Below are positions 1 through 64,000 of a stretch of 64,000 nucleotides of DNA, in pieces (position 1 is the first letter of the stretch; each line of letters starts with the position of its first letter). The translations under genes and the position numbers were made by a program. Source of the DNA: Steroidobacter denitrificans (GTDB taxonomy: Bacteria; Pseudomonadota; Gammaproteobacteria; Steroidobacterales; Steroidobacteraceae); the NCBI RefSeq assembly GCF_001579945.1, contig NZ_CP011971.1, forward strand, positions 1,824,001 through 1,888,000, read 5' to 3'. The notes under the pieces are model-generated. The model made no database searches. It saw only the letters and a program-made list of their open reading frames with translations, and was not told where the DNA came from.

Positions 1-37
1 GGGGCGCTGTGCTGCTGGCGCAGCACGTCACGCGCGC

Positions 38-331
38 CTACGGCGCGTCGCGCTCCTCCAAGACGGCCTCCAGTTCCTGGCGCACTTGCGCCAGAAGTTG
101 CTCGGTCTTGCGCGAGCTGTCACCGGCATAGGCCAGCGTCAGCAGCGTGAGCGGATGCACTTCCATGACCTCGCACAGCTCGGTCAGCTTGTGCATCGTC
201 GGGCTTTTCAAGTCGCGTTCCAGCGAACTCATATAGGTGCGGCTGGACACGTCGGAGAATGCTTCCTGGCTCAAGCCGCGCGCTTTCCTGACCGTCCGTA
301 TTGCCGCCGCCAATGAGGGTTTCGCTGCCAT
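38..331 (-). CDS. XRE-family HTH transcriptional regulator
   Basis: A 97-residue protein with a Cro/C1-type helix-turn-helix at about residues 9-62. The segment around GLSQEAF and the SSLERDLKSP recognition-helix region fit the family. A charged, probably helical tail (about 75-97) may dimerise. In mobile elements such proteins act as repressors of maintenance or transfer genes. It is divergent from the DUF2958 gene, and the 315-bp gap between them holds inverted and phased repeats that could be its operators. A short hairpin (9-26) lies just beyond its stop. The family is clear from sequence; the target genes are inferred. Confidence 0.85.
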   Translation of the reverse strand: MAAKPSLAAAIRTVRKARGLSQEAFSDVSSRTYMSSLERDLKSPTMHKLTELCEVMEVHPLTLLTLAYAGDSSRKTEQLLAQVRQELEAVLEERDAP

Positions 332-336
332 CCGAT

Positions 337-440
337 GGTTTCCGTAAAAACCAAGATGACAGTCGATTGCGACCTATAGGGCTACAATCTATAGTGTTCA
401 TTCCGGCGAACCGACCCGCTTTCGTGCTTTTACGGAAACC
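337..440. repeat. 13-bp perfect inverted repeat, arms 78 bp apart
   Basis: The arms GGTTTCCGTAAAA (337-349) and TTTTACGGAAACC (428-440) are exact reverse complements. They bracket the stretch upstream of the XRE gene that contains the two CTATAG sites. The wide spacing argues against a terminator and for a pair of protein-binding sites, for example for a looping repressor. The function is inferred. Confidence 0.5.
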
Positions 441-511
441 AGCATTGGCGGATTCCGACAGAATCGGGGAACCGCATTCGTGTCTTTCCTGGCCCTCACA
501 GTTCCGCTTCT

Positions 512-621
512 GCGTTTCCGTGCATGTACGGATTCGACGGCTTGCGTATCCGTGCTTCCGGGCGAAAGCGTGGATGCGGCTTGGCGGTTCTGCGCTTTGA
601 CTGAAAAGCGTGTCCGTGCAT
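512..621. repeat. Phased GCGTNTCCGTGCNT repeats upstream of DUF2958 gene
   Basis: Three copies of a 14-bp motif start at 512, 544 and 608: GCGTTTCCGTGCAT, GCGTATCCGTGCTT and GCGTGTCCGTGCAT. The starts are 32 and 64 bp apart, so they fall on one 32-bp register, about three helical turns. The register position at 576 holds only a degenerate copy. The last copy ends 25 bp before the DUF2958 start. The arrangement looks like an array of binding sites for one regulator. Confidence 0.5.
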
Positions 622-646
622 CCTCGGATGTGTGGGGTCCCCGACT

Positions 647-997
647 ATGACTCAGCCACTGACCACTCCCGAGGAGCGCGCGCAACTGCTCGCCAACGGT
701 GCGGCGCGCGCCGTTGGCCGAAGCATCGACCCTATGCCGGTGGTGCGGCTGTTCACACCGGACGCGCACGCGACCTGGCTGCTGGCCGCACTCGACCCGA
801 CCGATGGCGACACGGCCTGGGGGCTGATCGACCTCGGCATCGGTATGCCTGCGTTGGGAACGATCAAGCTGTCCGACCTGGCAAGCATCCTCGGGCCGCG
901 GCGGCGCCCCGTTCTGCGCGACTTGCATTTTCGCGCCTCGCGGCCGCTATCGGAGTACGTCCAGCTCGCGCAGCGCGATGGTTCCATCCCCGACTGA
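647..997 (+). CDS. DUF2958 domain protein
   Basis: A 116-residue protein with the PVVRLFTPDAHATWLLAALDP block typical of DUF2958. It also has a central W-G-L-I-D-L-G-I-G segment and ends shortly after LRDLHF. This small family of unknown function is common near the maintenance region of Tn4371-type ICEs and related plasmids. The ATG at 647 is chosen because GGGG at 634-637 gives a ribosome site; an in-frame GTG at 632 is possible. It stands alone before a 325-bp gap. Family assignment is from recognised motifs; no activity can be stated. Confidence 0.75.
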   Translation: MTQPLTTPEERAQLLANGAARAVGRSIDPMPVVRLFTPDAHATWLLAALDPTDGDTAWGLIDLGIGMPALGTIKLSDLASILGPRRRPVLRDLHFRASRPLSEYVQLAQRDGSIPD

Positions 998-1322
998 CCG
1001 GCGCATTGTGTCTTTTTCGGTCTGAACCAAGACGGTTGCGGTCTGAATAGTCACTCATGCACCGAGGGAGTGCGTCCCTGACCGAAAGGGACATGATGCT
1101 CGGCGCGGCTTGCGGCAGGGTGCGCAGTGCTGCGCACCATTTCCGGGCCGCGCGGCCGTCGCACTCGGACAATCCGCGCAAGGCTTCGGAGTCATTCCGT
1201 CTTGACACCGACCGTTGTGGCTTGAAATTAACCGCCCTCGATGACGCTTTGATGTCGTGATGCCATAGCCCTACTGCGTTCGATGCCCGTGGCGACGTTC
1301 CAACAGGGAAGGAGTCCACGTC
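998..1322. promoter_or_regulatory. Upstream region of DUF2285 gene with 20-bp palindrome
   Basis: No supported gene is seen here; a short open frame at 1057-1260 is atypical and rejected. The region holds a palindrome at 1119-1138 with 9-bp arms GGTGCGCAG / CTGCGCACC around a 2-bp centre, and a repeated GGTCTGAA. A TTGACA hexamer at 1202-1207 could be a -35 element, but the matching -10 is weak. The DUF2285 gene has a strong ribosome site, AAGGAG, at 1309-1314. The palindrome is a good operator candidate. Confidence 0.45.
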
Positions 1323-2078
1323 ATGGCTGACCGAAGCGCCGAGCATTGGTATCCCACAGCCGCATATCTGTATGTTCTGCATCTCGATGGGCCTGCTCTG
1401 GCCTGGGAATATCTCCGAAGAAATCCCGACTACCGGCGCGACTGGCTGCGCCGTCGCCGCCGTCCGGAAGCGGCACATGGCTGGGGCCTGCGCCTGCTGG
1501 AAGACCCGGCCTTGGATGCGCGCGATGCACATCCAGCTTGGTTCCCCGACCATGACGCCGTGCTCCAGCTCTACCCGGATGCCGACCCACCGCCGGATGC
1601 CCACGCCTTCGAGTTCTGGCGTGTCCCTGGCTGGAAACACCTGATCCATGACGGTAGGCGCTTGGCGCTGGTGGCGCGCTGGCCCGGCTGCTGCGCCCGG
1701 CTCGTACTGGCGCCGGGCCTGGCCGATGGCATGGCCTATCTCTACACCGTCCGCGCCTGCTCGGCACCCTGCGCACGCTACCGTGCATTCGCGGCAGAGC
1801 TAGACAAGCTGACGATGGCGGCCGTGGCCGCGCCGAGGGCGGCAGCGCGATCCCGGCCCACTCCCGCTGCATTGCTGGAACTGCACACCTTGCAGGCGCT
1901 CGACGCGACCCTCGCGGGCGCGTCCTTGCGCGAAACAGCCGTTGGGCTGTTTGGCACCGACGCCGTGGCCGACGGTTGGCACGCAGACGGCGGCTTGCGC
2001 TCGCGCGTGCGCCGCCTGGTGCAGCGTGGCCAATCGCTGATGCGCGGCGGCTACCGCCGCCTTGCACAGCTTGAATGA
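1323..2078 (+). CDS. DUF2285 domain protein (ICE maintenance region)
   Basis: A 251-residue protein with two recognisable parts. The N-terminal WYPTAAYLYVLHLDGPALAWEYL segment, with RRNPDYRRDW after it, resembles the DUF6499-type leader found on these proteins. The C-terminal DUF2285 domain (about 150-245) contains LRETAVGLFG and ends with LMRGGYRRL. Such proteins are standard in Tn4371-type ICEs upstream of an HTH gene and repA, and a DNA-binding role is usually suspected but unproven. The start is set by AAGGAG at 1309-1314. An HTH gene follows 125 bp downstream. Confidence 0.85.
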   Translation: MADRSAEHWYPTAAYLYVLHLDGPALAWEYLRRNPDYRRDWLRRRRRPEAAHGWGLRLLEDPALDARDAHPAWFPDHDAVLQLYPDADPPPDAHAFEFWRVPGWKHLIHDGRRLALVARWPGCCARLVLAPGLADGMAYLYTVRACSAPCARYRAFAAELDKLTMAAVAAPRAAARSRPTPAALLELHTLQALDATLAGASLRETAVGLFGTDAVADGWHADGGLRSRVRRLVQRGQSLMRGGYRRLAQLE

Positions 2079-2203
2079 GCTGGGGAGGGTCGTATTGCCC
2101 GCCCTGCAAAACGACCCTCTGCACAACGCATCGCTATCTTGAGACTGCCTCCATCCGGCCGCGCTGGTGCTGCCGGCGTTCCTGTCCGATGGAGGTTCAT
2201 CCG

Positions 2204-2485
2204 ATGCGTCCCTCTCCTTTGCGGCCTGCTGCCGCTGCCGTTGCCACACCCTCGCAGCCCCAACGCTATTTGACCAATGACGAAGCCGCCGAGTATCTGC
2301 GGCTGTCACCGCGCACGCTGGAGAAACAGCGCGTGATCGGCGGCGGGCCGAAGTTCAGGAAATTCGGCCGGCGCGTCATGTACGCCGTGGCCGACCTCGA
2401 TGCCTGGGCCGCCGACCGCAGCTTCGAGACGACTTCCGATCCCGAATACGCCGAGCACCACTCGGCCGACAGCCGTGCGCGCTGA
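2204..2485 (+). CDS. Small helix-turn-helix (AlpA/excisionase-like) DNA-binding protein
   Basis: A 93-residue protein with a MerR/AlpA-type helix-turn-helix at about residues 23-66: YLTNDEAAEYLRLSPRTLEK, then GGGPKFRKFGRRVMYAVADLDAW. This is the usual pattern of small excisionase or plasmid-control proteins. The ATG at 2204 follows GGAGG at 2191-2195. It lies just upstream of repA with 26 bp between them, so it may control repA or act in excision. The fold is clear; the role is inferred from position. Confidence 0.8.
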   Translation: MRPSPLRPAAAAVATPSQPQRYLTNDEAAEYLRLSPRTLEKQRVIGGGPKFRKFGRRVMYAVADLDAWAADRSFETTSDPEYAEHHSADSRAR

Positions 2486-2511
2486 TCGGCGGCGCGCGGC
2501 AGGCCATCGCC

Positions 2512-3369
2512 ATGTCCAGCACCGCGCTGCCGTCCCGGCAGCGGCCGTTGCAGGAGCGCGAACAGCTCGACCTGTTCCGCGCCTTGCCCGGCGACATGGC
2601 GCCGCGCGACAGCCAGGATTTGATGGCCTATCCATTCTTCTCGCTCGGCAAGTCCAAGCGGGTCAAGCCCATCGACTTCCGTGCGGGCAACATCACGATC
2701 CGCGTGGAAGGCACGAAGGAGCACGGCATCGCCACGATTTGGGATGCGGACGTGCTGATATGGGCGGCCTCGCAGATCGTGGAAGCGAAGGACGCGGGCC
2801 TGTGGCCGTCGCGGCTGATGCGCGCCACGCCCTACGAGATCCTGCGCTTCATCGGGCGCGGCAAGTCGCTGCGCGACTACCAGCGCCTCAAGGCCGCGCT
2901 CGACCGGCTGCAATCGACCACCGTGGCCACGTCCATCCGCGAGACGACCGGGCGACGCTTACACCGCTTCTCGTGGATCAACGAATGGAAGGAACTGGCC
3001 GATGCCAACGGCACGCCGCTGGGCATCGAGCTGATCCTGCCGGACTGGTTCTATGCCGGCGTGCTCGACGCCGCCCTGGTGCTGACCATCGACCCGGCGT
3101 ATTTCCGGCTGACCGGCGGCATCGAGCGGTGGCTGTACCGCCTGGTGCGCAAGCACGGCGGCAAGCAGGAACACGGCTGGCAGTTCGACTTTCGCTACCT
3201 GCACCAGAAATCGGGCAGTACCGCGAAGCCCTACGACTTCGCCTGCGACCTGCGCGCGCTGGTCGCGCGGCAGTCGCTGCCCGGCTACGTCCTGGGCATC
3301 GAGCGGATGCCGGACAACGGCATGGAGCTGCTGACCTTCCGGCCCGTGCCGCATACGGCACGGGGATAA
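2512..3369 (+). CDS. repA: Replication initiator protein RepA-like (RPA family)
   Basis: A 285-residue protein matching the replication initiator protein A family found on broad-host-range plasmids and Tn4371-type ICEs. Recognisable blocks are DLMAYPFFSLGKSKR (about 37-51), the LIWAASQI segment, YEILRFIGRG, RLKAALDRLQSTTV and the SYFRLTGGIERWLYR-like region near 205. Full length for the family. It is followed at once by three iteron-like repeats and then parA, which suggests the excised circle can replicate and be partitioned. Replication by this ICE is inferred, not shown. Confidence 0.85.
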   Translation: MSSTALPSRQRPLQEREQLDLFRALPGDMAPRDSQDLMAYPFFSLGKSKRVKPIDFRAGNITIRVEGTKEHGIATIWDADVLIWAASQIVEAKDAGLWPSRLMRATPYEILRFIGRGKSLRDYQRLKAALDRLQSTTVATSIRETTGRRLHRFSWINEWKELADANGTPLGIELILPDWFYAGVLDAALVLTIDPAYFRLTGGIERWLYRLVRKHGGKQEHGWQFDFRYLHQKSGSTAKPYDFACDLRALVARQSLPGYVLGIERMPDNGMELLTFRPVPHTARG

Positions 3370-3393
3370 CTCCGGGAGAGCCTGTGGATGGGG

Positions 3394-3457
3394 TCGTGCT
3401 ATCAGGCGTGCGGGGTATCGTGCTATCAGGCGTGGGACTATCGTGCTATCAGGCGTG
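3394..3457. repeat. Three iteron-like direct repeats downstream of repA
   Basis: The 17-bp unit TCGTGCTATCAGGCGTG occurs three times without mismatch, at 3394-3410, 3418-3434 and 3441-3457. The starts are 24 and 23 bp apart, close to two helical turns. The array begins 24 bp after the repA stop and lies in the 253-bp gap before parA. Spacing, exactness and location fit iterons bound by a RepA-type initiator, so this is a candidate vegetative origin or repA/parA control site. Confidence 0.65.
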
Positions 3458-3501
3458 CCGATCGGCCGCAAACCCGCGCCAGCACTGGGTTTCCGCGTCC
3501 T

Positions 3502-3531
3502 CTAACTTCCCTAACTTCATTTCTCTAACTT
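3502..3531. promoter_or_regulatory. CTAACTT heptamer repeats upstream of parA
   Basis: Three copies of CTAACTT lie at 3502-3508, 3511-3517 and 3525-3531, within an AT-rich patch between the iteron-like array and parA. They may be an operator or centromere-like site for ParA and its partner. No clear promoter hexamers could be paired with confidence. Confidence 0.4.
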
Positions 3532-3622
3532 TTAGTAGGGAAACGCCGCTGCGGTGGACAACCACCACGCGGCCACAAACGCAGCAGCCAAAGCCCGGCT
3601 TTCCAGCATGGAGGGCCAGGCC

Positions 3623-4261
3623 ATGATCGTCGCTCTGCTCAACCAGAAAGGCGGCGTAGGCAAGACCACGCTCGCCACGCACATCGCCGGCGAGCTGGCG
3701 ATGCGCGGCCAGCACGTCGTGCTGCTGGACGCCGACCCGCAGGGTTCATCGCTGGACTGGACACAGCGCAGAAGCCAGCAAGGCTTGCCACGGCTGTTCA
3801 GCGCCGTGGGCCTGGCTCGCGAAACGCTGCATCAGGAAGCGCCAGAACTCGCCAGGAGGGCCGATCACGTCGTCATCGACGGGCCGCCGCGCATCGCCGC
3901 CTTGGCGCGCTCCGCGCTGCTGGCGGCCGAGCGCGTGCTGATCCCGGTGCAGCCCAGCCCCTACGACCTGTGGGCCAGTGCCGAGATGGTGGCGCTGATC
4001 CGCGAGGCGCAAGTCTTTCGGCCTGCGCTGCGCGCGGCCTTCGTCGTCAACCGGCGCGTGAGCACTACCGTGATCGGGCGCGAAGCGCGCCAGGCGCTCG
4101 CCGACCAGCCGCTTCCTGCGCTGCGCGCGGAAGTGCATCAGCGCATCGTGTTCGCCGACAGCGTGGCCGCTGGGCGGCTGGCACGCGAGACGGCGCCGGA
4201 CAGCGCGGCCGCCCGCGAAATCACCGCACTGGTGGACGAACTGCTGCGGTGGCCGACATGA
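3623..4261 (+). CDS. parA: ParA-family partition ATPase
   Basis: A 212-residue P-loop ATPase. The deviant Walker A is LNQKGGVGKTTLA near the N-terminus (about 6-18), followed by the LLDADPQGSSLDW switch motif (about 38-50) and VVIDGPPR (about 87-94). There is no N-terminal DNA-binding extension, as in small plasmid (type Ib) ParA proteins. The ATG at 3623 is preferred over upstream ones because the protein then starts directly with the conserved beta strand; GGAGG at 3610-3614 is the ribosome site. It overlaps the next gene by 4 bp. Probable role: stable inheritance of the circular form. Confidence 0.9.
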   Translation: MIVALLNQKGGVGKTTLATHIAGELAMRGQHVVLLDADPQGSSLDWTQRRSQQGLPRLFSAVGLARETLHQEAPELARRADHVVIDGPPRIAALARSALLAAERVLIPVQPSPYDLWASAEMVALIREAQVFRPALRAAFVVNRRVSTTVIGREARQALADQPLPALRAEVHQRIVFADSVAAGRLARETAPDSAAAREITALVDELLRWPT

Positions 4262-4530
4262 CAGCGAAGCCACCAGTACGCGTCAAGCGCGTCGGCATCG
4301 GCGCGCGTCCGCCCGAGAATCCGCACGCCGAGGCGTGGATTCGCCAGGGCGACGCCGAGGCGCTGGGCAAGGGCGACCTCTACACCGCTCGCCTGACCCT
4401 CGACGTGACGCCCGCGCTACGCGCTCGCATCAAGATCGCCGCCTTCGGTCAAGGCGTGACCGTGGCCGACCTGCTGCGCGGCCTGCTGGAGCGGGAGTTT
4501 CCTGAACACCGCAGGGAGAACACGCCATGA
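4258..4530 (+). CDS. Small basic protein, likely ParA partner (ribbon-helix-helix-like)
   Basis: A 90-residue protein whose start overlaps the parA stop (ATGA). The C-terminal half has DLYTARLTLDVTPALRARI followed by a helix with GVTVADLLRGLLEREF, a pattern like a ribbon-helix-helix strand and two helices. Genes at this position in Tn4371-type ICEs are often labelled partition or ParB-like. Size and coupling with ParA fit a centromere-binding adaptor, but no strong signature proves it. Confidence 0.65.
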   Translation: MTAKPPVRVKRVGIGARPPENPHAEAWIRQGDAEALGKGDLYTARLTLDVTPALRARIKIAAFGQGVTVADLLRGLLEREFPEHRRENTP

Positions 4531-5060
4531 CTGCATCCGCTTCGCCTGTCGCTGGCGCGGCCACGGCCGCGCTCGCAGCACCTTCCGGCCAGCCAGCCAG
4601 CGCACCGCTGACGCGCGTGGCGCTGGCCTACATCGAACCGCGCTTCAAGCTCTACCTGCGCTTCGGCGAACCCGCGCGCACGCTCCAGCTCGACCGCTGG
4701 CGGCGCTGCGCGGTGTTCATGCCGGGCGCCGTGTTCTGCCGCATCCGCTGGCAGTCCAACGACTACGGCACCGTGCGCTGGCAGCTCATGGTCATGCAGG
4801 CTTGCACGCCGCTCGATGCGGCGCAGCGCATCCCCGGCGTGCAGCCAGGCGCACGCCTGCTGCTGTACGCCGAGGGCGAGAACGCAGTGCGCGCCGTGCT
4901 GGAACGCATCGACGCCATCGAGGCGCTGGACATCGCGCCCGGCAGCGCCTCGCCCGCGTACTGGCGCACGCTCGCAAATCGGCTCGCCGCGCGCTTGCCG
5001 CTGCCCGAATACACCGCCGAGCAGCACGCCGCCTGGCTGACCGGGAGGGCGCTGCCATGA
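4527..5060 (+). CDS. DUF2840 domain protein
   Basis: A 177-residue protein with the DUF2840 pattern: TRVALAYIEPRFKLYLRFGEP, then RRCAVFMPGAVFCRIRWQSNDYGT, and a C-terminal WLTGRALP. It overlaps both neighbours by 4 bp, so it is translated with parA and traF. The family is essentially confined to ICEs and plasmids of this type and its function is unknown. Full length for the family. Confidence 0.85.
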   Translation: MTASASPVAGAATAALAAPSGQPASAPLTRVALAYIEPRFKLYLRFGEPARTLQLDRWRRCAVFMPGAVFCRIRWQSNDYGTVRWQLMVMQACTPLDAAQRIPGVQPGARLLLYAEGENAVRAVLERIDAIEALDIAPGSASPAYWRTLANRLAARLPLPEYTAEQHAAWLTGRALP

Positions 5061-5644
5061 CTGCCACTTGTGCCGCCAACACCGCGCCGCATCCCCGTTC
5101 GCGCCTGCGCGCTCGCATCGTACTTGCGGGCCTATCCGCCTGCGGCCTCGCTGCGCTGGCCTGGGCATCCTTCGTGCATCCGCTGCCGCGCCTGATCTAC
5201 AACCCGTCCGACAGCGTGGCGGTCGGCTGGTATCGCGTCGATCCGCTGGGCCACGGTGCCGGCCCGCTGCCACGTCCATTGTCCGTGGGCAGCATCGTAC
5301 TGACCACGCTGCCGCCAGACGCCGCCGCGCTGGCCGCGCAGCGCGGCTACCTGCCGGCGCGCGTGCCGCTGCTCAAGCGCGTGGGCGCCATCGCACCGCA
5401 GGAGGTGTGCATCTCTGGTCGCATCGTCCGCATCGACGGCGTGCCTTCGGCCGCCGTGCTGCCTGCTGATCGCTGGGGCCGGCCGCTGCCATCCTGGCAG
5501 CAATGCCGTCACCTCGAACCCGGCGAACTGTTCCTGCTCAGTACGACCAACCCGGCGTCGTTCGACAGCCGGTATTTCGGGCCGGTCAGCGTATCCGCCG
5601 TGATCGGTGTCGCGCATCCGGTCTGGCTGGAGTCCCGCCCATGA
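5057..5644 (+). CDS. traF: TraF-like S26 signal peptidase (conjugal transfer)
   Basis: A 195-residue membrane peptidase of the S26/TraF group. A basic N-terminus is followed by one membrane segment (about 22-42). The serine motif is NPSDSVAVGWYRV, and the lysine region is VPLLKRVGA. The end contains FDSRYFGPV, the conserved final box. In RP4-like systems TraF matures and cyclises the TrbC pilin; a TrbC gene lies at 26268 in this element. Start overlaps the DUF2840 stop. Confidence 0.88.
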   Translation: MTATCAANTAPHPRSRLRARIVLAGLSACGLAALAWASFVHPLPRLIYNPSDSVAVGWYRVDPLGHGAGPLPRPLSVGSIVLTTLPPDAAALAAQRGYLPARVPLLKRVGAIAPQEVCISGRIVRIDGVPSAAVLPADRWGRPLPSWQQCRHLEPGELFLLSTTNPASFDSRYFGPVSVSAVIGVAHPVWLESRP

Positions 5645-6084
5645 TGGCCGCCGATTCGCTGCACGTTGCCGTGCATCTCATCGTGCCATCGGGCGTGCCG
5701 ATCCGGTGGCTTTCCGCATGTCGTTGCGCGTGCAGTGCGAGCGCATCCGCGCTGCACTTCGCGCTGCCTTCCCATGTGCAGGCGTCTTGCCTCGAACGCG
5801 CCCGACCTGTGGCCGTCGCCGCGTTCGCCGGCGCGCTGGCTGCTCACGCAGCAGCGCCGCCGGGCCGCCGCTGCCCGGAGCGCCAGCGAGGGGCAAAGGC
5901 GGAAGGCAAGACAAAAGGACGCGGCACCGGGCCGCGTCGAAAGCCAGTCTGCACGTGGGGTTGGCGCGGCACGGAGCGGCTTCGCCGCCGTGCCGCGTGT
6001 GGCGCGAGGCCCGCGCCAATGCAGGCATGTCCGCGTGCTTCGCACGACAGGACACGCCCCAGCTTGCAGGGAGCGCAGCCATGA
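5641..6084 (+). CDS. Hypothetical protein overlapping the putative oriT region
   Basis: A 147-residue frame starting ATGATG at the traF stop and ending inside the relaxase start. The sequence is rich in Ala, Arg and Cys and has no recognised domain. Its second half lies over a run of strong hairpins, which suggests that this DNA is selected for structure and not mainly for protein. It may be real because of its tight coupling to traF, but a chance frame in GC-rich DNA is as likely. Confidence 0.3.
   Translation: MMAADSLHVAVHLIVPSGVPIRWLSACRCACSASASALHFALPSHVQASCLERARPVAVAAFAGALAAHAAAPPGRRCPERQRGAKAEGKTKGRGTGPRRKPVCTWGWRGTERLRRRAACGARPAPMQACPRASHDRTRPSLQGAQP
5918..6054. other. Hairpin cluster upstream of relaxase, candidate oriT
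   Basis: Three inverted repeats lie within 137 bp just before the relaxase gene. First, GACGCGGC / GCCGCGTC at 5918-5925 and 5931-5938. Second, a long stem at 5965-5997 with arms CGCGGCACGG and CCGTGCCGCG around an inner CGGC/GCCG stem. Third, TGTCC...GGACA at 6028-6054 around CGTGC-TTC-GCACG. On the minus strand the third reads GTGTCCTGTC, loosely like the TCCTG core of IncP-type nic sites. The location fits an oriT recognised by the adjacent relaxase, but the nick site is not established. Confidence 0.45.
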
Positions 6085-8066
6085 GCGACCGCCGCAACGA
6101 CGACTTCCGCGTGCGCCCCAGCGCCCCGAAGAACCGGGGCAAGGGCCAGGGGCAGAGCTTTGTTTCCAAGGTGCTCAAGCAGGCGGGCAAGGCCAGCAGC
6201 GGCAAGTCCACGGTGCGCCGTCCGGCATCGGCGCGTGGCACCGGCCAACGCCCCGGCTCGCGCCTGGGGCGCGGCCACACGGCGGCGCGCTTCGCGGGCG
6301 CGAAGCTGACGCCCCTGTCGCGGCGCGTGACCATCAAGACGCTGCTGGTGAACCATCAGCGGGCCAGCCCGCAATCGCTCGCCAAGCACCTGCGCTACAT
6401 CGAGCGCGACGGCGAGCCGGGTCAAGCCTACGGGCCTCAGACCGACGCCGCCGACCTCGACGCCTTCAAGGAACGCTGCGCCGACGATCGGCACCATTTC
6501 CGCTTCATCCTCTCGCCCGAAGATGGCGCGGAGCTGGAAGACCTGCGCACCTATACGCGGCACCTCATGGGGCGCATGGAGGCCGACCTTGGGACGGGCC
6601 TCGATTGGGTGGCCGTGAACCACTGGAACACCGACAACCCGCACACGCACATCGTCGTGCGCGGGCGCGACGACACGGGCAAAGACCTCATCATCGCGGG
6701 CGACTACATCGCCGACGGCTTCCGCCACCGGGCCGCCGAACTGACGACCGAATGGCTGGGGCCGCGCACCGAGCTGGAGATCCAGCAGACCTTGAGGCGC
6801 GAGGTGGAACAGGAGCGATGGACGAGCCTGGATCGCACCCTCAAACGTGAGATAGGCGAGGCTGGCAGCGATGGCCTGGTGCATGTCGAACGGCTCAACG
6901 AACCCCGCTTGCAACGCCAGCGCCTGCTGCTGATCGGCCGCCTGCAACGCTTGCAGCGGCTGGGCCTGGCCGACGAGACGCAGCCCGGCACCTGGGCCGT
7001 CCATGCCGATGCCGAGAAGACCCTGCGCGCCCTGGGCGAGCGCGGCGACATCATCCGCACCATGCAGCGGGCCATGCGCGGCGAGCCGCGCGAGCTGGCG
7101 GTGTTCGAGCCTGGCGACGACGGCCGAACCATTCTCGGCCGCGTGGCCGCAAAGGGGTTGGCCGACGAGCTGCGCGACCGAGGCTATCTGGTCATCGACG
7201 GCGTGGACGGCAAGGCGCACTACGTCGCGCTCAACGCCCGCGACGAGCTGGCGAATTATCCGACCGGAGCCGTGGTGGAAGTGAAGGGATCGGCCGACGT
7301 GCGCGCGGCTGACAGGAACATCGCTGCGCTGGCGAGCGATGGCCTGTACCGCACCGACCATCACCTGGCCGTGGCACAGGGCCAGGCCGCCCCCGCCCCC
7401 GGCCGCGACCCGCAGGAGGTCGTTGCCGCCCACGTCCGCCGGTTGGAGGCCCTGCGCCGAGCGGGCATCGTGGAGCGCGTGGCCGATGGGCTATGGAAGG
7501 TGCCGCGCGACCTGCCCGAGCAGGGCCGCCGCTACGACGCGCAGCGCCTGGGCGGCGTGGCCGTGGAGCTGAAATCGCACCTGCCCATCGAGCGGCAGGC
7601 GCGCATGATCGGTGCCACCTGGCTCGACCAGCAGTTGATCGGTGGCGGCTCGGGCCTGGGCGACCTGGGCTTTGGCAGCGAAGCCAGGCAGGCCATACAG
7701 CAGCGCGCCGACTTCCTGGCCGAACAGGGGCTGGCCGAGCGGCGCGGGCAGCGTGTGATCCTGGCGCGCAACCTGCTGGGCACGCTGCGCAACCGGGAAC
7801 TGGCGCAGGCAGCGAAGGACATTGCCGCTGAAACCGGCCTGGAGCATCGGCCCGTGGCGGACGGGCAGCGTGTGTCCGGTATCTATCGGCGAAGCGTCAT
7901 GCTCGCCAGCGGGCGCTACGCGATGCTGGACGACGGCATGGGATTCGCGCTGGTGCCGTGGAAACCCGTAATCGAGCAGCGGCTGGGACAGCAGCTCGCC
8001 GCGACCCTACACAGGGGATCGATCTCCTGGGAACTCGGAATTCGTCGAGGCATGTCGGTTGGGTAG
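6081..8066 (+). CDS. Relaxase, VirD2/TraI-like (MOBP, DUF3363 C-terminal domain)
   Basis: A 661-residue relaxase. The catalytic half includes the RYIERDG block (about 105-111) and the metal-binding motif NHWNTDNPHTHIVVRGRD with His181, His188 and His190. The C-terminal half matches the DUF3363 extension of Tn4371-type relaxases. The protein ends in SWELGIRRGMSVG, close to the usual family end, so it is full length. It nicks at oriT and pilots the single strand to TraG. The ATG at 6081 follows GGGAG. Cargo 1 begins right after its stop. Confidence 0.9.
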   Translation: MSDRRNDDFRVRPSAPKNRGKGQGQSFVSKVLKQAGKASSGKSTVRRPASARGTGQRPGSRLGRGHTAARFAGAKLTPLSRRVTIKTLLVNHQRASPQSLAKHLRYIERDGEPGQAYGPQTDAADLDAFKERCADDRHHFRFILSPEDGAELEDLRTYTRHLMGRMEADLGTGLDWVAVNHWNTDNPHTHIVVRGRDDTGKDLIIAGDYIADGFRHRAAELTTEWLGPRTELEIQQTLRREVEQERWTSLDRTLKREIGEAGSDGLVHVERLNEPRLQRQRLLLIGRLQRLQRLGLADETQPGTWAVHADAEKTLRALGERGDIIRTMQRAMRGEPRELAVFEPGDDGRTILGRVAAKGLADELRDRGYLVIDGVDGKAHYVALNARDELANYPTGAVVEVKGSADVRAADRNIAALASDGLYRTDHHLAVAQGQAAPAPGRDPQEVVAAHVRRLEALRRAGIVERVADGLWKVPRDLPEQGRRYDAQRLGGVAVELKSHLPIERQARMIGATWLDQQLIGGGSGLGDLGFGSEARQAIQQRADFLAEQGLAERRGQRVILARNLLGTLRNRELAQAAKDIAAETGLEHRPVADGQRVSGIYRRSVMLASGRYAMLDDGMGFALVPWKPVIEQRLGQQLAATLHRGSISWELGIRRGMSVG

Positions 8067-8115
8067 AGGCTGGTCTTCGCCAGCAGGCGTAGCTATTCAT
8101 CCCGCCCAACACTTG

Positions 8116-8577
8116 TCAGCGGCTTCCGTAGAATTTTTCCACGAACGAGTGTCGGAAACTCTGGTGGCAGGCTAGGCAGCTTTGCTGGGTTTTGGAGAAA
8201 GCTTCGATGACTGCGTGGCCGTCATTCCGCTGTGCAGCCTGGCCCATGGCGGTCGCGGCGTCATGCACCTGTCCGTCAAGGCCACGAAACTTGCCGGCAT
8301 CCGAGCCGAGCCACGTAAGGATGCGCACCTTTTCCGACATGGGCGGTTCGGCATGCTTGGCGATCCTTGGTGCCAACTCGGCAACCATCGCCCAGTCTTC
8401 CTTGGAAATCGCACCAGTGACGGCTTGCATATCTTGGCCCAGTTTTTCCATCACAGTGCGAAGAGCCATTGGCTTTGCGATCTCTACGGACTGCGCACCA
8501 ATTCCCGTGGCGGTGGTTGCCAAGGCTACGGAAAAGGCGATCGTGAAAAACGGACGAGGGTTCAAGAGGTAGCTCAT
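8116..8577 (-). CDS. Cytochrome c-prime / c556-like periplasmic haem protein
   Basis: A 153-residue secreted protein with a signal peptide (about 1-28, cut near IGA-QS) and one C-terminal haem site, CLACH at about 134-138. A single haem motif close to the C-terminus of a helical protein is the pattern of class II cytochromes c. Members carry electrons or bind NO in the periplasm. The ATG at 8577 is chosen for GGAGGA five bases upstream; an ATG at 8589 is weaker. It is the last gene of the cargo 1 run, 63 bp after the LpxR-like gene. Confidence 0.85.
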   Translation of the reverse strand: MSYLLNPRPFFTIAFSVALATTATGIGAQSVEIAKPMALRTVMEKLGQDMQAVTGAISKEDWAMVAELAPRIAKHAEPPMSEKVRILTWLGSDAGKFRGLDGQVHDAATAMGQAAQRNDGHAVIEAFSKTQQSCLACHQSFRHSFVEKFYGSR

Positions 8578-8640
8578 GAGTTCCTCCATTGAGGTGATTG
8601 ATAAAGGGTTCTGCCGACGAGCGCATGGTTGTGGGCACCC

Positions 8641-9837
8641 TCAAAACTCCAGGCTCAGCGCAATCGATCCGAATGCGTGGTGGCCTGTCTGCTGATCGAA
8701 CTCGCGGGTTCTCCAGACGCGCATCACGGCAAGCCGCAGGCCACGCCCGGCAACAAGCCATTGGCTGCTGATGCCGATGGCCGCTTGCGCGACCCAGGGC
8801 CGCCGGCTGACGTGGTGGCTGTGCCGAAACATGTTTCCGTCGAGCGAAAAATCCCATGCGACGGCTTTGGCCTCCAGATTCAGGAAGACATGCGCCCCAG
8901 GTTTCGGCGCCTGAACCGATTGCGGCGTTGTTGTGCGCAAAGCGGCCACGCCTGAGGGCGGACGATTCTCCGCGCCAGGGCGAATCGGATAGCTGCCGAA
9001 ATCGTTCGGTATGTTCCAGCCCGCGCGAAACTCCACACCGGTACTGGCGGCGGTTTCGATGTTTCCGACACGCAGGGCATAGCTGCCGATCACGTCGCCG
9101 CCCCACCCGGGACGGACGGCGCCTTCCGTATATGGCTTGTACTTGCGTTCCATGGCCATCTGAAACGCCGGCTCGTTGCGCAACTGGTTGTCCCAGCCGC
9201 GAAAGCGCTCGATGTCGCGTACCCGGTGCACAAGGTTCTGGGACCGCTCAGCCAGCGACCAGGGGCCGATCACGCCCAGGGTCAGCTCACGCACGTCAAG
9301 CATTTCGTAATTCGCGGCTTGTGGGTGGACACGGCGATTCCACGCCAGACCCAGGTAGAGCAAACCGGCATACGGCCGGTCGCCTGGTATCAGATCGCTA
9401 CGCGCTTTGTCCTCGGGGGTGTACATGGACTGACCAAAGCGAACGACGACGTTTTGCGATGCCGACTGGGCGCCGGAGTCGCGCCAGAACTCGGGATCGA
9501 CCCAGCCGATGAAACGGGCATACCAACCAATCGGCTGGGGCAGACATTCCGGGCGGAGTGCGCCTTGCAGATCGCGTGAAACCACGGTGAGCGCCACACC
9601 GTTGGTGTAATTGCGATCGGTGCCGGTGAACAAGTCGTTCTCCAGCCGCAGGGTGCCACCCCGCCAGCGCAGGGACTGTTCCGGCAAGCAGGAGGAGGAA
9701 TCGACAGGAAGCGAGAAGTCGGAACCAAGAGCAGAAATCGGGCTGAACAATGCACCCGCAATCAACAAGGTGGCGCACTGTATCGGCTGCACCTTGGTGC
9801 CGCGCAGGCTCCAGTGATGCCGGTCGATGCACATCAT
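8641..9837 (-). CDS. LpxR-like lipid A 3'-O-deacylase family outer-membrane protein
   Basis: A 398-residue protein with an N-terminal signal (hydrophobic around residues 20-36) and a C-terminal beta barrel ending in aromatic SLEF. Family blocks are visible: LRLENDLFTGTDRNYTNG, with the Asn-Asp pair expected at the active site, and LIPGDRPYAGLLYLG. LpxR enzymes remove the 3' acyloxyacyl group from lipid A in the outer membrane. It starts at ATGATG overlapping the LOG gene stop. Its presence with an exporter suggests envelope remodelling as part of the cargo. Substrate is inferred from the family. Confidence 0.8.
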   Translation of the reverse strand: MMCIDRHHWSLRGTKVQPIQCATLLIAGALFSPISALGSDFSLPVDSSSCLPEQSLRWRGGTLRLENDLFTGTDRNYTNGVALTVVSRDLQGALRPECLPQPIGWYARFIGWVDPEFWRDSGAQSASQNVVVRFGQSMYTPEDKARSDLIPGDRPYAGLLYLGLAWNRRVHPQAANYEMLDVRELTLGVIGPWSLAERSQNLVHRVRDIERFRGWDNQLRNEPAFQMAMERKYKPYTEGAVRPGWGGDVIGSYALRVGNIETAASTGVEFRAGWNIPNDFGSYPIRPGAENRPPSGVAALRTTTPQSVQAPKPGAHVFLNLEAKAVAWDFSLDGNMFRHSHHVSRRPWVAQAAIGISSQWLVAGRGLRLAVMRVWRTREFDQQTGHHAFGSIALSLEF

Positions 9838-10703
9838 GTTGACGCATCACCTGCCGCCCTGTTGACATAAAAGCGTTCGAGGGCACTGACGATTTCCTCG
9901 GCTTCATCCACGCAGGTGAACAAGTCGAGATCGGATGGGGAGACATAGCCTTCGTCGAGCAGAAGATCGAAATCAACCACGCGATGCCAGAACGCACGAC
10001 CGACCAGAACCACCGGAATCCGTTGCATCTTTCCGGTCTGGATCAGCGTCAGCACCTCGAACAGCTCATCAAGCGTTCCATAGCCGCCGGGGAAGGCCAC
10101 CAGCCCCTTGGCGCGCATCAGGAAGTACATCTTGCGCAGCGCGAAATAGTGGAAGCGGAACGCCAGTTCCGGACACATGTAGGGGTTGGGTGCCTGCTCG
10201 TGCGGCAGCGTGATGTTCAGTCCGATCGAGCGCGCGCCGACTTCGAAGGCCCCGCGATTGGCGGCCTCCATGATGCCGGGGCCACCCCCGGTGACGACGA
10301 CGAAATCACGGCGGCTCTGCTGCTGAAAGCGGCTCGAAATCAGGCTCGCGAAGCGCTGCGCTTGCTCATAGTGACGTGCCTGTTCGACCCGGCGGCGGGC
10401 TCGGGCAAGCTCTTGCTTCAGCCCGGCTTTCTCTGGAGTGGCGAGCATCGCCTGTTCAAGCGCGCCAAGGCGGGCAGCTGCCGTTTCGGCATCGCTCACG
10501 CGTGCGCTGCCGAAGACCACTACCGTCGAGCGAATGCCTTGCTCGTGCAGGATACACTCGGGCTTGAGCAGTTCGAGTTGTAGTCGCAGCGGCCGCAGTT
10601 CGTCCTGGCCAAGCAGCTCGATGTCCTCGTAAGCGAGGCGGTACGTTGGCGACTCGCGGATGGCGCGCAGGCGTTCATCGAGATGTTCAGTGGGCTTCAT
10701 CAT
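9834..10703 (-). CDS. LOG-family protein (nucleotide 5'-monophosphate phosphoribohydrolase-like)
   Basis: A 289-residue protein with the LOG signatures VTGGGPGIMEAANRG (about 137-151) and FPGGYGTLDELFE (about 204-216). These bind and hydrolyse nucleoside monophosphates; the plant relatives activate cytokinins. An extra N-terminal region (1-60) and a charged helix around 90-115 make it longer than minimal LOG enzymes, as in the larger Rossmann-fold TIGR00730 group. The ATGATG start overlaps the stop of the metallo-hydrolase, and its stop overlaps the LpxR-like start, so the three are translationally coupled. Confidence 0.88.
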   Translation of the reverse strand: MMKPTEHLDERLRAIRESPTYRLAYEDIELLGQDELRPLRLQLELLKPECILHEQGIRSTVVVFGSARVSDAETAAARLGALEQAMLATPEKAGLKQELARARRRVEQARHYEQAQRFASLISSRFQQQSRRDFVVVTGGGPGIMEAANRGAFEVGARSIGLNITLPHEQAPNPYMCPELAFRFHYFALRKMYFLMRAKGLVAFPGGYGTLDELFEVLTLIQTGKMQRIPVVLVGRAFWHRVVDFDLLLDEGYVSPSDLDLFTCVDEAEEIVSALERFYVNRAAGDAST

Positions 10704-12109
10704 TCGTGCGCCAGAAAGTCCGGCCAGCGCAGCGAATGACCATGGCCGGGCACCGTGACCTGCCAGCCGAGCTGCTGTTGCAAGAGTTCGGCGAACGCCA
10801 GCGCGGCGGACTCTTCCCCATGCACCACGAAGGTTTGGGCCGGGGGTTGAGCAAAACCCCGAGCCCAATCCAGCAGCGCCTTCTGGTCGGCGTGTGCCGA
10901 GAGGCCGTCCACGCTGTGTATCGCCGCGCGTACCGGGATGTCCTCGCCGAAGATGCGTACACGTTCGGCGCCCTCGATCAGGCGCCGGCCAAGCGTCCCC
11001 TGCGCCTGGAAACCGGGAAACAGGATGCTGCATTCACGGCGTGGCAAGTTGTGGCGCAGGTGGTGTCGGATACGTCCCGCATCACACATGCCGCTGGCAG
11101 AAATGATGATGGCCCCGGAACGAATCCGGTTCAGCGCCATGGACTCCTCGGCACTTTCCGTGAAGCGCAGATATGGGAGATTCTCGCCACGCGCGCGCCA
11201 CCCGGCCAGACGCTTTGCCTGTTCATCGAACAGATCAAGATGCTCACGCGTGATGCGCGTGGCTTCCGTGGCCATCGGTGAATCCACGAACACAGTTGGT
11301 TGGCGCAGCCGCCCCTCGCAGGTGAGACGATGCAGGTGGTAGAGCACCTCCTGGGTTCGGCCGACCGCAAAGGCCGGCACGATGACGTTGCCGCCGCGCT
11401 CGAACAGGGTTTTCTCGACGATATCGATCATGTCCGCTTCGGTTGCCGAAAAATCCTTGTGCTGCCGATTTCCGTAGGTGGATTCGATGACGAGGATGTC
11501 TGCATCCTCGATCAGCGTCGGGTCGCGCAGGATGGGGCGCCCCGGCTGGCCAAGGTCGCCGCTGAACACGAGCTTCGTGGGGTAACCGTACTCGGTGACC
11601 CAGACCTCCACGATGGCTGATCCGAGGATGTGTCCGGCATCACGAAAGCGGGCACGCACCCCGACGCGGGGTGCGAACTCCCGGTCGTATTCGATGCCTC
11701 GTGCTCGCTGCAGGCATTCACGTGCATCCTGCAGGGTATACAGGGGTGGCAGCACGGTCTGCTTTTTGAGGCGCCTGGCAACCCGCTTCGCATCGCTTTC
11801 CTGGATGTGAGCACTGTCGGGCAGCATCACCCCGAGCAGATCGACCGTGGCTGGCGTGGCGTAGATGGGCCCCTTGAATCCTGCGCGCGTGAGTTTGGGC
11901 AATAGCCCACTGTGGTCGATATGGGCATGGGTCAGAAGTACGAAATCGATGGACGCCGGATCGAACGGGAACGGCTCGTGATTGCGTGCCGCCGCCGTTC
12001 GTCCGCCCTGAACCATGCCGCAATCCACCAGGAAGCGTACGTTGAGCGCTTCCACCAGGAAACACGACCCGGTGACTTCACGCGCTGCACCCAGAAAACT
12101 CAGCTTCAT
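10700..12109 (-). CDS. Beta-CASP metallo-beta-lactamase fold hydrolase (RNase-like)
   Basis: A 469-residue protein with the metallo-beta-lactamase motif THAHIDHSG (about 60-68), then FRDAGHILGSA, FSGDLG and the beta-CASP region with VDSPMA, SGMCDAGRI and a final HSVDGLSAHADQ. This order is that of the YSH1/CPSF-like RNA-specificity group. Such enzymes are often RNases, but the substrate of this bacterial clade is not settled. The ATG at 12109 is chosen because the protein then begins with the conserved MKLSFLGAAREVTGS. It lies 7 bp after the DUF2892 gene. Confidence 0.9.
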   Translation of the reverse strand: MKLSFLGAAREVTGSCFLVEALNVRFLVDCGMVQGGRTAAARNHEPFPFDPASIDFVLLTHAHIDHSGLLPKLTRAGFKGPIYATPATVDLLGVMLPDSAHIQESDAKRVARRLKKQTVLPPLYTLQDARECLQRARGIEYDREFAPRVGVRARFRDAGHILGSAIVEVWVTEYGYPTKLVFSGDLGQPGRPILRDPTLIEDADILVIESTYGNRQHKDFSATEADMIDIVEKTLFERGGNVIVPAFAVGRTQEVLYHLHRLTCEGRLRQPTVFVDSPMATEATRITREHLDLFDEQAKRLAGWRARGENLPYLRFTESAEESMALNRIRSGAIIISASGMCDAGRIRHHLRHNLPRRECSILFPGFQAQGTLGRRLIEGAERVRIFGEDIPVRAAIHSVDGLSAHADQKALLDWARGFAQPPAQTFVVHGEESAALAFAELLQQQLGWQVTVPGHGHSLRWPDFLAHE

Positions 12110-12116
12110 GGGACGT

Positions 12117-12326
12117 TCAATCCGGCTTTTTGTTTTGCACCGGGCAGGTGCTTTGGCCAAGCAGGCGATAGCCTGGGCAGCGACCAGACAAACCTGTGAT
12201 GAGAGGCATGAATCCAATGAGTCCCAGCCAACGCCAGGATGAATCCAGCCACAGCGGGAGGCTGAGCAGAATCAGTCCGACGACGATGCGGACAATGCGA
12301 TCGAGACTTCCGACGTTGATTTGCAT
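12117..12326 (-). CDS. DUF2892 (YgaP transmembrane-like) small membrane protein
   Basis: A 69-residue protein beginning with NVGSLDRIVRIVVGLILL, the hallmark of DUF2892, with two membrane helices and the GRCPGYRLLGQSTCPV end where two cysteines sit. Related segments form the membrane tail of rhodanese YgaP. GGAGA precedes the ATG. It lies between the outer-membrane channel and the metallo-hydrolase genes. The family is certain by pattern; function is unknown. Confidence 0.85.
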   Translation of the reverse strand: MQINVGSLDRIVRIVVGLILLSLPLWLDSSWRWLGLIGFMPLITGLSGRCPGYRLLGQSTCPVQNKKPD

Positions 12327-12346
12327 GACGATCTCCTTGTGTTGAG

Positions 12347-13876
12347 TCAGCGGCTTGAGAACGCGACAGGGACGGCAGCGCCCCGCAGCGGATGCGTTGC
12401 GGTCGATGCAGTCGTGGATACGTCCCAGCCACCGCCAAGGGCCTTGTACAGCGCCACCAATTGCACAGCGGCGTTGGTATGTGCCCGCGCGGCTGCGATT
12501 TCGGCCTCGTGCAGGCTGCGCTGGGCAACCAGCAGTTCAACCAGTGCAATGTCGCCCGCCGCGTAGCGCGTCTTGGCGTGGCCGTGGCTTGTGCGCGCGG
12601 CATCCAGTGCCATGCCACGGCGTTCCAGTGTGTCCAGCCCACCGTGGTAGTCGCCCAGCGCACGCTCGGCATCGCCCAGCGCGGCCAGCACCGCCTGCTC
12701 ATAGGCCAGCGCGGCCTGTTGCTCGGCCGCCTCGCGTGCCCGAATCTCGGCGCGCACACGGCCACCGTCGAACAGACGCCAGGAGATCAGCGGCAGGATG
12801 GAAAAACGTGAGCTGGATGCATCGAACCAATCGCCCGTACTGAGCGCCTGGAACCCGCCGCCGATACCGATGGAGAGTTTGGGAAACAACTCGGCCGTGG
12901 CCACGCCGATGTCCGCGGAACTCGCCGCCAGGCGACGTTCCGCAGCCAGCACATCAGGGCGGCGGCGCAGCATATCTGCGCGCTCGCCCACCGGCAGCGC
13001 CCGCAGCGTGCTCGTCGTCAAAGGACCATCAAGCAATGCCAGCTCTCGCTCCGGCGGTGCGCCCAGCAACACGCCCAGGCTGAGCACTGCGGCGCGCTGG
13101 CGCGTCTGGATATCCGGGATGAGCGCGTTGACCGCGGCCCATTGTGCGTAGGCTGCCTCCACGTCGGCGGCCGATGCATCGCCCAGCGCATGTCGCAGGC
13201 GCACCAGCTCCAGGGTCTGCTGCAATGTGGATAGCGTGGCTTCTTGCGCGTGCAGCTCGTCTCTCGCGCCGACGGCGGTGAACCAGGTGCGCGCGACCTC
13301 GGCCACGATGCGCATGCGCACGCCCTGTGCCTCGGCTTCGGTCGCTTGCAGGCGAGCGCTCGCACCTTCCAGGGCCCGTCGCCTGGCACCGAACAGATCG
13401 ACTTCCCAGGCCGCATCGAAGCCTGTGTCGTAGATGGTCTGCGTGGCATCCAGGCCAGGGATTTTTCCGACGGGCAAGGGGCCGTTCTTGCTTTGGCCGC
13501 GCCGGTTGACGCTGGCGCCTACGCTCACTCCCGGCAAGGCCTCGCCGGCCACGCGGTCGCGCAGGGCACGCGCCTCGTCGATGCGCGCTGCGGCCTGGCG
13601 CAGATCCAGGTTCTGTGCCAACGCGGTGGCCATCAGACGATCGAGGACTGGATCGTCCAGTGCAGACCACCAGTGGCTCAGGTCGGCGACCTCGCCTGCG
13701 CTTGCCAGCGGCAGTGTCCAGCCGCTGTCGGCATCGACCGGTGCCGGTCCCCGATAGTCGGGGCCGACCGTGGCGCAGGCCGTGAGCAGACTCGCTGCGG
13801 ACACCAATGCCAGCGGGCGCAGCCACGATGGCGGCAGGATAAATCCGCTGGTCCGAGGGCGATGGAAGTGTCGCAT
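12347..13876 (-). CDS. NodT-family outer-membrane efflux lipoprotein (TolC-like)
   Basis: A 509-residue outer-membrane factor. The lipobox SLLTACATVGPDY gives an acylated Cys near residue 34. Two repeated helical halves follow, with LRQAAARIDEARALRD in the first and ERRLAASSADIGVATAELFPKLSI in the second, as in OprM/NodT channels. It would complete the HlyD-ABC exporter encoded upstream into a tripartite pump across both membranes. It lies 38 bp after the flavocytochrome gene and 20 bp before DUF2892. Confidence 0.9.
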   Translation of the reverse strand: MRHFHRPRTSGFILPPSWLRPLALVSAASLLTACATVGPDYRGPAPVDADSGWTLPLASAGEVADLSHWWSALDDPVLDRLMATALAQNLDLRQAAARIDEARALRDRVAGEALPGVSVGASVNRRGQSKNGPLPVGKIPGLDATQTIYDTGFDAAWEVDLFGARRRALEGASARLQATEAEAQGVRMRIVAEVARTWFTAVGARDELHAQEATLSTLQQTLELVRLRHALGDASAADVEAAYAQWAAVNALIPDIQTRQRAAVLSLGVLLGAPPERELALLDGPLTTSTLRALPVGERADMLRRRPDVLAAERRLAASSADIGVATAELFPKLSIGIGGGFQALSTGDWFDASSSRFSILPLISWRLFDGGRVRAEIRAREAAEQQAALAYEQAVLAALGDAERALGDYHGGLDTLERRGMALDAARTSHGHAKTRYAAGDIALVELLVAQRSLHEAEIAAARAHTNAAVQLVALYKALGGGWDVSTTASTATHPLRGAAVPVAFSSR

Positions 13877-13914
13877 GACAAGACTCCTTGAAGCAGGCGA
13901 AGGGATGCGCTCGC

Positions 13915-15378
13915 TCAGCGCATCTGGAACAGCTCGTGGTGAAAGCGCCGCCGCACCGGGAAACCGTGCGCGGCGAAATCGCGCCGCAATGCATCGGCAA
14001 ACCCGACGGGACCGCAGAACCAGATGCTCGCCTCGCGCCAGTCGGGCACCTCGTCGCGGATGCGCTGGCCGGTTAGACGCCCGTGCTGCGCGTCGATGAA
14101 GACATGCAGACGCACGTCGGCGGCGCTGGCGTCGGCGGCCAGGCGTGCCAGGGCGTCGTGATCTACGTCGGCGGTGCTGTGAAACAGGTCGATGCGCTGG
14201 CCCGGCGGCAGGCTTGGGTGTTCGCCCTCGGCCTGCTGCCTCATGTAGTCAAGGCGGCTGATGAAGGGGGTGATGCCGATGCCGGCCCCTACCCAGATCT
14301 GGCGCGCACCGCCGCCGTCGAAGGTGAAGCAGCCGTAAGGGCCTTCGACCTTCAGGGCCTGCCCAACATGCAGCCGCTCGCGCAGGCGGCGCGTGTGGTC
14401 GCCCAGACCCTTGATAACGGCCGTCAATTGCGGGCGCTCGGGGTTCCAGGCCGAGGCGATGGTGTAGGGGTGGGCGCCTTCGCTGCGGTCGGACGTGGCA
14501 AAGGCAAACTGGCCCGGCTTGTGTCCCGGCCAGTCCGGGATGTCGGCCGTGATTTCAAGCGCATCCACGCCTTCGTAGTAGCGCAGCGCGGCGATCTTCG
14601 CCATGATCTTCTGACCTGCGCCGACGCGGCGCAGCAGCACGATGACCGCCGCTGCCGTGCCTGCGGCAAGCAGGGCCGCCGTCAGCCAGCCGACGGGCTC
14701 GCTCCAATAGGCAAACTCCATCAGCACCACGCTGTGGAACACCAGCACCAGATAGACGATGGCCAGCAGACGGTGACTCTTGTAGAACCAGTGGTAAGGA
14801 AAGAAGCGGATCAGCGCCAACGCAATCAAGGCGACAGCGGCGTAAAACGCCCATTCGCCCATGCCTTCCGCCAGGTGGCGCTGCGTGCGCAACCACGCCT
14901 CCAGGGTCATGTCGAGCCCCGCCTGTCCTTGTCCGCCTTCTGTGCTCTTGCGCGCAGGCCGCTCCAGCAGTCCCCAGCCCACGGCCCATTTCGGTGCGTT
15001 GACCCACAACCAATGCAGGATGGAAAAGATCAGCGCATTGATGCCCAGCCATTTGTGCAGGCGGTACATCTTGTCCAGTCCGCCCAACCACCGCTCGGGC
15101 CAGCGCGGGCGCAGGGCCAACAGCATGGCCACGCTCATGCTGCCCATGGCGATCAGCCCGGTGTACTGGCGCATGGTGGCGCGCCACGCGAACACCGTGG
15201 TCGCTTCATAAAAATGGGGCTCGGCCGCCACCCACAACAAGGTCAGGACGATGAAGCCGGCCCAGAAAGTGCGCTGGATGTTTTGCGTGGGCGAACCCGG
15301 AAAGGTTTGGAATGGATGGCACGGAGCAAAGGCGCCGCTGCGCCGTGATGGCAGCGCCTGGAGCCTGATTGGCTTCAT
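13915..15378 (-). CDS. Ferric-reductase-like flavocytochrome (membrane b-haem, FAD/NAD domains)
   Basis: A 487-residue protein. The membrane half (about 35-265) has paired histidines typical of b-haem ligands: RLHKWLG, ILHWLW, KSHRLLA and VFHSVV. The soluble half has HPYTIAS for FAD, GPYGCFTF, AGIGITPF and WFCGPVGF for the pyridine nucleotide. Such proteins pass electrons from cytosolic NAD(P)H across the membrane. It sits between permease and outer-membrane channel genes, an unusual place. The start at 15378 overlaps the permease stop (ATGA). It resembles the protein at 37669; both end in a HHE(L/V)F-R/VHHEVFALR-like tail. Confidence 0.85.
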   Translation of the reverse strand: MKPIRLQALPSRRSGAFAPCHPFQTFPGSPTQNIQRTFWAGFIVLTLLWVAAEPHFYEATTVFAWRATMRQYTGLIAMGSMSVAMLLALRPRWPERWLGGLDKMYRLHKWLGINALIFSILHWLWVNAPKWAVGWGLLERPARKSTEGGQGQAGLDMTLEAWLRTQRHLAEGMGEWAFYAAVALIALALIRFFPYHWFYKSHRLLAIVYLVLVFHSVVLMEFAYWSEPVGWLTAALLAAGTAAAVIVLLRRVGAGQKIMAKIAALRYYEGVDALEITADIPDWPGHKPGQFAFATSDRSEGAHPYTIASAWNPERPQLTAVIKGLGDHTRRLRERLHVGQALKVEGPYGCFTFDGGGARQIWVGAGIGITPFISRLDYMRQQAEGEHPSLPPGQRIDLFHSTADVDHDALARLAADASAADVRLHVFIDAQHGRLTGQRIRDEVPDWREASIWFCGPVGFADALRRDFAAHGFPVRRRFHHELFQMR

Positions 15379-16493
15379 TGCAGCCGCCCCCGAACAAAGA
15401 ACGTGGCCATCGTCAGCGTGGCGAGGGCAATGACCGCCAGCGGCCACAGGCTGGCGAGGATGTCGCTGGGAGGCATGGCCTTGAGAAAGCTGCCTTCGAC
15501 GATGACGAGGAAGTGGGTCAGCGGAATGGCCTGGGCCAGCCATTGCAGAACGACGGGCATGTTTTCCACCGGCGTCGCAAAGCCGGACATCAGTACTGCC
15601 GGCACGCCAATGGCGAACGCACCCAGGATGGCCTGCTGCTGGGTCATGCTGACAGCGGAAATCATCAAACCGATGCCCACTACCGACAGGATGAACAGCA
15701 CCAGGCTGGCGAGCAGAAGTGCGAACGAGCCAGCGAATGGAATGCCGAACAGGAACACGCCTGCGCCGATCATGAACAAGCCCAGCATCGTGCCGATCGC
15801 CAGCGCCGGCAGCGACTTGGAAATGATGATCTCCGGCGTCGAGGTGGGCGACACCAGTAACTGGTCGAAGGTGCCGAGTTCGCGTTCGCGTGCAATCGAC
15901 AGGGAGGTGATGAGCAGCGCGCTGAACAGCGCGAGGATGCCGGTCAGGCCCGGCACGATGAACCAGCGGTAGACCAGGTTCGGGTTGAACCAGTGGCGCA
16001 CGACCACGGGTGTTGGTGCCTGCGCGTCAGGCACGACTTCGGCGCCGACGTCAGCGGCGATGGTCGATAGGTACGCGACGGTGATCTGGCCCGAGTTGCT
16101 GCGCCTGCCATCGACCAGAACCTGGGCGCGGCCGCTGTCACCGGCTGCAATGGTGCGCGAGAAATCCACGGGAATGGAAAGCGCCGCGATTACCTCACCA
16201 CGGTCGATCAGGTCGTGCAGCTTGCGTTGGCTGTCCACACGGCGCACATGGGTGATGAATTCGGCGCTGTCCAGGCGCTGCACCAGTTCGTGCGACCAAC
16301 GGCCCGCGTCCTGGTTGTAGATGGCGATATCGACGTTGCGCACTTCGAGTGTCGCGGCAAAAGCGAACACGAGCAGTTGCAGGATGGGAGGCACGAACAC
16401 CACCATGCGGCTGCGCGGGTCGCGCAGGACACTGAGGACTTCCTTGATGAACTGGGCGCGCAGGCGGCCGAACGAGAATGCGAAGCTCAACAT
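15375..16493 (-). CDS. ABC-2 type transporter permease (YbhR-like)
   Basis: A 372-residue ABC-2 permease. One N-terminal helix (about 25-48) is followed by a large periplasmic domain (about 50-175) and five C-terminal helices. The start region FIKEVLSVLRDPRSRMVVFVPP is typical of YbhR/YbhS proteins, and ELGTFDQLLVSP is the coupling-helix region. It is partner to the second permease 4 bp upstream, so the transporter is likely a heterodimer. It is coupled by overlap to the flavocytochrome gene. Confidence 0.9.
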   Translation of the reverse strand: MLSFAFSFGRLRAQFIKEVLSVLRDPRSRMVVFVPPILQLLVFAFAATLEVRNVDIAIYNQDAGRWSHELVQRLDSAEFITHVRRVDSQRKLHDLIDRGEVIAALSIPVDFSRTIAAGDSGRAQVLVDGRRSNSGQITVAYLSTIAADVGAEVVPDAQAPTPVVVRHWFNPNLVYRWFIVPGLTGILALFSALLITSLSIARERELGTFDQLLVSPTSTPEIIISKSLPALAIGTMLGLFMIGAGVFLFGIPFAGSFALLLASLVLFILSVVGIGLMISAVSMTQQQAILGAFAIGVPAVLMSGFATPVENMPVVLQWLAQAIPLTHFLVIVEGSFLKAMPPSDILASLWPLAVIALATLTMATFFVRGRLQ

Positions 16494-16497
16494 GGCC

Positions 16498-17661
16498 TCA
16501 CTCCAGGTTCTTGCGCGTGGAGCGCTTGGCGATCATGAAAAACAGCGCCCCGATCACCGCCATGGCCGCCAGGTTGGGCAGGAACACCGCCCAGATGTCA
16601 CCCGCCAGGAACACCGTCTTCAGCGAGTCCACGAAGTAGCGCGCCGGAACCACCCAGGTGATGGCCCGAATCGGTGCGGGCATCGCGTCGATCTCGTACA
16701 GAAAGCCCGACAGCATGAAAGCCGGCAGGAATCCCGTGAACAGCGCGATCTGCGCTGCCAGAAACTGATTGCGCGCCAGTGACGAGATCAGCAAGCCCTG
16801 GCCCAGCGCCGGCACCATGAACACCGCTGACAAGATCAGCAGCGCCGCCAGAGAGCCACGCATCGGGACGCCGAACACAAATACGGCCAGCGCCGCCGCG
16901 CCCAGCGTGGACAGCATGCCCAGCACAAAATACGGCAGCAGCTTGCCGATCAGGATTTCGGCCACCGAGGCGGGTGTGGAAAGCACGGCCTCCATGGTGC
17001 CGCGCTCCCATTCGCGTGCCACCACCAGCGCGGTCAGCATAGTGCCGATGATGGTCATGACGATGGCGATGGCGCCGGGGATCAGTGCTCGACGGCTTTC
17101 CAGCTCGGGGTTGAACCAGTAGCGCGGCTCCAGAACGACGGCTTGTGCGGGTACGTCCAGTCCGGCGCGCCAGGACTGGACAACGCCGCGGGCATAGTTT
17201 TCGACGTAATTGGCGGTGTTGGGGTAAGAGCCATCAGTGATGATCTGCACCAGTGGTTCGTTGCCGCGCCGTGCCAGGCGTTGCTCGAAGTCCTGCGGAA
17301 TCACCACATAGCCACGCAGCTCGCCTGACACCAGCTTGTCGGCCACCTCACGCCGGTCACGGACGAAGTGCGCATCCAGAAACCGTGTACCGGAAAAGGC
17401 CGCCGCAAGCTCTTGCGCCGCGGCACCGCGCGACTCCAGCACCACGCCGACACGAACCTCCTTGGCGTCCAGCGAGACCGCATAGGCGAACAACAGCAGC
17501 AACACCACCGGCAGCACGAACGCGATCAGCAGCGTCGAAGGGTCGCGCAGTGCTTGGTAACTTTCCTTGGTGACCAAAGCGGCCAGGCGCCGCAGGTCAA
17601 AGCGGCGCAAGCCAGTCTGCATCGGGCCATCAGCGTCCCTGTGCGGTGTAACGACATTCAT
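16498..17661 (-). CDS. ABC-2 type transporter permease (YbhS-like)
   Basis: A 387-residue ABC-2 permease with the same layout as its neighbour: an N-terminal helix after KESYQALRDPSTLLIAFVLP, a periplasmic domain, then WERGTMEAVLSTPAS and five helices. It ends in a basic tail (AKRSTRKNLE). Its start overlaps the ATPase stop by 4 bp (ATGA at 17658-17661). The pair matches the YbhR/YbhS subunits of drug/ion exporters. Confidence 0.9.
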   Translation of the reverse strand: MNVVTPHRDADGPMQTGLRRFDLRRLAALVTKESYQALRDPSTLLIAFVLPVVLLLLFAYAVSLDAKEVRVGVVLESRGAAAQELAAAFSGTRFLDAHFVRDRREVADKLVSGELRGYVVIPQDFEQRLARRGNEPLVQIITDGSYPNTANYVENYARGVVQSWRAGLDVPAQAVVLEPRYWFNPELESRRALIPGAIAIVMTIIGTMLTALVVAREWERGTMEAVLSTPASVAEILIGKLLPYFVLGMLSTLGAAALAVFVFGVPMRGSLAALLILSAVFMVPALGQGLLISSLARNQFLAAQIALFTGFLPAFMLSGFLYEIDAMPAPIRAITWVVPARYFVDSLKTVFLAGDIWAVFLPNLAAMAVIGALFFMIAKRSTRKNLE

Positions 17662-19430
17662 GCGGCGGCCTCCATTTCTCGGTCGGCGGACTCGACCAGG
17701 TGAATGAAGGCGTCTTCCATCGTCGGGTCGGGGCGTTCCGGGCTGATGGCCATACGTTTGAGCGCATCAGGCGTATCCAGCGCGATCAGGCGAGCGCGCG
17801 AGAGCATGGCGACGCGATCGCAGTATTCGGCTTCATCCATGAAGTGGGTGGTGACCATGATGGTCACGCCCTTGCGCGCCAGGCCGTTGATGTGCGTCCA
17901 GAATTCGCGCCGGGTGATCGGGTCCACGCCTGAAGTGGGTTCATCCAGGAACAGCACGGGCGGGCGGTGCATGAGCGAGCAGGCCAGCACCAGACGCTGC
18001 TTGTGCCCCAGCGGCAAGGAATCGGGCGTGGCACCGAGCCAGTCGGCGAGATCGAAGGTTGCGATCATTTCCTCGATGCGCTCGTGCCGCGTGCTGCCTT
18101 CCAGCCCGTAGACGCCGGCGGAAAATTCCAGGTTTTGCCGTACCGAGAGCAGACCGTAGAGCGAGAACTTCTGCGCCATGTAGCCGAGCCGGCTCTTGGC
18201 CACGCCGGTGGCTCGGCGCAGATCGTGCCCCACTACGTGCGCTTCGCCCGCAGTCGGCTTGAGCAGGCCACACAGCATCTTGAAGGTGGTGGATTTGCCA
18301 GCGCCATTGGGGCCGAGCAGACCGAAGATTTCGCCCTTTTGCACCTCGAAGCTGACGTTGTCGGTGGCAGTGAACTCGCCAAAGCGCTTGGTGAGATTCC
18401 GGCAGGAAACGGCAACGTCGGAATCCAGCTCGACCGGTGGCAGGCGCTCGGCGAGTTGCGATGTCCCGCCAGGACCGCCGCCGAGCAGGTCGATGAAGGC
18501 GTCCTCGAATCGCGCGGGCACCGCTGCCAGCCGCACCCGTGCCTGATCGGCCAGCGCCTGAATGGGCTGCGCCTGTGCGCCCTCGCGCAGCACCACGCGC
18601 ACCCCCGCGCCCTGAATCACGCCATCGCTCACGCTGGGCAGATCGAGCGCCTCGGTCAGGACCGCCCGACGCTCTGTGCCGACATCTTCGAGGCGAAAAC
18701 TGCGACCTTCGAGCTGCGCGGTCAGTTCCTGCGGTGGGCCATCGAACAGGAGCTGTCCCTGGTTCAGCAGCAAGACACTCTCGCAGCGCTCGGCCTCGTC
18801 AAGATAGGCAGTGGACCAGACCACAGCCATGCCCTCATCGGTCAGCGCCTGCACCATGCGCCACAAATCCTGACGGCTGACCGGGTCCACACCCACGCCG
18901 GGTTCGTCCAGCAGCAGCACCTTGGGCCGGGCCATCAGCGCGCAGGCAAGACCCAGCTTCTGCTTCATGCCGCCGGAGAGCTTGCCGGCGAGGCGCTTGG
19001 TGAAGGGGCCGAGTCGTGTGAAGTCCAGCAGTTCGGCAAACAGAGCGGCGTTGCGGTCCGCGTCTATGCCACGCAACTGCGCATACAGGCGCATGTTCTC
19101 CATCACCGACAGGTCTTCGTACAGACCGAAGCGTTGCGGCATGTAGCCGCTGGCGACGTGAATGGCGTCGTTGTCCTTGACCACATCGAAGCCGGCCAGG
19201 GTGACGTGACCGGCGTTGGGAGCCAGCAGGCCGGTAAGGATGCGCATCAGCGTCGTCTTGCCGGCGCCGTCCGGACCGACCAGACCCGTCAGCCGCCCGT
19301 AGTGGATGTGCGCGCTCAGGTTCCGCAGAGCCTGTACCTTGTCGAAATGCTTGTCCACGCCTTCGATGGCGACGGCGACATCGGCGGTCATGCCGTTCGG
19401 CGTGGGGGCGATGCCGGCGTTCGCGGGCAT
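17658..19430 (-). CDS. ABC transporter ATPase with two nucleotide-binding domains (YbhF-like)
   Basis: A 590-residue double ATPase. Domain 1 has Walker A GPDGAGKTT (about 52-60), signature LSGGMKQK and Walker B VLLLDEPGVGVD. Domain 2 has GPNGAGKST, the altered signature LPLGHKQR, and LFLDEPTSGVD. The altered second signature is normal for YbhF. The ATG at 19430 is chosen because it lies 1 bp after the adaptor stop with GGGGAA upstream; an ATG at 19472 would overlap that gene. It energises the two permeases encoded next. Confidence 0.92.
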   Translation of the reverse strand: MPANAGIAPTPNGMTADVAVAIEGVDKHFDKVQALRNLSAHIHYGRLTGLVGPDGAGKTTLMRILTGLLAPNAGHVTLAGFDVVKDNDAIHVASGYMPQRFGLYEDLSVMENMRLYAQLRGIDADRNAALFAELLDFTRLGPFTKRLAGKLSGGMKQKLGLACALMARPKVLLLDEPGVGVDPVSRQDLWRMVQALTDEGMAVVWSTAYLDEAERCESVLLLNQGQLLFDGPPQELTAQLEGRSFRLEDVGTERRAVLTEALDLPSVSDGVIQGAGVRVVLREGAQAQPIQALADQARVRLAAVPARFEDAFIDLLGGGPGGTSQLAERLPPVELDSDVAVSCRNLTKRFGEFTATDNVSFEVQKGEIFGLLGPNGAGKSTTFKMLCGLLKPTAGEAHVVGHDLRRATGVAKSRLGYMAQKFSLYGLLSVRQNLEFSAGVYGLEGSTRHERIEEMIATFDLADWLGATPDSLPLGHKQRLVLACSLMHRPPVLFLDEPTSGVDPITRREFWTHINGLARKGVTIMVTTHFMDEAEYCDRVAMLSRARLIALDTPDALKRMAISPERPDPTMEDAFIHLVESADREMEAAA

Positions 19431-19431
19431 C

Positions 19432-20472
19432 TCAGCGTTCCCCGGTGCGTCCGGTAGAGCCGGGTTGGGCATCGACCGCGATCGTCACCGGCATGCCCTG
19501 GCGCAGGGCACCGTCGCTGTCGGCTTCGTCGATGACGATGCGCAGCCGGTACACGAGGTCGGTGCGCAAGTCCGTCGTTTCCACGGTCTTGGGCGTGAAC
19601 TCGGCGCGCGGCGAGATGAAACCCACCTGGCCGCGATAGATCTTTTCCCCGGAGTCACTTTCGACGCGAACCGCGGTGCCGGGTGCGATGCGGCCCAGAT
19701 CCTGCTCGCCCACGTAGGCGCGCACGTACACAGGCTTGTCCAGGCTCAGGCTGTAGACCGCGCTCTGGCTCGCGACCATGCTGCCGGGTTCACGCACCCG
19801 CGCGATGATGGTTCCATCGCTGGGCGCCATCAGTTCGGTGTCTGCGAGGGACGTGGAGGCTTGTGATGCGGCTGCCTGGGCAGCCGCAAGGCGCGCCTCG
19901 GCCGCGGCAATGTCTTCCTTGCGGAAGCCTTCGGATGCTTGCGACAGAGCGGCCTTGGCTGATTCGACGCTCGCAGCGGCCTGATCCCTTGCGGTGCGGG
20001 CGGCATCGACCGTGCGCTGGCTGCTGGCACCCGATGCAAGCAGGCCGCTCTGGCGCTGAAAGTTGCGCTCGGCCTCGGTGGCGAGCGCCTGGGCCTGTCT
20101 GAGCGCCTCGCGCGCCTGGGTGATTTCCTGCGGCCGCAGGCCACGGCGCAACTTGTTCAACTCTGCCTGAGCCACTTGAGCCTGGGCCTGCGCTGCCGCG
20201 AGAGCTTCCCGATACGGCTGCGCGTCAAGCGTCGCCAGGAGCGCGCCGGCGCTGACGGCGTCACCCTCGTCGAACGCCATTTGCAGCACCCGGCCGGGCT
20301 GGCGGAAGGCCAGTTGCACCTCGCGAATGTCGACGTTTCCGTACAAGTACAGCGGACTGCCATCAACACTTGGACGCTGCATCCAGAAGTAGCCGAAGCC
20401 GCTGGCTATCGCGACGAACGCGGCAACGACAAGCGCACGCTTGGATTTGTTGGAAAGGCCGTTGAACTTCAT
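19432..20472 (-). CDS. HlyD-family periplasmic adaptor (YbhG-like)
   Basis: A 346-residue membrane-fusion protein. It has an N-terminal anchor (about 12-30), a lipoyl half around VDIREVQLAFRQPGRV, a long Ala/Gln-rich coiled coil (about 90-215), and the second lipoyl half at LMAPSDGTI. The family links an inner-membrane ABC exporter to an outer-membrane channel; both are encoded in the same run. Its start overlaps the tetR stop by 4 bp. The set tetR-hlyD-ATPase-permease-permease is the known ybiH(cecR)-ybhGFSR order. Confidence 0.9.
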   Translation of the reverse strand: MKFNGLSNKSKRALVVAAFVAIASGFGYFWMQRPSVDGSPLYLYGNVDIREVQLAFRQPGRVLQMAFDEGDAVSAGALLATLDAQPYREALAAAQAQAQVAQAELNKLRRGLRPQEITQAREALRQAQALATEAERNFQRQSGLLASGASSQRTVDAARTARDQAAASVESAKAALSQASEGFRKEDIAAAEARLAAAQAAASQASTSLADTELMAPSDGTIIARVREPGSMVASQSAVYSLSLDKPVYVRAYVGEQDLGRIAPGTAVRVESDSGEKIYRGQVGFISPRAEFTPKTVETTDLRTDLVYRLRIVIDEADSDGALRQGMPVTIAVDAQPGSTGRTGER

Positions 20473-21086
20473 TGCCCGGCCTCCAAGTCGCGGATACCAC
20501 GAAGGTAAATGGCAAACACACCTGGTGCGTCGCGACGGATGCGCGCTACATCGCTGTCCAACAGCGACTGCATCACTAACCCCTGAATGGAGCCGATGAA
20601 GAGGACAGCGGCTGCATCCAGGTCCAGTTCGGCATCCAGTTCGCCCCGCGTCTTGCCGGCTTCGAGCAGGCGACGCAACCGCTCGCCATAGTGATGAATT
20701 AAGGTCTGCACCATTCGCTTGGGCAGGGTCTCTCCCGGCCGCTGCAATTCGCCGAAGAGCATCCTCGGCACACCCGGATGGTCGGACACGAAGTCGATGT
20801 GCGTCATGAAGACCGCCTCAAGGGCGGCGATCGGAGACGCCACGCCTTCTGCCGCCTTGTCCACCCGAGCCAGCAGACGTTCCGTGACCCAGGACATCAC
20901 CGCCTGCAGGATGGCGTCCTTGGTCGGGAAGTGACGAAACAAAGCCCCTTGGGTCAGCCCCATGCGCTGGGCGATGGCCGTGGTCGTGATGTCGCTGGGG
21001 TTCTGCTCGGCTGCCAGATTGACCACTGCCTCGACTGTGGCCGCGCGCCGCTCATCGGCCGGCAGATGCTTGGGGTGTCCGCTCAT
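20469..21086 (-). CDS. TetR-family repressor (CecR/YbiH-like) of the cargo 1 run
   Basis: A 205-residue regulator. The TetR DNA-binding domain spans about residues 10-55 with ITTTAIAQRMGLTQGALFRHFPTKDAIL. The rest is the helical ligand and dimer domain. The ATG at 21086 has GGAAG upstream; a GTG at 21095 is a less likely start. It is the first gene of the run and a perfect palindrome lies 21 bp upstream, so it probably represses itself and the exporter. CecR homologues sense drugs; the ligand here is unknown. Confidence 0.9.
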   Translation of the reverse strand: MSGHPKHLPADERRAATVEAVVNLAAEQNPSDITTTAIAQRMGLTQGALFRHFPTKDAILQAVMSWVTERLLARVDKAAEGVASPIAALEAVFMTHIDFVSDHPGVPRMLFGELQRPGETLPKRMVQTLIHHYGERLRRLLEAGKTRGELDAELDLDAAAVLFIGSIQGLVMQSLLDSDVARIRRDAPGVFAIYLRGIRDLEAGQ

Positions 21087-21106
21087 TGCTTGCACTTCCG
21101 AAAGTA

Positions 21107-21148
21107 AGTAATCTATTACTATCTTATCATTGCACAGACTTGCCGCAA
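21107..21148 (-). promoter_or_regulatory. tetR promoter with palindromic operator
   Basis: The palindrome AGTAATCTATTACT (21107-21120) has perfect 6-bp arms. On the minus strand, TTGCGG (21143-21148) and TAAGAT (21121-21126), 16 bp apart, could be the -35 and -10 elements. Transcription would then start within the palindrome, a natural place for repression by the TetR protein encoded 21 bp further on. The promoter match is moderate; the palindrome is exact. Confidence 0.6.
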
Positions 21149-21175
21149 GAGGGGAAGTGCGAAAAGGAGACCGCG

Positions 21176-21298
21176 ATGGACAACAGAACCGTTATCTCTG
21201 ATGGCTGGCAACAGCCGACTTCGGGCGGACGCAAGCGTTGCCCTCCGCGCCTCATTGGCAGCAGGGAGCCGGCACACCCCAAGTGTGGCGGGATGTAA
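21176..21298 (+). CDS. Possible 40-residue leader peptide before LysR gene
   Basis: A short frame with a strong ribosome site (AAGGAGA, 8 bp before ATG 21176). It ends in TAA directly abutting the ATG of the LysR gene. No homology is recognised. Such tight coupling could mean a translated leader or the remaining front of a gene deleted when cargo 1 was inserted. It may also be chance. Confidence 0.35.
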   Translation: MDNRTVISDGWQQPTSGGRKRCPPRLIGSREPAHPKCGGM

Positions 21299-22243
21299 AT
21301 GGAACTGCGCCATCTTCGGTGCTTCGTTGCTGTTGCCGAAGAACTCCACTTCGCGCGTGCCGCCGAGCGGCTGCATATCGAGCAGTCGCCCTTGTCGCGG
21401 GCCATCAAGGAGCTGGAAGAAGAACTGGGCGCGGTGCTATTTGTTCGTACCACGCGCAGTACGCGACTGACCCGCACCGGCACGCTGTTTTTGGAGCACG
21501 TGCGTCGTGTCTTTGCGGCCTTGGAACAGGCGCGCGAAAGTGTGAAAGCCGCAGCGAATGGCTTTCATGGGCAACTGCGCGTGGCCTTATCCGACGGTAT
21601 CACCCCATCGCGTCTTCCTGCTTTGCTTGCCCTCTGCCGACAGGAAGAACCCGAGGTAGAAATCCGGTTCTTCGAGGTGCCACTATCGCAACAGATCAAG
21701 GGTCTGCATGACGATCTGTACGACGTGGGGTTTGCGCAATCCGAAGACGTGGGCGATGGCATCGTCACCATTCCCGCCTGGACCGATGCGCTCATGGTGG
21801 CGGTGCCCGCGCGACATACGTTGCTTGCCCAAAAGCGCATTTCCCTGGAAGAGCTTCTGCGCTATCCCTTGGTGTTGTGTGATCCACAAGTCTGCGAGGG
21901 CCATGCAAGACACGTGGAGCGCATCTTGCGTCGCGTGGACATGGAGCCATTGGTTATCGAACGCGTGGCTTCCTGCGACCTCATGATGGTCCTGGTGTCG
22001 GCTGGGTACGCACTCGGCCTGGCAGGTGCCGCGCACATTGCCTCCAGCCGAGAATCTGGCGTGGTGGCTCGTCCGTTGGCATCGCGTGTACCGCCACTGA
22101 CGACCTACTTGTTGCGCCTCGATGGCAACCCATCCGATGAACTGGCGCGGTTCATTGAGCGAGTGCAGGCCATCGACTCACCTGAAACCCCCAAGCCGAT
22201 GCGGGGCCGCAACTCTGATCCTCCGGAGGAACTGATGCCATGA
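21299..22243 (+). CDS. LysR-family transcriptional regulator of the transfer region
   Basis: A 314-residue regulator. The winged HTH is at about residues 1-60 with ELRHLRCFVAVAEELHFARAAERLHIEQSPLSRAI, followed by the linker helix and a type 2 periplasmic-binding-like effector domain. A LysR gene at this position, before a TrbK-like gene and traG, is common in Tn4371-type ICEs, so control of transfer is likely. Its stop overlaps the next start by 4 bp. The effector is unknown. Confidence 0.88.
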   Translation: MELRHLRCFVAVAEELHFARAAERLHIEQSPLSRAIKELEEELGAVLFVRTTRSTRLTRTGTLFLEHVRRVFAALEQARESVKAAANGFHGQLRVALSDGITPSRLPALLALCRQEEPEVEIRFFEVPLSQQIKGLHDDLYDVGFAQSEDVGDGIVTIPAWTDALMVAVPARHTLLAQKRISLEELLRYPLVLCDPQVCEGHARHVERILRRVDMEPLVIERVASCDLMMVLVSAGYALGLAGAAHIASSRESGVVARPLASRVPPLTTYLLRLDGNPSDELARFIERVQAIDSPETPKPMRGRNSDPPEELMP

Positions 22244-22518
22244 AAAAGATCATCCTGTCCTTGCTCTTGGCCGCATTGACCGCATGTGGCCAATCCGAGG
22301 CACCTCAGAAGGCCACCGAATCGGAATCAAGCATTCCGACGGTGGAACAACTGGCAGCCAATCCCGAACGGCTCAAGGAACTGCGAAAGCAATGCAAGAC
22401 CGACCGCTCCAAGCTGGGCGATGTGCTGTGCAACCGGGTCGCCGAAGCCACGCGCAAGCGGTTCTATGGCGACGGCGAAACCCCCTATACACCGCCGAAG
22501 GAGTCGCCAAAGTTCTGA
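22240..22518 (+). CDS. TrbK/EexN-like entry-exclusion lipoprotein (first copy)
   Basis: A 92-residue lipoprotein: MKKIILSLLLAALTAC lipobox with Cys16, then a small domain with LAANPERLKELRKQCKTD and a second cysteine in DVLCNRVAEA before KRFYG. The two-cysteine pattern and spacing are the same as in the product at 30150. The family is linked to exclusion of redundant transfer into cells already carrying the element. It is coupled to the LysR gene and followed by a terminator. Confidence 0.8.
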   Translation: MKKIILSLLLAALTACGQSEAPQKATESESSIPTVEQLAANPERLKELRKQCKTDRSKLGDVLCNRVAEATRKRFYGDGETPYTPPKESPKF

Positions 22519-22561
22519 TTGTTGGCCGCTCGCCGATTCGCCTTCACTTTTTTTCTCGACA

Positions 22562-22593
22562 CGCCGCAATGCGCCCGCGCTTGCGGCGTTTTT
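22562..22593 (+). terminator. Rho-independent terminator after LysR/exclusion genes
   Basis: The stem CGCCGCAA (22562-22569) pairs with TTGCGGCG (22581-22588) across an 11-base loop and is followed by TTTTT (22589-22593). It separates the LysR-exclusion unit from the traG-trb operon, which therefore needs its own promoter in 22594-22740. Confidence 0.7.
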
Positions 22594-22754
22594 ATTTGGC
22601 TCGCCACCGCACTCATTCTTTCTTTTTCCTCGACCTTTCTGCTCTAAACGGTCTTTGACCGGCACTGGCCCGGCACCGATCCTGACGCCTGCGGCACGCC
22701 CTTGTGCCGCTTCTTCCATGAGGAATCAGCGCAGGAGAAATCGGAGGCCAGGTC

Positions 22755-24761
22755 ATGCAAGGGACGAACGTGCTGTTCGGTCAGATCGCCGTGGTATTCG
22801 GCATCGTGATCGCCGGCGTGTGGGGCGCCACACAATGGACAGCAGCCGCCCTTGGTTATCAAGTACGCCTTGGCTCTCCCTGGTTCGATCTTCTTGGCAC
22901 GCCGATCTACCACCCGTGGAAGCTGTTTGAGTGGTGGTTCTCTTACGGCGCCTATACCCCGCAAGTCTTCGACACCGGCGGAGCCATCGCCGGTGGCAGT
23001 GGCATGGTCGCCGTGGTCGTCGCCATTGCCATGTCGGTCTGGCGCTCGCGGCAGGCACGCCTGGTCACAACCTACGGCTCGGCCCGTTGGGCGAACGCAC
23101 AGGACATTCGCAAGACTGGCCTCACGCAGCCGGTCGGCGTGTTCCTCGGCCAGCACGATCGCCAGTACCTGCGACATGAAGGCCCGGAACACGTCCTGAC
23201 CTTCGCGCCCACGCGCTCGGGCAAGGGTGTCGGCCTGGTGGTGCCCACCTTGTTGAGCTGGCCGGCATCGGCGGTCATCCACGACATCAAGGGCGAGAAC
23301 TGGCAGATCACCGCCGGCTGGCGCAGCCGATTCAGCCACTGCCTGCTGTTCAACCCGACCGATGCGAAGTCGGCGGCCTACAACCCGCTGCTGGAAGTGC
23401 GGCGCGGCGCGCATGAAGTGCGCGACGTGCAGAACATCGCGGACATTCTGGTCGATCCCGAAGGCGCGCTGGAGAAGCGCAACCATTGGGAGAAGACCAG
23501 CCACGCGCTGCTGGTCGGGGCCATCCTGCATGTGCTCTACGCGGCAGAGGACAAGACGCTGCGCGGCGTCGCCAACTTCCTCTCCGACCCGGCCAGTCCG
23601 TTCGAGCTGACCTTGCATCGGATGATGACCACGCCCCACCTGGGCGGTGGGCCGCATCCTGTCGTCGCTTCGGCGGCGCGCGAAGTGCTCAACAAGTCGG
23701 ACAACGAGCGTTCCGGCGTGTTGAGCACCGCCATGTCATTCCTCGGCCTGTACCGCGATCCCACGGTGGCCGAAGTTACTTCGCGCTGCGACTGGCGCAT
23801 CGCCGACCTGATCGCTGCGGAACATCCGGTGTCGCTGTATCTGGTGGTGCCGCCTTCGGACATTTCGCGGACGAAGCCCCTCATTCGTCTGATCCTCAAC
23901 CAGATCGGGCGGCGCCTGACCGAATCGCTCGATGGCTCCGACGGCATCCAGCGCCGCCACAAGCTGCTGCTGATGCTCGATGAGTTCCCGGCGCTGGGGC
24001 GCCTGGACTTCTTCGAGACGGCGCTTGCCTTCATGGCCGGCTACGGCATCCGCAGCTTCCTCATCGCGCAGTCGCTCAACCAGATCGACAAGGCGTATGG
24101 GCAGAACCATTCCATCCTCGACAACTGCCACGTCCGCGTGACGTTTGCGACGAACGACGAACGCACGGCCAAACGCATTTCCGAAACGCTCGGCACCGCC
24201 ACCGAATTGCGTGCGCAGCGCAACTATGCGGGCCACCGGCTCGCACCGTGGCTCGGGCATCTGATGGTGTCGCGCCAGGAGACGGCCCGCCCGCTGCTGA
24301 CGCCGGGCGAGGTGATGCAGCTTCCGCCTGACGAGGCGGTGGTGATGGTGTCCAGCGTCGCGCCAATCAAGGCCAAGAAGCTGCGCTACTACGCGGACGC
24401 CAATTTCAAGCGCCGCGTGCTGCCGCCGCCCGCGCTTGCGGGCGGCCAGTACGCCGACGCGCCGCCGTTGCGCCCGGACGACTGGAGCGGGCTGGCGATT
24501 CCGCCAACTCCTGCCGCACCGGCTATCGCATCCGCCGATGGCTTGGGGAGCTTGACCGCCGACGACGGCGGCCCGCGCCGTCAACCCGAGCTTTCCGAAA
24601 CCGTCGCTTACGCACCCGAGTTGGCCGCGCCCGCAGCCGATCTCGCGCTGCTCGATGACTACGACGACCTGCCGCTTCCCCTTCCTCGCCAGCTTGATCC
24701 AGCCATGCAGCGCACGGCCCGGCTGGCTTCCCTCGACCCCAACGACGGAATCGAGCTATGA
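22755..24761 (+). CDS. traG: TraG/VirD4 type IV coupling protein
   Basis: A 668-residue coupling ATPase. Two N-terminal membrane segments (about 6-28 and 76-96) precede the P-loop PTRSGKGVGL (about 152-161). Walker B is LLLMLDEFPALG, followed by the AQSLNQID motif. A proline-rich acidic tail (about 560-668) is variable in the family. It brings the relaxase-DNA complex to the mating channel. GGAGG precedes the ATG at 22755. It overlaps the copG-like gene by 4 bp. Confidence 0.93.
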   Translation: MQGTNVLFGQIAVVFGIVIAGVWGATQWTAAALGYQVRLGSPWFDLLGTPIYHPWKLFEWWFSYGAYTPQVFDTGGAIAGGSGMVAVVVAIAMSVWRSRQARLVTTYGSARWANAQDIRKTGLTQPVGVFLGQHDRQYLRHEGPEHVLTFAPTRSGKGVGLVVPTLLSWPASAVIHDIKGENWQITAGWRSRFSHCLLFNPTDAKSAAYNPLLEVRRGAHEVRDVQNIADILVDPEGALEKRNHWEKTSHALLVGAILHVLYAAEDKTLRGVANFLSDPASPFELTLHRMMTTPHLGGGPHPVVASAAREVLNKSDNERSGVLSTAMSFLGLYRDPTVAEVTSRCDWRIADLIAAEHPVSLYLVVPPSDISRTKPLIRLILNQIGRRLTESLDGSDGIQRRHKLLLMLDEFPALGRLDFFETALAFMAGYGIRSFLIAQSLNQIDKAYGQNHSILDNCHVRVTFATNDERTAKRISETLGTATELRAQRNYAGHRLAPWLGHLMVSRQETARPLLTPGEVMQLPPDEAVVMVSSVAPIKAKKLRYYADANFKRRVLPPPALAGGQYADAPPLRPDDWSGLAIPPTPAAPAIASADGLGSLTADDGGPRRQPELSETVAYAPELAAPAADLALLDDYDDLPLPLPRQLDPAMQRTARLASLDPNDGIEL

Positions 24762-25222
24762 GCCACTACCGCCTGAACCTCTTTATCCAGCCCGAGCACG
24801 CCAAGCGGCTCGATGAACTGGCCGCCAAGAAAGGCGTGTCCAAGTCGTCCATCGTCGCGGCGGCACTCGCATCGTGGCTGTCGCCCGATGCCGCCGACCA
24901 GCGCGAGGCGGCCATCGCCAAGCGGCTTGATCGGCTGTCGCGACAGGCGGAGCGCATGGAGCGCGACCAGAACATCGCCATCGAAACGCTGGCGATGTTC
25001 ATCCGCTACTACCTGACCGTCAGCACGTCAGTTCCCGAAGCGCACCAAGACGCGGCCCGCGCCCATGGCAAGGCGCGCTTCGAGCAGTTCGTAGAGCAGC
25101 TTGGCCGCCACCTGATGCGCGGGCGCAGCCTGGTGCGCGACGTGGTGGAAGAACTGCATCCCGACCCGGTACGGATGGAGGACGCAGCGGCAGCCGCCGA
25201 AGCGCGGGAGCGTGCGTCATGA
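24758..25222 (+). CDS. CopG-type ribbon-helix-helix protein of the transfer operon
   Basis: A 154-residue protein. The N-terminus YRLNLFIQPEHAKRLDELAAKKGVSKSSIV is a classic ribbon-helix-helix. A longer charged helical part follows (about 45-150). Genes of this type lie between traG and trbB in Tn4371-type ICEs and may regulate the operon or act as an accessory at oriT. Overlaps both neighbours by 4 bp. Confidence 0.85.
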   Translation: MSHYRLNLFIQPEHAKRLDELAAKKGVSKSSIVAAALASWLSPDAADQREAAIAKRLDRLSRQAERMERDQNIAIETLAMFIRYYLTVSTSVPEAHQDAARAHGKARFEQFVEQLGRHLMRGRSLVRDVVEELHPDPVRMEDAAAAAEARERAS

Positions 25223-26271
25223 GCGCCATTCCCCAATCCATGAGCGCCACGTCGCTCGACCGGCGCATCCAGATGCTGCGCACGGCAATGGGGCCGCTGA
25301 TCGCCACCGCGCTCGAAGACCCCGACGTGGTGGAAATCATGCTCAACCCCGATCGCACCCTTTGGGTAGATCGCCTGTCGTCGGGCCGCGCGCCTATGGG
25401 CGTGGAAATTCCTGAGGCCGATGGCGAGCGAATCATTCGCCTGGTCGCTGCCCATGTCGGCGCGGAGGTGCATCGCGGCCAGCCCCTGCTATCGGCCGAG
25501 CTGCCCGAAACCGGCGAACGCTTCGAGGGCATCTTGCCGCCCGCCGCGCCGGGGCCGGCCTTTGCGCTGCGCAAGCGCGCCATCGGCGTGATTCCGCTGG
25601 AGCGGTATGTCGTGGAGGGAATGATGACCGCCGCCCAGGCCGGCTTTCTGGTGCGCGCCGTGCGCGAGCGCCAGAACATCCTGATCGCCGGGGCCACCAG
25701 CAGCGGCAAGACCACGCTCGCCAATGCCTTGCTCGCCGAGATCGCCGCCACCGGCGACCGCGTGCTGGTGCTCGAAGACACGGTGGAGCTGCAATGCGCA
25801 GCCCGCGACCACGTTCCGCTGCGCACGCGCGCCGGCGTGGTGTCCATGACCGAACTGGTGCGCTCATCCATGCGCCTGCGGCCTGATCGCGTCGTCGTCG
25901 GCGAGGTGCGCGGCGCCGAGGCGCTGGATCTCATCAAAGTATGGGGCACCGGCCATCCGGGCGGCATCGCCACGATCCACGCCGGCTCCGCGCTCGGCGC
26001 ACTGCTGCGCCTGGAGCAACTGATTCTCGAAGTGGCGGTGAACCCGCCCCGTGCGTTGATCGCCGAGGCGGTCAACGTGGTGATCCACATCGCCGGACGC
26101 GGACGCAAGCGCCGCATCGAGAGCATCGCCCGCGTCGTGGGTTTCGACGGCGTGGGCTACCGATTGGCGGATGCGCTGGAGACGCCGTTTCCCGAGCTGC
26201 CGCTATTTCCCGAAGCCGCACCTGCTGCGGCGATTTCCCCGTCCCCTGACCAACTTGGAGAACTGCCATGA
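25219..26271 (+). CDS. trbB: TrbB conjugal transfer ATPase (VirB11-like)
   Basis: A 350-residue secretion ATPase. Walker A GATSSGKTT is at about 158-166, followed by LVLEDTVELQC, the His-box-like GTGHPGGIATIHAG and an Arg-rich stretch. It is a hexameric ATPase at the base of the mating channel on the cytoplasmic side. An ATG at 25240 is a possible shorter start. The first of the trb run; overlaps trbC by 4 bp. Confidence 0.93.
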   Translation: MSAIPQSMSATSLDRRIQMLRTAMGPLIATALEDPDVVEIMLNPDRTLWVDRLSSGRAPMGVEIPEADGERIIRLVAAHVGAEVHRGQPLLSAELPETGERFEGILPPAAPGPAFALRKRAIGVIPLERYVVEGMMTAAQAGFLVRAVRERQNILIAGATSSGKTTLANALLAEIAATGDRVLVLEDTVELQCAARDHVPLRTRAGVVSMTELVRSSMRLRPDRVVVGEVRGAEALDLIKVWGTGHPGGIATIHAGSALGALLRLEQLILEVAVNPPRALIAEAVNVVIHIAGRGRKRRIESIARVVGFDGVGYRLADALETPFPELPLFPEAAPAAAISPSPDQLGELP

Positions 26272-26651
26272 CGCAGATGATCGTTCCTATTTTCCGTTTC
26301 TCTGCAAATCCGGCTTTGCGCCTCGCACGGCTGCACCGCCTGGCCCGCCCTGCGGCCCAAGGGCTGATGCTGGCCGCGCTGCTGCTGTTCCTGGCTGGAA
26401 CCGCGCAGGCCGCCGGCTCCTCGATGCCGTGGGAAGGCCCGTTGCAATCCATCCTCGAATCCATCCAAGGGCCGGTGGCGCGCATCGTGGCCGTCATCAT
26501 CATCATCGCCACGGGCCTCGCACTCGCGTTCGGCGACACGTCGGGCGGCTTCCGCAAGCTGATCCAGATCGTGTTCGGCTTGAGCATCGCCTTCGCTGCG
26601 TCCTCATTCTTCCTGTCGTTCTTCAGCTTCTCCGGCGGGGCTGTCGTATGA
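26268..26651 (+). CDS. trbC: TrbC major pilin precursor
   Basis: A 127-residue protein with a long leader (about 1-42, ending near AQA-AG), then two hydrophobic helices (about 67-86 and 96-122). This is the VirB2/TrbC layout. The TraF peptidase encoded at 5057 is the expected processing and cyclising enzyme. Overlaps trbD by 4 bp. Confidence 0.88.
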   Translation: MTQMIVPIFRFSANPALRLARLHRLARPAAQGLMLAALLLFLAGTAQAAGSSMPWEGPLQSILESIQGPVARIVAVIIIIATGLALAFGDTSGGFRKLIQIVFGLSIAFAASSFFLSFFSFSGGAVV

Positions 26652-26932
26652 ACGCAGCCAACGAGGGAGCGCCGCGCTTCGCGCTCGGTTTCGAGGTGCC
26701 GCTGCATCGCTCGCTCACCGAGCCGATCTTGCTGGGCGGCGCACCGCGCACCGTGGCGATTGCTAACGGCACGCTGGCCGCCGCCGTCGGGCTGGGCCTG
26801 CAACTGTTGATTCCGGGCGTGGTGCTCTGGATCGTCGGCCATTCGCTGGCGGTATGGGGTGCGCGCGTCGATCCGCAGTTCATGGCCGTGTTCGCCCGGC
26901 ACATCAAGCACCGCCCGCTACTGGACGTGTGA
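26648..26932 (+). CDS. trbD: TrbD (VirB3-like) inner-membrane protein
   Basis: A 94-residue protein. The N-terminal block GFEVPLHRSLTEPILLGGAPR is the VirB3/TrbD signature, and one or two membrane helices (about 35-68) follow. It anchors the channel ATPase TrbE at the inner membrane. Starts inside the trbC stop; trbE follows after 12 bp. Confidence 0.9.
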   Translation: MNAANEGAPRFALGFEVPLHRSLTEPILLGGAPRTVAIANGTLAAAVGLGLQLLIPGVVLWIVGHSLAVWGARVDPQFMAVFARHIKHRPLLDV

Positions 26933-26944
26933 GGGGATGCCGCC

Positions 26945-29404
26945 GTGCTGAACCTCGCCGAATACCGCCAGCGGCCCGCGCTGCTCGCCGACTGGCTGCC
27001 CTGGGCCGGGCTAGTCGCGCCGGGCGTGGTGCTGAACAAGGACGGCTCGTTTCAACGATCGTTCCAGTTCCGCGGCCCCGACTTGGACAGTGCGACGCAG
27101 GGCGAATTGATCGCCACGGCGGCGCGGCAGAACAACGCGCTTCGCCGCACCGGCTCTGGCTGGGCCTTCTATATCGACGCCGAGCGGATGCGGGCATCGC
27201 GCTATCCGCAGTCCTCGTTTCCCGAGCCGCTGTCGTGGCTGGTGGACGAGGAACGACGTGCGGCGTTCGAGGAGTCGGACAGCCACTTCGAGAGCATCTA
27301 CCACTTCACGCTGCAATACCTGCCGCCGGAGGAATCGCGCGCCCGAGCCGCCAAGATGCTCTACGAGAACACGCCGACGAATGGCGTGGACTGGCGCGAG
27401 CGGCTGCAATCCTTCGTTGCGGAAACGGATCGGGTCTTTGACCTGCTCGATGGCGTCATGCCGGAAATCGCCTGGCTGGACGACAGCCAGACGCTGACCT
27501 ATCTGCACTCGACCATCTCGACGCGACGCTATCGCGTGGGCGTGCCCGAAGTGCCGTTCCACATCGACGCGCTGCTGACCGACTCGCCGCTGGTCGGTGG
27601 CCTGGCCCCCATGCTGGGCGACAGGCACCTGCGCGTGGTGTCGGTGCGCGGATTCCCGACCTCGACCTGGCCGGGGATTCTGGACGACCTCAACCGCTTG
27701 GGATTTGGGTATCGCTGGAGTACGCGCTTTCTGTGCCTCGACAAATCCGAGGCGGAACGGGAATTGGGGCGCTTGCGCCGCCAGTGGTTCGCCAAGCGCA
27801 AGAACGTCATCGCGCTGCTGCGCGAGACGATCTTCCAACAGGAGTCGCCGCTGGTGGACACGGATGCCTCGAACAAGGCGACCGATGCCGACGCCGCCTT
27901 GCAGGAGCTGGGCAGCGATCAAGTCGCCTTCGGCTACCTGACGGCGACTGTCACCGTCATGGACGAGGACGCCGGCGCAGCCGACGAGAAGCTACGCATG
28001 GTGGAGCGTGTGATTCAAGGCCGGGGCTTCGTGACGATTCCCGAAACGCTTAACGCCGTGGATGCCTGGCTGTCCTCGCTCCCCGGCAACGCCTACGCCA
28101 ATGTGCGCCAGCCCATCGTCTCGACGCTGAACCTGGCACACATGATGCCGGTGTCGGCGGTATGGGCTGGTCCCGAGCGAAATGCCCACCTCGACGGCCC
28201 GCCGCTGATCGTCACCCGCACCGATGGCGCGACGCCGTTCCGGCTGGTGACGCACATCGGCGACGTGGGGCACACGCTGGTCGCCGGGCCAACCGGCATG
28301 GGCAAGTCGGTCTTGCTCGCCACGCTGGCGATGCAGTTCCGCCGCTACCCCGGCTCGCGCATCTTCGCGTTCGATATGGGGCGTTCCATGCGCGCCACCA
28401 TCCTCGGGCTGGGCGGCGAGCACTACGACCTGGGCACGGACGGAGAAATCGCCTTTCAGCCCTTGGCTCGCATCGACCGCGAGGGCTACCGCACCTGGGC
28501 CGCCGAATGGATCGAAGGCCGCTTGTTGCACGAAGGCGTGGCCATCGGCCCGGACGAGAAGGCCGCCATCTGGTCGGCGCTCGGCAGCCTCGCCGGTGCG
28601 CCGGTCGAGCAGCGCACGATGACGGGCTTGTCGGTGCTGCTGCAATCGAATGCGCTGCGCCAGGCGCTCGCGCCCTATGTGTTGGGCGGTGCCCACGGCA
28701 AGCTGCTAGACGCCGACCACGACCGGCTGGGCACGGCCGACGTGCAGTGCTTCGAGATGGAAGAACTGATGGCAAGCCCCGCCGCCGTGCGGTCGGTGCT
28801 CGGCTATCTGTTCGCGCGCTTTGACGAGCGTTTCGACGGCGCACCGACCCTGCTGATTCTCGATGAATCCTGGTTGTTCCTGGACGACCCGATGTTTGCC
28901 GCACGCATCCGGCAATGGCTCAAGACGCTGCGCAAAAAGAACGTCAGCGTCGTCTTCGCCACGCAGAGCCTGGCGGACATTCAGAACTCCAGCATTGCGT
29001 CCGCAATCATCGAAAGCTGCGCCACTCGCATCTTCCTGCCCAACCCGCAGGCGACCGAGCAGCAGATTCGCACGATTTACGAGGGCTTCGGCCTGAACTC
29101 GCGGCAGATCGAGATCGTCGCCACCGCGCAGCCCAAGCGCGACTACTACTACCAATCCCGCCTCGGCAACCGCCTGTTCGACCTCGACCTGGGGCCGATG
29201 ACGCTGGCCTTCGCGGGTGCTTCCACGCCGCAAGACCAGCGCGACATAGACCGCGTGCTGCTGGACGCCGGCGCACCCGGATTCGCGGGCGCGTGGCTGC
29301 GCCATCGCGGCCTCGAGTGGGCGGCCGACCTGCTGCCCTCGTTCCCCGGCCTTGCGCCGGGTTCCCTCAGTACCACCAACCACCCATTGGAGAACCAGCC
29401 ATGA
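26945..29404 (+). CDS. trbE: TrbE (VirB4-like) transfer ATPase
   Basis: An 819-residue VirB4-type ATPase. The N-terminal CagE/VirB4 region is followed by Walker A AGPTGMGKSVL (about 447-457), Walker B TLLILDESW and the FATQSLADI motif. The start codon is GTG at 26945, fixed by the conserved MLNLAEYRQRPA beginning and by a TGA in the frame of the nearest upstream ATG. It powers pilus assembly and DNA transfer. Overlaps trbJ by 4 bp. Confidence 0.93.
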   Translation: MLNLAEYRQRPALLADWLPWAGLVAPGVVLNKDGSFQRSFQFRGPDLDSATQGELIATAARQNNALRRTGSGWAFYIDAERMRASRYPQSSFPEPLSWLVDEERRAAFEESDSHFESIYHFTLQYLPPEESRARAAKMLYENTPTNGVDWRERLQSFVAETDRVFDLLDGVMPEIAWLDDSQTLTYLHSTISTRRYRVGVPEVPFHIDALLTDSPLVGGLAPMLGDRHLRVVSVRGFPTSTWPGILDDLNRLGFGYRWSTRFLCLDKSEAERELGRLRRQWFAKRKNVIALLRETIFQQESPLVDTDASNKATDADAALQELGSDQVAFGYLTATVTVMDEDAGAADEKLRMVERVIQGRGFVTIPETLNAVDAWLSSLPGNAYANVRQPIVSTLNLAHMMPVSAVWAGPERNAHLDGPPLIVTRTDGATPFRLVTHIGDVGHTLVAGPTGMGKSVLLATLAMQFRRYPGSRIFAFDMGRSMRATILGLGGEHYDLGTDGEIAFQPLARIDREGYRTWAAEWIEGRLLHEGVAIGPDEKAAIWSALGSLAGAPVEQRTMTGLSVLLQSNALRQALAPYVLGGAHGKLLDADHDRLGTADVQCFEMEELMASPAAVRSVLGYLFARFDERFDGAPTLLILDESWLFLDDPMFAARIRQWLKTLRKKNVSVVFATQSLADIQNSSIASAIIESCATRIFLPNPQATEQQIRTIYEGFGLNSRQIEIVATAQPKRDYYYQSRLGNRLFDLDLGPMTLAFAGASTPQDQRDIDRVLLDAGAPGFAGAWLRHRGLEWAADLLPSFPGLAPGSLSTTNHPLENQP

Positions 29405-30138
29405 AGATCCGTGCGCTTTCCATTTCGCTCGCCGCCGCGCTGTCGGTATCGCTGCTGGCCGTGCAGCCCGCATCCGCCATCACGGTGTTCGATCCGTCCA
29501 ACTTCGTGCAGAACACGCTGACCGCGATCCGCACGCTGGAGCAGATCAACAACCAGATCCAGCAGCTTCAGAGCGAAGCGCAGATGCTGATGAACCAGGC
29601 GCGCAACCTGGCCAGCCTGCCGTCCAGCGTGGTGGGCCAGTTGCGCACCAACCTGGCGACGACCGAGCGGCTGATCGCCCAGGCGAAGGGCTTGGCCTAC
29701 GACGTGACGAATCTGGATCAGGAGTTTGCGCGCCTGTACCCCGAGCAGTACGCCGCCACCGTCAGCGGCGACCAGATGTACCGCGACACGCAGGAGCGTT
29801 GGAAGAACACGCTCAACGGCTTGCAAACCACCATGCAGATGCAGGCGCAGGTGTCGCAGAACCTGGGCGAAGACGAAAGCGTGCTGGCCGACCTCGTGGG
29901 CAAGAGCCAGTCGGCCGAAGGCGCGCTGCAAGCGATGCAGGCCATGAACCAGTTGCTCGCCTTGCAGGCCAAGCAGTCGATCCAGTCGCAGCGGCTTCAG
30001 ATCACGCAAGACCGGGCGGCTTCGCTGGAGCTGGCGCGGCAGGCGGCGGCCACCGAGCGCGCCCGCGAAGTGCGGCGACGCTTCCTCGGGGAAGGCACGC
30101 CGTACACGCCGCAGTCCGTCAACTTCTACCGCGACTGA
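29401..30138 (+). CDS. trbJ: TrbJ (VirB5-like) periplasmic transfer protein
   Basis: A 245-residue protein with a signal peptide (about 1-26, ASA-IT). A helical Gln-rich coiled-coil body with INNQIQQLQSEAQMLMNQARNL follows, ending in YTPQSVNFYRD. This is the TrbJ/VirB5 pattern of a minor pilus or tip component. Full length. The next gene begins after 11 bp. Confidence 0.88.
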   Translation: MKIRALSISLAAALSVSLLAVQPASAITVFDPSNFVQNTLTAIRTLEQINNQIQQLQSEAQMLMNQARNLASLPSSVVGQLRTNLATTERLIAQAKGLAYDVTNLDQEFARLYPEQYAATVSGDQMYRDTQERWKNTLNGLQTTMQMQAQVSQNLGEDESVLADLVGKSQSAEGALQAMQAMNQLLALQAKQSIQSQRLQITQDRAASLELARQAAATERAREVRRRFLGEGTPYTPQSVNFYRD

Positions 30139-30149
30139 CGGGGGCCGAC

Positions 30150-30488
30150 ATGCGATGCGTCCTCGTCCTTGGTGCCGTGCTGCTGGCCGCCTGCGGCGAG
30201 CAGCCGGCCGACGACCTCGCCGATGCTCTGGCCGCCGACCCTGGGCGGCTCAAGGCATTGCGCGCGCAATGCGCGGCCCATCCACAACAGGTCATGCAGG
30301 CCACGGGCGAGGACGCTTGCCGCGCTGCCGCCGAAGCCTTCCGGCGGCGCTTCTTTTCCGGCGAAGCTGGGCCGGACGAATACCGGACGCTGGCCGATCT
30401 GCCGCCGATTCCGGCGAGCTTCGACACGCCCGCCGATGACGCGCCGGAAGGCGATGCGCCGCTCGCCGCTGCGGAGAGAACGCCATGA
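30150..30488 (+). CDS. trbK: TrbK/EexN-like entry-exclusion lipoprotein (second copy)
   Basis: A 112-residue lipoprotein with lipobox GAVLLAAC (Cys15). The domain with LAADPGRLKALRAQC and a second cysteine in GEDACRAAAEAFRRRFF parallels the protein at 22240. The C-terminal 40 residues are extra and proline/acid-rich. Position between trbJ and trbL is that of trbK in RP4. The role in exclusion is by family. Confidence 0.85.
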   Translation: MRCVLVLGAVLLAACGEQPADDLADALAADPGRLKALRAQCAAHPQQVMQATGEDACRAAAEAFRRRFFSGEAGPDEYRTLADLPPIPASFDTPADDAPEGDAPLAAAERTP

Positions 30489-31852
30489 ATGACGTGACGG
30501 TCATCGACCGCTTCCTCGATACCTTCTCGCGTTACATCGACTCGGGTTTCGGGCTGCTGCAAGGCGAAGTGGCGTTCCTGACCGCCACGCTGATCGTCAT
30601 CGACATGACCATCGCGGGCCTGTATTGGGCCATGAGCCACGCCACCGGCCAGGGCGAGGACGTGATCGCCAAGCTGCTGCGCAAGGTGCTCTACGTCGGT
30701 GCTTTCGCCTACATCATCGGCAACTTCAACTGGCTGGCCGGCATCGTGTTTCGCTCGTTCGCCGGGCTGGGCATCACCGCCACCGGCTCGGCCATCACGA
30801 TGGAGAACTTCTTGCAGCCGGGCCGGCTCGCCAAGACCGGCATCGACGCCGGGGCGCCGATCCTGGAGCAGATCGGCGACCTTGCCGGCTTCCCCGAGGT
30901 GTTCGTTAACCTCGACCCGATCGTGGTGCTGTTCCTCGCCTGGCTGGTGGTGATCCTGTGCTTCTTCGTGCTGGCAGTGCAGCTTTTCATCACGCTGATC
31001 GAGTTCAAGCTGACCACGCTCGCGGGCTTCGTCCTGATTCCGTTCGCGCTGTGGAACAAGACGAGCTTCCTGGCGGAGAAGGTGCTGGGCAATGTGGTGT
31101 CGTCGGGCATCAAGGTCTTGGTGCTGGCCGTGATTGTCGGCATCGGTTCGGGCCTGTTCGCGCAGTTTCAGGTGCATCCCGCCGAACCGTCCATCGACCA
31201 CGCGCTGGTCGTGATGCTGGCCTCGCTCGCGCTGCTGGCGCTGGGCATCTTTGGCCCCGGCATCGCCACGGGCCTCGTGTCCGGTGCGCCGCAGCTTGGC
31301 GCGGGTGCGATGGCGGGTGCCGCCATCGGTGCGGCCGGGACGGCGGTGGCTATCGGCGCAGCGGCTACGGGCGTCGGTGGTGCTGTCGCTGCTGGTGCGC
31401 GCATGGCCCCGGCAGCCGCCAAGCTGGCCGGAACTGGCGCGCGCGCCGCCACGTCGGCGGCCAGCAGCGCGAAGTCGGCCTTCCAGGCCGGTTCCGCTGC
31501 TGCGGGTGGCGGTGCCAAGGGCGCGATGGCGGGGCTGGGCAACGTCGCCAAGACCGGCGCGCAGACCGCCGGACGCGCTGCTGCATCGCGTGCTTCTGCC
31601 GCTGGGCAGCGCATGGCCGCGCCGTTCCGGGAGGGCTGGAACGGCGACGCTGGCGCTGGAACTGGTGCATCTGGGCAGTCCGCCGCAGTCGAAGCCGCGG
31701 CCGTCGCGGCCAACGCACAACCCGCCTGGGCCAAGCGCCTGCATCGCAGGCAGCAACTCACCCATGCCGCGACCACCACCGCCCACACGCTGCGTGGGGG
31801 CGATGGCGGCGGTTCGGGCCAAGGCCCGAGCCTGCGCGGCACCGATGACTGA
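30485..31852 (+). CDS. trbL: TrbL (VirB6-like) polytopic channel protein
   Basis: A 455-residue protein with about six membrane helices between residues 30 and 265, starting VIDRFLDTFSRYIDSGF. A long Gly/Ala-rich cytoplasmic or periplasmic tail follows (about 270-455). Helices, tail and position fit TrbL/VirB6, the inner-membrane core of the channel. The tail is low-complexity and of variable length in the family. TrbF follows after 24 bp. Confidence 0.9.
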   Translation: MNDVTVIDRFLDTFSRYIDSGFGLLQGEVAFLTATLIVIDMTIAGLYWAMSHATGQGEDVIAKLLRKVLYVGAFAYIIGNFNWLAGIVFRSFAGLGITATGSAITMENFLQPGRLAKTGIDAGAPILEQIGDLAGFPEVFVNLDPIVVLFLAWLVVILCFFVLAVQLFITLIEFKLTTLAGFVLIPFALWNKTSFLAEKVLGNVVSSGIKVLVLAVIVGIGSGLFAQFQVHPAEPSIDHALVVMLASLALLALGIFGPGIATGLVSGAPQLGAGAMAGAAIGAAGTAVAIGAAATGVGGAVAAGARMAPAAAKLAGTGARAATSAASSAKSAFQAGSAAAGGGAKGAMAGLGNVAKTGAQTAGRAAASRASAAGQRMAAPFREGWNGDAGAGTGASGQSAAVEAAAVAANAQPAWAKRLHRRQQLTHAATTTAHTLRGGDGGGSGQGPSLRGTDD

Positions 31853-31876
31853 TGCGACTCATAAGGAGAACTGACC

Positions 31877-32581
31877 ATGCGATTCAAGAAGCCGCAGGTG
31901 CGCTATGCCGACACGCCGCAGCCTGCCACGCCGTATCAATCCGCCGCGCAGGTGTGGGACGAGCGCATCGGCTCGGCCCGCGTGCAGGCGAAGAACTGGC
32001 GATTGATGGCCTTCGGCTGCCTCACGCTTGCGCTGCTGATGGCGGGTGGTCTGGTGTGGCGCTCGGCGCAGTCCATCGTCACGCCCTACGTCATCGAGGT
32101 CGATCAATCCGGGCAGGTGCGCGCCGTGGGCGAAGCCGCCACGCCGTACCGGCCCGCCGATGCGCAGATCGCGCATCACCTGGCGCGCTTTATCGGGATG
32201 GTGCGCTCACTGTCCATCGACCCCATCGTGGTGCGGCAGAACTGGCTGGATGCTTACGACTACACCACGGACAAGGGCGCGGCGCTGCTCAACGACTACG
32301 CCAGCAAGAACGACCCGTTCGCGCGCATCGGCAGGGAGTCGGTGACGGTGCAGATCACCAGCGTTGTCCGCGCCAGCGATACATCTTTCAACGTGCGCTG
32401 GACGGAACAGCGGTTCGTCAACGGCGCACCCGCCGGCACCGAACGCTGGAACGCCGTGCTGTCCACCGTCCTGCAAACCCCGCGCACCGAACAGCGCCTG
32501 CGCAAGAACCCGTTGGGCATCTACGTCAACGGCCTGTCGTGGAGCCGTGAACTGGATTCTTCCGAAGGAGCAAAGCCATGA
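31877..32581 (+). CDS. trbF: TrbF (VirB8-like) transfer protein
   Basis: A 234-residue bitopic protein. A cytoplasmic N-terminus (1-40) with YQSAAQVWDERIGSARVQ precedes one membrane helix (about 42-62). A periplasmic VirB8-type domain follows with VNVRWTE-like and NPLGIYVNGLSW motifs. It nucleates assembly of the channel. Overlaps trbG by 4 bp. AAGGAG precedes the start. Confidence 0.92.
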   Translation: MRFKKPQVRYADTPQPATPYQSAAQVWDERIGSARVQAKNWRLMAFGCLTLALLMAGGLVWRSAQSIVTPYVIEVDQSGQVRAVGEAATPYRPADAQIAHHLARFIGMVRSLSIDPIVVRQNWLDAYDYTTDKGAALLNDYASKNDPFARIGRESVTVQITSVVRASDTSFNVRWTEQRFVNGAPAGTERWNAVLSTVLQTPRTEQRLRKNPLGIYVNGLSWSRELDSSEGAKP

Positions 32582-33570
32582 ACCTGCCTTTTCGCTTTTA
32601 CGCTTTCGTGCTGACCGTGGCGGCCCTCTCGGGCTGCGCCACGCAGGGCAAGCCGCCGCCGGTGATTTCGCTCGATGAGCCGGTGCAGGCGCAGCCGCTG
32701 CCGGAGCCACCCGCGCCGGTGGAAGTGGTCGCGGTGCCCGAACCGCTGGCATTGCCTGCGCAGTTGAAGCCGTTGCCCGAGGCGGATGTGGCCCCGGCTG
32801 CACCGGAGCCTGCCGACGAAAAGGTGCGCGTGTCTCGCGCCAACGCCGAGGCGCGCATCGCGCCCACGCGCGAGGGCTACGTCAATGCGATTCAGGTGTG
32901 GCCCTTCACCGATGGCGCGCTTTATCAGGTCTATGCCGCGCCGGGGCGCGTGACCGTGGTTTCCTTGCAGCCGGGCGAGGATCTGGTAACGGTGGCCGCA
33001 GGCGATACCGTGCGCTGGATCGTCGGCGACACGTCCAGCGGTAGCGGCGATGCGCTGCGCGTCAACGTGCTGGTGAAGCCCATCCGTTCGGGCCTCAAGA
33101 CAAACCTGGTCATCACCACCAGCCGCAGAACGTACCTGCTGGAACTGACTTCCACGGAAAAGGCGTGGATGGCGTCGGTGTCCTGGGATTACCCGAAAGA
33201 CCGGATGCTGGCCTTGCAACGCCAGTCGCAGGCGGCCAACGCCGCAGCGCCAGTCGATACCGGCCTGTCGCTGGAGAAGATCCGCTTCCGCTACGCAGTC
33301 AGTGGCAGCAATCCGCCGTGGAAGCCGCTGCGTGCCTTCGACGACGGCGAGAAGGTCTATATCCAGTTCCCGCCCGGCATCGCGCAAGGCGAGCTGCCAC
33401 CGCTGTTCGTGATCGGCGCGCAGGGCGACGGGCAACTGGTGAACTACCGCTTCCGCCCGCCGTACTACATCGTGGATCGGCTGTTCGGCGCTGCCGAACT
33501 GCGCCTGGGTGATGATGGCGGCGACGTGGTGCGTATCGAACGCACGGATGGCGTGGCGCGGAGGAACTGA
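32578..33570 (+). CDS. trbG: TrbG (VirB9-like) outer-membrane complex protein
   Basis: A 330-residue secreted protein. The leader contains LSGCATQGK, a likely lipobox with Cys21. A proline-rich linker follows (about 25-80), then VirB9 blocks: YVNAIQVWPFTDGALYQVYA, TTSRRTYLLEL and YRFRPPYYIVDRLF. It forms the periplasmic/outer-membrane ring with TrbI. The trbI gene starts 2 bp later. Confidence 0.92.
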   Translation: MNLPFRFYAFVLTVAALSGCATQGKPPPVISLDEPVQAQPLPEPPAPVEVVAVPEPLALPAQLKPLPEADVAPAAPEPADEKVRVSRANAEARIAPTREGYVNAIQVWPFTDGALYQVYAAPGRVTVVSLQPGEDLVTVAAGDTVRWIVGDTSSGSGDALRVNVLVKPIRSGLKTNLVITTSRRTYLLELTSTEKAWMASVSWDYPKDRMLALQRQSQAANAAAPVDTGLSLEKIRFRYAVSGSNPPWKPLRAFDDGEKVYIQFPPGIAQGELPPLFVIGAQGDGQLVNYRFRPPYYIVDRLFGAAELRLGDDGGDVVRIERTDGVARRN

Positions 33571-33572
33571 CC

Positions 33573-34847
33573 ATGAGCCAGGACGACACTCCCGACCTTG
33601 CCACGCCGCAGGCGGGCAAGGTCGCGCCCGAGGCGGTGGCGCTGCGCGCCCCGCCGCGTGCTGTGACCCGGTTGAACCGGCGCACGCTGGCTGTCCTCGT
33701 CGGCGGTCTGTCGGTCGCCGTGCTCGGGGCCACCATCTGGTCGTTGCAACCGCAGCGGCGCGGCGCGGGCGAGCAGACCGAGCTTTACAACGTCGACCGC
33801 GTGAGCAAGTCCGAAGGGCTGGACGGCTTGCCGGCCGACTACTCGAAGCTGCCGCCAAAGGTGCCCGAGCTGGGGCCGCCGTTGCCCGGTGATCTTGGCC
33901 CGGCCATCGTGAACTCGCAGCAGCCGGTGACAGCCGCCTACGCGGCCCCCGGCCATGACCCGAACGATGCGCTGCGCAAGGAGGCCGAAGCGGCGGCGGC
34001 CTCATCGGTGTTCTTCCGTTCAGGTGGCCAAGGTCAAGCCGCCGGCACGGTGGCGCAAGCTGCGCCGGGTGCTCCTGGTGCTGCCAGTGCGCTCGCGGCT
34101 TTCGACCCACTCGCCGCCGGGCCAGCCTCGGCGGCGGCCCAGCCGACCGACCCGACCGCCGTGCAGAACGGGCAAGGCCAGAAAGAGGCGTTCCTGAAAA
34201 GCGGCTCTACGGAAACCCGCAATTCCGGCCACCTGCAACTGCCGGCCTCGCCGTATCAGGTGATGGCCAGCACGGTGATTCCGGCAGCCTTGGTTACGGG
34301 CATCAACTCCGACCTGCCGGGCGACATTGTCGCTATGGTGACGGAGACTGTCTTTGACTCAGCCACTGGCACGATTCTGTTGATCCCGCAGGGATCGCGC
34401 ATCATGGGCAAGCACAACAGCCGGGTTAGCTACGGGCAGAGCCGTGTGCAGGTCGTGTGGAATCGGATCATCCTGCCCGATGCGTCATCACTGACCATCG
34501 ATAACCTTGTCGGGACTGACCCGGCCGGCTATGCCGGCCTGGAGGATGGCGTCGATTGGCACTGGGATCGGGTTTTCGCGGGCGCCGTGCTGACGACACT
34601 GCTGGGCGTAGGTGCCGAACTGGCCGCGCCGGAGAACCGCCAGGACAGCAACCGCATCGTCATTGCCGGGCGCGACGGAGTGCAGGACACGGTGAACCAG
34701 GTCGGGCAGGAGGTGACGAGGCGCAATCTCAACATCCAGCCGACTTTGACGGCGCGGCCGGGCTTGCCGGTGAGGATCATCGTCAACCGTGATTTGGTGC
34801 TGCGGCCGTACCAACCACTTTTCTTCAACCGGGGGGCTTCACGATGA
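33573..34847 (+). CDS. trbI: TrbI (VirB10-like) channel protein
   Basis: A 424-residue protein. One N-terminal membrane helix (about 38-58) is followed by a proline-rich periplasmic linker and the VirB10 domain: GTILLIPQGSRIMGKHNSRVSYGQ, then the antenna region near WHWDRVFAGAVLTTLLGVGAEL and the final PGLPVRIIVNRDLVLRPY. It spans both membranes and gates the channel. Overlaps the DUF2274 gene by 4 bp. Confidence 0.93.
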   Translation: MSQDDTPDLATPQAGKVAPEAVALRAPPRAVTRLNRRTLAVLVGGLSVAVLGATIWSLQPQRRGAGEQTELYNVDRVSKSEGLDGLPADYSKLPPKVPELGPPLPGDLGPAIVNSQQPVTAAYAAPGHDPNDALRKEAEAAAASSVFFRSGGQGQAAGTVAQAAPGAPGAASALAAFDPLAAGPASAAAQPTDPTAVQNGQGQKEAFLKSGSTETRNSGHLQLPASPYQVMASTVIPAALVTGINSDLPGDIVAMVTETVFDSATGTILLIPQGSRIMGKHNSRVSYGQSRVQVVWNRIILPDASSLTIDNLVGTDPAGYAGLEDGVDWHWDRVFAGAVLTTLLGVGAELAAPENRQDSNRIVIAGRDGVQDTVNQVGQEVTRRNLNIQPTLTARPGLPVRIIVNRDLVLRPYQPLFFNRGASR

Positions 34848-35086
34848 CGACGCGCAAGCTGCGGCTCGGGCCGCTGCCGAAAATGGAATCCACGAAGCTG
34901 GCCTTTGCTTGCCCGGCCAGCCTGAAAACCAAGCTCGACCAGTACGCCGCGCTGCACGCGCAGACCTATGGCGAAGTGGTCGATGCGGCGACACTGATCC
35001 CGCACATGCTGGAAGCCTTCATGGCCGGAGATCGGGGGTTCAGGAAGGGAAGCGCAGGCAAGACCGTGGCTCCCAAGCCAGGCTGA
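34844..35086 (+). CDS. DUF2274 domain protein, last gene of trb operon
   Basis: An 80-residue protein beginning MTTRKLRLGPLPKMESTKL, with the conserved LKTKLDQYAALH and HMLEAFMAGDRGFRK blocks of DUF2274. It is invariably at the end of trb operons of this ICE family. The strand-helix-helix pattern hints at ribbon-helix-helix folding. No function is known. Cargo 2 begins only 8 bp further, on the opposite strand. Confidence 0.88.
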   Translation: MTTRKLRLGPLPKMESTKLAFACPASLKTKLDQYAALHAQTYGEVVDAATLIPHMLEAFMAGDRGFRKGSAGKTVAPKPG

Positions 35087-35094
35087 CCGTGTAT

Positions 35095-36480
35095 TCAGCT
35101 CGGCGAATTGCCAAAACGACTGCCCAAGTCGATCAACAGGTTATTATCACTCATCGTAGTGGGAAGAGTCAGGCATGCCTCGACGCCTGAATCCTGTCCG
35201 GGCCTCGGCGACTTCAGGACCAGCGCACTGCCGATGCGCTGGGCAATCGCATGAACGATCGCCAGCCCAAGACCACTGCCATCCCTGAGCTTTCCCGCGC
35301 GCTCGAATCGGTCCGCCAACCGGGCAAGGGTTTCGTTCGGCACGACAGGCCCATCGTTGGCGACCGTCAGTACGCCGTCGCTGGCCAGCGAAACATGGAT
35401 GGGCGTGCCGTCCGCGCCATGGCGCAGGGCGTTTTCGACGAGGTTGCGATAGAGGATCGAGAACACGTCGGGATCGAGATCCGACATCAGAGGATCGGTC
35501 GGCAGCGACAGGGAGATTCGATCCGCGCCCGCCGTGCGAGACAACTCGTCGGTCAGGATGCGCGCGACGGGCCGCAGATCCGAGACGTGTTCCAGGCGCA
35601 GCCGTCCGCCTTCGGCCCGTGCCAATTGCATCAAGCGTTCGGAGAGTCGCGTCAGGCGCTTGAGTGTCGCTTCGATATCGGACGCGCGGGCCTTTGTCGC
35701 CGGCTCGCCCGTCTCTGCCTGCAAGCGCTGGGCCTGCGCGATGGCACCCGCCAGCGGCGTGCGCAGTTCATGGGCGGCATTGGCAGCGAAGCTGCGCTCG
35801 GCCTCGAAGGCGGCGCCGAGTCGCCCGAGCAAGCCATTGAGGGTGTCGGCCACCGGCGCGACCTCTGCCGGCAGTTCATCCGCCGGGACCAGCGACAGAT
35901 CGCGTACCCCACGTGCCGCCAGCCGTTCACGAAAGCGCCGCAAGGGAGCCAGGGTCGTACGCACGGTCAGCACGATGGCCAGCAGCGCAATGGGCAGAAA
36001 AATCAACAAGGGCAGAACCAAACCCATCTGGATTTCACGCGCCACGACCATGCGATGCGCTAGCGGTTCGGCGACAGTGAGCCGGATAGAGCCTTGCAGT
36101 GTCTCTTCGCTGTAGAAGCGGTGGGTTGTGGACTGACTGAATCCGATGCCACTCCAATGAGGGAAGACCACCGGGTTGGCGTCGTGCGAAAGCAGCAGGA
36201 TGCGTCCTTGGGCATCGCGCACGGCATAGGTGAGCAGTTCGTTGTGCTCGCGGATTTCGGCCAGGCGCTGGGTCACCCCTTCTTCCTCACGCCCAAGGAC
36301 GTCCGCGACGGCCAGCGGCAGGATTCGCTGCGCCGTTTCCTGGAGGGCCGAGTCAAATACTTCCTCGATGGCATTGCGCGCCAGGACCGCCGTCACCGAA
36401 GCGGCACCGATCCAGAGCCCCGTCAGCAGGACTCCCAGCGAAAGCCCCAAGCGCCGCTGCAGGCTTGCGGGCATCCTCAT
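35095..36480 (-). CDS. Sensor histidine kinase (QseC-like) of cargo 2
   Basis: A 461-residue kinase. Two membrane helices (about 11-33 and 153-175) flank a periplasmic sensor domain (about 34-152). HAMP-like linker, then H-box FAANAAHELRTPLAG with His237, N-box NLVENALRHG and G-box GSGLGLAIV. The ATG at 36480 overlaps the response-regulator stop (ATGA). The pair points away from the redox genes and probably controls them through the shared 129-bp gap. The signal is unknown; metal or redox is plausible from the context. Confidence 0.9.
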   Translation of the reverse strand: MRMPASLQRRLGLSLGVLLTGLWIGAASVTAVLARNAIEEVFDSALQETAQRILPLAVADVLGREEEGVTQRLAEIREHNELLTYAVRDAQGRILLLSHDANPVVFPHWSGIGFSQSTTHRFYSEETLQGSIRLTVAEPLAHRMVVAREIQMGLVLPLLIFLPIALLAIVLTVRTTLAPLRRFRERLAARGVRDLSLVPADELPAEVAPVADTLNGLLGRLGAAFEAERSFAANAAHELRTPLAGAIAQAQRLQAETGEPATKARASDIEATLKRLTRLSERLMQLARAEGGRLRLEHVSDLRPVARILTDELSRTAGADRISLSLPTDPLMSDLDPDVFSILYRNLVENALRHGADGTPIHVSLASDGVLTVANDGPVVPNETLARLADRFERAGKLRDGSGLGLAIVHAIAQRIGSALVLKSPRPGQDSGVEACLTLPTTMSDNNLLIDLGSRFGNSPS

Positions 36481-37136
36481 GCCTGCCCCAACCGATAGCC
36501 TAGTCCGCGTTCGGTCACGATGATCTCGGCGCCCAGTTTCTTGCGCAGGCGGCTGACATGCACCTCGATGGCGTTGCTCTCCACTTCGGCATCGAAGGCA
36601 TAAAGCTTTTCCTCCAGTTGCGCTTTCGAGAGCAACTGGCCGGGTCGGGACAGGAATGCCTCGAACAACGCCCATTCGCGCGCCGTCAGCGGCACCAGGC
36701 GGCCGTCACGGCGGATGCTGCGCGCGGCCAGATCGATCTGGAGTGGTCCATGGATGACGATGGGATTGGGGTTGCCGCTGTATCGACGTGCAACCGATCC
36801 GATGCGCGCCGACAACTCGGCCAGATCAAAGGGCTTCACGAGATAGTCGTCGGCACCGGCATTCAGTCCCTCGATCCGGTCTGACACCTGATCGAGGGCC
36901 GTCAGGATGATGACCGGCGTGGCCGCGCCCCGCGCGCGCAGGCGTCGCAGGAAGGGAGTGCCCCGGCCATCGGGCAACATCAGGTCCAGCAGGACGAGGT
37001 CGTAAGGCACGCCCGCGATCGCATGGTCCGCGGCATCGAGGCGACGCACCCAATCCACGGAATGACCATCGCTCGCGATCTGGTCGCGCACGGCTGCGCC
37101 CAGCACGTCATCGTCTTCAATCAGCAGGACACGCAT
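36477..37136 (-). CDS. OmpR-family response regulator of cargo 2
   Basis: A 219-residue regulator. The receiver domain has the acidic pair EDD (7-9), Asp51 in LLDLMLPDG and Lys in LVKPFD. The C-terminal winged helix ends in EVHVSRLRKKLG and TERGLGYRLG. It is divergent from the PepSY gene across 129 bp that should hold the target promoter. Partner of the kinase encoded next. Confidence 0.92.
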   Translation of the reverse strand: MRVLLIEDDDVLGAAVRDQIASDGHSVDWVRRLDAADHAIAGVPYDLVLLDLMLPDGRGTPFLRRLRARGAATPVIILTALDQVSDRIEGLNAGADDYLVKPFDLAELSARIGSVARRYSGNPNPIVIHGPLQIDLAARSIRRDGRLVPLTAREWALFEAFLSRPGQLLSKAQLEEKLYAFDAEVESNAIEVHVSRLRKKLGAEIIVTERGLGYRLGQA

Positions 37137-37265
37137 TGAACCTTTCCTCTATGGGCCAACGCAACGGCATACCTGACGGCAACCTGAAGCAATTTTCGCT
37201 CAGGGCTCAGGCTGCGGTCACGTTGGCAGAGCATCCTCAAGCCATCAAGGATAAAGGAGCTCACC

Positions 37266-37658
37266 ATGAAAACATTCCTGCCGATTGCCGTAGTGATCGC
37301 GCTGACCGCCTCTGGCGCCGCGCTGGCTGACGACGATTGCCACCGTCCCATGGCCGAATGGCAGTCCCGCGAAACCGTTACGGCCCGTGCAACCGAACTG
37401 GGCATCACGACAGAGCGCCTGCGCATCGACGATGGCTGCTACGAAGTCCGTGGCCGGGACGGTGACGGCAACCAGATTCGTTTGAAGATCGACCCGGCGT
37501 CGCTCGCGGTCCAGAAACTGGAGGTCCGCTTCCGCTCTGGCGCCGACTCGTCGCGCTACCTGCCTGCTGGGCGAGGTCAAGCGGCCAAGACGGGTAAGCC
37601 CTCTGATGACAAATCGCGGCGCCCGCCCGCCCCGGCGGCGCCGGAGGGCACGCGCTAA
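37266..37658 (+). CDS. Periplasmic PepSY-domain protein
   Basis: A 130-residue secreted protein with a signal peptide (about 1-21, ALA-DD). The PepSY-like domain follows, with the pattern RATELGITTERLRIDDGCYEV and IRLKIDPASLAVQKLEV. The tail is basic and proline-rich. AAAGGAG precedes the ATG. Such small PepSY proteins often sit with QseBC-like systems and membrane reductases and may bind metal or act as sensors. First gene of the redox run; the next starts 10 bp later. Confidence 0.8.
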   Translation: MKTFLPIAVVIALTASGAALADDDCHRPMAEWQSRETVTARATELGITTERLRIDDGCYEVRGRDGDGNQIRLKIDPASLAVQKLEVRFRSGADSSRYLPAGRGQAAKTGKPSDDKSRRPPAPAAPEGTR

Positions 37659-37668
37659 GGAGTGCGCC

Positions 37669-38937
37669 ATGTACCTGACGGGACCGATATTGGCCACCCT
37701 GGCCGTTCTGTACGCGGCCATGCTCGGTGCACAGACTTATGCGCCCTATGGTGCGGACGTCGCAATAGGCATTGCACTGGGCGCGGCATCCATTACTGCC
37801 ATGAGTCTGGCCTTGGTCTTGTCCGCCCGCCCGCGTTGGGCCGAACCCCTGTTTGGGGGGCTCGATCGGATGTATGAGGTTCACAAATGGCTGGGAATTG
37901 CCGCACTGGCCCTGATGATCGGGCACAACACCTTCGAGCCCGAGCTAGAAGGTGTCGTGCGCGAAACGCGACTGGGGGAATTTGCTTCGGACGTCGGTGA
38001 AGTCGCATTCAATGGCCTCATCGGGCTGATCCTGATCAGTTGGATCAAGCGGATTCCCTTCACTCGACTGGAGTTGCCCTGGCCGATCTGGCGCTTCACT
38101 CACCGCTTCACAGGGCTTCTGTTTGCCGTCGCCGCATTCCACCAGCTTGCCATCGATCAGCCTGCCGGCCTGGATGGCACGCTGGGCCTGTACCTGAACG
38201 CCTTGAGCCTGGCAGGGTTGGCGGCTTGGCTGTTCATGCAGTTCGTCGCACCGTACCTGCGTCCGCGTGCATTTGTGCTGGAGAACATCGACCAGCACGG
38301 AACGGTCGCGGAAATGACGCTGCGCCCAGAAGGGCGAGCCCTGCGCTGGCGGCCGGGTCAGTTCGCCTTCCTGTCGGCCTCCGATGTGGGGATGGCCGAG
38401 GCTCATCCCTTCACCATAGCAAGTGCACCGAGTGCGGACGGTCGCCTCCGCTTCGCCATCAAATCCCTGGGCAACTGGACCCGGCGTCTGCCCGAACGTC
38501 TGTCACCCGGTAAGCGCCTGCGGGTCGAGGGGCCTTATGGTCGGTTCGTTTTCCGCAGGCGCGTGCGGCGCCAGGTATGGCTGGCCGGCGGCATCGGCAT
38601 CACACCTTTCCTGGCCTGGGCCGAGGCATTGACCGATGCCGATCAGCAGGAGATCGCTCTGGTCTGGGTGGTGACGACGCGACCCGAAGCTTTCGCCGCA
38701 GAGCGCTTGGCGACCATTGCCGCACGCCATCCTGGCCTGACGGTGCATGTCATGGCCAGCGCCGAAGACGGGTGCTTGACAGCGCAACGGCTAATCCAGT
38801 TGGTGCCCTTCCCGCTGTGCGAATCGGAGCTGTTTTATTGCGGACCGGCTGGCCTGCGTGATGCGGTCGTGTCGGGACTCCAGGCGACGGGGCAGCGCCC
38901 GCGTCGCGTTCATCACGAGGTGTTCGCGCTGCGCTAG
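37669..38937 (+). CDS. Ferric-reductase-like flavocytochrome (membrane b-haem, FAD/NAD domains)
   Basis: A 422-residue protein. Six or so membrane helices occupy residues 1-200, with haem-type histidines in EVHKWLG, MIGHNTF, THRFTG and AFHQLA. The soluble half has HPFTIAS (FAD), GPYGRFVF, AGGIGITPFL and FYCGPAGL. It should pass NAD(P)H electrons outward. Homologous to the cargo 1 protein at 13915 but about 65 residues shorter. AAGGAG at 37657-37662 fixes the ATG at 37669. Confidence 0.88.
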   Translation: MYLTGPILATLAVLYAAMLGAQTYAPYGADVAIGIALGAASITAMSLALVLSARPRWAEPLFGGLDRMYEVHKWLGIAALALMIGHNTFEPELEGVVRETRLGEFASDVGEVAFNGLIGLILISWIKRIPFTRLELPWPIWRFTHRFTGLLFAVAAFHQLAIDQPAGLDGTLGLYLNALSLAGLAAWLFMQFVAPYLRPRAFVLENIDQHGTVAEMTLRPEGRALRWRPGQFAFLSASDVGMAEAHPFTIASAPSADGRLRFAIKSLGNWTRRLPERLSPGKRLRVEGPYGRFVFRRRVRRQVWLAGGIGITPFLAWAEALTDADQQEIALVWVVTTRPEAFAAERLATIAARHPGLTVHVMASAEDGCLTAQRLIQLVPFPLCESELFYCGPAGLRDAVVSGLQATGQRPRRVHHEVFALR

Positions 38938-38988
38938 AGGCGCCCGCACCTCCACGAACGACATCGTTCTACTTGCGAAGGAATCATC

Positions 38989-39459
38989 ATGAAAAAGCTC
39001 GTCTCTTGCCTGGCCCTGTCCGCAGCCATGGCGCTGCCCAACCTGGCTGCGGCACGTCCGGTCACCTTGACCACCACGCTCAAGAACTATGGAGGCAATG
39101 GCGCCTATCTAGCGCTGTACCTGACCGATGCAAACGGCGCCTATGTGCGCACACTGTGGGTCGCGGGTGAGAAATCGAAGTATTACAAGCACCTGCCGGA
39201 CTGGTATCGCGCGACCGGCGGCAACCGCTCGCAGATCGATGGCATCACCGGTGCCAGCGTGGGCGCAGGCCGCAGCCTGAAGGTGACGGTGGACCTGGCC
39301 GATGCCCTGTTCGATGCGGGCTACAAGCTGAACGTGGATGCCGCCGTAGAGGATATGCAGGACAGTCCACGTGACGTTTCGGTGCCACTGACGACCGCCG
39401 GGGCTGGCAAGCCCGTCGCCGGGCGGCGCTATGTCGCCGGCTTCAGCTACGGCCTCTGA
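38989..39459 (+). CDS. DUF2271 periplasmic protein with a predicted flavinylation site
   Basis: A 156-residue secreted protein with a signal peptide (about 1-21, AAA-RP). The DUF2271 domain has WVAGEKSKYYKHLPDWYR and then QIDGITGASVGAG. Residues 84-90, DGITGAS, match the D-x-x-(S/T)-(G/A)-A-(S/T) pattern to which ApbE attaches FMN, the last residue (Ser90) being the expected acceptor. An ApbE gene lies in the same run. It would be a covalent flavin carrier in the periplasm. GAAGGA precedes the ATG. Motif seen; modification inferred. Confidence 0.85.
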   Translation: MKKLVSCLALSAAMALPNLAAARPVTLTTTLKNYGGNGAYLALYLTDANGAYVRTLWVAGEKSKYYKHLPDWYRATGGNRSQIDGITGASVGAGRSLKVTVDLADALFDAGYKLNVDAAVEDMQDSPRDVSVPLTTAGAGKPVAGRRYVAGFSYGL

Positions 39460-39480
39460 TCCTGATCGGAAGCTGCCGCG

Positions 39481-41688
39481 ATGATGCGTATCCTGCACCG
39501 CTGGCTGGGCCTCGTACTGGCCGTCCTGCTGTTTGTCACGGCGCTGAGCGGCGCGGCACTCTCGCTCTTTCCGGCGCTGGAGAGCGCTCGAAGCTTGCAA
39601 CCCGATGTCACGCTGACAGTGGCCGATCTGGCCGCGCGGGTGCAAGCGGCTCATCCCGGCCTGGAACAGATCAAGCGCGCACCCTCGGGGCAGATCAGTG
39701 CGTGGTGGTTCGATGGCGACCAGCCCGGTTCGGCCGTGATCGACCCGGCCACAGGCCGCGATGTGGCCAGCGCCGACCCGAATCCGCTGCGGCGCTGGCT
39801 CACCAATTTGCATCGCTCGCTGCTCTTGGGCGACACCGGCCGCATGATCGTCGCGGCGGGCGCACTGGCGATGCTGCTGCTGGCCATTTCCGGCGTGGTG
39901 CTGGTGGTCCGTCGCCTGGGAGGCTGGCGACACTGGTTGGCACGCCTGCGCGGCCCGCTCGCAGGACGCCTGCATACCGATATCGCGCGTGTGGCGGTGC
40001 TCGGGCTCGCGCTGTCCGCCATGACCGCACTGTGGATGTCGGCCGAAACCTTCGAGATCGTCACGATCGATGCCGCCAGCCTGGAAACGCCTGCCACGGT
40101 CAGCGGCCAGACCGGCCTGGCGCTGGCCGAGATGCAAGCCCTGCGCGCTGTGCCGGCGGCCGAACTGCGCGAACTGAGCTTTCCCGCACCAGACGATCCA
40201 CAAGACATGTTCACCCTCAGGACCGACCGGGGCATGGGGTATGTGGATCAGGGAACCGGCACCCTGCTGGGCTGGCAGGACCTGAGCCTCGGGCAACGCG
40301 CGTCGGAGACGATCTACATGCTGCACACCGGGCAGGGCGCTGCCGTGCTCGGGCTGTTCCTAGGCGTGATGGCGCTGGGGGTGCCGGTACTGGCCGTGAC
40401 GGGGGTACTGGTGTGGCTGCCGGGATGGCGCAACCGCCCCCAGCTCACAGGCAACGCACCGGCCGCGCAGGCCGACACCATCGTGCTGGTGGGCTCCGAG
40501 GGCGGCAGCACCTGGGGTTTTGCCGCGACGCTGGCCCGCGCCTTGCGTGATGCAGGGCAATCGGTACACGTGGCCCCCATGACAGCCTTCCAGCCCGCAC
40601 GCTATCGCCGGGCGCGGCGCTTCCTGATTCTCGCCGCCACCTATGGCGAGGGCGATGCCCCAGCCTCGGCCAAGGGCTTTCTCGCTCGGCTCCAGACCCT
40701 GGAGACCGTGCCCACCGCTCCGCTGGCGGTACTGGGTTTCGGCGATCGCAGCTTCCCGGCCTTCTGCGCATTCGCCCGCGCTGTGGACAACGCCGCCCGG
40801 AACAAGGGCTGGCCTGCCCTGATGGCCTTCGACACTATCGACCGCCAGTCGCCGCAGGACTTTGCCCGCTGGGGCCGAATACTGGGCCAGGCGCTTGGCA
40901 TCGAACTGGAACTCGTCCACCAACCGGATCTTCCGGCCACCCAGACGCTGACCTTGCTGGAGCGCCATGACTACGGCGCGGCGGTGCAGGCGCCGATGTC
41001 GATCCTGCGCTTCGCGCTGCCCAAGGCTTCGCTCTGGCAGCGCCTGGCAGGCCAGCGCTTCACGCAATTCGAGCCAGGCGACTTGCTGGGCATCGTGCCC
41101 GAAGGCTCGGCGGTTCCTCGCCTGTATTCCCTGGCATCGGGATCACGGGACGGTTTCATCGAAATCGTCGTGCACCGGCATGTCGGCGGCCTGACCTCGG
41201 GCCAACTGACTCAATTGGAGCCCGGCCAGACGGCCCAGGGGTTCTTGCGGCGTCATCCGGGCTTCCATGCGGGCCGCGACCGGACGCCTCTGATCCTGAT
41301 CGGAGCAGGCACCGGGGTGGGGCCACTGGCAGGTTTCATCCGCAACAACAAGTCACACCGCCCCGTTCATCTGTTCTTCGGACTGCGCCAACCCGACAGC
41401 GATTTTCTCTATCGCAATGAGCTGTCGGACTGGCAGGCCGATGGCAAGCTGGCTCACCTGTCCATCGCAGTCTCGCGCGGGGAGCGGCCGCAGTACGTGC
41501 AGGACGCCCTGCGACAGCAAGCGCCACGGATCACGGCTGCCATCAGCCAGGGCGCCAGGATCATGGTGTGCGGAGGGCGGGACATGGCGCGCGGTGTGGC
41601 CGATGCACTGACCGACATCCTGAAGCCAACCGGGTTGACGCCTGCAATGCTCAAGGTCGGGGACCGCTATGTCGAAGACATCTACTGA
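39481..41688 (+). CDS. PepSY membrane / flavodoxin / NADPH-flavin reductase fusion
   Basis: A 735-residue fusion. The N-terminal PepSY-TM part (about 1-325) begins LHRWLGLVLAVLLFVTALSGAALS and has four helices with NLHRSLLLG and YMLHTGQG histidines. A flavodoxin-like domain follows (about 332-475; LAATYGEGDAP, LGFGDRSF). The last part (about 495-735) is a sulfite/P450-reductase-like module with RLYSLAS, GAGTGVGPLAG, FFGLRQPDSDFLYRNEL and VCGGRDMARGV. It can take electrons from NADPH through FAD and FMN to the membrane. Its stop overlaps apbE by 20 bp. Confidence 0.88.
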   Translation: MMRILHRWLGLVLAVLLFVTALSGAALSLFPALESARSLQPDVTLTVADLAARVQAAHPGLEQIKRAPSGQISAWWFDGDQPGSAVIDPATGRDVASADPNPLRRWLTNLHRSLLLGDTGRMIVAAGALAMLLLAISGVVLVVRRLGGWRHWLARLRGPLAGRLHTDIARVAVLGLALSAMTALWMSAETFEIVTIDAASLETPATVSGQTGLALAEMQALRAVPAAELRELSFPAPDDPQDMFTLRTDRGMGYVDQGTGTLLGWQDLSLGQRASETIYMLHTGQGAAVLGLFLGVMALGVPVLAVTGVLVWLPGWRNRPQLTGNAPAAQADTIVLVGSEGGSTWGFAATLARALRDAGQSVHVAPMTAFQPARYRRARRFLILAATYGEGDAPASAKGFLARLQTLETVPTAPLAVLGFGDRSFPAFCAFARAVDNAARNKGWPALMAFDTIDRQSPQDFARWGRILGQALGIELELVHQPDLPATQTLTLLERHDYGAAVQAPMSILRFALPKASLWQRLAGQRFTQFEPGDLLGIVPEGSAVPRLYSLASGSRDGFIEIVVHRHVGGLTSGQLTQLEPGQTAQGFLRRHPGFHAGRDRTPLILIGAGTGVGPLAGFIRNNKSHRPVHLFFGLRQPDSDFLYRNELSDWQADGKLAHLSIAVSRGERPQYVQDALRQQAPRITAAISQGARIMVCGGRDMARGVADALTDILKPTGLTPAMLKVGDRYVEDIY

Positions 41689-42652
41689 ACTGATCCGCCA
41701 TGCGCTGAACGGCTCGACCATGGGCACGCGCTGGTCCGCCCTGTTTTTCGCCGCGCCGGGATTCGACACTGGCCCGGTGCAGGCAGCCTTGCAGCAGGCA
41801 ACCGACGAGGTGGATACGCAGATGTCCACCTGGAACCCGGACAGCGACCTGATGCGCCTGAACCGGACGCCGGTGGGCACATCAGCCGTGGTGCCGGACG
41901 ACCTCGCCCGCGTGCTGGCCTTGGGCCTGGCCATCGGGCGCGCTTCCGGCGGAGCCTTCAATATCGGTATGGGCGATGCCGTGCAAGCCTGGGGCTTCGG
42001 CCCGCAAGCCGCCAATGAAGAAGGCATACGCCGCGCCTTGGCCGCACCCCGACGCGCCGCCCACCAGGTGCTGGAACTGACGGGCAACCAGGTGCGCAAA
42101 CGGGAAGCCATCGTGCTTGACCTGAATGGCATCGCCAAGGGATACGGGGTGGACCGGCTGGCGCAAACCCTACGCAGCTTCGGCATCACCGCAGGACTGG
42201 TCGGCATCGACGGCGAGATGCGCGCACTGGGCCTGCGGCCCGATGGCGAGGCATGGACCATTGCGGTCGAAGCGCCCGACCCAGACAGCCGCGCGCCGCA
42301 TTCGATCCTGTGCCTACACGATGGCGCTGTCGCCACCTCCGGCGACTACCGGCACGGCGTGACGGTACAGGGACGCCGCTTGTCGCACACGATGGACCCG
42401 CAGCGAGGCGCGCCGCTGCTGTCTTCGCCAGCATCGGTCACCGTGCTTGCTCCGACCTGCGCAGAAGCCGACGCTTGGGCCACGGCCCTCATGGTGGCCG
42501 GCCCCGAAGCCGGCACGGCACTCGCCACGCGACAGGGACTGAGCGTGTTGTTCCTGATGCGGGATGGCAGGGGCGGGCTACTGTCAAAAGGATGCGGATT
42601 GTTCCAGGCTGGGGACCGAAGTCGGCGAACTGCACAATCCATTCGATGCTGA
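41669..42652 (+). CDS. apbE: ApbE-family FAD:protein FMN transferase
   Basis: A 327-residue enzyme with NGSTMGTRWSA near the N-terminus, IGRASGGAFNIGMG, LDLNGIAKGYGVDR, VGIDGEMRALG, VATSGDYRHG and the closing HTMDPQRGAPL. These are the ApbE substrate and magnesium-site blocks. It moves FMN from FAD onto Thr/Ser of partner proteins; the DUF2271 protein two genes upstream is the obvious target. No clear signal peptide is seen, which is odd for a periplasmic enzyme and leaves its side of the membrane open. Probably the last gene of the ICE. Confidence 0.9.
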   Translation: MSKTSTELIRHALNGSTMGTRWSALFFAAPGFDTGPVQAALQQATDEVDTQMSTWNPDSDLMRLNRTPVGTSAVVPDDLARVLALGLAIGRASGGAFNIGMGDAVQAWGFGPQAANEEGIRRALAAPRRAAHQVLELTGNQVRKREAIVLDLNGIAKGYGVDRLAQTLRSFGITAGLVGIDGEMRALGLRPDGEAWTIAVEAPDPDSRAPHSILCLHDGAVATSGDYRHGVTVQGRRLSHTMDPQRGAPLLSSPASVTVLAPTCAEADAWATALMVAGPEAGTALATRQGLSVLFLMRDGRGGLLSKGCGLFQAGDRSRRTAQSIRC

Positions 42653-42842
42653 AACCGACGAGCTACGAATGCGGATTCGTGGGCTATGATGATGCGGCAG
42701 GCTCGTCGTTCCTCAGCAATCCAACACGACGCAGTGCGATGTATCCTTCTCTCCCGACGCTCCTATGTAGCTCCTAGCCTACGAAGCCGCAGTTCTGCAA
42801 AGCGGCCTTGAAAAGAGCTAACCTGCTGTCCCATATGCGGTT

Positions 42843-43208
42843 TCAAGCCCTGCGTGATCTGCACGAAGGACTTGACACCGGAACTTTTTTGTCTCGCCGC
42901 GGCGGGTGCGACGGTGTCACCGAGCGGCCTTGCAAGCGTATCGGCAGCGCTGGCGCCTCGGGTTCATCTTCCACCGACCATTGTTCCTTGAATGCCTGCA
43001 ATGCTTCGTTCTGCACCGCTGCATGGCGGTTGGACAGCATGAGCGATGCCGGCGCACACACGCGTGCCCGGATCAATCCCAGGTCTTCGGCGGCATCAAA
43101 CAGGCTCGGATACCAGCTTTGCCAGGCAGGCAGCAGCAAATCCACCTTTTCACGCAGACTCAGGCGCGCAAAAATCTCCGGCTCCAAGGTGTCGGGAACG
43201 ATGCTCAT
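42843..43208 (-). CDS. Hypothetical host protein, probably truncated by the ICE
   Basis: A 121-residue frame starting ATG at 43208. The first 85 or so residues look like a real, soluble, acidic/hydrophobic protein (FARLSLREKVDLLLPAWQSW, DEPEAPALPIRLQG). The last 35 residues turn Ser/Pro/Arg-rich and run across the T-rich site at 42885-42892. I read this as a host gene whose natural 3' end was replaced by ICE DNA. No family was recognised. Confidence 0.5.
   Translation of the reverse strand: MSIVPDTLEPEIFARLSLREKVDLLLPAWQSWYPSLFDAAEDLGLIRARVCAPASLMLSNRHAAVQNEALQAFKEQWSVEDEPEAPALPIRLQGRSVTPSHPPRRDKKVPVSSPSCRSRRA
42885..42892. other. Candidate right attachment site of the ICE
   Basis: A T-rich TTTTTTGT lies at the point where element genes give way to chromosomal ones, inside the 3' part of a small host gene. 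Tn4371 itself is reported to recombine at a short T-rich core. The other end is outside the window, so no direct repeat can be shown. The 190 bp after apbE (42653-42842) hold two weak hairpins (42665-42680, 42786-42806) and no gene. Confidence 0.35.
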
Positions 43209-43353
43209 CGGTATGTTGTAGCACGATCTATCCGGCGTTCGCAGCCTTGAAGAGGCGACAGTGCATTTTCACCTCTACCGGCCGTTGTCTCCAGACCGGC
43301 AAGCCCGCGGCGGCATTACTCCGCCGTTCCGGAAAACCGGGCCGCACGCAAAG

Positions 43354-44142
43354 TCATGCAAGCATCCACGAAGGCACATCCTTCCAGGCGCGCGACAGCT
43401 CACGATCGAGTTGGCGGTACGCCGGTTCATAGCTCGCCACCAGCGACCAGAAGTGCCGGGAATGATTCATGAAGCGGGTATGACACAGCTCATGAATGAA
43501 CAGGTAACGCAGCACCGCAGGCGAGGTGAACATCAAACACACATTCAGGCTGATGGTGCCGCTGGCCGAACAGCTTCCCCAGCGGGTGCGCTGCCGACGA
43601 ATTTGGACGCGGCGAAAGGGCAATTCGCATTGCTGCGCCACGGCACGCAGAGAGCGGCTGAATTCGATTTCCGCCAGCGAGACCAGCCAGCGCCGTAACG
43701 CCCCGGCTACGGCACGCTCATCCTGCACCGCTCCTTGCACCAACAAGGTATCCGCCACACCCGTGAGAACGCGTACGGATGCGGATGTCCGACGATAGTC
43801 GACGTCATATTGCCGGGCAATCGCCGGAAGAGAAATCAGCGCCGGGCGCGGCTCCTGCGACGGTCGTGCGACAGTCGAGAAATCTTCGATACGCCGTTGG
43901 ATCCATTGCCGGTGCAGGTCCACGAAGCGCTGAACGGCAACCGCCGAGACGCCTTGCGGCACGACCACTTCCACCCGCCCGCCAGGAAATACGCGCACCG
44001 AAAGGCGGCGTGCTCTGCGGCTCACCCGCACCGTCCACGGCTCCATGGCTTCCGGCGATTCGAACAATGACAGCTGGCTGGACATGCCGGGGCCTATTTC
44101 CAGAAGCACGTTTCCATACGCCGAGTCTGCCCGGTGTGTCAT
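43354..44142 (-). CDS. YgjP-like (DUF45, M48-type) metal-dependent hydrolase
   Basis: A 262-residue protein with the zinc motif HELCH in LRYLFIHELCHTRFMNHSRHFW near the C-terminus. The N-terminal RRARRLSVRVFPGGRVEVVVPQG and central RRQRTRWGSCSASGTISLN blocks complete the YgjP/DUF45 pattern. Function of the family is not settled; a peptidase fold is clear. Start at 44142 has GGTGAGG upstream; ATG at 44085 would give 243 residues. First firm host gene after the ICE; divergent from tatD. Confidence 0.85.
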   Translation of the reverse strand: MTHRADSAYGNVLLEIGPGMSSQLSLFESPEAMEPWTVRVSRRARRLSVRVFPGGRVEVVVPQGVSAVAVQRFVDLHRQWIQRRIEDFSTVARPSQEPRPALISLPAIARQYDVDYRRTSASVRVLTGVADTLLVQGAVQDERAVAGALRRWLVSLAEIEFSRSLRAVAQQCELPFRRVQIRRQRTRWGSCSASGTISLNVCLMFTSPAVLRYLFIHELCHTRFMNHSRHFWSLVASYEPAYRQLDRELSRAWKDVPSWMLA

Positions 44143-44201
44143 GCAGCCTCACCCTTGAACTACAATTCATGGACAAACGATAGCATAGGCCCTCGCTTCC
44201 C

Positions 44202-45056
44202 TTGCCGCACCGTATCCCGCCAGACCACTGTCAACCTGCCCGCTCCGAACTGTTCGACATCGGCATCAATCTCGCACACGACAGCTTCGATCATGATCGA
44301 AGCGAGGTGATCCAGCGCGCTGCCGCCGCCGGCGTTACGCGTCTGTTGGTAACCGGCAGTTCGCTGCAAAGCACGCGCGATGCCATCGAACTGGTGCGCC
44401 GTGATCCAGTGCGACTGCGCTGTACTGCCGGCGTCCATCCGCATCACGCCGTCACGCTCGATGATGATGCGTTTGCGCAGCTGGAAAGCCTCGCGGCCGC
44501 ACCCGAGGTGGCCGCGGTCGGCGAATGCGGACTGGACTACTATCGTAATTTCTCGCCACCGGCCGCACAGATCGAAGCCTTCAGGCGCCAGCTCGACTTG
44601 GCTGCGCGCCTGGGCAAGCCGCTTTTCCTGCATCAACGCGATGCGCATGACGATTTTCTGGCTCTCCTGCGCGAATATCGTCCCCGGCTGAGTGGCGGCG
44701 TCGCGCATTGTTTCACGGCCGGCCTGGAGGAAGCGCAGGCGTACCTCGATCTCGGCCTGCATATCGGCATCACCGGCTGGATCTGCGACGAGCGCCGCGG
44801 GATGCACTTGCGAGACGTCGTACGCCACATTCCCGACGAGCGGCTGTTGATCGAAACCGATGCACCTTATCTACTGCCGCGGGATCTACAGCCACGACCA
44901 AAAAGCCGGCGCAACGAGCCGTGCTATCTGCCTCAGGTTCTTGCCGCGGTCGCCTCGGCCCGTGCCCAGTCCGCAGAGGAACTCGCGTCGATCACGACGC
45001 GCAACGCATTGAGACTGTTCGAATGGGTCGATCGACCCACGGAGGTGGAAGAATGA
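44202..45056 (+). CDS. tatD: TatD-type metal-dependent DNase
   Basis: A 284-residue protein closely following TatD: ELFDIGINLAHDSF, TAGVHPHHA, GECGLDYYRNFSPP, HCFTAG, IGITGWICDERRGM, LIETDAPYLLPRDL and KSRRNEPCYLP. These carry the two-metal site. TatD is a 3'-5' exonuclease that takes part in DNA repair. No ATG is available: the ATG at 44169 reaches a stop after four codons, so TTG at 44202 is the likely start. Overlaps the next gene by 4 bp. Confidence 0.88.
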   Translation: MPHRIPPDHCQPARSELFDIGINLAHDSFDHDRSEVIQRAAAAGVTRLLVTGSSLQSTRDAIELVRRDPVRLRCTAGVHPHHAVTLDDDAFAQLESLAAAPEVAAVGECGLDYYRNFSPPAAQIEAFRRQLDLAARLGKPLFLHQRDAHDDFLALLREYRPRLSGGVAHCFTAGLEEAQAYLDLGLHIGITGWICDERRGMHLRDVVRHIPDERLLIETDAPYLLPRDLQPRPKSRRNEPCYLPQVLAAVASARAQSAEELASITTRNALRLFEWVDRPTEVEE

Positions 45057-46507
45057 ATACCGGCGGCGAAACAGGCATCGATGCGCAGCGGCTGATGCGA
45101 TATGTCGAGGCTGCATGGGACGAATCGGTCCTGCCGGCCTTGTGCGAATACATCCGTATTCCCAATAAATCGGCAAACTTCGATCCCGACTGGGAGCGGC
45201 ACGGCCACATGGACCGCGCCGCGGAACTGCTGCGCGGCTGGTGCGCGGCGCAGGCCTTGCCGGGCATGCAGGTGGAAATCATGCGCCTGCCGGGACGCAG
45301 CCCCCTGCTGTTCGTGGAAGTGCCCGCCAGCGCGGGAGCCGGGACAGACGCGGCGGCATCCGGATGCGTGCTCATGTATGGGCATATGGACAAGCAACCG
45401 GAGTTCACCGGGTGGCATGAGGGACTGGCTCCCTGGACGCCGGTGATTCGCGACGGACGGCTGTACGGCCGTGGTGGCGCCGATGACGGTTACGCGGTGT
45501 TCGGCTGCCTGACGGCACTGCGTGCCCTGGCCGAGCAGGGTATCGCGTATGCCCGTTGTGTCATCATCATCGAAGCCAGCGAGGAAAGCGGCAGCCCGGA
45601 CCTGCCCGTCTACATCGATGCCTTGCATGAGCGCATCGGCGCGGTGTCGCTGGTCGTCTGCCTGGATGCGGAATGCGGCAACTACGAGCAGTTCTGGTGC
45701 ACGACCTCGCTGCGCGGCAATCTCATCGGCACGCTGCGGGTCGAGATATTGAGCGAGGGGGTGCACTCGGGCATGGCCAGCGGCATCGTACCCTCCAGTT
45801 TTCGCATCATCCGCTCGCTGCTGGAGCGTATCGAGAACGCGCAGACCGGCCGGTTGATCGATGCTCTGTACGTCGCCATTCCCGAGGAGCGGCGCAGGCA
45901 GGCACAGGCCGCGGCCAAGGTGCTGGGAACACAGGTTTACGACAAGCTGCCGCTGGTGGAAAACATGCAGCCGGTCAGCGACGATCCTGCCGAGTTGTTG
46001 CTGAACAGCACCTGGCGCCCGACGCTGTCCACCATCGGCGCGGCAGGGCTCCCTTCGTTGCAGGATGCCGGCAATGTATTGCGTCCCGGCACCAGCCTGA
46101 AACTTTCGTTTCGCCTGCCTCCCGGCGTCAATCCACAAGTTGCCGCACGGGCGATTGCACAGACCCTGGAACACGATCCGCCCTGCGGCGCCGATGTACG
46201 CTTCGAGTCTGAGCCGGCGACCGGCGGATGGGATGCGCCGGCCAGCGCTCCTTGGCTGGCGAACGCGATACAAGGCGCCTCGCAAGCCTACTTCGGCAAG
46301 GACGCGATGTACATGGGTGTCGGCGGCAGCATTCCCTTCATGGGCATGCTGAGCGAACGCTATCCGGGCACTCAGTTCCTGGTGACGGGGGTGCTCGGCC
46401 CGCATGCCAATGCTCATGGGCCGAACGAATTCCTGGAAATCGCCACGGGCAAGAAAGTCACGGCCTGCGTCGCCCATGTCGTGGCGGCACACGCGCGAGC
46501 CGCCTGA
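45053..46507 (+). CDS. M20-family metallopeptidase
   Basis: A 484-residue peptidase. The zinc ligands are visible in VLMYGHMDKQPEF, YGRGGADDGYAVFG, IIEASEESGSPD and VCLDAECGNYEQ. The dimer domain occupies about 215-370 and the closing block is GPHANAHGPNEFLEI. Members hydrolyse dipeptides or N-acylated amino acids; the exact substrate is not evident. GGAGG before the ATG at 45053. Coupled to tatD. Confidence 0.88.
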   Translation: MNTGGETGIDAQRLMRYVEAAWDESVLPALCEYIRIPNKSANFDPDWERHGHMDRAAELLRGWCAAQALPGMQVEIMRLPGRSPLLFVEVPASAGAGTDAAASGCVLMYGHMDKQPEFTGWHEGLAPWTPVIRDGRLYGRGGADDGYAVFGCLTALRALAEQGIAYARCVIIIEASEESGSPDLPVYIDALHERIGAVSLVVCLDAECGNYEQFWCTTSLRGNLIGTLRVEILSEGVHSGMASGIVPSSFRIIRSLLERIENAQTGRLIDALYVAIPEERRRQAQAAAKVLGTQVYDKLPLVENMQPVSDDPAELLLNSTWRPTLSTIGAAGLPSLQDAGNVLRPGTSLKLSFRLPPGVNPQVAARAIAQTLEHDPPCGADVRFESEPATGGWDAPASAPWLANAIQGASQAYFGKDAMYMGVGGSIPFMGMLSERYPGTQFLVTGVLGPHANAHGPNEFLEIATGKKVTACVAHVVAAHARAA

Positions 46508-46546
46508 GCGAAGATCGGCCCGGTGCCGGCAGTAATCCGGGTGTCT

Positions 46547-46618
46547 GGCGTGGCTCAAAAGCTGGATGTGGCTCGGACGCCGGATATGGCTCAGGCGCCG
46601 GGCATGGCCTGGAGCGAT
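46547..46618. repeat. Four imperfect 18-bp tandem repeats
   Basis: Units begin at 46547, 46565, 46583 and 46601; the middle two are GATGTGGCTCGGACGCCG and GATATGGCTCAGGCGCCG. They fill the 110-bp gap between the convergent M20 peptidase and NERD-like genes. The 18-bp period could come from slippage. No function is evident, and no terminator hairpin with a T run was seen in the gap. Confidence 0.5.
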
Positions 46619-47205
46619 CAGGTCGCGAGCGGATTCGGCTCGGCGTGCTTCTTCACGTTCGCCCAGACATCGCCGAAGGCTGCGGTGATATTGCCACGAG
46701 TCCGGTCGACGGCAGGAAATTCTGCAATGAGGTCATCGATGCGCAATACATTGCGAGGCCGGCCCTTCGGAAATTCGCTGCGGGTGGTAAAGATCAGCCG
46801 GCCTTCGACCGGCACCTCACCCGTCAGCAGGCGCACCGCGGCCACGCGGTCGTATAAGGCATGTTGCGGATTGGCAAAGGTATAACGGCGCTTTCTGCCG
46901 ATTGCGGTCCATTCGATCATTTGATCGCCGCCGAAAATCGCTCCGGGCAGATCCAGCAATTCGGCGACCAGCACGCCGCGTTGTGTCAACAACAAATAAG
47001 GAACATGAATCTGCCCGTCCATTCCGTTGGGAATCAGCACGTCCTTCAATATCTCGTAGGCAATTTGCGCAATCGCTACGTCGATGGCCTGGCGCGCGCG
47101 CCAGGCACGCAGCAGCAGACATGCCCACACGGCAGCGGCGACCAGGACCAGGAGAACGCCGGCGATCCAGGCCCAGCCTAGAAGATGTTCCGGTAGCGAC
47201 AACAT
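46618..47205 (-). CDS. Membrane-anchored NERD-like domain protein
   Basis: A 195-residue protein with one N-terminal membrane helix (about 9-33). A NERD-like domain follows with YLLLTQRGVLVAELLDLPGAIFG and RRYTFANPQHALYDRVAAVR. NERD domains are linked to nucleases in DNA processing, but activity here is unproven. The start overlaps the thrC stop (ATGA), so it is translated with the threonine genes although it has no known tie to that pathway. Confidence 0.7.
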   Translation of the reverse strand: MLSLPEHLLGWAWIAGVLLVLVAAAVWACLLLRAWRARQAIDVAIAQIAYEILKDVLIPNGMDGQIHVPYLLLTQRGVLVAELLDLPGAIFGGDQMIEWTAIGRKRRYTFANPQHALYDRVAAVRLLTGEVPVEGRLIFTTRSEFPKGRPRNVLRIDDLIAEFPAVDRTRGNITAAFGDVWANVKKHAEPNPLAT

Positions 47206-48506
47206 CAGACTTGCTGCATCTGCGTACGCAGCGCCTGTAAGGTCGGTTGCAGCTCCATTTCCTGGCGTGGCAGGGCCAGCAGACGCGCCAGGCTGGACGG
47301 AACCGGCACCTCGCGTCCGGCATGCGGCTCCACGATATCGTTGAACTTGGCTGGATGGGCAGTCGCGACGATCACCCAATGGCCGCGTGCGCCGCGAGAT
47401 ATCAGGCGGCGGAACACCTCGGCCGCGGTCGCGGAATGCGGGCACCACAGCTGGTTCAGCTCGTGCGCATCACGACGAATCGTGCTGCGAATCTCGGTAT
47501 CGTCCACGCTGAATGCGCTGACCTGGCCTTGCAACGTCTCGAAGTCGGCGTGCAAATGGCGCAGGCGTTCCATGTTGCTTGGGTTGCCCACGTCCATTGC
47601 CGAGGCCAGCGTCGGCACGCTGGCGCGCGGTTGCCATTCGCCGCTGTGCAGGTACTCGGTGATGGTCTGGTTGGCGTTGGTGGCCAAAACGATCTCGCCG
47701 ATCGGCAGGCCCACGTGGCGCGCCCACAGACAGGCAAGTGCATTGCCCAGATTACCGGTCGGGATGATGAAATTGGCGCGCTGGCCGGTTTGACGCCATA
47801 CCTCCAGACCCGCCTTGGCGTAATAGGTCATCTGCGGCAGCAGGCGGCCGATATTGATACTGTTGGCGGAGGACAGCTGGTGAGTCTGGGCCAGGGAAGG
47901 ATCTTGAAAGGCCTCCTTGACCATGCGCTGGCAGTCATCGAATGTGCCGTGCACTGCGAAGGTACGCACATTGCCGCCCCAACAGGCCAGTTGCTGCGCC
48001 TGCCGCTCCGACACCAACCCCTTGGGATACAAAACGACGACATCGACCCAGGGTCTGTCGTGGAAGGCGGCCGCGACCGCCCCGCCGGTATCGCCGGAGG
48101 TCGCCACCAGAATCGTCAGTTTACGCGGCGCCTCCTTGCGGATGCGCTGCAGGCAGGCCGCGAGAAAACGTGCGCCGATATCCTTGAATGCGCAAGTAGG
48201 CCCATGAAACAGCTCCAGCACCGAGGCGGGCGCCGGGGCGCCTTCCAGAGGCAGCAGCGGCACGGGAAAATCGAAAGCTTCCCGGCAGATCACCGACAAT
48301 TCATCCGCCAGGGAATCATCCTCGGCAAACGGAGCAAGCAGCAGTGGTCCGATGCCCGCGATTTCACTCTCGCCCTCGAAGTTGCTGTTGAGGAAGCGGG
48401 GAAAACGCTCCGGCACATACAGGCCGCCATCCGGGGCGATGCCGCGTGCAATGGCCTCGCTGAGCGTCAATTTCTGCGTCTCGTCGCGCGTGCTTATGTA
48501 CTGCAT
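47205..48506 (-). CDS. thrC: Threonine synthase
   Basis: A 433-residue PLP enzyme making threonine from O-phosphohomoserine. Motifs: the N-terminal LSEAIARGIAPDGGLYVPE, the PLP lysine in HGPTCAFKDIGARF, VATSGDTGGA, SANSINIGRLLPQ and the phosphate loop PTGNLGN. Full length. It is the third thr gene in a thrA-thrB-thrC run on the minus strand, 21 bp after thrB. Confidence 0.95.
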   Translation of the reverse strand: MQYISTRDETQKLTLSEAIARGIAPDGGLYVPERFPRFLNSNFEGESEIAGIGPLLLAPFAEDDSLADELSVICREAFDFPVPLLPLEGAPAPASVLELFHGPTCAFKDIGARFLAACLQRIRKEAPRKLTILVATSGDTGGAVAAAFHDRPWVDVVVLYPKGLVSERQAQQLACWGGNVRTFAVHGTFDDCQRMVKEAFQDPSLAQTHQLSSANSINIGRLLPQMTYYAKAGLEVWRQTGQRANFIIPTGNLGNALACLWARHVGLPIGEIVLATNANQTITEYLHSGEWQPRASVPTLASAMDVGNPSNMERLRHLHADFETLQGQVSAFSVDDTEIRSTIRRDAHELNQLWCPHSATAAEVFRRLISRGARGHWVIVATAHPAKFNDIVEPHAGREVPVPSSLARLLALPRQEMELQPTLQALRTQMQQV

Positions 48507-48527
48507 GGTCTATTGCGCTCCGAGCGA

Positions 48528-49463
48528 TCACGTGGCATCGATCACACGGGCACCGATCGGCTCGAGCGTGGAAACCCACGCATCGCATTCCAACCCATGC
48601 GCGGCGAACCCGGCGACCATGGCATCGCGCACCCCGTGCGCCTGCGGCTCCTCGCACCAGGCGAAGACCGTGGGGCCGGCCCCGGAGATCGAGCAGCCCA
48701 GCGCACCCTGCGCCATTGCGCCGTCCTTGACCGCCTGAAACCCGGGAATCAACGCCTTGCGCTGCGGCTCGACGATGACGTCTTCGAGCGACGCGCGGAT
48801 CAATTGCAGATCATCCGTGAAACAGCCTGTCAAGAATCCAGCCAGATTCGCCGATTGCCAGATGACGTCCGACAGATCGATGGAACGTTTCAGGAGCTGT
48901 CGCGCCTCGCGGGTGGCCAGCATCATATGCGGATGCACCAGCACACAGCGTACGCTTGGCGGCACCGGAATCTGTTTGACGTAGGGATCATCGACGCCGA
49001 CGGTCAGCACCAGTCCGCCGAACAGCGAGGGCGCGATGTTGTCCACGTGCACCGTTCCGCTGGCCACCTGCTCGCCCTTCATCGCAAATTTAAGCAATTC
49101 GATCTTGCTCAAGGGCCGGGGCAGCAATGCATCCATGGCGACCACCGCCGCCACCGCAGAGGCCGCCGAGCCGCCCAGACCGGAGCCCAGCGGGATGCCC
49201 TTCTCGATGCTCAATTCGATACCGAAATCCACCTCCAATTCGCGCACCATGCTCAATACGCCCATGCCGGCCGTATTGTTCTCCGGCGCAGTCGGCAGCT
49301 CGGTGGCGACGCCGTGAATGGCCGTGATGCGAACGCCGGGCTCCTGCGTGCGTCGGGCCGTGACCCGGTCGCCGATCGCCTGGAAACTATGACCCAGCAC
49401 ATCGAAGCCGACGGCCACGTTGCCGACGCTTGCCGGCGCAAATACTGTTGCTGATTGCTTCAT
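48528..49463 (-). CDS. thrB: Homoserine kinase (GHMP type)
   Basis: A 311-residue GHMP kinase with FAPASVGNVAVGFDVLG at the start, the ATP loop IPLGSGLGGSAASA and the C-terminal SISGAGPTVFAW. It phosphorylates homoserine before ThrC. The ATG at 49463 is 2 bp after the thrA stop and gives the conserved start; an upstream in-frame codon at 49493 would run into thrA. Confidence 0.95.
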   Translation of the reverse strand: MKQSATVFAPASVGNVAVGFDVLGHSFQAIGDRVTARRTQEPGVRITAIHGVATELPTAPENNTAGMGVLSMVRELEVDFGIELSIEKGIPLGSGLGGSAASAVAAVVAMDALLPRPLSKIELLKFAMKGEQVASGTVHVDNIAPSLFGGLVLTVGVDDPYVKQIPVPPSVRCVLVHPHMMLATREARQLLKRSIDLSDVIWQSANLAGFLTGCFTDDLQLIRASLEDVIVEPQRKALIPGFQAVKDGAMAQGALGCSISGAGPTVFAWCEEPQAHGVRDAMVAGFAAHGLECDAWVSTLEPIGARVIDAT

Positions 49464-49465
49464 GC

Positions 49466-51937
49466 TTAGAGCTTCGCGCCAAGATAGGCGCATACGCGCA
49501 GGAGATCGGCGAAAACGCCGCCGGCCGTGACATCAGGCCCGGCACCGGGTCCCTGAACGATCAGCGGATTCTGGTTGTAGCGCTGTGTAACGAAGCGCAC
49601 GACATTATCGGTCAGATTGATGTTCGCGAAGGTGTGCGAACGCTCGAGTTCCACCAGACCCACCGAGGCGCTGCTGCTTGCCGCATCGATCGCACCGACA
49701 TAGCGCAGTACGCGTCCACGAGCCTGCGCCGCGCGCAGGCGCTCGGCGATGGGCGCATCGAATTCGGGCAGGCGGTCCAGAAATTCCTGGGGCGCACAGG
49801 AGGTCAATGCCTCGGGCACCAGACCTTCGAGCTGTACATCCTGCATCTCCAGCCGCAGCCCCATTTCACGCGCCAATATGATGATCTTGCGGGCAAAATC
49901 GATGCCCGAAAGATCATCGCGGGGATCCGGCTCGGTGTAGCCCTTCGCTCGGGCCGTATGCAGCACCTGCGAGAAGGGTTGCGAGCCGTCCCAGACGTTG
50001 AACAAATACGATAACGTCCCCGACAGAATACCCTCGATGCGCTGGATCCGGTCACCCGTCCCATGCAGATCGCGCAGGGTCTGGACGATCGGCAGTCCGG
50101 CACCGACCGTCGCCTCATACATGTAATGGGTATTGCCCTGCCGGCTCGCTTCCTGCAAGCGCAGGTAGAACGGCAGATCCGCACTGTTCGCCTTTTTGTT
50201 CGGCGTCACGACGTGAATGCCGCCGGCCAGCCAGGCCGGATAATGTTGCGCCACCTCCAAGCTGGAAGTGCAGTCGATGATGATCGCATGAGGAAGATGA
50301 TCGGCATTCACATGCTGCACGAAACGCGCCATATCCGCCGGCTCCTGGTGCGCACCGAAGGCATCGCGCCAGCGCCCCAGGGGAATCTCGTGCCCGGCCA
50401 GGTGCATGCGGCTGGAGCCCATGATGCCGCGCACGCGCAAGTCGACTTTCAATTCACGCGAGAGCCGTTCGACCTGCGAGGCGAACTGATCGAGCAGCAC
50501 GCCGCCGACCAGCCCGGGTCCGATCAGACCGATCGAGATCGTATGCGGAGAAAGATAAAAACTCGAATGTACCGAGCGTAGAGCTCGTGCCGAATGCTTA
50601 CCGTCGATCACCGCGGAAATATTGCGTTCGGAAGCACCCTGGGCGATGGCACGCACGCTGACCGCCGCTGCCCCCAGTGCGCCGAACACCTTGGCTGCCG
50701 CGCCATGCGAGCCGGCCATGCCATCGCCGACCACCGCCAGGATGCTGCAGTTGTCTTCCACTTCGACGCTTTGGATATGCCCGTCCTGCAGTTCCCGCTC
50801 GAATGCCTGACGCACCACCGTTTCCGCACGGACTGACTCGGCTTCCGGGATGGCGAAACAGATGGAATGCTCGGAACTGCCCTGGGAAATCAAGATCACC
50901 GAGATGCCATGATCACGCAATGCGCCGAACAGCCGATGCGCGGTGCCGGGCACGCCGATCATGCCGGCCCCCTCCAGATTGACCAATGCAACCCGGTCGA
51001 TACAGGTAATGCCCTTTACCGCAAGTTGCGAGCTGGGGTTGGCGCATATCAACGTACCGGGCTTCTCGGGCGCGAAACTATTGCGTATCCAGATCGGGAT
51101 ACCCTTACGCACCGCGGGCGCCATCGTCTGGGGATGAATTACCTTGGCGCCGAAATAGGCCAGCTCCATCGCTTCGCTATAGGACAGCGAATCGATGACT
51201 TTCGCCTCCGGCACCAGACGCGGATCTGCGCTGAGCACCCCGTCCACATCCGTCCAGATATGGATCTGTTCCGCATTCAGCAGCGCACCGAAAATCGATC
51301 CGGAAAAATCGCTGCCGTTGCGCCCGAGCGTGGTCTGCAATCCCTTGGGATCGCGGGCGATGAAGCCGGTGATGATCAAGGTTGCCGGACCGCTGGGCAC
51401 CAGGCGGTCCATGTTCTCCTGAGACTCGGTCCAGCGTACGCCTGGTCCCAGCGAACCCCATTCCACTACGACGACCTCGCGTGCATCGACCCACTGCACC
51501 TGTCCCGGCCGTCGGCCACGATGGCGCAGGTAGGCGCTGAACAAGCGGGTGGACCAGATCTCTCCATAGCCGGCAACCAGATCACGGACCATCTGCGAGG
51601 AAAACCGGATCAGCGAGATCGTATGCAGGATGCTGGCGATGTCCCGGCAGTCCTGGGTCAGTAGCGACATGAACTCCTGCCGCGCTTCCTCGGGCAGCAG
51701 CGTGTCGGCGATCGTTTCGTGGCGCCGACGCAGTTCCTCGATACGCCCGGTGACATCCTCGCGGCGTTCGGCAGCTGCCACCACCCCCAGCAGAGTATCC
51801 GTCACGCCGCGACAGGCCGATAAGACGATACCCATGCGGGGATGCGGATCCTGCTCCAGGATCCTGGCCACACGCTCCATGCAAACCGCATCGGCGACGC
51901 TGGAACCGCCGAATTTATGTACGCGCCACCGCTCCAC
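49466..51937 (-). CDS. thrA: Bifunctional aspartokinase / homoserine dehydrogenase
   Basis: An 823-residue fusion. The aspartokinase part (about 1-290) starts with KFGGSSVAD and includes GFIARDPKGLQTTLGRNGSD. ACT-type regulatory segments follow (about 310-460; GAGMIGVPGTAHRLF, GDGMAGSHGAAAKVFGAL). The dehydrogenase (about 470-823) has IGLIGPGLVGG for NAD(P) and the GTLSYLFN and EPDPRDDLSG blocks. The start is GTG at 51937. In the family, threonine inhibits both activities. No thr attenuator could be identified in the 175 bp upstream. Confidence 0.95.
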   Translation of the reverse strand: MERWRVHKFGGSSVADAVCMERVARILEQDPHPRMGIVLSACRGVTDTLLGVVAAAERREDVTGRIEELRRRHETIADTLLPEEARQEFMSLLTQDCRDIASILHTISLIRFSSQMVRDLVAGYGEIWSTRLFSAYLRHRGRRPGQVQWVDAREVVVVEWGSLGPGVRWTESQENMDRLVPSGPATLIITGFIARDPKGLQTTLGRNGSDFSGSIFGALLNAEQIHIWTDVDGVLSADPRLVPEAKVIDSLSYSEAMELAYFGAKVIHPQTMAPAVRKGIPIWIRNSFAPEKPGTLICANPSSQLAVKGITCIDRVALVNLEGAGMIGVPGTAHRLFGALRDHGISVILISQGSSEHSICFAIPEAESVRAETVVRQAFERELQDGHIQSVEVEDNCSILAVVGDGMAGSHGAAAKVFGALGAAAVSVRAIAQGASERNISAVIDGKHSARALRSVHSSFYLSPHTISIGLIGPGLVGGVLLDQFASQVERLSRELKVDLRVRGIMGSSRMHLAGHEIPLGRWRDAFGAHQEPADMARFVQHVNADHLPHAIIIDCTSSLEVAQHYPAWLAGGIHVVTPNKKANSADLPFYLRLQEASRQGNTHYMYEATVGAGLPIVQTLRDLHGTGDRIQRIEGILSGTLSYLFNVWDGSQPFSQVLHTARAKGYTEPDPRDDLSGIDFARKIIILAREMGLRLEMQDVQLEGLVPEALTSCAPQEFLDRLPEFDAPIAERLRAAQARGRVLRYVGAIDAASSSASVGLVELERSHTFANINLTDNVVRFVTQRYNQNPLIVQGPGAGPDVTAGGVFADLLRVCAYLGAKL

Positions 51938-52112
51938 GTAATGAATCTCTCGTTATCTGATCGATCGATGCCCAACGCTCACAAGCGATCCGTCCCGTGC
52001 AACGGCCACAGGGGCGCACCCATGAGTGGGCGATACAGTTCGGAATCACGCTGACGCTGAGAGGGCGACACTCTACTGGCAGGCCATCGGGCCGGCAAGC
52101 CGGCTGTCGAGG

Positions 52113-53483
52113 CTAGCCCGAGCTATCCAGCCGACCGAAGGCGAGCAAGCTGGTATCGCAGTCTTCTCCGGCGGCAAGCGGAAACCCGGGACGGGCGAAA
52201 CACACCGTCTCGCCGGGATCGAGGTCGGCTTCGACGGCTGCTCTTTCGTTATGATAAATCACCCGCGCGGGCCCGACCTGGATCAAATCACGATGCCGCA
52301 GCACCCGGCGCAGGATCCGGCGCGAATTCACCAGCAGCCCGTTCGTGCTACCGAGATCCAGCAGCAGATCCTGACCCTTGTCACGTACGATCAGTGCGTG
52401 ATAACGGCTGACGAACACCGAATCGATGCGTATGTCGGCATCTTCACCACGACCGATCAGCAACCGGTCCGCGCCTAGAACGACCTCCTGGCTGGAGATG
52501 CCCTGCATCGTGATCAGCAGTTTGGCGACCGATGCCATCGGTGCCGCTGCAGCCCAGTCTGCGGAGACCAGCAACCTGCCAGGCAAGACTTCAGCTTCGA
52601 TTGCGCCGGCGGCAGGAGCCTCGGACAACCGGCGGCGATGCTGCCAACCGAGCTCCTCGATGGCGGCATCCAGCGCTGCGGCCGTCACCTGCGTCTGGCT
52701 CCGGCTGGCCGCCCAGGCCAGCGAGCGCTCACTGATGCGATTGATACGTGCCGGCACGCCGCCGCTGCAGGCATGGATCTGCGGCATCAAGGTATGCGGC
52801 ATGAGTGCGTCGGCATCGGCGGCGCCCGCGGCGCGCAGGCGGTGCGCCACGTAGGCGGCTGTCTGGTCTTCGCTCAAAAGTCCGAGCGCGAATCGCGATA
52901 CGCTTGCATCCACGAGTTGCGCCATACGCGGCGAACCCAGTACCAGGTTCAGGGAAGGCTGCCCCAGCAACAGAATCTTCAGCGCCGCTCGTGCGCCATC
53001 CGCTTCCAGGGCGGCAAGAAAGCGCAGTTCCTCCAACACCGAGGGATGCATGGCCTGGGGATTCTCGATGATCAGCAGGCATAAGCGTCCGTTGTCGGCA
53101 TGATGAGTGATGAAGCGCTCCAGCAGCCGCCGCCGATCGCTCTTGTCATCGTCATCCAAGGCGAAGCCGAACTGGCGCAGGATATCCAGCAGGAATTCGC
53201 GTGGTCCGTTGTGCTCGTGCTGCACGGCAGCCGCGATGATGCGCTCGTCCAGGCTCTTGAGCAGCCGGCGAATCAGATAGCTCTTGCCGCAGCCGTGTTC
53301 AGCGGTCACCACGCCCAGGCGTGCCCGGGTCCACAGGGTATGCCCCATGAACTCCAGTGCGCGTAGATGCTGATCGGCGGGAAAAAAGAAAGCTTCTTCG
53401 GCGGTGTCGGCAAAGGGCTCGGCCACCAGTCCGAAATCGTGACCGGAATGATCCGAAGACGGAGAACCGAGAGTCTCACTCAT
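52113..53483 (-). CDS. ExeA-like AAA ATPase with C-terminal FHA domain
   Basis: A 456-residue protein. The N-terminal ATPase (about 15-275) is ExeA/GspA-like: FGLVAEPFADTAEEAFFFP, Walker A GVVTAEHGCGKS (about 57-68), Walker B LCLLIIENPQ and a GGVPARINRI sensor. An FHA domain lies at about 335-405 with IGRGEDADIRID, VSRYHALI and DLGSTNGLLVN, a phosphothreonine-binding fold. ExeA helps insert secretin rings through peptidoglycan; an FHA tail replaces the usual peptidoglycan-binding part. No transmembrane helix is clear. Its partner is unknown. Confidence 0.85.
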   Translation of the reverse strand: MSETLGSPSSDHSGHDFGLVAEPFADTAEEAFFFPADQHLRALEFMGHTLWTRARLGVVTAEHGCGKSYLIRRLLKSLDERIIAAAVQHEHNGPREFLLDILRQFGFALDDDDKSDRRRLLERFITHHADNGRLCLLIIENPQAMHPSVLEELRFLAALEADGARAALKILLLGQPSLNLVLGSPRMAQLVDASVSRFALGLLSEDQTAAYVAHRLRAAGAADADALMPHTLMPQIHACSGGVPARINRISERSLAWAASRSQTQVTAAALDAAIEELGWQHRRRLSEAPAAGAIEAEVLPGRLLVSADWAAAAPMASVAKLLITMQGISSQEVVLGADRLLIGRGEDADIRIDSVFVSRYHALIVRDKGQDLLLDLGSTNGLLVNSRRILRRVLRHRDLIQVGPARVIYHNERAAVEADLDPGETVCFARPGFPLAAGEDCDTSLLAFGRLDSSG

Positions 53484-53884
53484 ACCAGAAAATATTAATT
53501 ACTGCTAATAAACTTATGAAAAATAAGGATCATTATCTATTCTAACAGAATACGGGTTTTGCCGAGAGGACAATAAAGCCTGGTTCGCCTCAACACAAGC
53601 GGCGAACCAGCCGATGACCGGAGCGCCTGAGGGTGGTCGAGATCTCGAAACCGCTGGCCGGTGCGTTGCGGAATACATCAGGGTTCTGCCGCGGCGCGAG
53701 GCCCAGCCGAGGATAAGGCGGACCAGGCTGCCTGCCGCGAGTTCCGCGCCCACCACCATCACTGGTGGTTCGACCACGCCGGCGCCGCGCAATGCGGCAC
53801 GCTCAGTCTAGCCGACCCAGTGTTCCGAACCTATCGTTGGTACCATCGAATTACGTGCTTCGCCATCCGAAACAGGAGCATCCC
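53484..53884. other. Intergenic region between AAA/FHA and pirin genes
   Basis: Four hundred bases with no supported gene. The first 90 bp are strikingly AT-rich for this genome and lie upstream of the divergent AAA/FHA gene, so they likely hold its promoter. The rest is GC-rich with short frames that lack ribosome sites. The pirin gene has AGGAG at 53875-53879. Confidence 0.5.
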
Positions 53885-54787
53885 ATGAAAAAAGTCCTTG
53901 CGACCTTCAGTGCGCCGCGTCCGCACTGGGTGGGTGATGGCTTTCCGGTGCGTTCGCTGTTTTCCCATCACAGCCACGGCCGCCAGCTGAGTCCATTTTT
54001 GCTGCTCGACTATGCCGGGCCGGCTCGCTTCGAGCCTGCCACACGACCGCGCGGCGTCGGCCAGCACCCGCACCGTGGGTTCGAGACGGTCACCATCGTT
54101 TACGAAGGCGAGGTCGAGCACCGCGATTCCACCGGCGCCGGCGGGCGTATCGGTCCCGGCGACGTGCAATGGATGACGGCTGCCTCGGGCATCCTGCACG
54201 AGGAATTCCATTCCGATGCCTTCACCCGCAACGGCGGTACCCTCGAGATGGTACAGCTATGGGTGAACCTGCCGGCCCGCGACAAGATGGGGCCGCCGGG
54301 TTACCAGGCGCTGCTGGATACCGACATCCCTGCGGTACCTCTGGCCGGTGGCGCCGGACGAGTGCGGGTCATCGCCGGTCGCTACGAGGGTCAAAGCGGG
54401 CCGGCACGCACCTTCACGCCCCTGAACGTCTGGGATATACGTCTGAACCAGGGCCAGCGTACACGCTTCCAACTGCCTGAAGGCCACACCAGTGCCATCG
54501 TGCTGCTGCGCGGCACACTCGAGGTCAATGGCCGCGACACCATGCGCGATGCCGATCTGGTCTTGCTCGAGCGGGCCGGCAGCGAAGTGCTGCTGGAAGC
54601 CGACAGCGATGCCGCCTTGCTGCTGCTCAGCGGCGAGCCGATCGATGAGCCCATCGTCGGCTACGGCCCTTTCGTCATGAACAGCAGTGAGGAAATCAAC
54701 GCGGCGATCGATGATTTCAACAGCGGTCGCTTCGGGCGCATGCCTCACTCATCTGCATCCACGTCCATAAAGGAGGCCTCGCCTTGA
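53885..54787 (+). CDS. Pirin-family bicupin protein
   Basis: A 300-residue bicupin. The N-terminal cupin has the iron ligands in GVGQHPHRGFETVT (His61, His63), the EVEHRDS histidine and the GILHEE block. MVQLWVNLPARDKM links to a C-terminal cupin. Some bacterial pirins are quercetinases, others redox sensors; which applies is not clear. It overlaps a flavin reductase gene by 4 bp, hinting at a joint stress or redox role. Confidence 0.9.
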   Translation: MKKVLATFSAPRPHWVGDGFPVRSLFSHHSHGRQLSPFLLLDYAGPARFEPATRPRGVGQHPHRGFETVTIVYEGEVEHRDSTGAGGRIGPGDVQWMTAASGILHEEFHSDAFTRNGGTLEMVQLWVNLPARDKMGPPGYQALLDTDIPAVPLAGGAGRVRVIAGRYEGQSGPARTFTPLNVWDIRLNQGQRTRFQLPEGHTSAIVLLRGTLEVNGRDTMRDADLVLLERAGSEVLLEADSDAALLLLSGEPIDEPIVGYGPFVMNSSEEINAAIDDFNSGRFGRMPHSSASTSIKEASP

Positions 54788-55362
54788 AACCCAGACTTCA
54801 TGTCATCACTGCCAGCACGCGCCCTGGGCGCGTGGGACCGGCGGTCGCCCACTGGTTCCTGGACTTTGCCCGCAGCCACGGTCACTTCGACGTGCATGCG
54901 GTGGATCTGGCCGAACTCGACCTGCCCATCTACAACGAATCCCACCACCCGGCCACGCAGGAATACGAGCATGCGCATACCAGGGAATGGTCCGGCAGCG
55001 TCGCGGCTGCCGACGCCTTCGTGTTCGTCACCCCGGAATACAACTTCAATCCGCCGCCCTCACTGGTGAATGCGCTTAACTACGTCTACCGCGAGTGGAA
55101 CTACAAGGCCTGCGGTTTTGTCAGCTACGGCGGTGTCTCCGGCGGCCTGCGCGCGGTGCAGATGGCCAAGCAACTGGTCACCACGCTGAAGATGATGCCG
55201 ATGGTGGAAAGCGTCGCGGTGCCGATGGTGGCGCAGTCGCTGGATGAGCAGGGGAACTTCGTATCCAACCGGCTGATCGATCACTCCGCACAGCAAATGC
55301 TCGACGAACTCGCCAAGTGGACTTGCGCGCTCATGCCCCTGCACCGGCCTGTATCGAATTAG
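54784..55362 (+). CDS. NADPH-dependent FMN reductase family protein
   Basis: A 192-residue flavodoxin-fold protein. The FMN phosphate loop is TASTRPGRVG (about 9-18), and PEYNFNPPPSLVNALNYV is the second signature. FVSYGGVSGGLRAVQ completes the pattern. It reduces flavin or quinones with NAD(P)H. The start is TTG at 54784, supported by a near-perfect AAGGAGG upstream. Coupled to the pirin gene. Confidence 0.88.
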   Translation: MKPRLHVITASTRPGRVGPAVAHWFLDFARSHGHFDVHAVDLAELDLPIYNESHHPATQEYEHAHTREWSGSVAAADAFVFVTPEYNFNPPPSLVNALNYVYREWNYKACGFVSYGGVSGGLRAVQMAKQLVTTLKMMPMVESVAVPMVAQSLDEQGNFVSNRLIDHSAQQMLDELAKWTCALMPLHRPVSN

Positions 55363-55838
55363 CTCCAGCATCGAGGAAGTCAGGGGAGCCGACAATGTAC
55401 AATTTTATGGTGGGTCGGGAGGGGATCGAACCCTCGACCAACAGATTGTAAAGACGACCTTTTTGCGCATTGCAACTCAGCGGTACGCACGGCACGGTTT
55501 TGTAAGTTATCGATTTCAGATGCTTACCGGGCGCCGTCGCGTTCGTCGTGATGCGTGCCGGTGCGTGCGGTGGAGTTAGTCACTGCACCGAATTTGCACG
55601 AAATCGGCGCCAAGGGATTTTTTTGGCCTGGGTTTTCTTACTCGGTGCCACCGAGAACCGTATGCATTACGGCATGCGTTTCACTACCAGTGCTCAAGCA
55701 TTCGTACTGCATACGTTTTTGATGCTCTTGGGTGAGCATGATTTCGTGCAATTTCGTGCAATCGCTAGTGGACGGCCAAGAACTCGTCTCAACTGTGGGG
55801 GAAATACCGTTGGATACGTCTGTTGCGTGCTCTGCCGG
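55363..55838. other. Left part of the tRNA-Lys mini-island, no gene seen
   Basis: No supported gene in these 476 bp. The stretch contains the displaced tRNA-Lys 3' fragment at 55408-55442. The following DNA is more AT-rich than the host average, with repeated words such as GATTTCGTGCAATTTCGTGCAA around 55740-55761. It could be the remnant of a larger integrated element. Confidence 0.5.
55402..55442. repeat. Displaced tRNA-Lys 3' fragment (left att repeat)
   Basis: Forty-one bases identical to 56886-56926, covering the CCA end, acceptor strand, T arm and part of the variable region of tRNA-Lys, plus seven bases beyond the 3' end. The match breaks at 55443, with GATT still shared just after. 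It cannot form a full tRNA. It marks one boundary of the mini-island. Confidence 0.8.
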
Positions 55839-56177
55839 TCAAGCACCGGTTGCGTCCCGGCTGGCAAGATCGCGAAGTTTTTTGATCCGTATCGGCTGAC
55901 GGTTCGGGAAACGGGCAACGAGATCCAGTTCCCCACCCATCGCCTCGACATATTCCTTGAGCGTTGACAGCAGCATATCCGAACGCTGCTCGTAGCGGGA
56001 TACCGTGTCCTGACCGACGCCCAGCGTCTTGGCGATTTCTACCTGAGTACGATTCATCGCCTTGCGCAAATCCTGCAGGGACAGTTCTTCGGCGATCAAT
56101 TCGGCCGCCCGCATCTTGACCGCTGCCCGTCGGTGGGCAGGTAGCTGAGCGATCTTCCGGCTGAGTGTGCGTCCCAT
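55839..56177 (-). CDS. XRE-family antitoxin (HigA-like)
   Basis: A 112-residue protein. The HTH lies at about residues 42-72 with TQVEIAKTLGVGQDTVSRYEQR. The N-terminal half is basic and helical, the C-terminal half follows with VEAMGGELDLVARFP, typical of antitoxins paired with RelE/ParE-type toxins. It starts 5 bp after the toxin stop, the toxin-first order of higBA. It should neutralise the toxin and repress the promoter upstream of both. Confidence 0.88.
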   Translation of the reverse strand: MGRTLSRKIAQLPAHRRAAVKMRAAELIAEELSLQDLRKAMNRTQVEIAKTLGVGQDTVSRYEQRSDMLLSTLKEYVEAMGGELDLVARFPNRQPIRIKKLRDLASRDATGA

Positions 56178-56182
56178 GTTTG

Positions 56183-56554
56183 TTACCCCCTGAGTCGTTT
56201 GCTGGAAGCGATCCGCGCAAGATGCGCATCGAACCGCTGATCGGCCGTGGTGATGAGCCGCCTGTAAAACCGTCTCTCGCTGCCGCCTGATTTGTCGCCG
56301 CCAACCAGCAGGATTGCCTGGCGCCGGGGGTCGAGGGCAAAAGCGATTCGCCATACTCCGCCATCGGCATCGAAACGCAATTCTTTCATGTTCGCGTGTC
56401 TGGAACCGTGCAGGGTATCTACCCGTGGCCGCTTCGCTTGCGGCCCAAACCGCTCAATGACCCGGGCTTGTGCCAGCAGTTCGTCCTGCACGGTCGCCGG
56501 GAACATGTCGAATTCGGTCTCGAATTCATCGGCGAACTTCACGGTCCATGTCAT
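56183..56554 (-). CDS. RelE/ParE-superfamily toxin (HigB-like)
   Basis: A 123-residue toxin. MTWTVKFADEFETEFDMFP begins it, followed by HANMKELRFDADGGVWRIAFALDPRRQAILLVGGDK, the core of the RelE/HigB fold with basic residues that contact mRNA or ribosome. Such toxins cleave translated mRNA. The ATG lies where transcription is predicted to begin, so the message may be leaderless. Exact target is inferred from the family. Confidence 0.88.
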   Translation of the reverse strand: MTWTVKFADEFETEFDMFPATVQDELLAQARVIERFGPQAKRPRVDTLHGSRHANMKELRFDADGGVWRIAFALDPRRQAILLVGGDKSGGSERRFYRRLITTADQRFDAHLARIASSKRLRG

Positions 56555-56891
56555 GGCTGAATTATGGACTTCAATACATATGGCGTCAACGCCATACCAG
56601 TTCCTGCAAACTCGGTGCCCGGCCGTGGTCGCTATTCGCCGGGGACCGTCATCGCGCCCCAGATCGCCCGCACGTGGCGTGGGACGCGGCGTTACGGATC
56701 AGGTTCGAGACTTTTACCGGGCCGTCAAACAAGGGTCGACCGGTCCCGATTCGCCCGGAGGAGCGTTGCAGCGGGCTCAAAGCCCCACAAACACTCGAGC
56801 GCTATGACCACGAATTACCGGTGGTGGATCCGGCAAAAGCGCTCGAATTGCCAGAAGGCAAGAAGTCGAAGCTCGTAAACCATTGATTTTA
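56555..56891. other. Right part of the mini-island, no intact gene
   Basis: Beyond the promoter, this 337-bp stretch has no gene I can support. A plus-strand frame ends at 56886 with QTLERYDHELP and a basic tail, directly against the tRNA repeat. That is where an integrase would usually end, but the sequence does not show integrase motifs. It may be a degraded remnant. Confidence 0.4.
56561..56595 (-). promoter_or_regulatory. Toxin-antitoxin promoter and operator
   Basis: On the minus strand TTGACG (56584-56589) and CATAAT (56561-56566) are 17 bp apart, a good sigma-70 promoter. The -35 lies inside a perfect palindrome, ATGGCGT-TG-ACGCCAT (56580-56595), the likely antitoxin operator. The predicted start of transcription falls at about 56554, the first base of the toxin ATG. 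Confidence 0.75.
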
Positions 56892-56966
56892 TGGTGGGTC
56901 GGGAGGGGATCGAACCCTCGACCAACGGATTAAAAGTCCGATGCTCTACCACTGAGCTACCGACCC
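56892..56966 (-). tRNA. tRNA-Lys (anticodon TTT)
   Basis: A complete 75-nt cloverleaf including encoded CCA. Acceptor arms are GGGTCGG and CCGACCC, the anticodon loop is CTTTTAA giving TTT, and the T arm is GAGGG-TTCGATC-CCCTC. It reads lysine codons AAA/AAG. The D loop is short. The 3' half is duplicated at 55402-55442 because it served as an integration site. Confidence 0.95.
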
Positions 56967-57006
56967 CTGGGAAGGGCGCGCATGATACCGAAGCGCGCCG
57001 CATAGT

Positions 57007-57696
57007 TCACCGAAAATATGATGTGGGATCCGTGGCCCCGGCAGTACGAAAACCCTCGCGCCGCAACCGGCAGGCATCGCAGGCGCCGCAGGCGCGGCCC
57101 TGCTCGTCCGCCTGGTAGCAGGATACCGTCAGGCCGTAATCCACTCCCAGCTCCAGGCCACGCCGGATGATCTGGGCCTTGGTCAGATCCATCAGCGGCG
57201 TTTCGATCCTGAAGGTCATGATCCCTTCCACCGCTGCCTTGGTGGCCAGATTGGCGAGCCGCTCGAAGGCGGCAATGAATGCCGGGCGGCAATCCGGATA
57301 GCCGGAATAGTCGATCGCGTTCACACCGATGTAGATGCGCGGCGCACCCAGCACTTCGGCCCAGCCCAACGCAAAGGACAACATCACCGTATTGCGCGCC
57401 GGTACATAGGTGACCGGAATCCCCGCCTGTGGTGTTTCCGGTATTGCAATGCTCGCATCGGTCAGCGCCGAACCACCGATACCGCTCAAATCGATACGCA
57501 GGCAGCGGTGTTCGACCGTTCCCAGAGACTGCGCCACACGCGCAGCCGCCTCGAGTTCGGCGCGATGGCGCTGGCCGTAATCTACGCTGAGCGCATAACA
57601 CTGCCGGCCTTCATGGCGCGCGATGGCCAGGACCGTGGCCGAATCCAGGCCGCCGGACAACAACACCACAGCACGCGCATCGGATCTGCTCATCAT
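57007..57696 (-). CDS. queC: 7-cyano-7-deazaguanine synthase
   Basis: A 229-residue ATP-dependent enzyme converting carboxy-deazaguanine to preQ0, the queuosine precursor. The PP-loop is [22 protein letters not shown] and [11 protein letters not shown] follow. Zinc-type cysteines are SCYQ and the [14 protein letters not shown] cluster near the end. The ATGATG start overlaps the queE stop. It lies directly upstream of tRNA-Lys on the same strand. Confidence 0.94.
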
Positions 57697-58403
57697 CGAC
57701 CGGGCGTATCGCCCCAAAGATACTTGTGCAACTGTACCTGCAAACGCACCGGCAGGCGCGCATCCAGGATCCATTGCGCCAATTCGCCCGCCTCCACCTG
57801 GCCACTGCTGGGACTGAACAGCACCATACAGCGCTCCTGCAAATGCCGGGTACGCACCTGCTCACACGCCCATTCGAAGTCGGCACGATTACAAATCACG
57901 AACTTGATCTGCTCCTCGGGCCGCAGCAGTGCCAGGTTCTCGTAGCGGTTGCGTGCAACCTCGCCGCTACCGGGCGTCTTTATATCCACGACACGCACGA
58001 CACGAGGATCGACCGTCGACACATCCATGGCACCACTGGTCTCCAAGGACACTTGATGACCGGCATCGCACAGGCGTTGCAGCAGCACAAGGCAACCCTT
58101 CTGTGCCAACGGCTCACCGCCCGTCACACAGACATGACGGGTATCGAACGATGCCACCTTTTCGAGCACTGCCTCGATCCGGAACCACTCACCGCCATGA
58201 AAGGCATAGGCGGTATCGCAGTAGCTGCATCGCAATGGACAACCGGTGAGCCGCACGAACACGGTCGGCCAGCCGACGCTATCGGCCTCTCCCTGTATCG
58301 ACAGGAAAATCTCCGTGAGCCTGACACGCGTGGCGGCCTTCCCAGCGAAGCTCGAGGAGCCCGATGAAATCGCCATATCGTCGGAAAGGGCGCCGAGCGG
58401 CAC
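57693..58403 (-). CDS. queE: 7-carboxy-7-deazaguanine synthase (radical SAM)
   Basis: A 236-residue radical SAM enzyme with the iron-sulfur motif [11 protein letters not shown] (Cys55, Cys59, Cys62), EIFLSIQGE before it and [11 protein letters not shown] after. It ends in [10 protein letters not shown]. It makes the deazaguanine used by QueC. The start is GTG at 58403, or ATG at 58376 which would still keep all motifs. It follows cpoB by 3 bp. Confidence 0.92.
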
Positions 58404-58406
58404 CGC

Positions 58407-59159
58407 CTAGCGCCCCTCCCCGTCCATCTTGGCCAGGCGCTGATTGGCAAGGCGGGCGGCGGTCGTGTCGCCGAAGCGCTGTACGACCTGGCCGAGCGCG
58501 GCGCGCGCCTCGTTCCAATTTTTCAGCTCGTAGGCGCAGTAGCCGATTTTCAACAGCGCATCGGGTGTCTTGCGCGAATTCGGATAATCATCGAGTACCT
58601 TGTGGAAGTTGCGCATGGCCTCGGTGTATTGCTTGGTCACGTAATGTGCCTCGCCCAGCCAGTACTGAGCATTGTCCGCCAGGGCGCTGTCCGGAAAGGT
58701 CTTCAGAAACTGTCCAAAGCCGCGGATCGCCTCCGGATACTTGCCGTCCTTCAACAGATCGAACGCAGCCTGGTAGTTCGCCCGATCATCGCCTTGCGGT
58801 ACGGGCAGCCCGGAAGCGCTCGTTCTGCCACCGGCCGCACCGGCGTTCACTCCCTCGAGCCGGGCAAGGCGCCGATCGACATCGCCGTACATTTCGCGCT
58901 GCTGTTCCTGGGTCTTGCCGAGTTCGTGCTGCAGCTCGTCCAACCGGCCTCGCAGAACGCGCGCCTCATCCTGAGCAGCGGCGATTCGCTGCGACAGGTC
59001 CAGCAGACTCTGGTTCGTCAACACGCGCTCGATACGCAGCAGACGCCCGTCGAGTTCCGTGAGCTTCTGCACCACCGGATCTTCTTCGGGAGGGGTAGCC
59101 ACGCATCCCGCCAACCAGACACACGCGGCGGTGGCGACCAGGGATCGACTCAAACTCAT
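58407..59159 (-). CDS. cpoB: CpoB/YbgF tol-pal cell-division coordinator
   Basis: A 250-residue secreted protein. The leader contains CVWLAGC, so here it may be a lipoprotein with Cys19, unlike the soluble E. coli protein. A trimerising coiled coil (about 25-95) and TPR repeats (about 125-245; YQAAFDLLKDGKYPEAI, AQYWLGEAHYVTKQY) follow. It links peptidoglycan synthesis with Tol-Pal constriction. ATG at 59159 has GAGGAA upstream. Confidence 0.9.
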   Translation of the reverse strand: MSLSRSLVATAACVWLAGCVATPPEEDPVVQKLTELDGRLLRIERVLTNQSLLDLSQRIAAAQDEARVLRGRLDELQHELGKTQEQQREMYGDVDRRLARLEGVNAGAAGGRTSASGLPVPQGDDRANYQAAFDLLKDGKYPEAIRGFGQFLKTFPDSALADNAQYWLGEAHYVTKQYTEAMRNFHKVLDDYPNSRKTPDALLKIGYCAYELKNWNEARAALGQVVQRFGDTTAARLANQRLAKMDGEGR

Positions 59160-59210
59160 CGGTGCATTCCTCTGCTCGGTCCCGTTGCCATCCATCCGCT
59201 CGCCGCCCCT

Positions 59211-59735
59211 CTATCGCCCGTAGATCAGTTCGACGCGACGATTCTTGGCATAGGCCGACTCATCGCTGCCCAGGACCGCAGGGCGTTCCTCGCCATAGCT
59301 GACCGTGGTGATCTGGGCATCCGTCACCCCCTGCAGCATCAAGGCACGGCGCACCGTCTGCGCGCGGCGCTCACCCAGGCCGATGTTGTATTCACGCGAG
59401 CCGCGCTCGTCGGAGTGGCCCTCCAGACGCACCGTACGATTGCCGTTCCCGTTGAGAAATTTGGCATGCGCGGCAATGATGGGCACAAACTCCGCACGAA
59501 TCTCCGCGCGGTCATAGTCGAAGTAAACGATCGAGCCTGCTTCCATGGCTTGCTGCAGTGCCGCCTGTTCCGCACTCAGCGTACCGACCTCGCTGTCGGA
59601 GCCGCGGCCGATCTGCGTGCCGGTATCCTCGCTGATCGGCGTGCTGCCGGTGTCGGGCAAAATCTGGGGCTTCTTCGGACAGCCCGCCAGCGCCAATGCG
59701 CCCACCACGATCAACATCGCCTGCGCAATACGCAT
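59211..59735 (-). CDS. pal: Peptidoglycan-associated lipoprotein Pal
   Basis: A 174-residue outer-membrane lipoprotein. Lipobox ALALAGC gives Cys19. The OmpA-like peptidoglycan-binding domain (about 65-174) has IVYFDYDRAEI, LEGHSDERGSREYNIGLGERRA and KNRRVELIY. It anchors the outer membrane to the wall and binds TolB. TolB lies 156 bp upstream in the run. Confidence 0.95.
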   Translation of the reverse strand: MRIAQAMLIVVGALALAGCPKKPQILPDTGSTPISEDTGTQIGRGSDSEVGTLSAEQAALQQAMEAGSIVYFDYDRAEIRAEFVPIIAAHAKFLNGNGNRTVRLEGHSDERGSREYNIGLGERRAQTVRRALMLQGVTDAQITTVSYGEERPAVLGSDESAYAKNRRVELIYGR

Positions 59736-59891
59736 TCAATTTCTCCTGCTATGCCAAGTCTGGGGAACGTTCGGATAAGCCGCGCCCGCTGGACCGCCGA
59801 TTCCCCGGCGAAACATCCTGCAGGACCACGAAATTCTGCCATAGCCAGGCCGGCGGGACCATGCATGCCAAGGCCGGATCACGCACTTGCA

Positions 59892-61244
59892 TCAGCGCCC
59901 CGGCGGATAGGGCGACCAGACCGGCTCACGCACCTCGCCACTGCTGGCTGCCAGGCGCTGCTGTACGCGTCCGTCGACCGAGACCATCGCCAATACGCCA
60001 CGGCCACGATCCTGAGTCGCGTAGATCAGTGCGGCTCCGTTTGGAGCAAAGCTGGGACTTTCGTCCTGCCGGCCCTGGGTCAACACCCGTACGGCCCGCG
60101 TTGCCAGGTCGATGACGGCGATGCGGTAGGCGCCGCGATCAAGGTGTACGACGGCCAATTGCTTACCGTCCGGCGACAGCCGCGGACGGGCATTGTAGCT
60201 GCCCTCGAAGCTCAGGCGAGTCGCTCTATTCGGCTGCGCCACCTCCACTTCATAGATCTGCGGACCGCCGGCGCGATCCGACATGAAATACAGTTTACGC
60301 CCATCCGCCGACCAGGCCGGCTCGGTATCGATGCCCGGATCGAAGCTCATACGTGTCAGCAGCTGGCTGGCGAGATTCAAGGTATACACGTCCACGTCGC
60401 CATCCTTGCGCGACAAGGTCAGGGCGAGCGTCGTGCCATCGGGCGACCAGGCCGGCGCGCCGTTGATGCCGGAACGCGCCGAAACACGGCGGCGTTCTCC
60501 GGTACGCACGGTCTGTACATAGATCGCCGAAGCCTTGTTCTCGAAGGAGACATACGCCAGGCTCTGGCCATCGGGCGACCAGGCTGGCGACATCAACGGC
60601 TCGCTGGAACTGGCGATCACCTGAGGATTCCCGCCATCGGCGTCCGCGACGATCAACTGATAACGCTGCCGGGGCGGCGTACCCTCCACGCTGATGAAAG
60701 CGATGCGCGTCGAGAAGGCTCCACGAATACCGGTCAGCTGCTCGAAAATGAGATCGGCAATACGGTGCGACAGGGCACGCAGGGAATTCGCCGCCGCCGT
60801 CAGCCGCTGGCCGGAGAGACGCTGGCCGGTCAGCACGTTATATAACTCGAATTCCGCCGCATAGCGGCCTTCGCCCTCGCCCGGCAGCGGTGCGAGCTTG
60901 CCGACCGCGATGAAATCGCTCTTGAGATAGCGCCAGTCCTGGAAACGGATCTGCTCTCCGGAAGTCGGCCGGTCGATCATGTCCTGGCGCTCCAGGGGCG
61001 CGAAACGCCCGCTGCGCTGCAGATCGGCGGCCACTACTTCGGCGACATCGAACGGCGCCGCTCCCGCGGATTCCCAGCCGAAAGGAACAATGGCGATCGG
61101 TACTGCATCTGCCTGGCCGCGGGTGATCTCCACGACCAGCTGCGCATGGGCCACGCCCGCCGCCAGCATCAGAATACAGGCCAGCAGCCAATTGTCTCGT
61201 CTTGCCGCCGCCGAACCGCGGTCTGCCCGAAGACCTGCCTTCAT
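59892..61244 (-). CDS. tolB: Tol-Pal system translocation protein TolB
   Basis: A 450-residue periplasmic protein. Signal peptide about 1-34 (AHA-QL). The N-terminal alpha/beta domain (about 35-170) precedes a six-bladed beta-propeller with repeated SPDG words: MSPAWSPDGQSLAYVSFE, APAWSPDGTTLALTLS and PRLSPDGKQLAVV. It binds Pal. The gap to pal (59736-59891) holds no gene. Confidence 0.94.
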   Translation of the reverse strand: MKAGLRADRGSAAARRDNWLLACILMLAAGVAHAQLVVEITRGQADAVPIAIVPFGWESAGAAPFDVAEVVAADLQRSGRFAPLERQDMIDRPTSGEQIRFQDWRYLKSDFIAVGKLAPLPGEGEGRYAAEFELYNVLTGQRLSGQRLTAAANSLRALSHRIADLIFEQLTGIRGAFSTRIAFISVEGTPPRQRYQLIVADADGGNPQVIASSSEPLMSPAWSPDGQSLAYVSFENKASAIYVQTVRTGERRRVSARSGINGAPAWSPDGTTLALTLSRKDGDVDVYTLNLASQLLTRMSFDPGIDTEPAWSADGRKLYFMSDRAGGPQIYEVEVAQPNRATRLSFEGSYNARPRLSPDGKQLAVVHLDRGAYRIAVIDLATRAVRVLTQGRQDESPSFAPNGAALIYATQDRGRGVLAMVSVDGRVQQRLAASSGEVREPVWSPYPPGR

Positions 61245-61289
61245 TCCATCTCTCCCGTCGCTGAGGGTGTATCGCCGGTCAGGTTCAAT

Positions 61290-62084
61290 TCAATCCTGCG
61301 GTTCGAACACCAGATTCAGATTTCGTTCGAACAATCGAGCATCCGGCGGCGGCGGCAGCGGCGAAGCGCGCATGACAGCCGTCTCGATCGACTGTTTCAC
61401 CGCCGTATCGCCGTTGCACTCGCCGATACGCACCGACAATACGGTACCGCCGGGCGCCTGCGCCACATGCACCACGCACCTCAGTCCGGGCCGGGCCGAG
61501 GGAGGGCGATTCCAGTGGCGTTCGATGCGCTGTTTGATCAGCGCGGCATATTCGCTGCCCGCGCCGGAATCCAGTGCCTGCATGCGCCCTTCTTCCTCCT
61601 CCAACTGGCGGCGCAACTCCGCCTCCCGGGCCGCCTGCGCACGCGCCTCTTCGGCAGCTTTGCGGCGTTGCGCCTGCTCCTCCTGCCGGCGCTTGATCTC
61701 TTCCGCCCGCCGGCGCTCCAGCTCTTGCGCCTGGCGCTTGGTCTCCTCGAGGCGTTTACGTTCGGCCTCCTGGCGTTCGCGCAACTGCTGCTCTTGTGCC
61801 TGGCGCCGCTGCTCCTGGCGTTCGCGCTGCTGCTGCATCCGGCGCCGCTCCTCGCGTTCGCGCTCCGCGGCCAGGCGCCGTTGTTCCGCGGCAGCCGCCA
61901 GCTCGCGCTCCTGCACCCGCTCCAGCACGGATCGATCGACCACGATCGCCTGGATGGCCAATTGCACCGGCGCGGGCTTGCTCGGCATCGCCATCATGCT
62001 CAGTGCGAACAGGCCTGCAAACAGGGCATGCAGCAATGCTGCTGCGATCAGATAGGCCCAGTGCTGGCGCACGAACTCCGGCAT
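61290..62084 (-). CDS. tolA: TolA envelope-spanning protein
   Basis: A 264-residue protein. One N-terminal membrane helix (about 8-32), then a long charged helix (about 60-190) built of Arg/Glu/Gln/Ala words such as ERQEAERKRLEE. The C-terminal domain (about 195-264) ends in RNLNLVFEPQD. It links TolQ/R to Pal. ATG at 62084 gives the normal start; upstream frame extension overlaps tolR and is ignored. Confidence 0.92.
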   Translation of the reverse strand: MPEFVRQHWAYLIAAALLHALFAGLFALSMMAMPSKPAPVQLAIQAIVVDRSVLERVQERELAAAAEQRRLAAEREREERRRMQQQRERQEQRRQAQEQQLRERQEAERKRLEETKRQAQELERRRAEEIKRRQEEQAQRRKAAEEARAQAAREAELRRQLEEEEGRMQALDSGAGSEYAALIKQRIERHWNRPPSARPGLRCVVHVAQAPGGTVLSVRIGECNGDTAVKQSIETAVMRASPLPPPPDARLFERNLNLVFEPQD

Positions 62085-62100
62085 CGCGGCGCGGGGTCCT

Positions 62101-62549
<449 letters not shown>

Positions 62550-62553
<4 letters not shown>

Positions 62554-63335
62554 GCACGCGCCTCCACGCCGCCCGTCCCCAGGGCATGAGCGCCTGCCGG
62601 GGCGATGTTCTGCTGGGCGCCCTGATTGGCGGCCTGATTGGCGGCCTGGGCGGGGCGGGGCGCCGTGGCATGGCGTTGCAGGATGCTCAACAGCTCCTCG
62701 ACGAAGGTGTCATAGCGCAGCTCGATGCGGCTGACCTGATCGGCATACCGGTTGTAGGCGATGACCGCGGGAATCGCGGCAAACAAGCCCATGGCGGTTG
62801 CAATCAGGGCCTCGGCGATGCCGGGCGCGACCATCGCCAGGGTTGCCTGCTGGACGTTTCCCAGTCCATGGAAAGCATTCATGATGCCCCATACCGTGCC
62901 GAACAGGCCCACATAGGGGCTGGTCGAACCGATCGTGGCGAGCATCGACAGACTGTTCTCGAGGCGATCGCTTTCCTTGAGCAGCGCCACACGCATACCG
63001 CGCCGGGAACCCTCGATGAGCTGCGCCGAGGCGATGTTGCCTTGTTGGCGCAGGCGTGAAAATTCGCGAAAGCCGGATTCGAAAATGCTTTCCATGCCCT
63101 TGGTGAGCCGCCGGTCCTGTTCGATCGCGCGATACATGGCGGTAAGATCGCCGCCGGACCAGAACATTTCCTCGAAGCGGTCCGCTTCGTTGCGAGCCTG
63201 GCGCAGTTCGGCGCGCTTGCGCAGCATGATCGCCCAGGATGCGACGGAGGCCATCAGCAGGATCACCAGCACGATCTGCACGATGAAACTGGCATGGATC
63301 ACTAGTTCCCAGGGATTCAGGCCTTCCGTCATCAT
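62550..63335 (-). CDS. tolQ: TolQ proton-channel subunit
   Basis: A 261-residue MotA/TolQ/ExbB protein with three membrane helices (about 14-34, 137-157, 173-193). The conserved SPYVGLFGTVWGIMNAF and GIAEALIATAMGLFAAIPAVIAYN blocks are present. A Gln/Ala-rich tail (about 230-261) extends past the family core. Starts directly after the ybgC stop (ATGATG). Confidence 0.95.
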
Positions 63336-63758
63336 TCATTCGACTCCCGCTAAGTTGAATCTCGAGGCCAGCTGCGGCGGCAAGGGCCGCGGCCGCAAGG
63401 TCTGCACATCCAGGCAGGCGATGCGTACGTCTCCGTCCAGCAGCAACTCGCCGTGCGGCCCCTCGCGATGGATCTCCTGCTTCAGCGTCAAACTGGCGCG
63501 TGCCGTCGCGACCACCGCGCAACTCACCTGCAGCACATCATCGAAACGCGCCGGTTTGCGAAAGCGTGTCTGCAACTCGACAACGGCAAAGATCAATCCA
63601 TGCTGCTCCTTGAGCGGCAATTGATCGATGCCCGCGGCGCGCAGCCATTCCGTGCGCGCCCGTTCCATGAACTTCATATAGTTGGCGTAGTAGACGATGC
63701 CGCCGAGATCGACGTCCTCGTAATACACACGCACCGGCCAGACAAATACGGGATTCAT
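63336..63758 (-). CDS. ybgC: YbgC tol-pal associated acyl-CoA thioesterase
   Basis: A 140-residue hotdog thioesterase. [31 protein letters not shown] holds the active-site Asp-Tyr region typical of YbgC/4HBT. It hydrolyses short acyl-CoA or interacts with acyl carrier protein. Its start overlaps ruvB stop (ATGA); tolQ follows with no gap. Confidence 0.93.
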
Positions 63759-64000
63759 CCGCGGAACAATTCCCCGTTCGTACCGGAACGCTCCGGCAGT
63801 TTCAGCCCAAAGTGGACATATGCATTACGAGTCGCGACCCGCCCGCGCGCAGTACGCATGAGGAAGCCCTGCTGGATCAAATAGGGTTCGATCACATCCT
63901 CGATCGTACCGCGCTCCTCGCCCAGCGCCGCTGCCAGACTTTCCACACCCACCGGGCCGCCGTCGAACTTCTCGATGATGGTCAGCAGCATCTTGCGGTC
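63755..64000 (-). CDS. ruvB: RuvB Holliday junction helicase, 3' end only
   Basis: The last 81 or so codons of ruvB; the 5' part lies beyond the window. The sequence [45 protein letters not shown] is the C-terminal winged-helix domain, with GRVAT after it. RuvB drives branch migration with RuvA. The tail past GRVAT reaches [10 protein letters not shown] and is slightly extended, as usual. Confidence 0.93.

Follow-up and report, generated by a model that had tools for sequence, protein, structure and literature searches.

A putative two-component-regulated flavinylation operon carried by a Tn4371-type ICE in Steroidobacter denitrificans

Introduction

How might a protein that bears an export signal acquire its flavin when the transferase encoded beside it bears no recognisable one? 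The question is raised by a locus of Steroidobacter denitrificans where, within a 64-kb stretch of DNA (the window), five co-directional genes occupy positions 37266-42652. Open reading frames and Pfam models identify them, as the original prediction had it, as a small PepSY_2 protein, a haem/FAD flavocytochrome, a DUF2271 protein, a PepSY_TM-flavodoxin-reductase fusion, and the FAD:protein FMN transferase ApbE. The operon is probably a mobile, two-component-regulated flavinylation system of the PepSY-like type that serves as a metal-reducing flavin relay. The earlier interpretation as a whole is partly supported.

Operon content and proposed electron route

The PepSY_2 gene (37266-37658, + strand; Pfam 1.3e-21) encodes a protein whose N-terminus reads by eye as signal-like and whose Cys25 and Cys58 are kept in at least 95% of 71 sequences. 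The flavocytochrome (37669-38937, +) joins a Ferric_reduct membrane domain to FAD_binding_8/6 and NAD_binding_1 models, and its H72, H86, H145, and H158 are present in 19/19 relatives. Its gene lies between those of the response regulator and DUF2271 protein in only 11 of 80 related loci, which counts against the relay as proposed. The DUF2271 carrier (38989-39459, +; Pfam 1.1e-37) has a Sec-like signal peptide and a predicted FMN acceptor, Ser90, encoded at 39256-39258. The fusion gene (39481-41688, +) matches PepSY_TM (1.9e-35), Flavodoxin_1, and NAD_binding_1, and is overlapped by the start of apbE (41669-42652, +; Pfam 4.7e-75). Two marks of PepSY-like systems are present: a PepSY_TM (PF03929) protein clustered with a flavinylation substrate and ApbE, and a DUF2271 protein with the [S/T]GA[S/T] motif (TGAS, residues 87-90) and, by hydropathy, a hydrophobic N-terminus. 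Genes in related loci were called with a simple ORF script. A broad sample of the class yielded DUF2271 above cut-off in 3/75 genomes, the S. denitrificans genome included.

The transmembrane electron transfer proposed earlier is consistent with invariant histidines and a reductase signature. Four histidines of the fusion protein (H6, H111, H165, and H282) are present in 76/76 relatives and may correspond to the two haem-ligand His pairs in the membrane domain of a FoxB-like PepSY_TM haem reductase. In the fusion, Ser665/Arg666 occur in 75/75 relatives and Tyr672 in 65/75, forming an SR...YVQ pattern that we take to be the signature of NADPH-type reductases. The reductase part has P450 reductase and CysJ as relatives, and a PDB sequence search with the fusion returned soluble reductase and flavodoxin chains only, among the best 60 of 102 matches. 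In the proposed route, NADPH electrons would enter the fusion by its FAD and flavodoxin domains, move on to its haem sites, and reach the periplasmic face, with the flavocytochrome as a possible parallel path. There, the DUF2271 protein, with FMN attached to Ser90 by ApbE, would carry the electrons to a metal, of which ferric iron is the likeliest.

The host ICE and its ends

The operon was originally described as ICE cargo, and this holds on the evidence of defined ends, homology to other copies, and an uninterrupted site in congeners. The element is a 54.3-kb Tn4371-type ICE, recognised by its integrase, transfer genes, and end repeats, whose right-hand 42.9 kb fill positions 1-42892 of the window. 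Its left end lies 11.4 kb before the window, at position 8589 of stretch L003 (genome position 1812589). A search for att sites by exact words of at least 11 and by the classical TTTTTCAT found no ends; these were located only through comparison with other ICE copies. The repeat TTTTTTGT stands at both ends, at L003 8589 and window 42885, where homology to the other copies stops, and the right-hand copy constitutes the attR core (42885-42892). It conforms to the TTTT(C/T)(A/G)T-type end repeats of Tn4371-family ICEs and is listed for two Tn4371-type ICEs in Table 4 of PMC2789088.

Relaxase, TraG, Trb, and DUF2274 genes were seen in the element. Its integrase (L003 8742-9971) shares 96.8% identity with plasmid-borne site-specific integrases whose annotated neighbour is a PDDEXK nuclease. 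The order of integrase, YhcG/DUF1016, RadC, ParB, ParA, and TraG with a Trb set agrees with that of the Tn4371 family, as judged against the published description only. The Trb set, as scanned, comprises TrbB-, TrbE-, TrbL-, TrbF-, TrbG-, and TrbI-like genes, with TrbI below its model cut-off.

The operon lies at the extreme end of the element, past trbI and about 230 bp inside attR, a position that might suggest a resident chromosomal gene set merely adjoining the element. This reading is rejected as almost certainly wrong. Homology with three other ICE copies continues beyond apbE to TTTTTTGT, and the ICE splits the 3' end of a small chromosomal gene downstream of acnA (orf42843; 42843-43208, - strand). 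In 7/7 same-genus stretches and in G061, acnA and this gene lie 0.9-2.2 kb apart with neither insert nor operon between them, and a close DUF2271 match is absent from 13/13 other genomes of the genus.

A divergent two-component system and operator-like repeats

Divergent from the operon are the genes for a sensor histidine kinase (35095-36480, - strand; 2CSK_N, HisKA, and HATPase_c) and an OmpR-type, PmrA/QseB-like response regulator (36477-37136, -; open reading frame and domain models). Neither reaches the NCBIfam equivalog cut-offs of PmrAB or QseBC: the regulator scores 198.8 against 330 for PmrA and 197.1 against 345 for QseB, and the kinase 183.9 against 475 for QseC. A cognate regulator with adjacent kinase is found in 68 of 80 related loci, and PepSY_2 is divergent from the regulator in 66. 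In the remaining 12/80, some on cut contigs, no cognate regulator was seen, which counts against the overall reading.

Between the regulator and PepSY_2 genes lies an operator-like 11-bp direct repeat, CTGACGGCAACCTGA (37173-37187), the only match to CTGA-N7-CTGA / TCAG-N7-TCAG in the window. Repeats of CTGA at this spacing occur in 67/69 regions upstream of the regulator, where 200 shuffles gave a mean of 0.245 and a maximum of 2. A putative second operator half, CTCAGGCTGCGGTCAC (37206-37221), is degenerate by sequence (TCAG-N7-TCAC); the exact TCAG-N7-TCAG is found in 56/69 such regions and is absent from the window. Conservation of these repeats favours the earlier suggestion that the neighbouring two-component system may control the operon. 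The kinase, perhaps with PepSY_2 as a periplasmic partner, would sense metal or redox state, and the regulator would bind the CTGA repeats between the divergent transcription units to switch the operon on. A small PepSY protein in Vibrio is described as directly regulating the adjacent sensor kinase (PMC12714742).

The predicted acceptor motif of DUF2271

Residues 84-90 of the DUF2271 protein read DGITGAS, which confirms what was first noted. The pattern D-x-x-[ST]-[GA]-A-[ST] occurs only there among the five operon proteins, the kinase, and the regulator; another operon protein was accordingly discarded as ApbE target. Flavinylation of DUF2271 by ApbE has been demonstrated for a relative (eLife 2021, PMC8238504). 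Gly88, Ala89, and Ser90 are invariant in 80/80 DUF2271 relatives and residue 87 is Thr or Ser in all 80, while Asp84 is kept in only 54 (otherwise N 21, Q 3, A 1, R 1), which also counts against the best explanation. The original prediction had staked itself on conservation of both Asp and Ser in apbE-linked loci; the acceptor serine stood (56/56) and the aspartate did not (31/56). According to a review, the motif Asp is strictly conserved, yet its exchange for Ala has only minor effects in Klebsiella fumarate reductase (PMC12052999).

Asp84 is present in 31/56 loci where ApbE was seen versus 23/24 where it was not, five of the 24 being on cut contigs. A general association was rejected: all 19 loci that truly lack ApbE belong to a single clade, and the difference therefore amounts to one event. 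Across the tree, Asp84 changes at least seven times and never inside this sole clade without its own ApbE, which suggests that operon ApbE and DUF2271 are matched.

An ApbE without a recognisable signal peptide

The export sign on DUF2271, with none recognisable on the ApbE of its operon, is a point that the original prediction missed. By hydropathy and a lipobox pattern, the only criteria applied to signal peptides, neither an N-terminal signal peptide nor a lipobox was found in 56 operon ApbEs. Their highest 11-residue hydropathy near the start is 1.55 (median 0.37), and the minimum in 80 DUF2271 proteins is 1.61. A signal peptide hidden by a misannotated start is unlikely, since in 53/56 an in-frame stop precedes the aligned start by at most 24 codons; the test gives no verdict for three loci (35, 42, and 124 open codons). 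Tat export of pre-flavinylated DUF2271 was likewise dismissed, there being no twin arginine within the first 14 residues in 80/80. The lack of a recognisable signal counts against the relay as proposed, its presumed substrate being exported, and at 56 loci it contradicts the usual picture of a secreted ApbE supplied with exported FAD.

The idea that this feature marks the branch alone is not supported. With the canonical DUF2271 of S. denitrificans as query, 19 plasmid records matched; nine of the 12 examined encoded an ApbE, and in no case was a clear signal peptide apparent (hydropathy, highest 1.75). Four of these 12 were annotated with DUF4198, one (Deinococcus) without, and seven lacked gene annotation; for the five unannotated ApbEs, first candidate starts alone were inspected. 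Counter to these, the Amantichitinum ApbE of eLife 2021 is described as signal-peptide-truncated (PMC8238504).

The carriers of this branch may, we tentatively propose, be flavinylated in the cytosol, either before Sec export or while it proceeds, by a dedicated ApbE that bears no export signal, though we lean against it. FAD export would then not be needed for this step. A seven-residue motif is reported to suffice for ApbE (PMC12052999), which could make an unfolded pre-protein an acceptable substrate. If this route is true, the looser constraint on Asp84 in loci whose operon retains an ApbE would be the sign of an enzyme and a substrate matched to each other. Alternatively, the operon ApbE has a cytosolic target and the secreted lipoprotein ApbE of the host modifies DUF2271. 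A lipobox ApbE is encoded at C1:428869 of the same genome, the best ApbE elsewhere bears a lipobox in 17/17 searched genomes with an ApbE-less operon, and a cytosolic ApbE of Klebsiella is needed for soluble fumarate reductase (PMC12052999). This division of labour is nonetheless unlikely. The operon ApbE is the sole match in 7/23 searched genomes having it (mostly draft assemblies, one MAG), the motif is confined to DUF2271 among the operon and two-component proteins, and the history of Asp84 suggests a matched pair. In some genomes, Ancylobacter polymorphus for one, an ApbE without recognisable export signal is the only one found; Paracoccus denitrificans DSM 413 likewise has an operon ApbE.

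Metal acceptor and physiological role

Within the metal-reducing relay, iron is the presumed acceptor. The same relay could instead defend against metal (Fe/Mn/Co/Cu) or redox stress, with the two-component system as a sensor of metal excess, a purpose that we consider a real possibility, at somewhat less than even chances. VIT1 occurs in 16/80 related stretches and P-type ATPases in 20/80, 12 of the latter with a metal-type [CST]PC motif (SPC, TPC, or CPC). Some of these genes converge on the operon or lie in line with it, and on one conjugative plasmid both lie directly downstream of apbE; such links speak for the metal-reducing relay as they do for stress defence. Neither turned up next to the operon of this ICE, and their presence in a minority of loci counts against the preferred relay. 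Because such transporters may export metal, they suit a role in metal stress no less than one in iron gain. Several periplasmic His/Glu/Asp residues of the kinase are kept in relatives. Conserved His/Glu in its sensor domain also favour stress defence, as does ICE and plasmid carriage, usual for stress cargo (97 plasmid records, 71 typed conjugative, 38/97 from one species). Against it, we know of no resistance phenotype. Relatives that have been characterised are genes of iron limitation (PMC8238504 section 11; PMC11870441), with fitness defects under chelation in Caulobacter (PMC11870441), and VIT1 linkage and Fur links of DUF2271 systems are published (PMC8238504).

Siderophore reduction, also suggested originally, found no support among the partly Pfam-named neighbour gene clusters. 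The survey gave 30 clusters in at least three loci, six of them the operon's own; 10 of the other 24 were Pfam-named from one representative each, so receptors could be missed.

Comparison with known systems

Flavinylated DUF2271 is not a new idea: besides the demonstrated flavinylation, Meheust et al. list 3220 PepSY-like clusters, with 1077 PepSY-like genes also bearing an NAD-binding domain and VIT1 in 167 clusters (PMC8238504). The operon shares with these a PepSY_TM protein, DUF2271 with [S/T]GA[S/T], and ApbE. Its branch adds a divergent two-component system with a repeat operator, a small PepSY_2 protein, and in some members a second haem/FAD reductase; its ApbE lacks a recognisable signal peptide and it is ICE- and plasmid-borne. 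The main text of PMC8238504 makes no mention of histidine kinase, cytoplasmic, cytosolic ApbE, or horizontal, and has two-component in a reference only. New here are ICE carriage with defined ends, the cognate two-component pair and repeats, Asp84 variability, and the ApbE without recognisable signal peptide. Extracytosolic flavin relays appear to move on ICEs and plasmids in the company of their own sensor and operator, so that the inducing signal becomes a tractable question.

The canonical DUF2271/DUF4198/PepSY cluster, such as Caulobacter CCNA_03155-03159 or that of S. denitrificans itself (C1:1252892-1256506), likewise has a DUF2271 carrier (DGVTGAT in S. denitrificans), a PepSY membrane protein, and flavodoxin/reductase. 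It differs in containing DUF4198 and, in Caulobacter, in being Fur-linked (PMC11870441). Inspection of a 12-kb stretch with the S. denitrificans cluster revealed neither an ApbE nor two-component genes, and the three ApbE matches of this genome all lie away from it.

As in DbfQRS / BqsRS-type modules, a small PepSY protein here neighbours a two-component pair of the OmpR family; in contrast to them, the operon presumably controlled encodes a membrane electron-transfer system, and contact between PepSY_2 and the kinase is putative (PMC12714742). With Tn4371-family ICEs, the element has in common transfer and maintenance genes, a PDDEXK gene and RadC downstream of the integrase, and the TTTTTTGT repeats of S. 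maltophilia K279a and P. aeruginosa PA7; it differs in carrying a flavin operon between trbI/DUF2274 and attR (PMC2789088).

Operon Organization and Conserved Residues

The five-gene layout and domain content of the original prediction are borne out by ORF calls and Pfam matches, which place a PepSY_2 gene at 37266-37658, a flavocytochrome gene (Ferric_reduct, FAD and NAD domains) at 37669-38937, DUF2271 at 38989-39459, a PepSY_TM-flavodoxin-NAD-binding fusion at 39481-41688 and ApbE at 41669-42652. The DUF2271 protein does carry DGITGAS at residues 84-90, the single occurrence of the ApbE acceptor motif among the five operon proteins and the neighboring two-component pair.

A scan with this protein across species genomes of bacteria and archaea found 92 relatives, and the best 80 were kept. 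Searched by tblastn with the operon and ICE proteins, these 80 loci share a recurring order: divergent histidine kinase (HK) and response regulator (RR) genes, PepSY_2, an optional b-type cytochrome, DUF2271, the fusion and ApbE. An RR more than 60% identical to that of the window, with an adjoining HK, occurs in 68 of the best 80 of 92, and PepSY_2 lies divergent from the RR and within 800 bp in 66; no RR at that identity was found in the other 12, some of which (e.g., L044 and L068) lie on short or truncated contigs. The fusion is present in all 80 and ApbE was found in 56, while a simple ORF script placed a Ferric_reduct protein between RR and DUF2271 at 11 loci and a cytochrome b561 there at nine. 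Motif conservation held only in part: among the best 80 of 92 relatives the predicted FMN acceptor, Ser90, is kept in 80/80 and Gly85, Gly88 and Ala89 are also invariant, but position 84 is Asp in only 54, the rest having Asn (21), Gln (3), Ala (1) or Arg (1).

The reductase part of the fusion resembles cytochrome P450 reductase and CysJ among the matches listed. Its Ser665 and Arg666 are kept in all 75 readable relatives and Tyr672 in 65 of the 75 (five of the best 80 of 92 not being readable there), residues that we take to be an NADPH-type reductase signature. All four of His 6, 111, 165 and 282 in the fusion (76/76 matches covering at least 70%) and of His 72, 86, 145 and 158 in the flavocytochrome (19/19 at the same coverage) are kept, as would be expected of two-heme membrane reductases. 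The window ApbE can be aligned to solved FAD:protein FMN transferases, with the TSGDYR and SHT-DP stretches kept. In some alphaproteobacterial versions, a small protein is encoded directly before DUF2271 (8512-8910 in locus L035; six further loci have a member of this cluster). The L035 protein, the one whose sequence was read, has 132 residues, no Pfam match and long Asp/Glu runs, and is possibly metal-binding.

Putative Two-Component Control

Between RR and PepSY_2, CTGACGGCAACCTGA at 37173-37187 is the only CTGA-N7-CTGA or TCAG-N7-TCAG match in 64 kb, and the second half of this putative operator is degenerate in the window. Regions of at most 150 bp ahead of the RR gene were surveyed in the window and in the 68 loci with an RR more than 60% identical, 12 loci being dropped. 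At least one 11-bp-spaced repeat occurs in 67 of these 69 regions, a count that reflects conservation and not 67 independent events because the sequences are related; both orientations occur in 48. Control spacings from 7 to 17 bp other than 11 are found in at most five regions each, and mononucleotide shuffles gave a mean of 0.245 regions and a maximum of two (200 runs). The 11-bp spacing is sharp and is typical of OmpR-type regulators. The predicted control of the operon by the two-component system is supported by these conserved, operator-like repeats. RR is likened to PmrA/QseB and HK to QseC, both below curated cut-offs. In Vibrio cholerae, a small PepSY protein adjoining such a pair is described as directly controlling the kinase (PMC12714742), which suggests a role for the window PepSY_2 protein.

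The ICE and Its Ends

The genome is a single contig of 3,467,246 bases, in which a tyrosine integrase gene (1813390-1813884) lies upstream of the window after acnA and is followed by YhcG/DUF1016, RadC and ParB genes. Within the window the ICE continues with ParA, DUF2840, a relaxase with DUF3363 and a first cargo block, then TraG, a TrbB-like ATPase, TrbE, TrbL, TrbF(VirB8), TrbG, a TrbI-like protein and DUF2274. The repeat TTTTTTGT stands at both ends of the 54,296-bp element (genome 1812589, position 8589 of fetched stretch L003, and window 42885) and is listed in Table 4 of one study as the end repeat of two Tn4371-type ICEs (PMC2789088). Homology to three other copies (L018, L023 and L025) extends past ApbE and ends at 42891-42900. 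Joining the flanks without the ICE regains a plausible basic end of orf42843, a small chromosomal gene (42843-43208, minus strand). This end resembles its counterpart in the congener G061, in which 0.9 kb separates acnA from the corresponding gene. In all seven same-genus stretches fetched, orf42843 follows acnA by 0.9-2.2 kb. No operon protein was found at E 1e-8 in 11 acnA-ygjP stretches (seven same-genus, four from other families; one, L104, stops short of ygjP), and 0/13 other genomes of the genus, two of them less than 90% complete, had a DUF2271 match at E 0.001.

The first cargo block (8116-21095) encodes a cytochrome c', an LpxR-like outer-membrane protein, a LOG/lysine-decarboxylase-family enzyme, an outer-membrane efflux protein, a second Ferric_reduct flavocytochrome (13915-15543), two ABC-2 permeases, an ABC ATPase, an HlyD protein and a TetR regulator. 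Three near-identical, iteron-like 19-base repeats with 23-24 base spacing lie directly before the ParA gene (3392-3457). At a tRNA-Lys gene, two copies of a 46-base repeat (55402-55447 and 56886-56931), 1484 bases apart, flank an HTH gene, an arrangement that resembles a separate small insertion. The tRNA-Asp called by ARAGORN within ygjP (43625-43716) is probably false.

Carriage of the operon on mobile DNA, as the prediction of a trait moving between species had it, is real and recurrent, judging by other ICE copies and the annotated plasmid stretches. In L023 and L025, trbG-trbI-DUF2274 precedes HK as in the window. One Nevskiales MAG contig holds a shortened ICE (L018 4313-12902), in which pieces of the integrase gene and a remnant of trbI are joined to the two-component genes and operon; its DNA is about 96% identical to the window over 7.8 kb. 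A quick tree built from the fusion proteins of 74 of the 80 loci, the window sequence left out, nests L018, L023 and L025, which bear the labels Nevskiales and Lysobacterales (two are MAGs), among copies from Burkholderiales. DUF2271 relatives were found in 97 plasmid records, 71 typed conjugative, but 38 of the 97 come from a single species, Pseudosulfitobacter pseudonitzschiae. Six plasmid stretches were fetched, five annotated and the sixth without gene annotation. Two alphaproteobacterial plasmids carry HK, RR, PepSY, cytochrome, PepSY, DUF2271, fusion, ApbE and a P-type ATPase, one also with VIT; in a Shinella plasmid the fusion is followed by an IS6 transposase, and no more than a remnant of ApbE is read; a plasmid of Cupriavidus carries the operon set including ApbE, without the cytochrome; and a Salmonella enterica plasmid (NC_021819.1) has an enterobacterial version without ApbE and with a VIT1/CCC1 gene. 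The same 26-kb stretch of this last plasmid holds a QseBC-like pair near mcr-9.

Predicted Flavinylation of an Exported Carrier

Of greatest interest is the site at which the exported DUF2271 carrier would receive its flavin, and which ApbE would attach it. DUF2271 N-termini are signal-like in the best 80 of 92 relatives (11-residue Kyte-Doolittle 1.61 to 2.79), and a twin arginine is absent from the first 14 residues of all 80. N-termini of the operon ApbEs (n=56 loci) are not hydrophobic (top 11-residue mean 1.55, median 0.37). Most of these proteins begin with MSKTST or a similar sequence, and 53 of the 56 genes have an in-frame stop between 5 and 24 codons ahead of the start. All ApbEs were searched in 40 genomes, 23 with an operon ApbE (of 56 loci) and 17 without (of 19 whose contigs reach far enough). 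In seven of the 23 (mostly draft assemblies, one a MAG) no ApbE other than that of the operon was matched, and the best ApbE has a lipobox in 17/17 genomes whose operon is without one. DUF2271 of the present branch thus seems to rely either on a signal-less ApbE encoded in the same operon or on a lipoprotein ApbE acting in trans.

Asp84 variation is confined to loci with an operon ApbE or a cut contig, with at least seven changes on the tree and none inside a 19-locus clade without ApbE. As the ApbE-less clade is one event, a tie between Asp84 relaxation and the operon's own ApbE is suggestive only. Passages of a review state that the seven-residue motif is enough for ApbE, term its Asp strictly conserved with minor effects of Asp-to-Ala in one protein, and name cytosolic ApbEs that have intracellular targets (PMC12052999). 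No account of a cytosolic ApbE paired with an exported substrate was found among open-licence full texts. In plasmid clusters matched by the canonical DUF2271 of the S. denitrificans genome (12 fetched of 19 records), 0/9 ApbEs have a clear signal peptide, so the signal-less trait may be general to DUF2271-linked ApbEs; a counter-case is the Amantichitinum ApbE, for which a signal peptide is described in an eLife article (PMC8238504). The S. denitrificans genome also holds a lipobox ApbE (428869) and a third ApbE, with no signal peptide shown, adjoining a DUF3570 gene. The latter locus (L017 44-2274, near 2949848) encodes a DUF3570 protein by Pfam with the motif DTLTGAS, followed by the signal-less ApbE, and is a predicted second ApbE-substrate family of this arrangement in the same genome.

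Metal Handling and Comparison With Known Clusters

Published PepSY-like relatives are tied to iron: one study links such clusters with Fur as well as with VIT1 and TonB receptors (PMC8238504), and another reports lower fitness under EDTA for insertions in a Caulobacter cluster (PMC11870441). Among the best 80 of 92 loci of this branch, 16 have VIT1 and 20 have P-type ATPases (clusters named by Pfam from one representative each). A metal-type [CST]PC motif is present at 12 of these 20 loci, and other kinds of pump are found at several. Taken with the iron-tied relatives, these neighbors make metal handling the likely function, with iron most likely the metal. Metal excess, not starvation, is a serious rival as the setting in which the operon would act.

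A second, canonical DUF2271 cluster lies at 1252892-1256506 of the same genome (L005 2893-6507), with a PepSY_TM-like protein, DUF2271 (DGVTGAT), DUF4198 and a flavodoxin/reductase; both DUF2271 branches thus occur in one genome. By its predicted proteins, the ICE operon is a well-formed representative of a known system, in a variant that is mobile and under putative two-component control.
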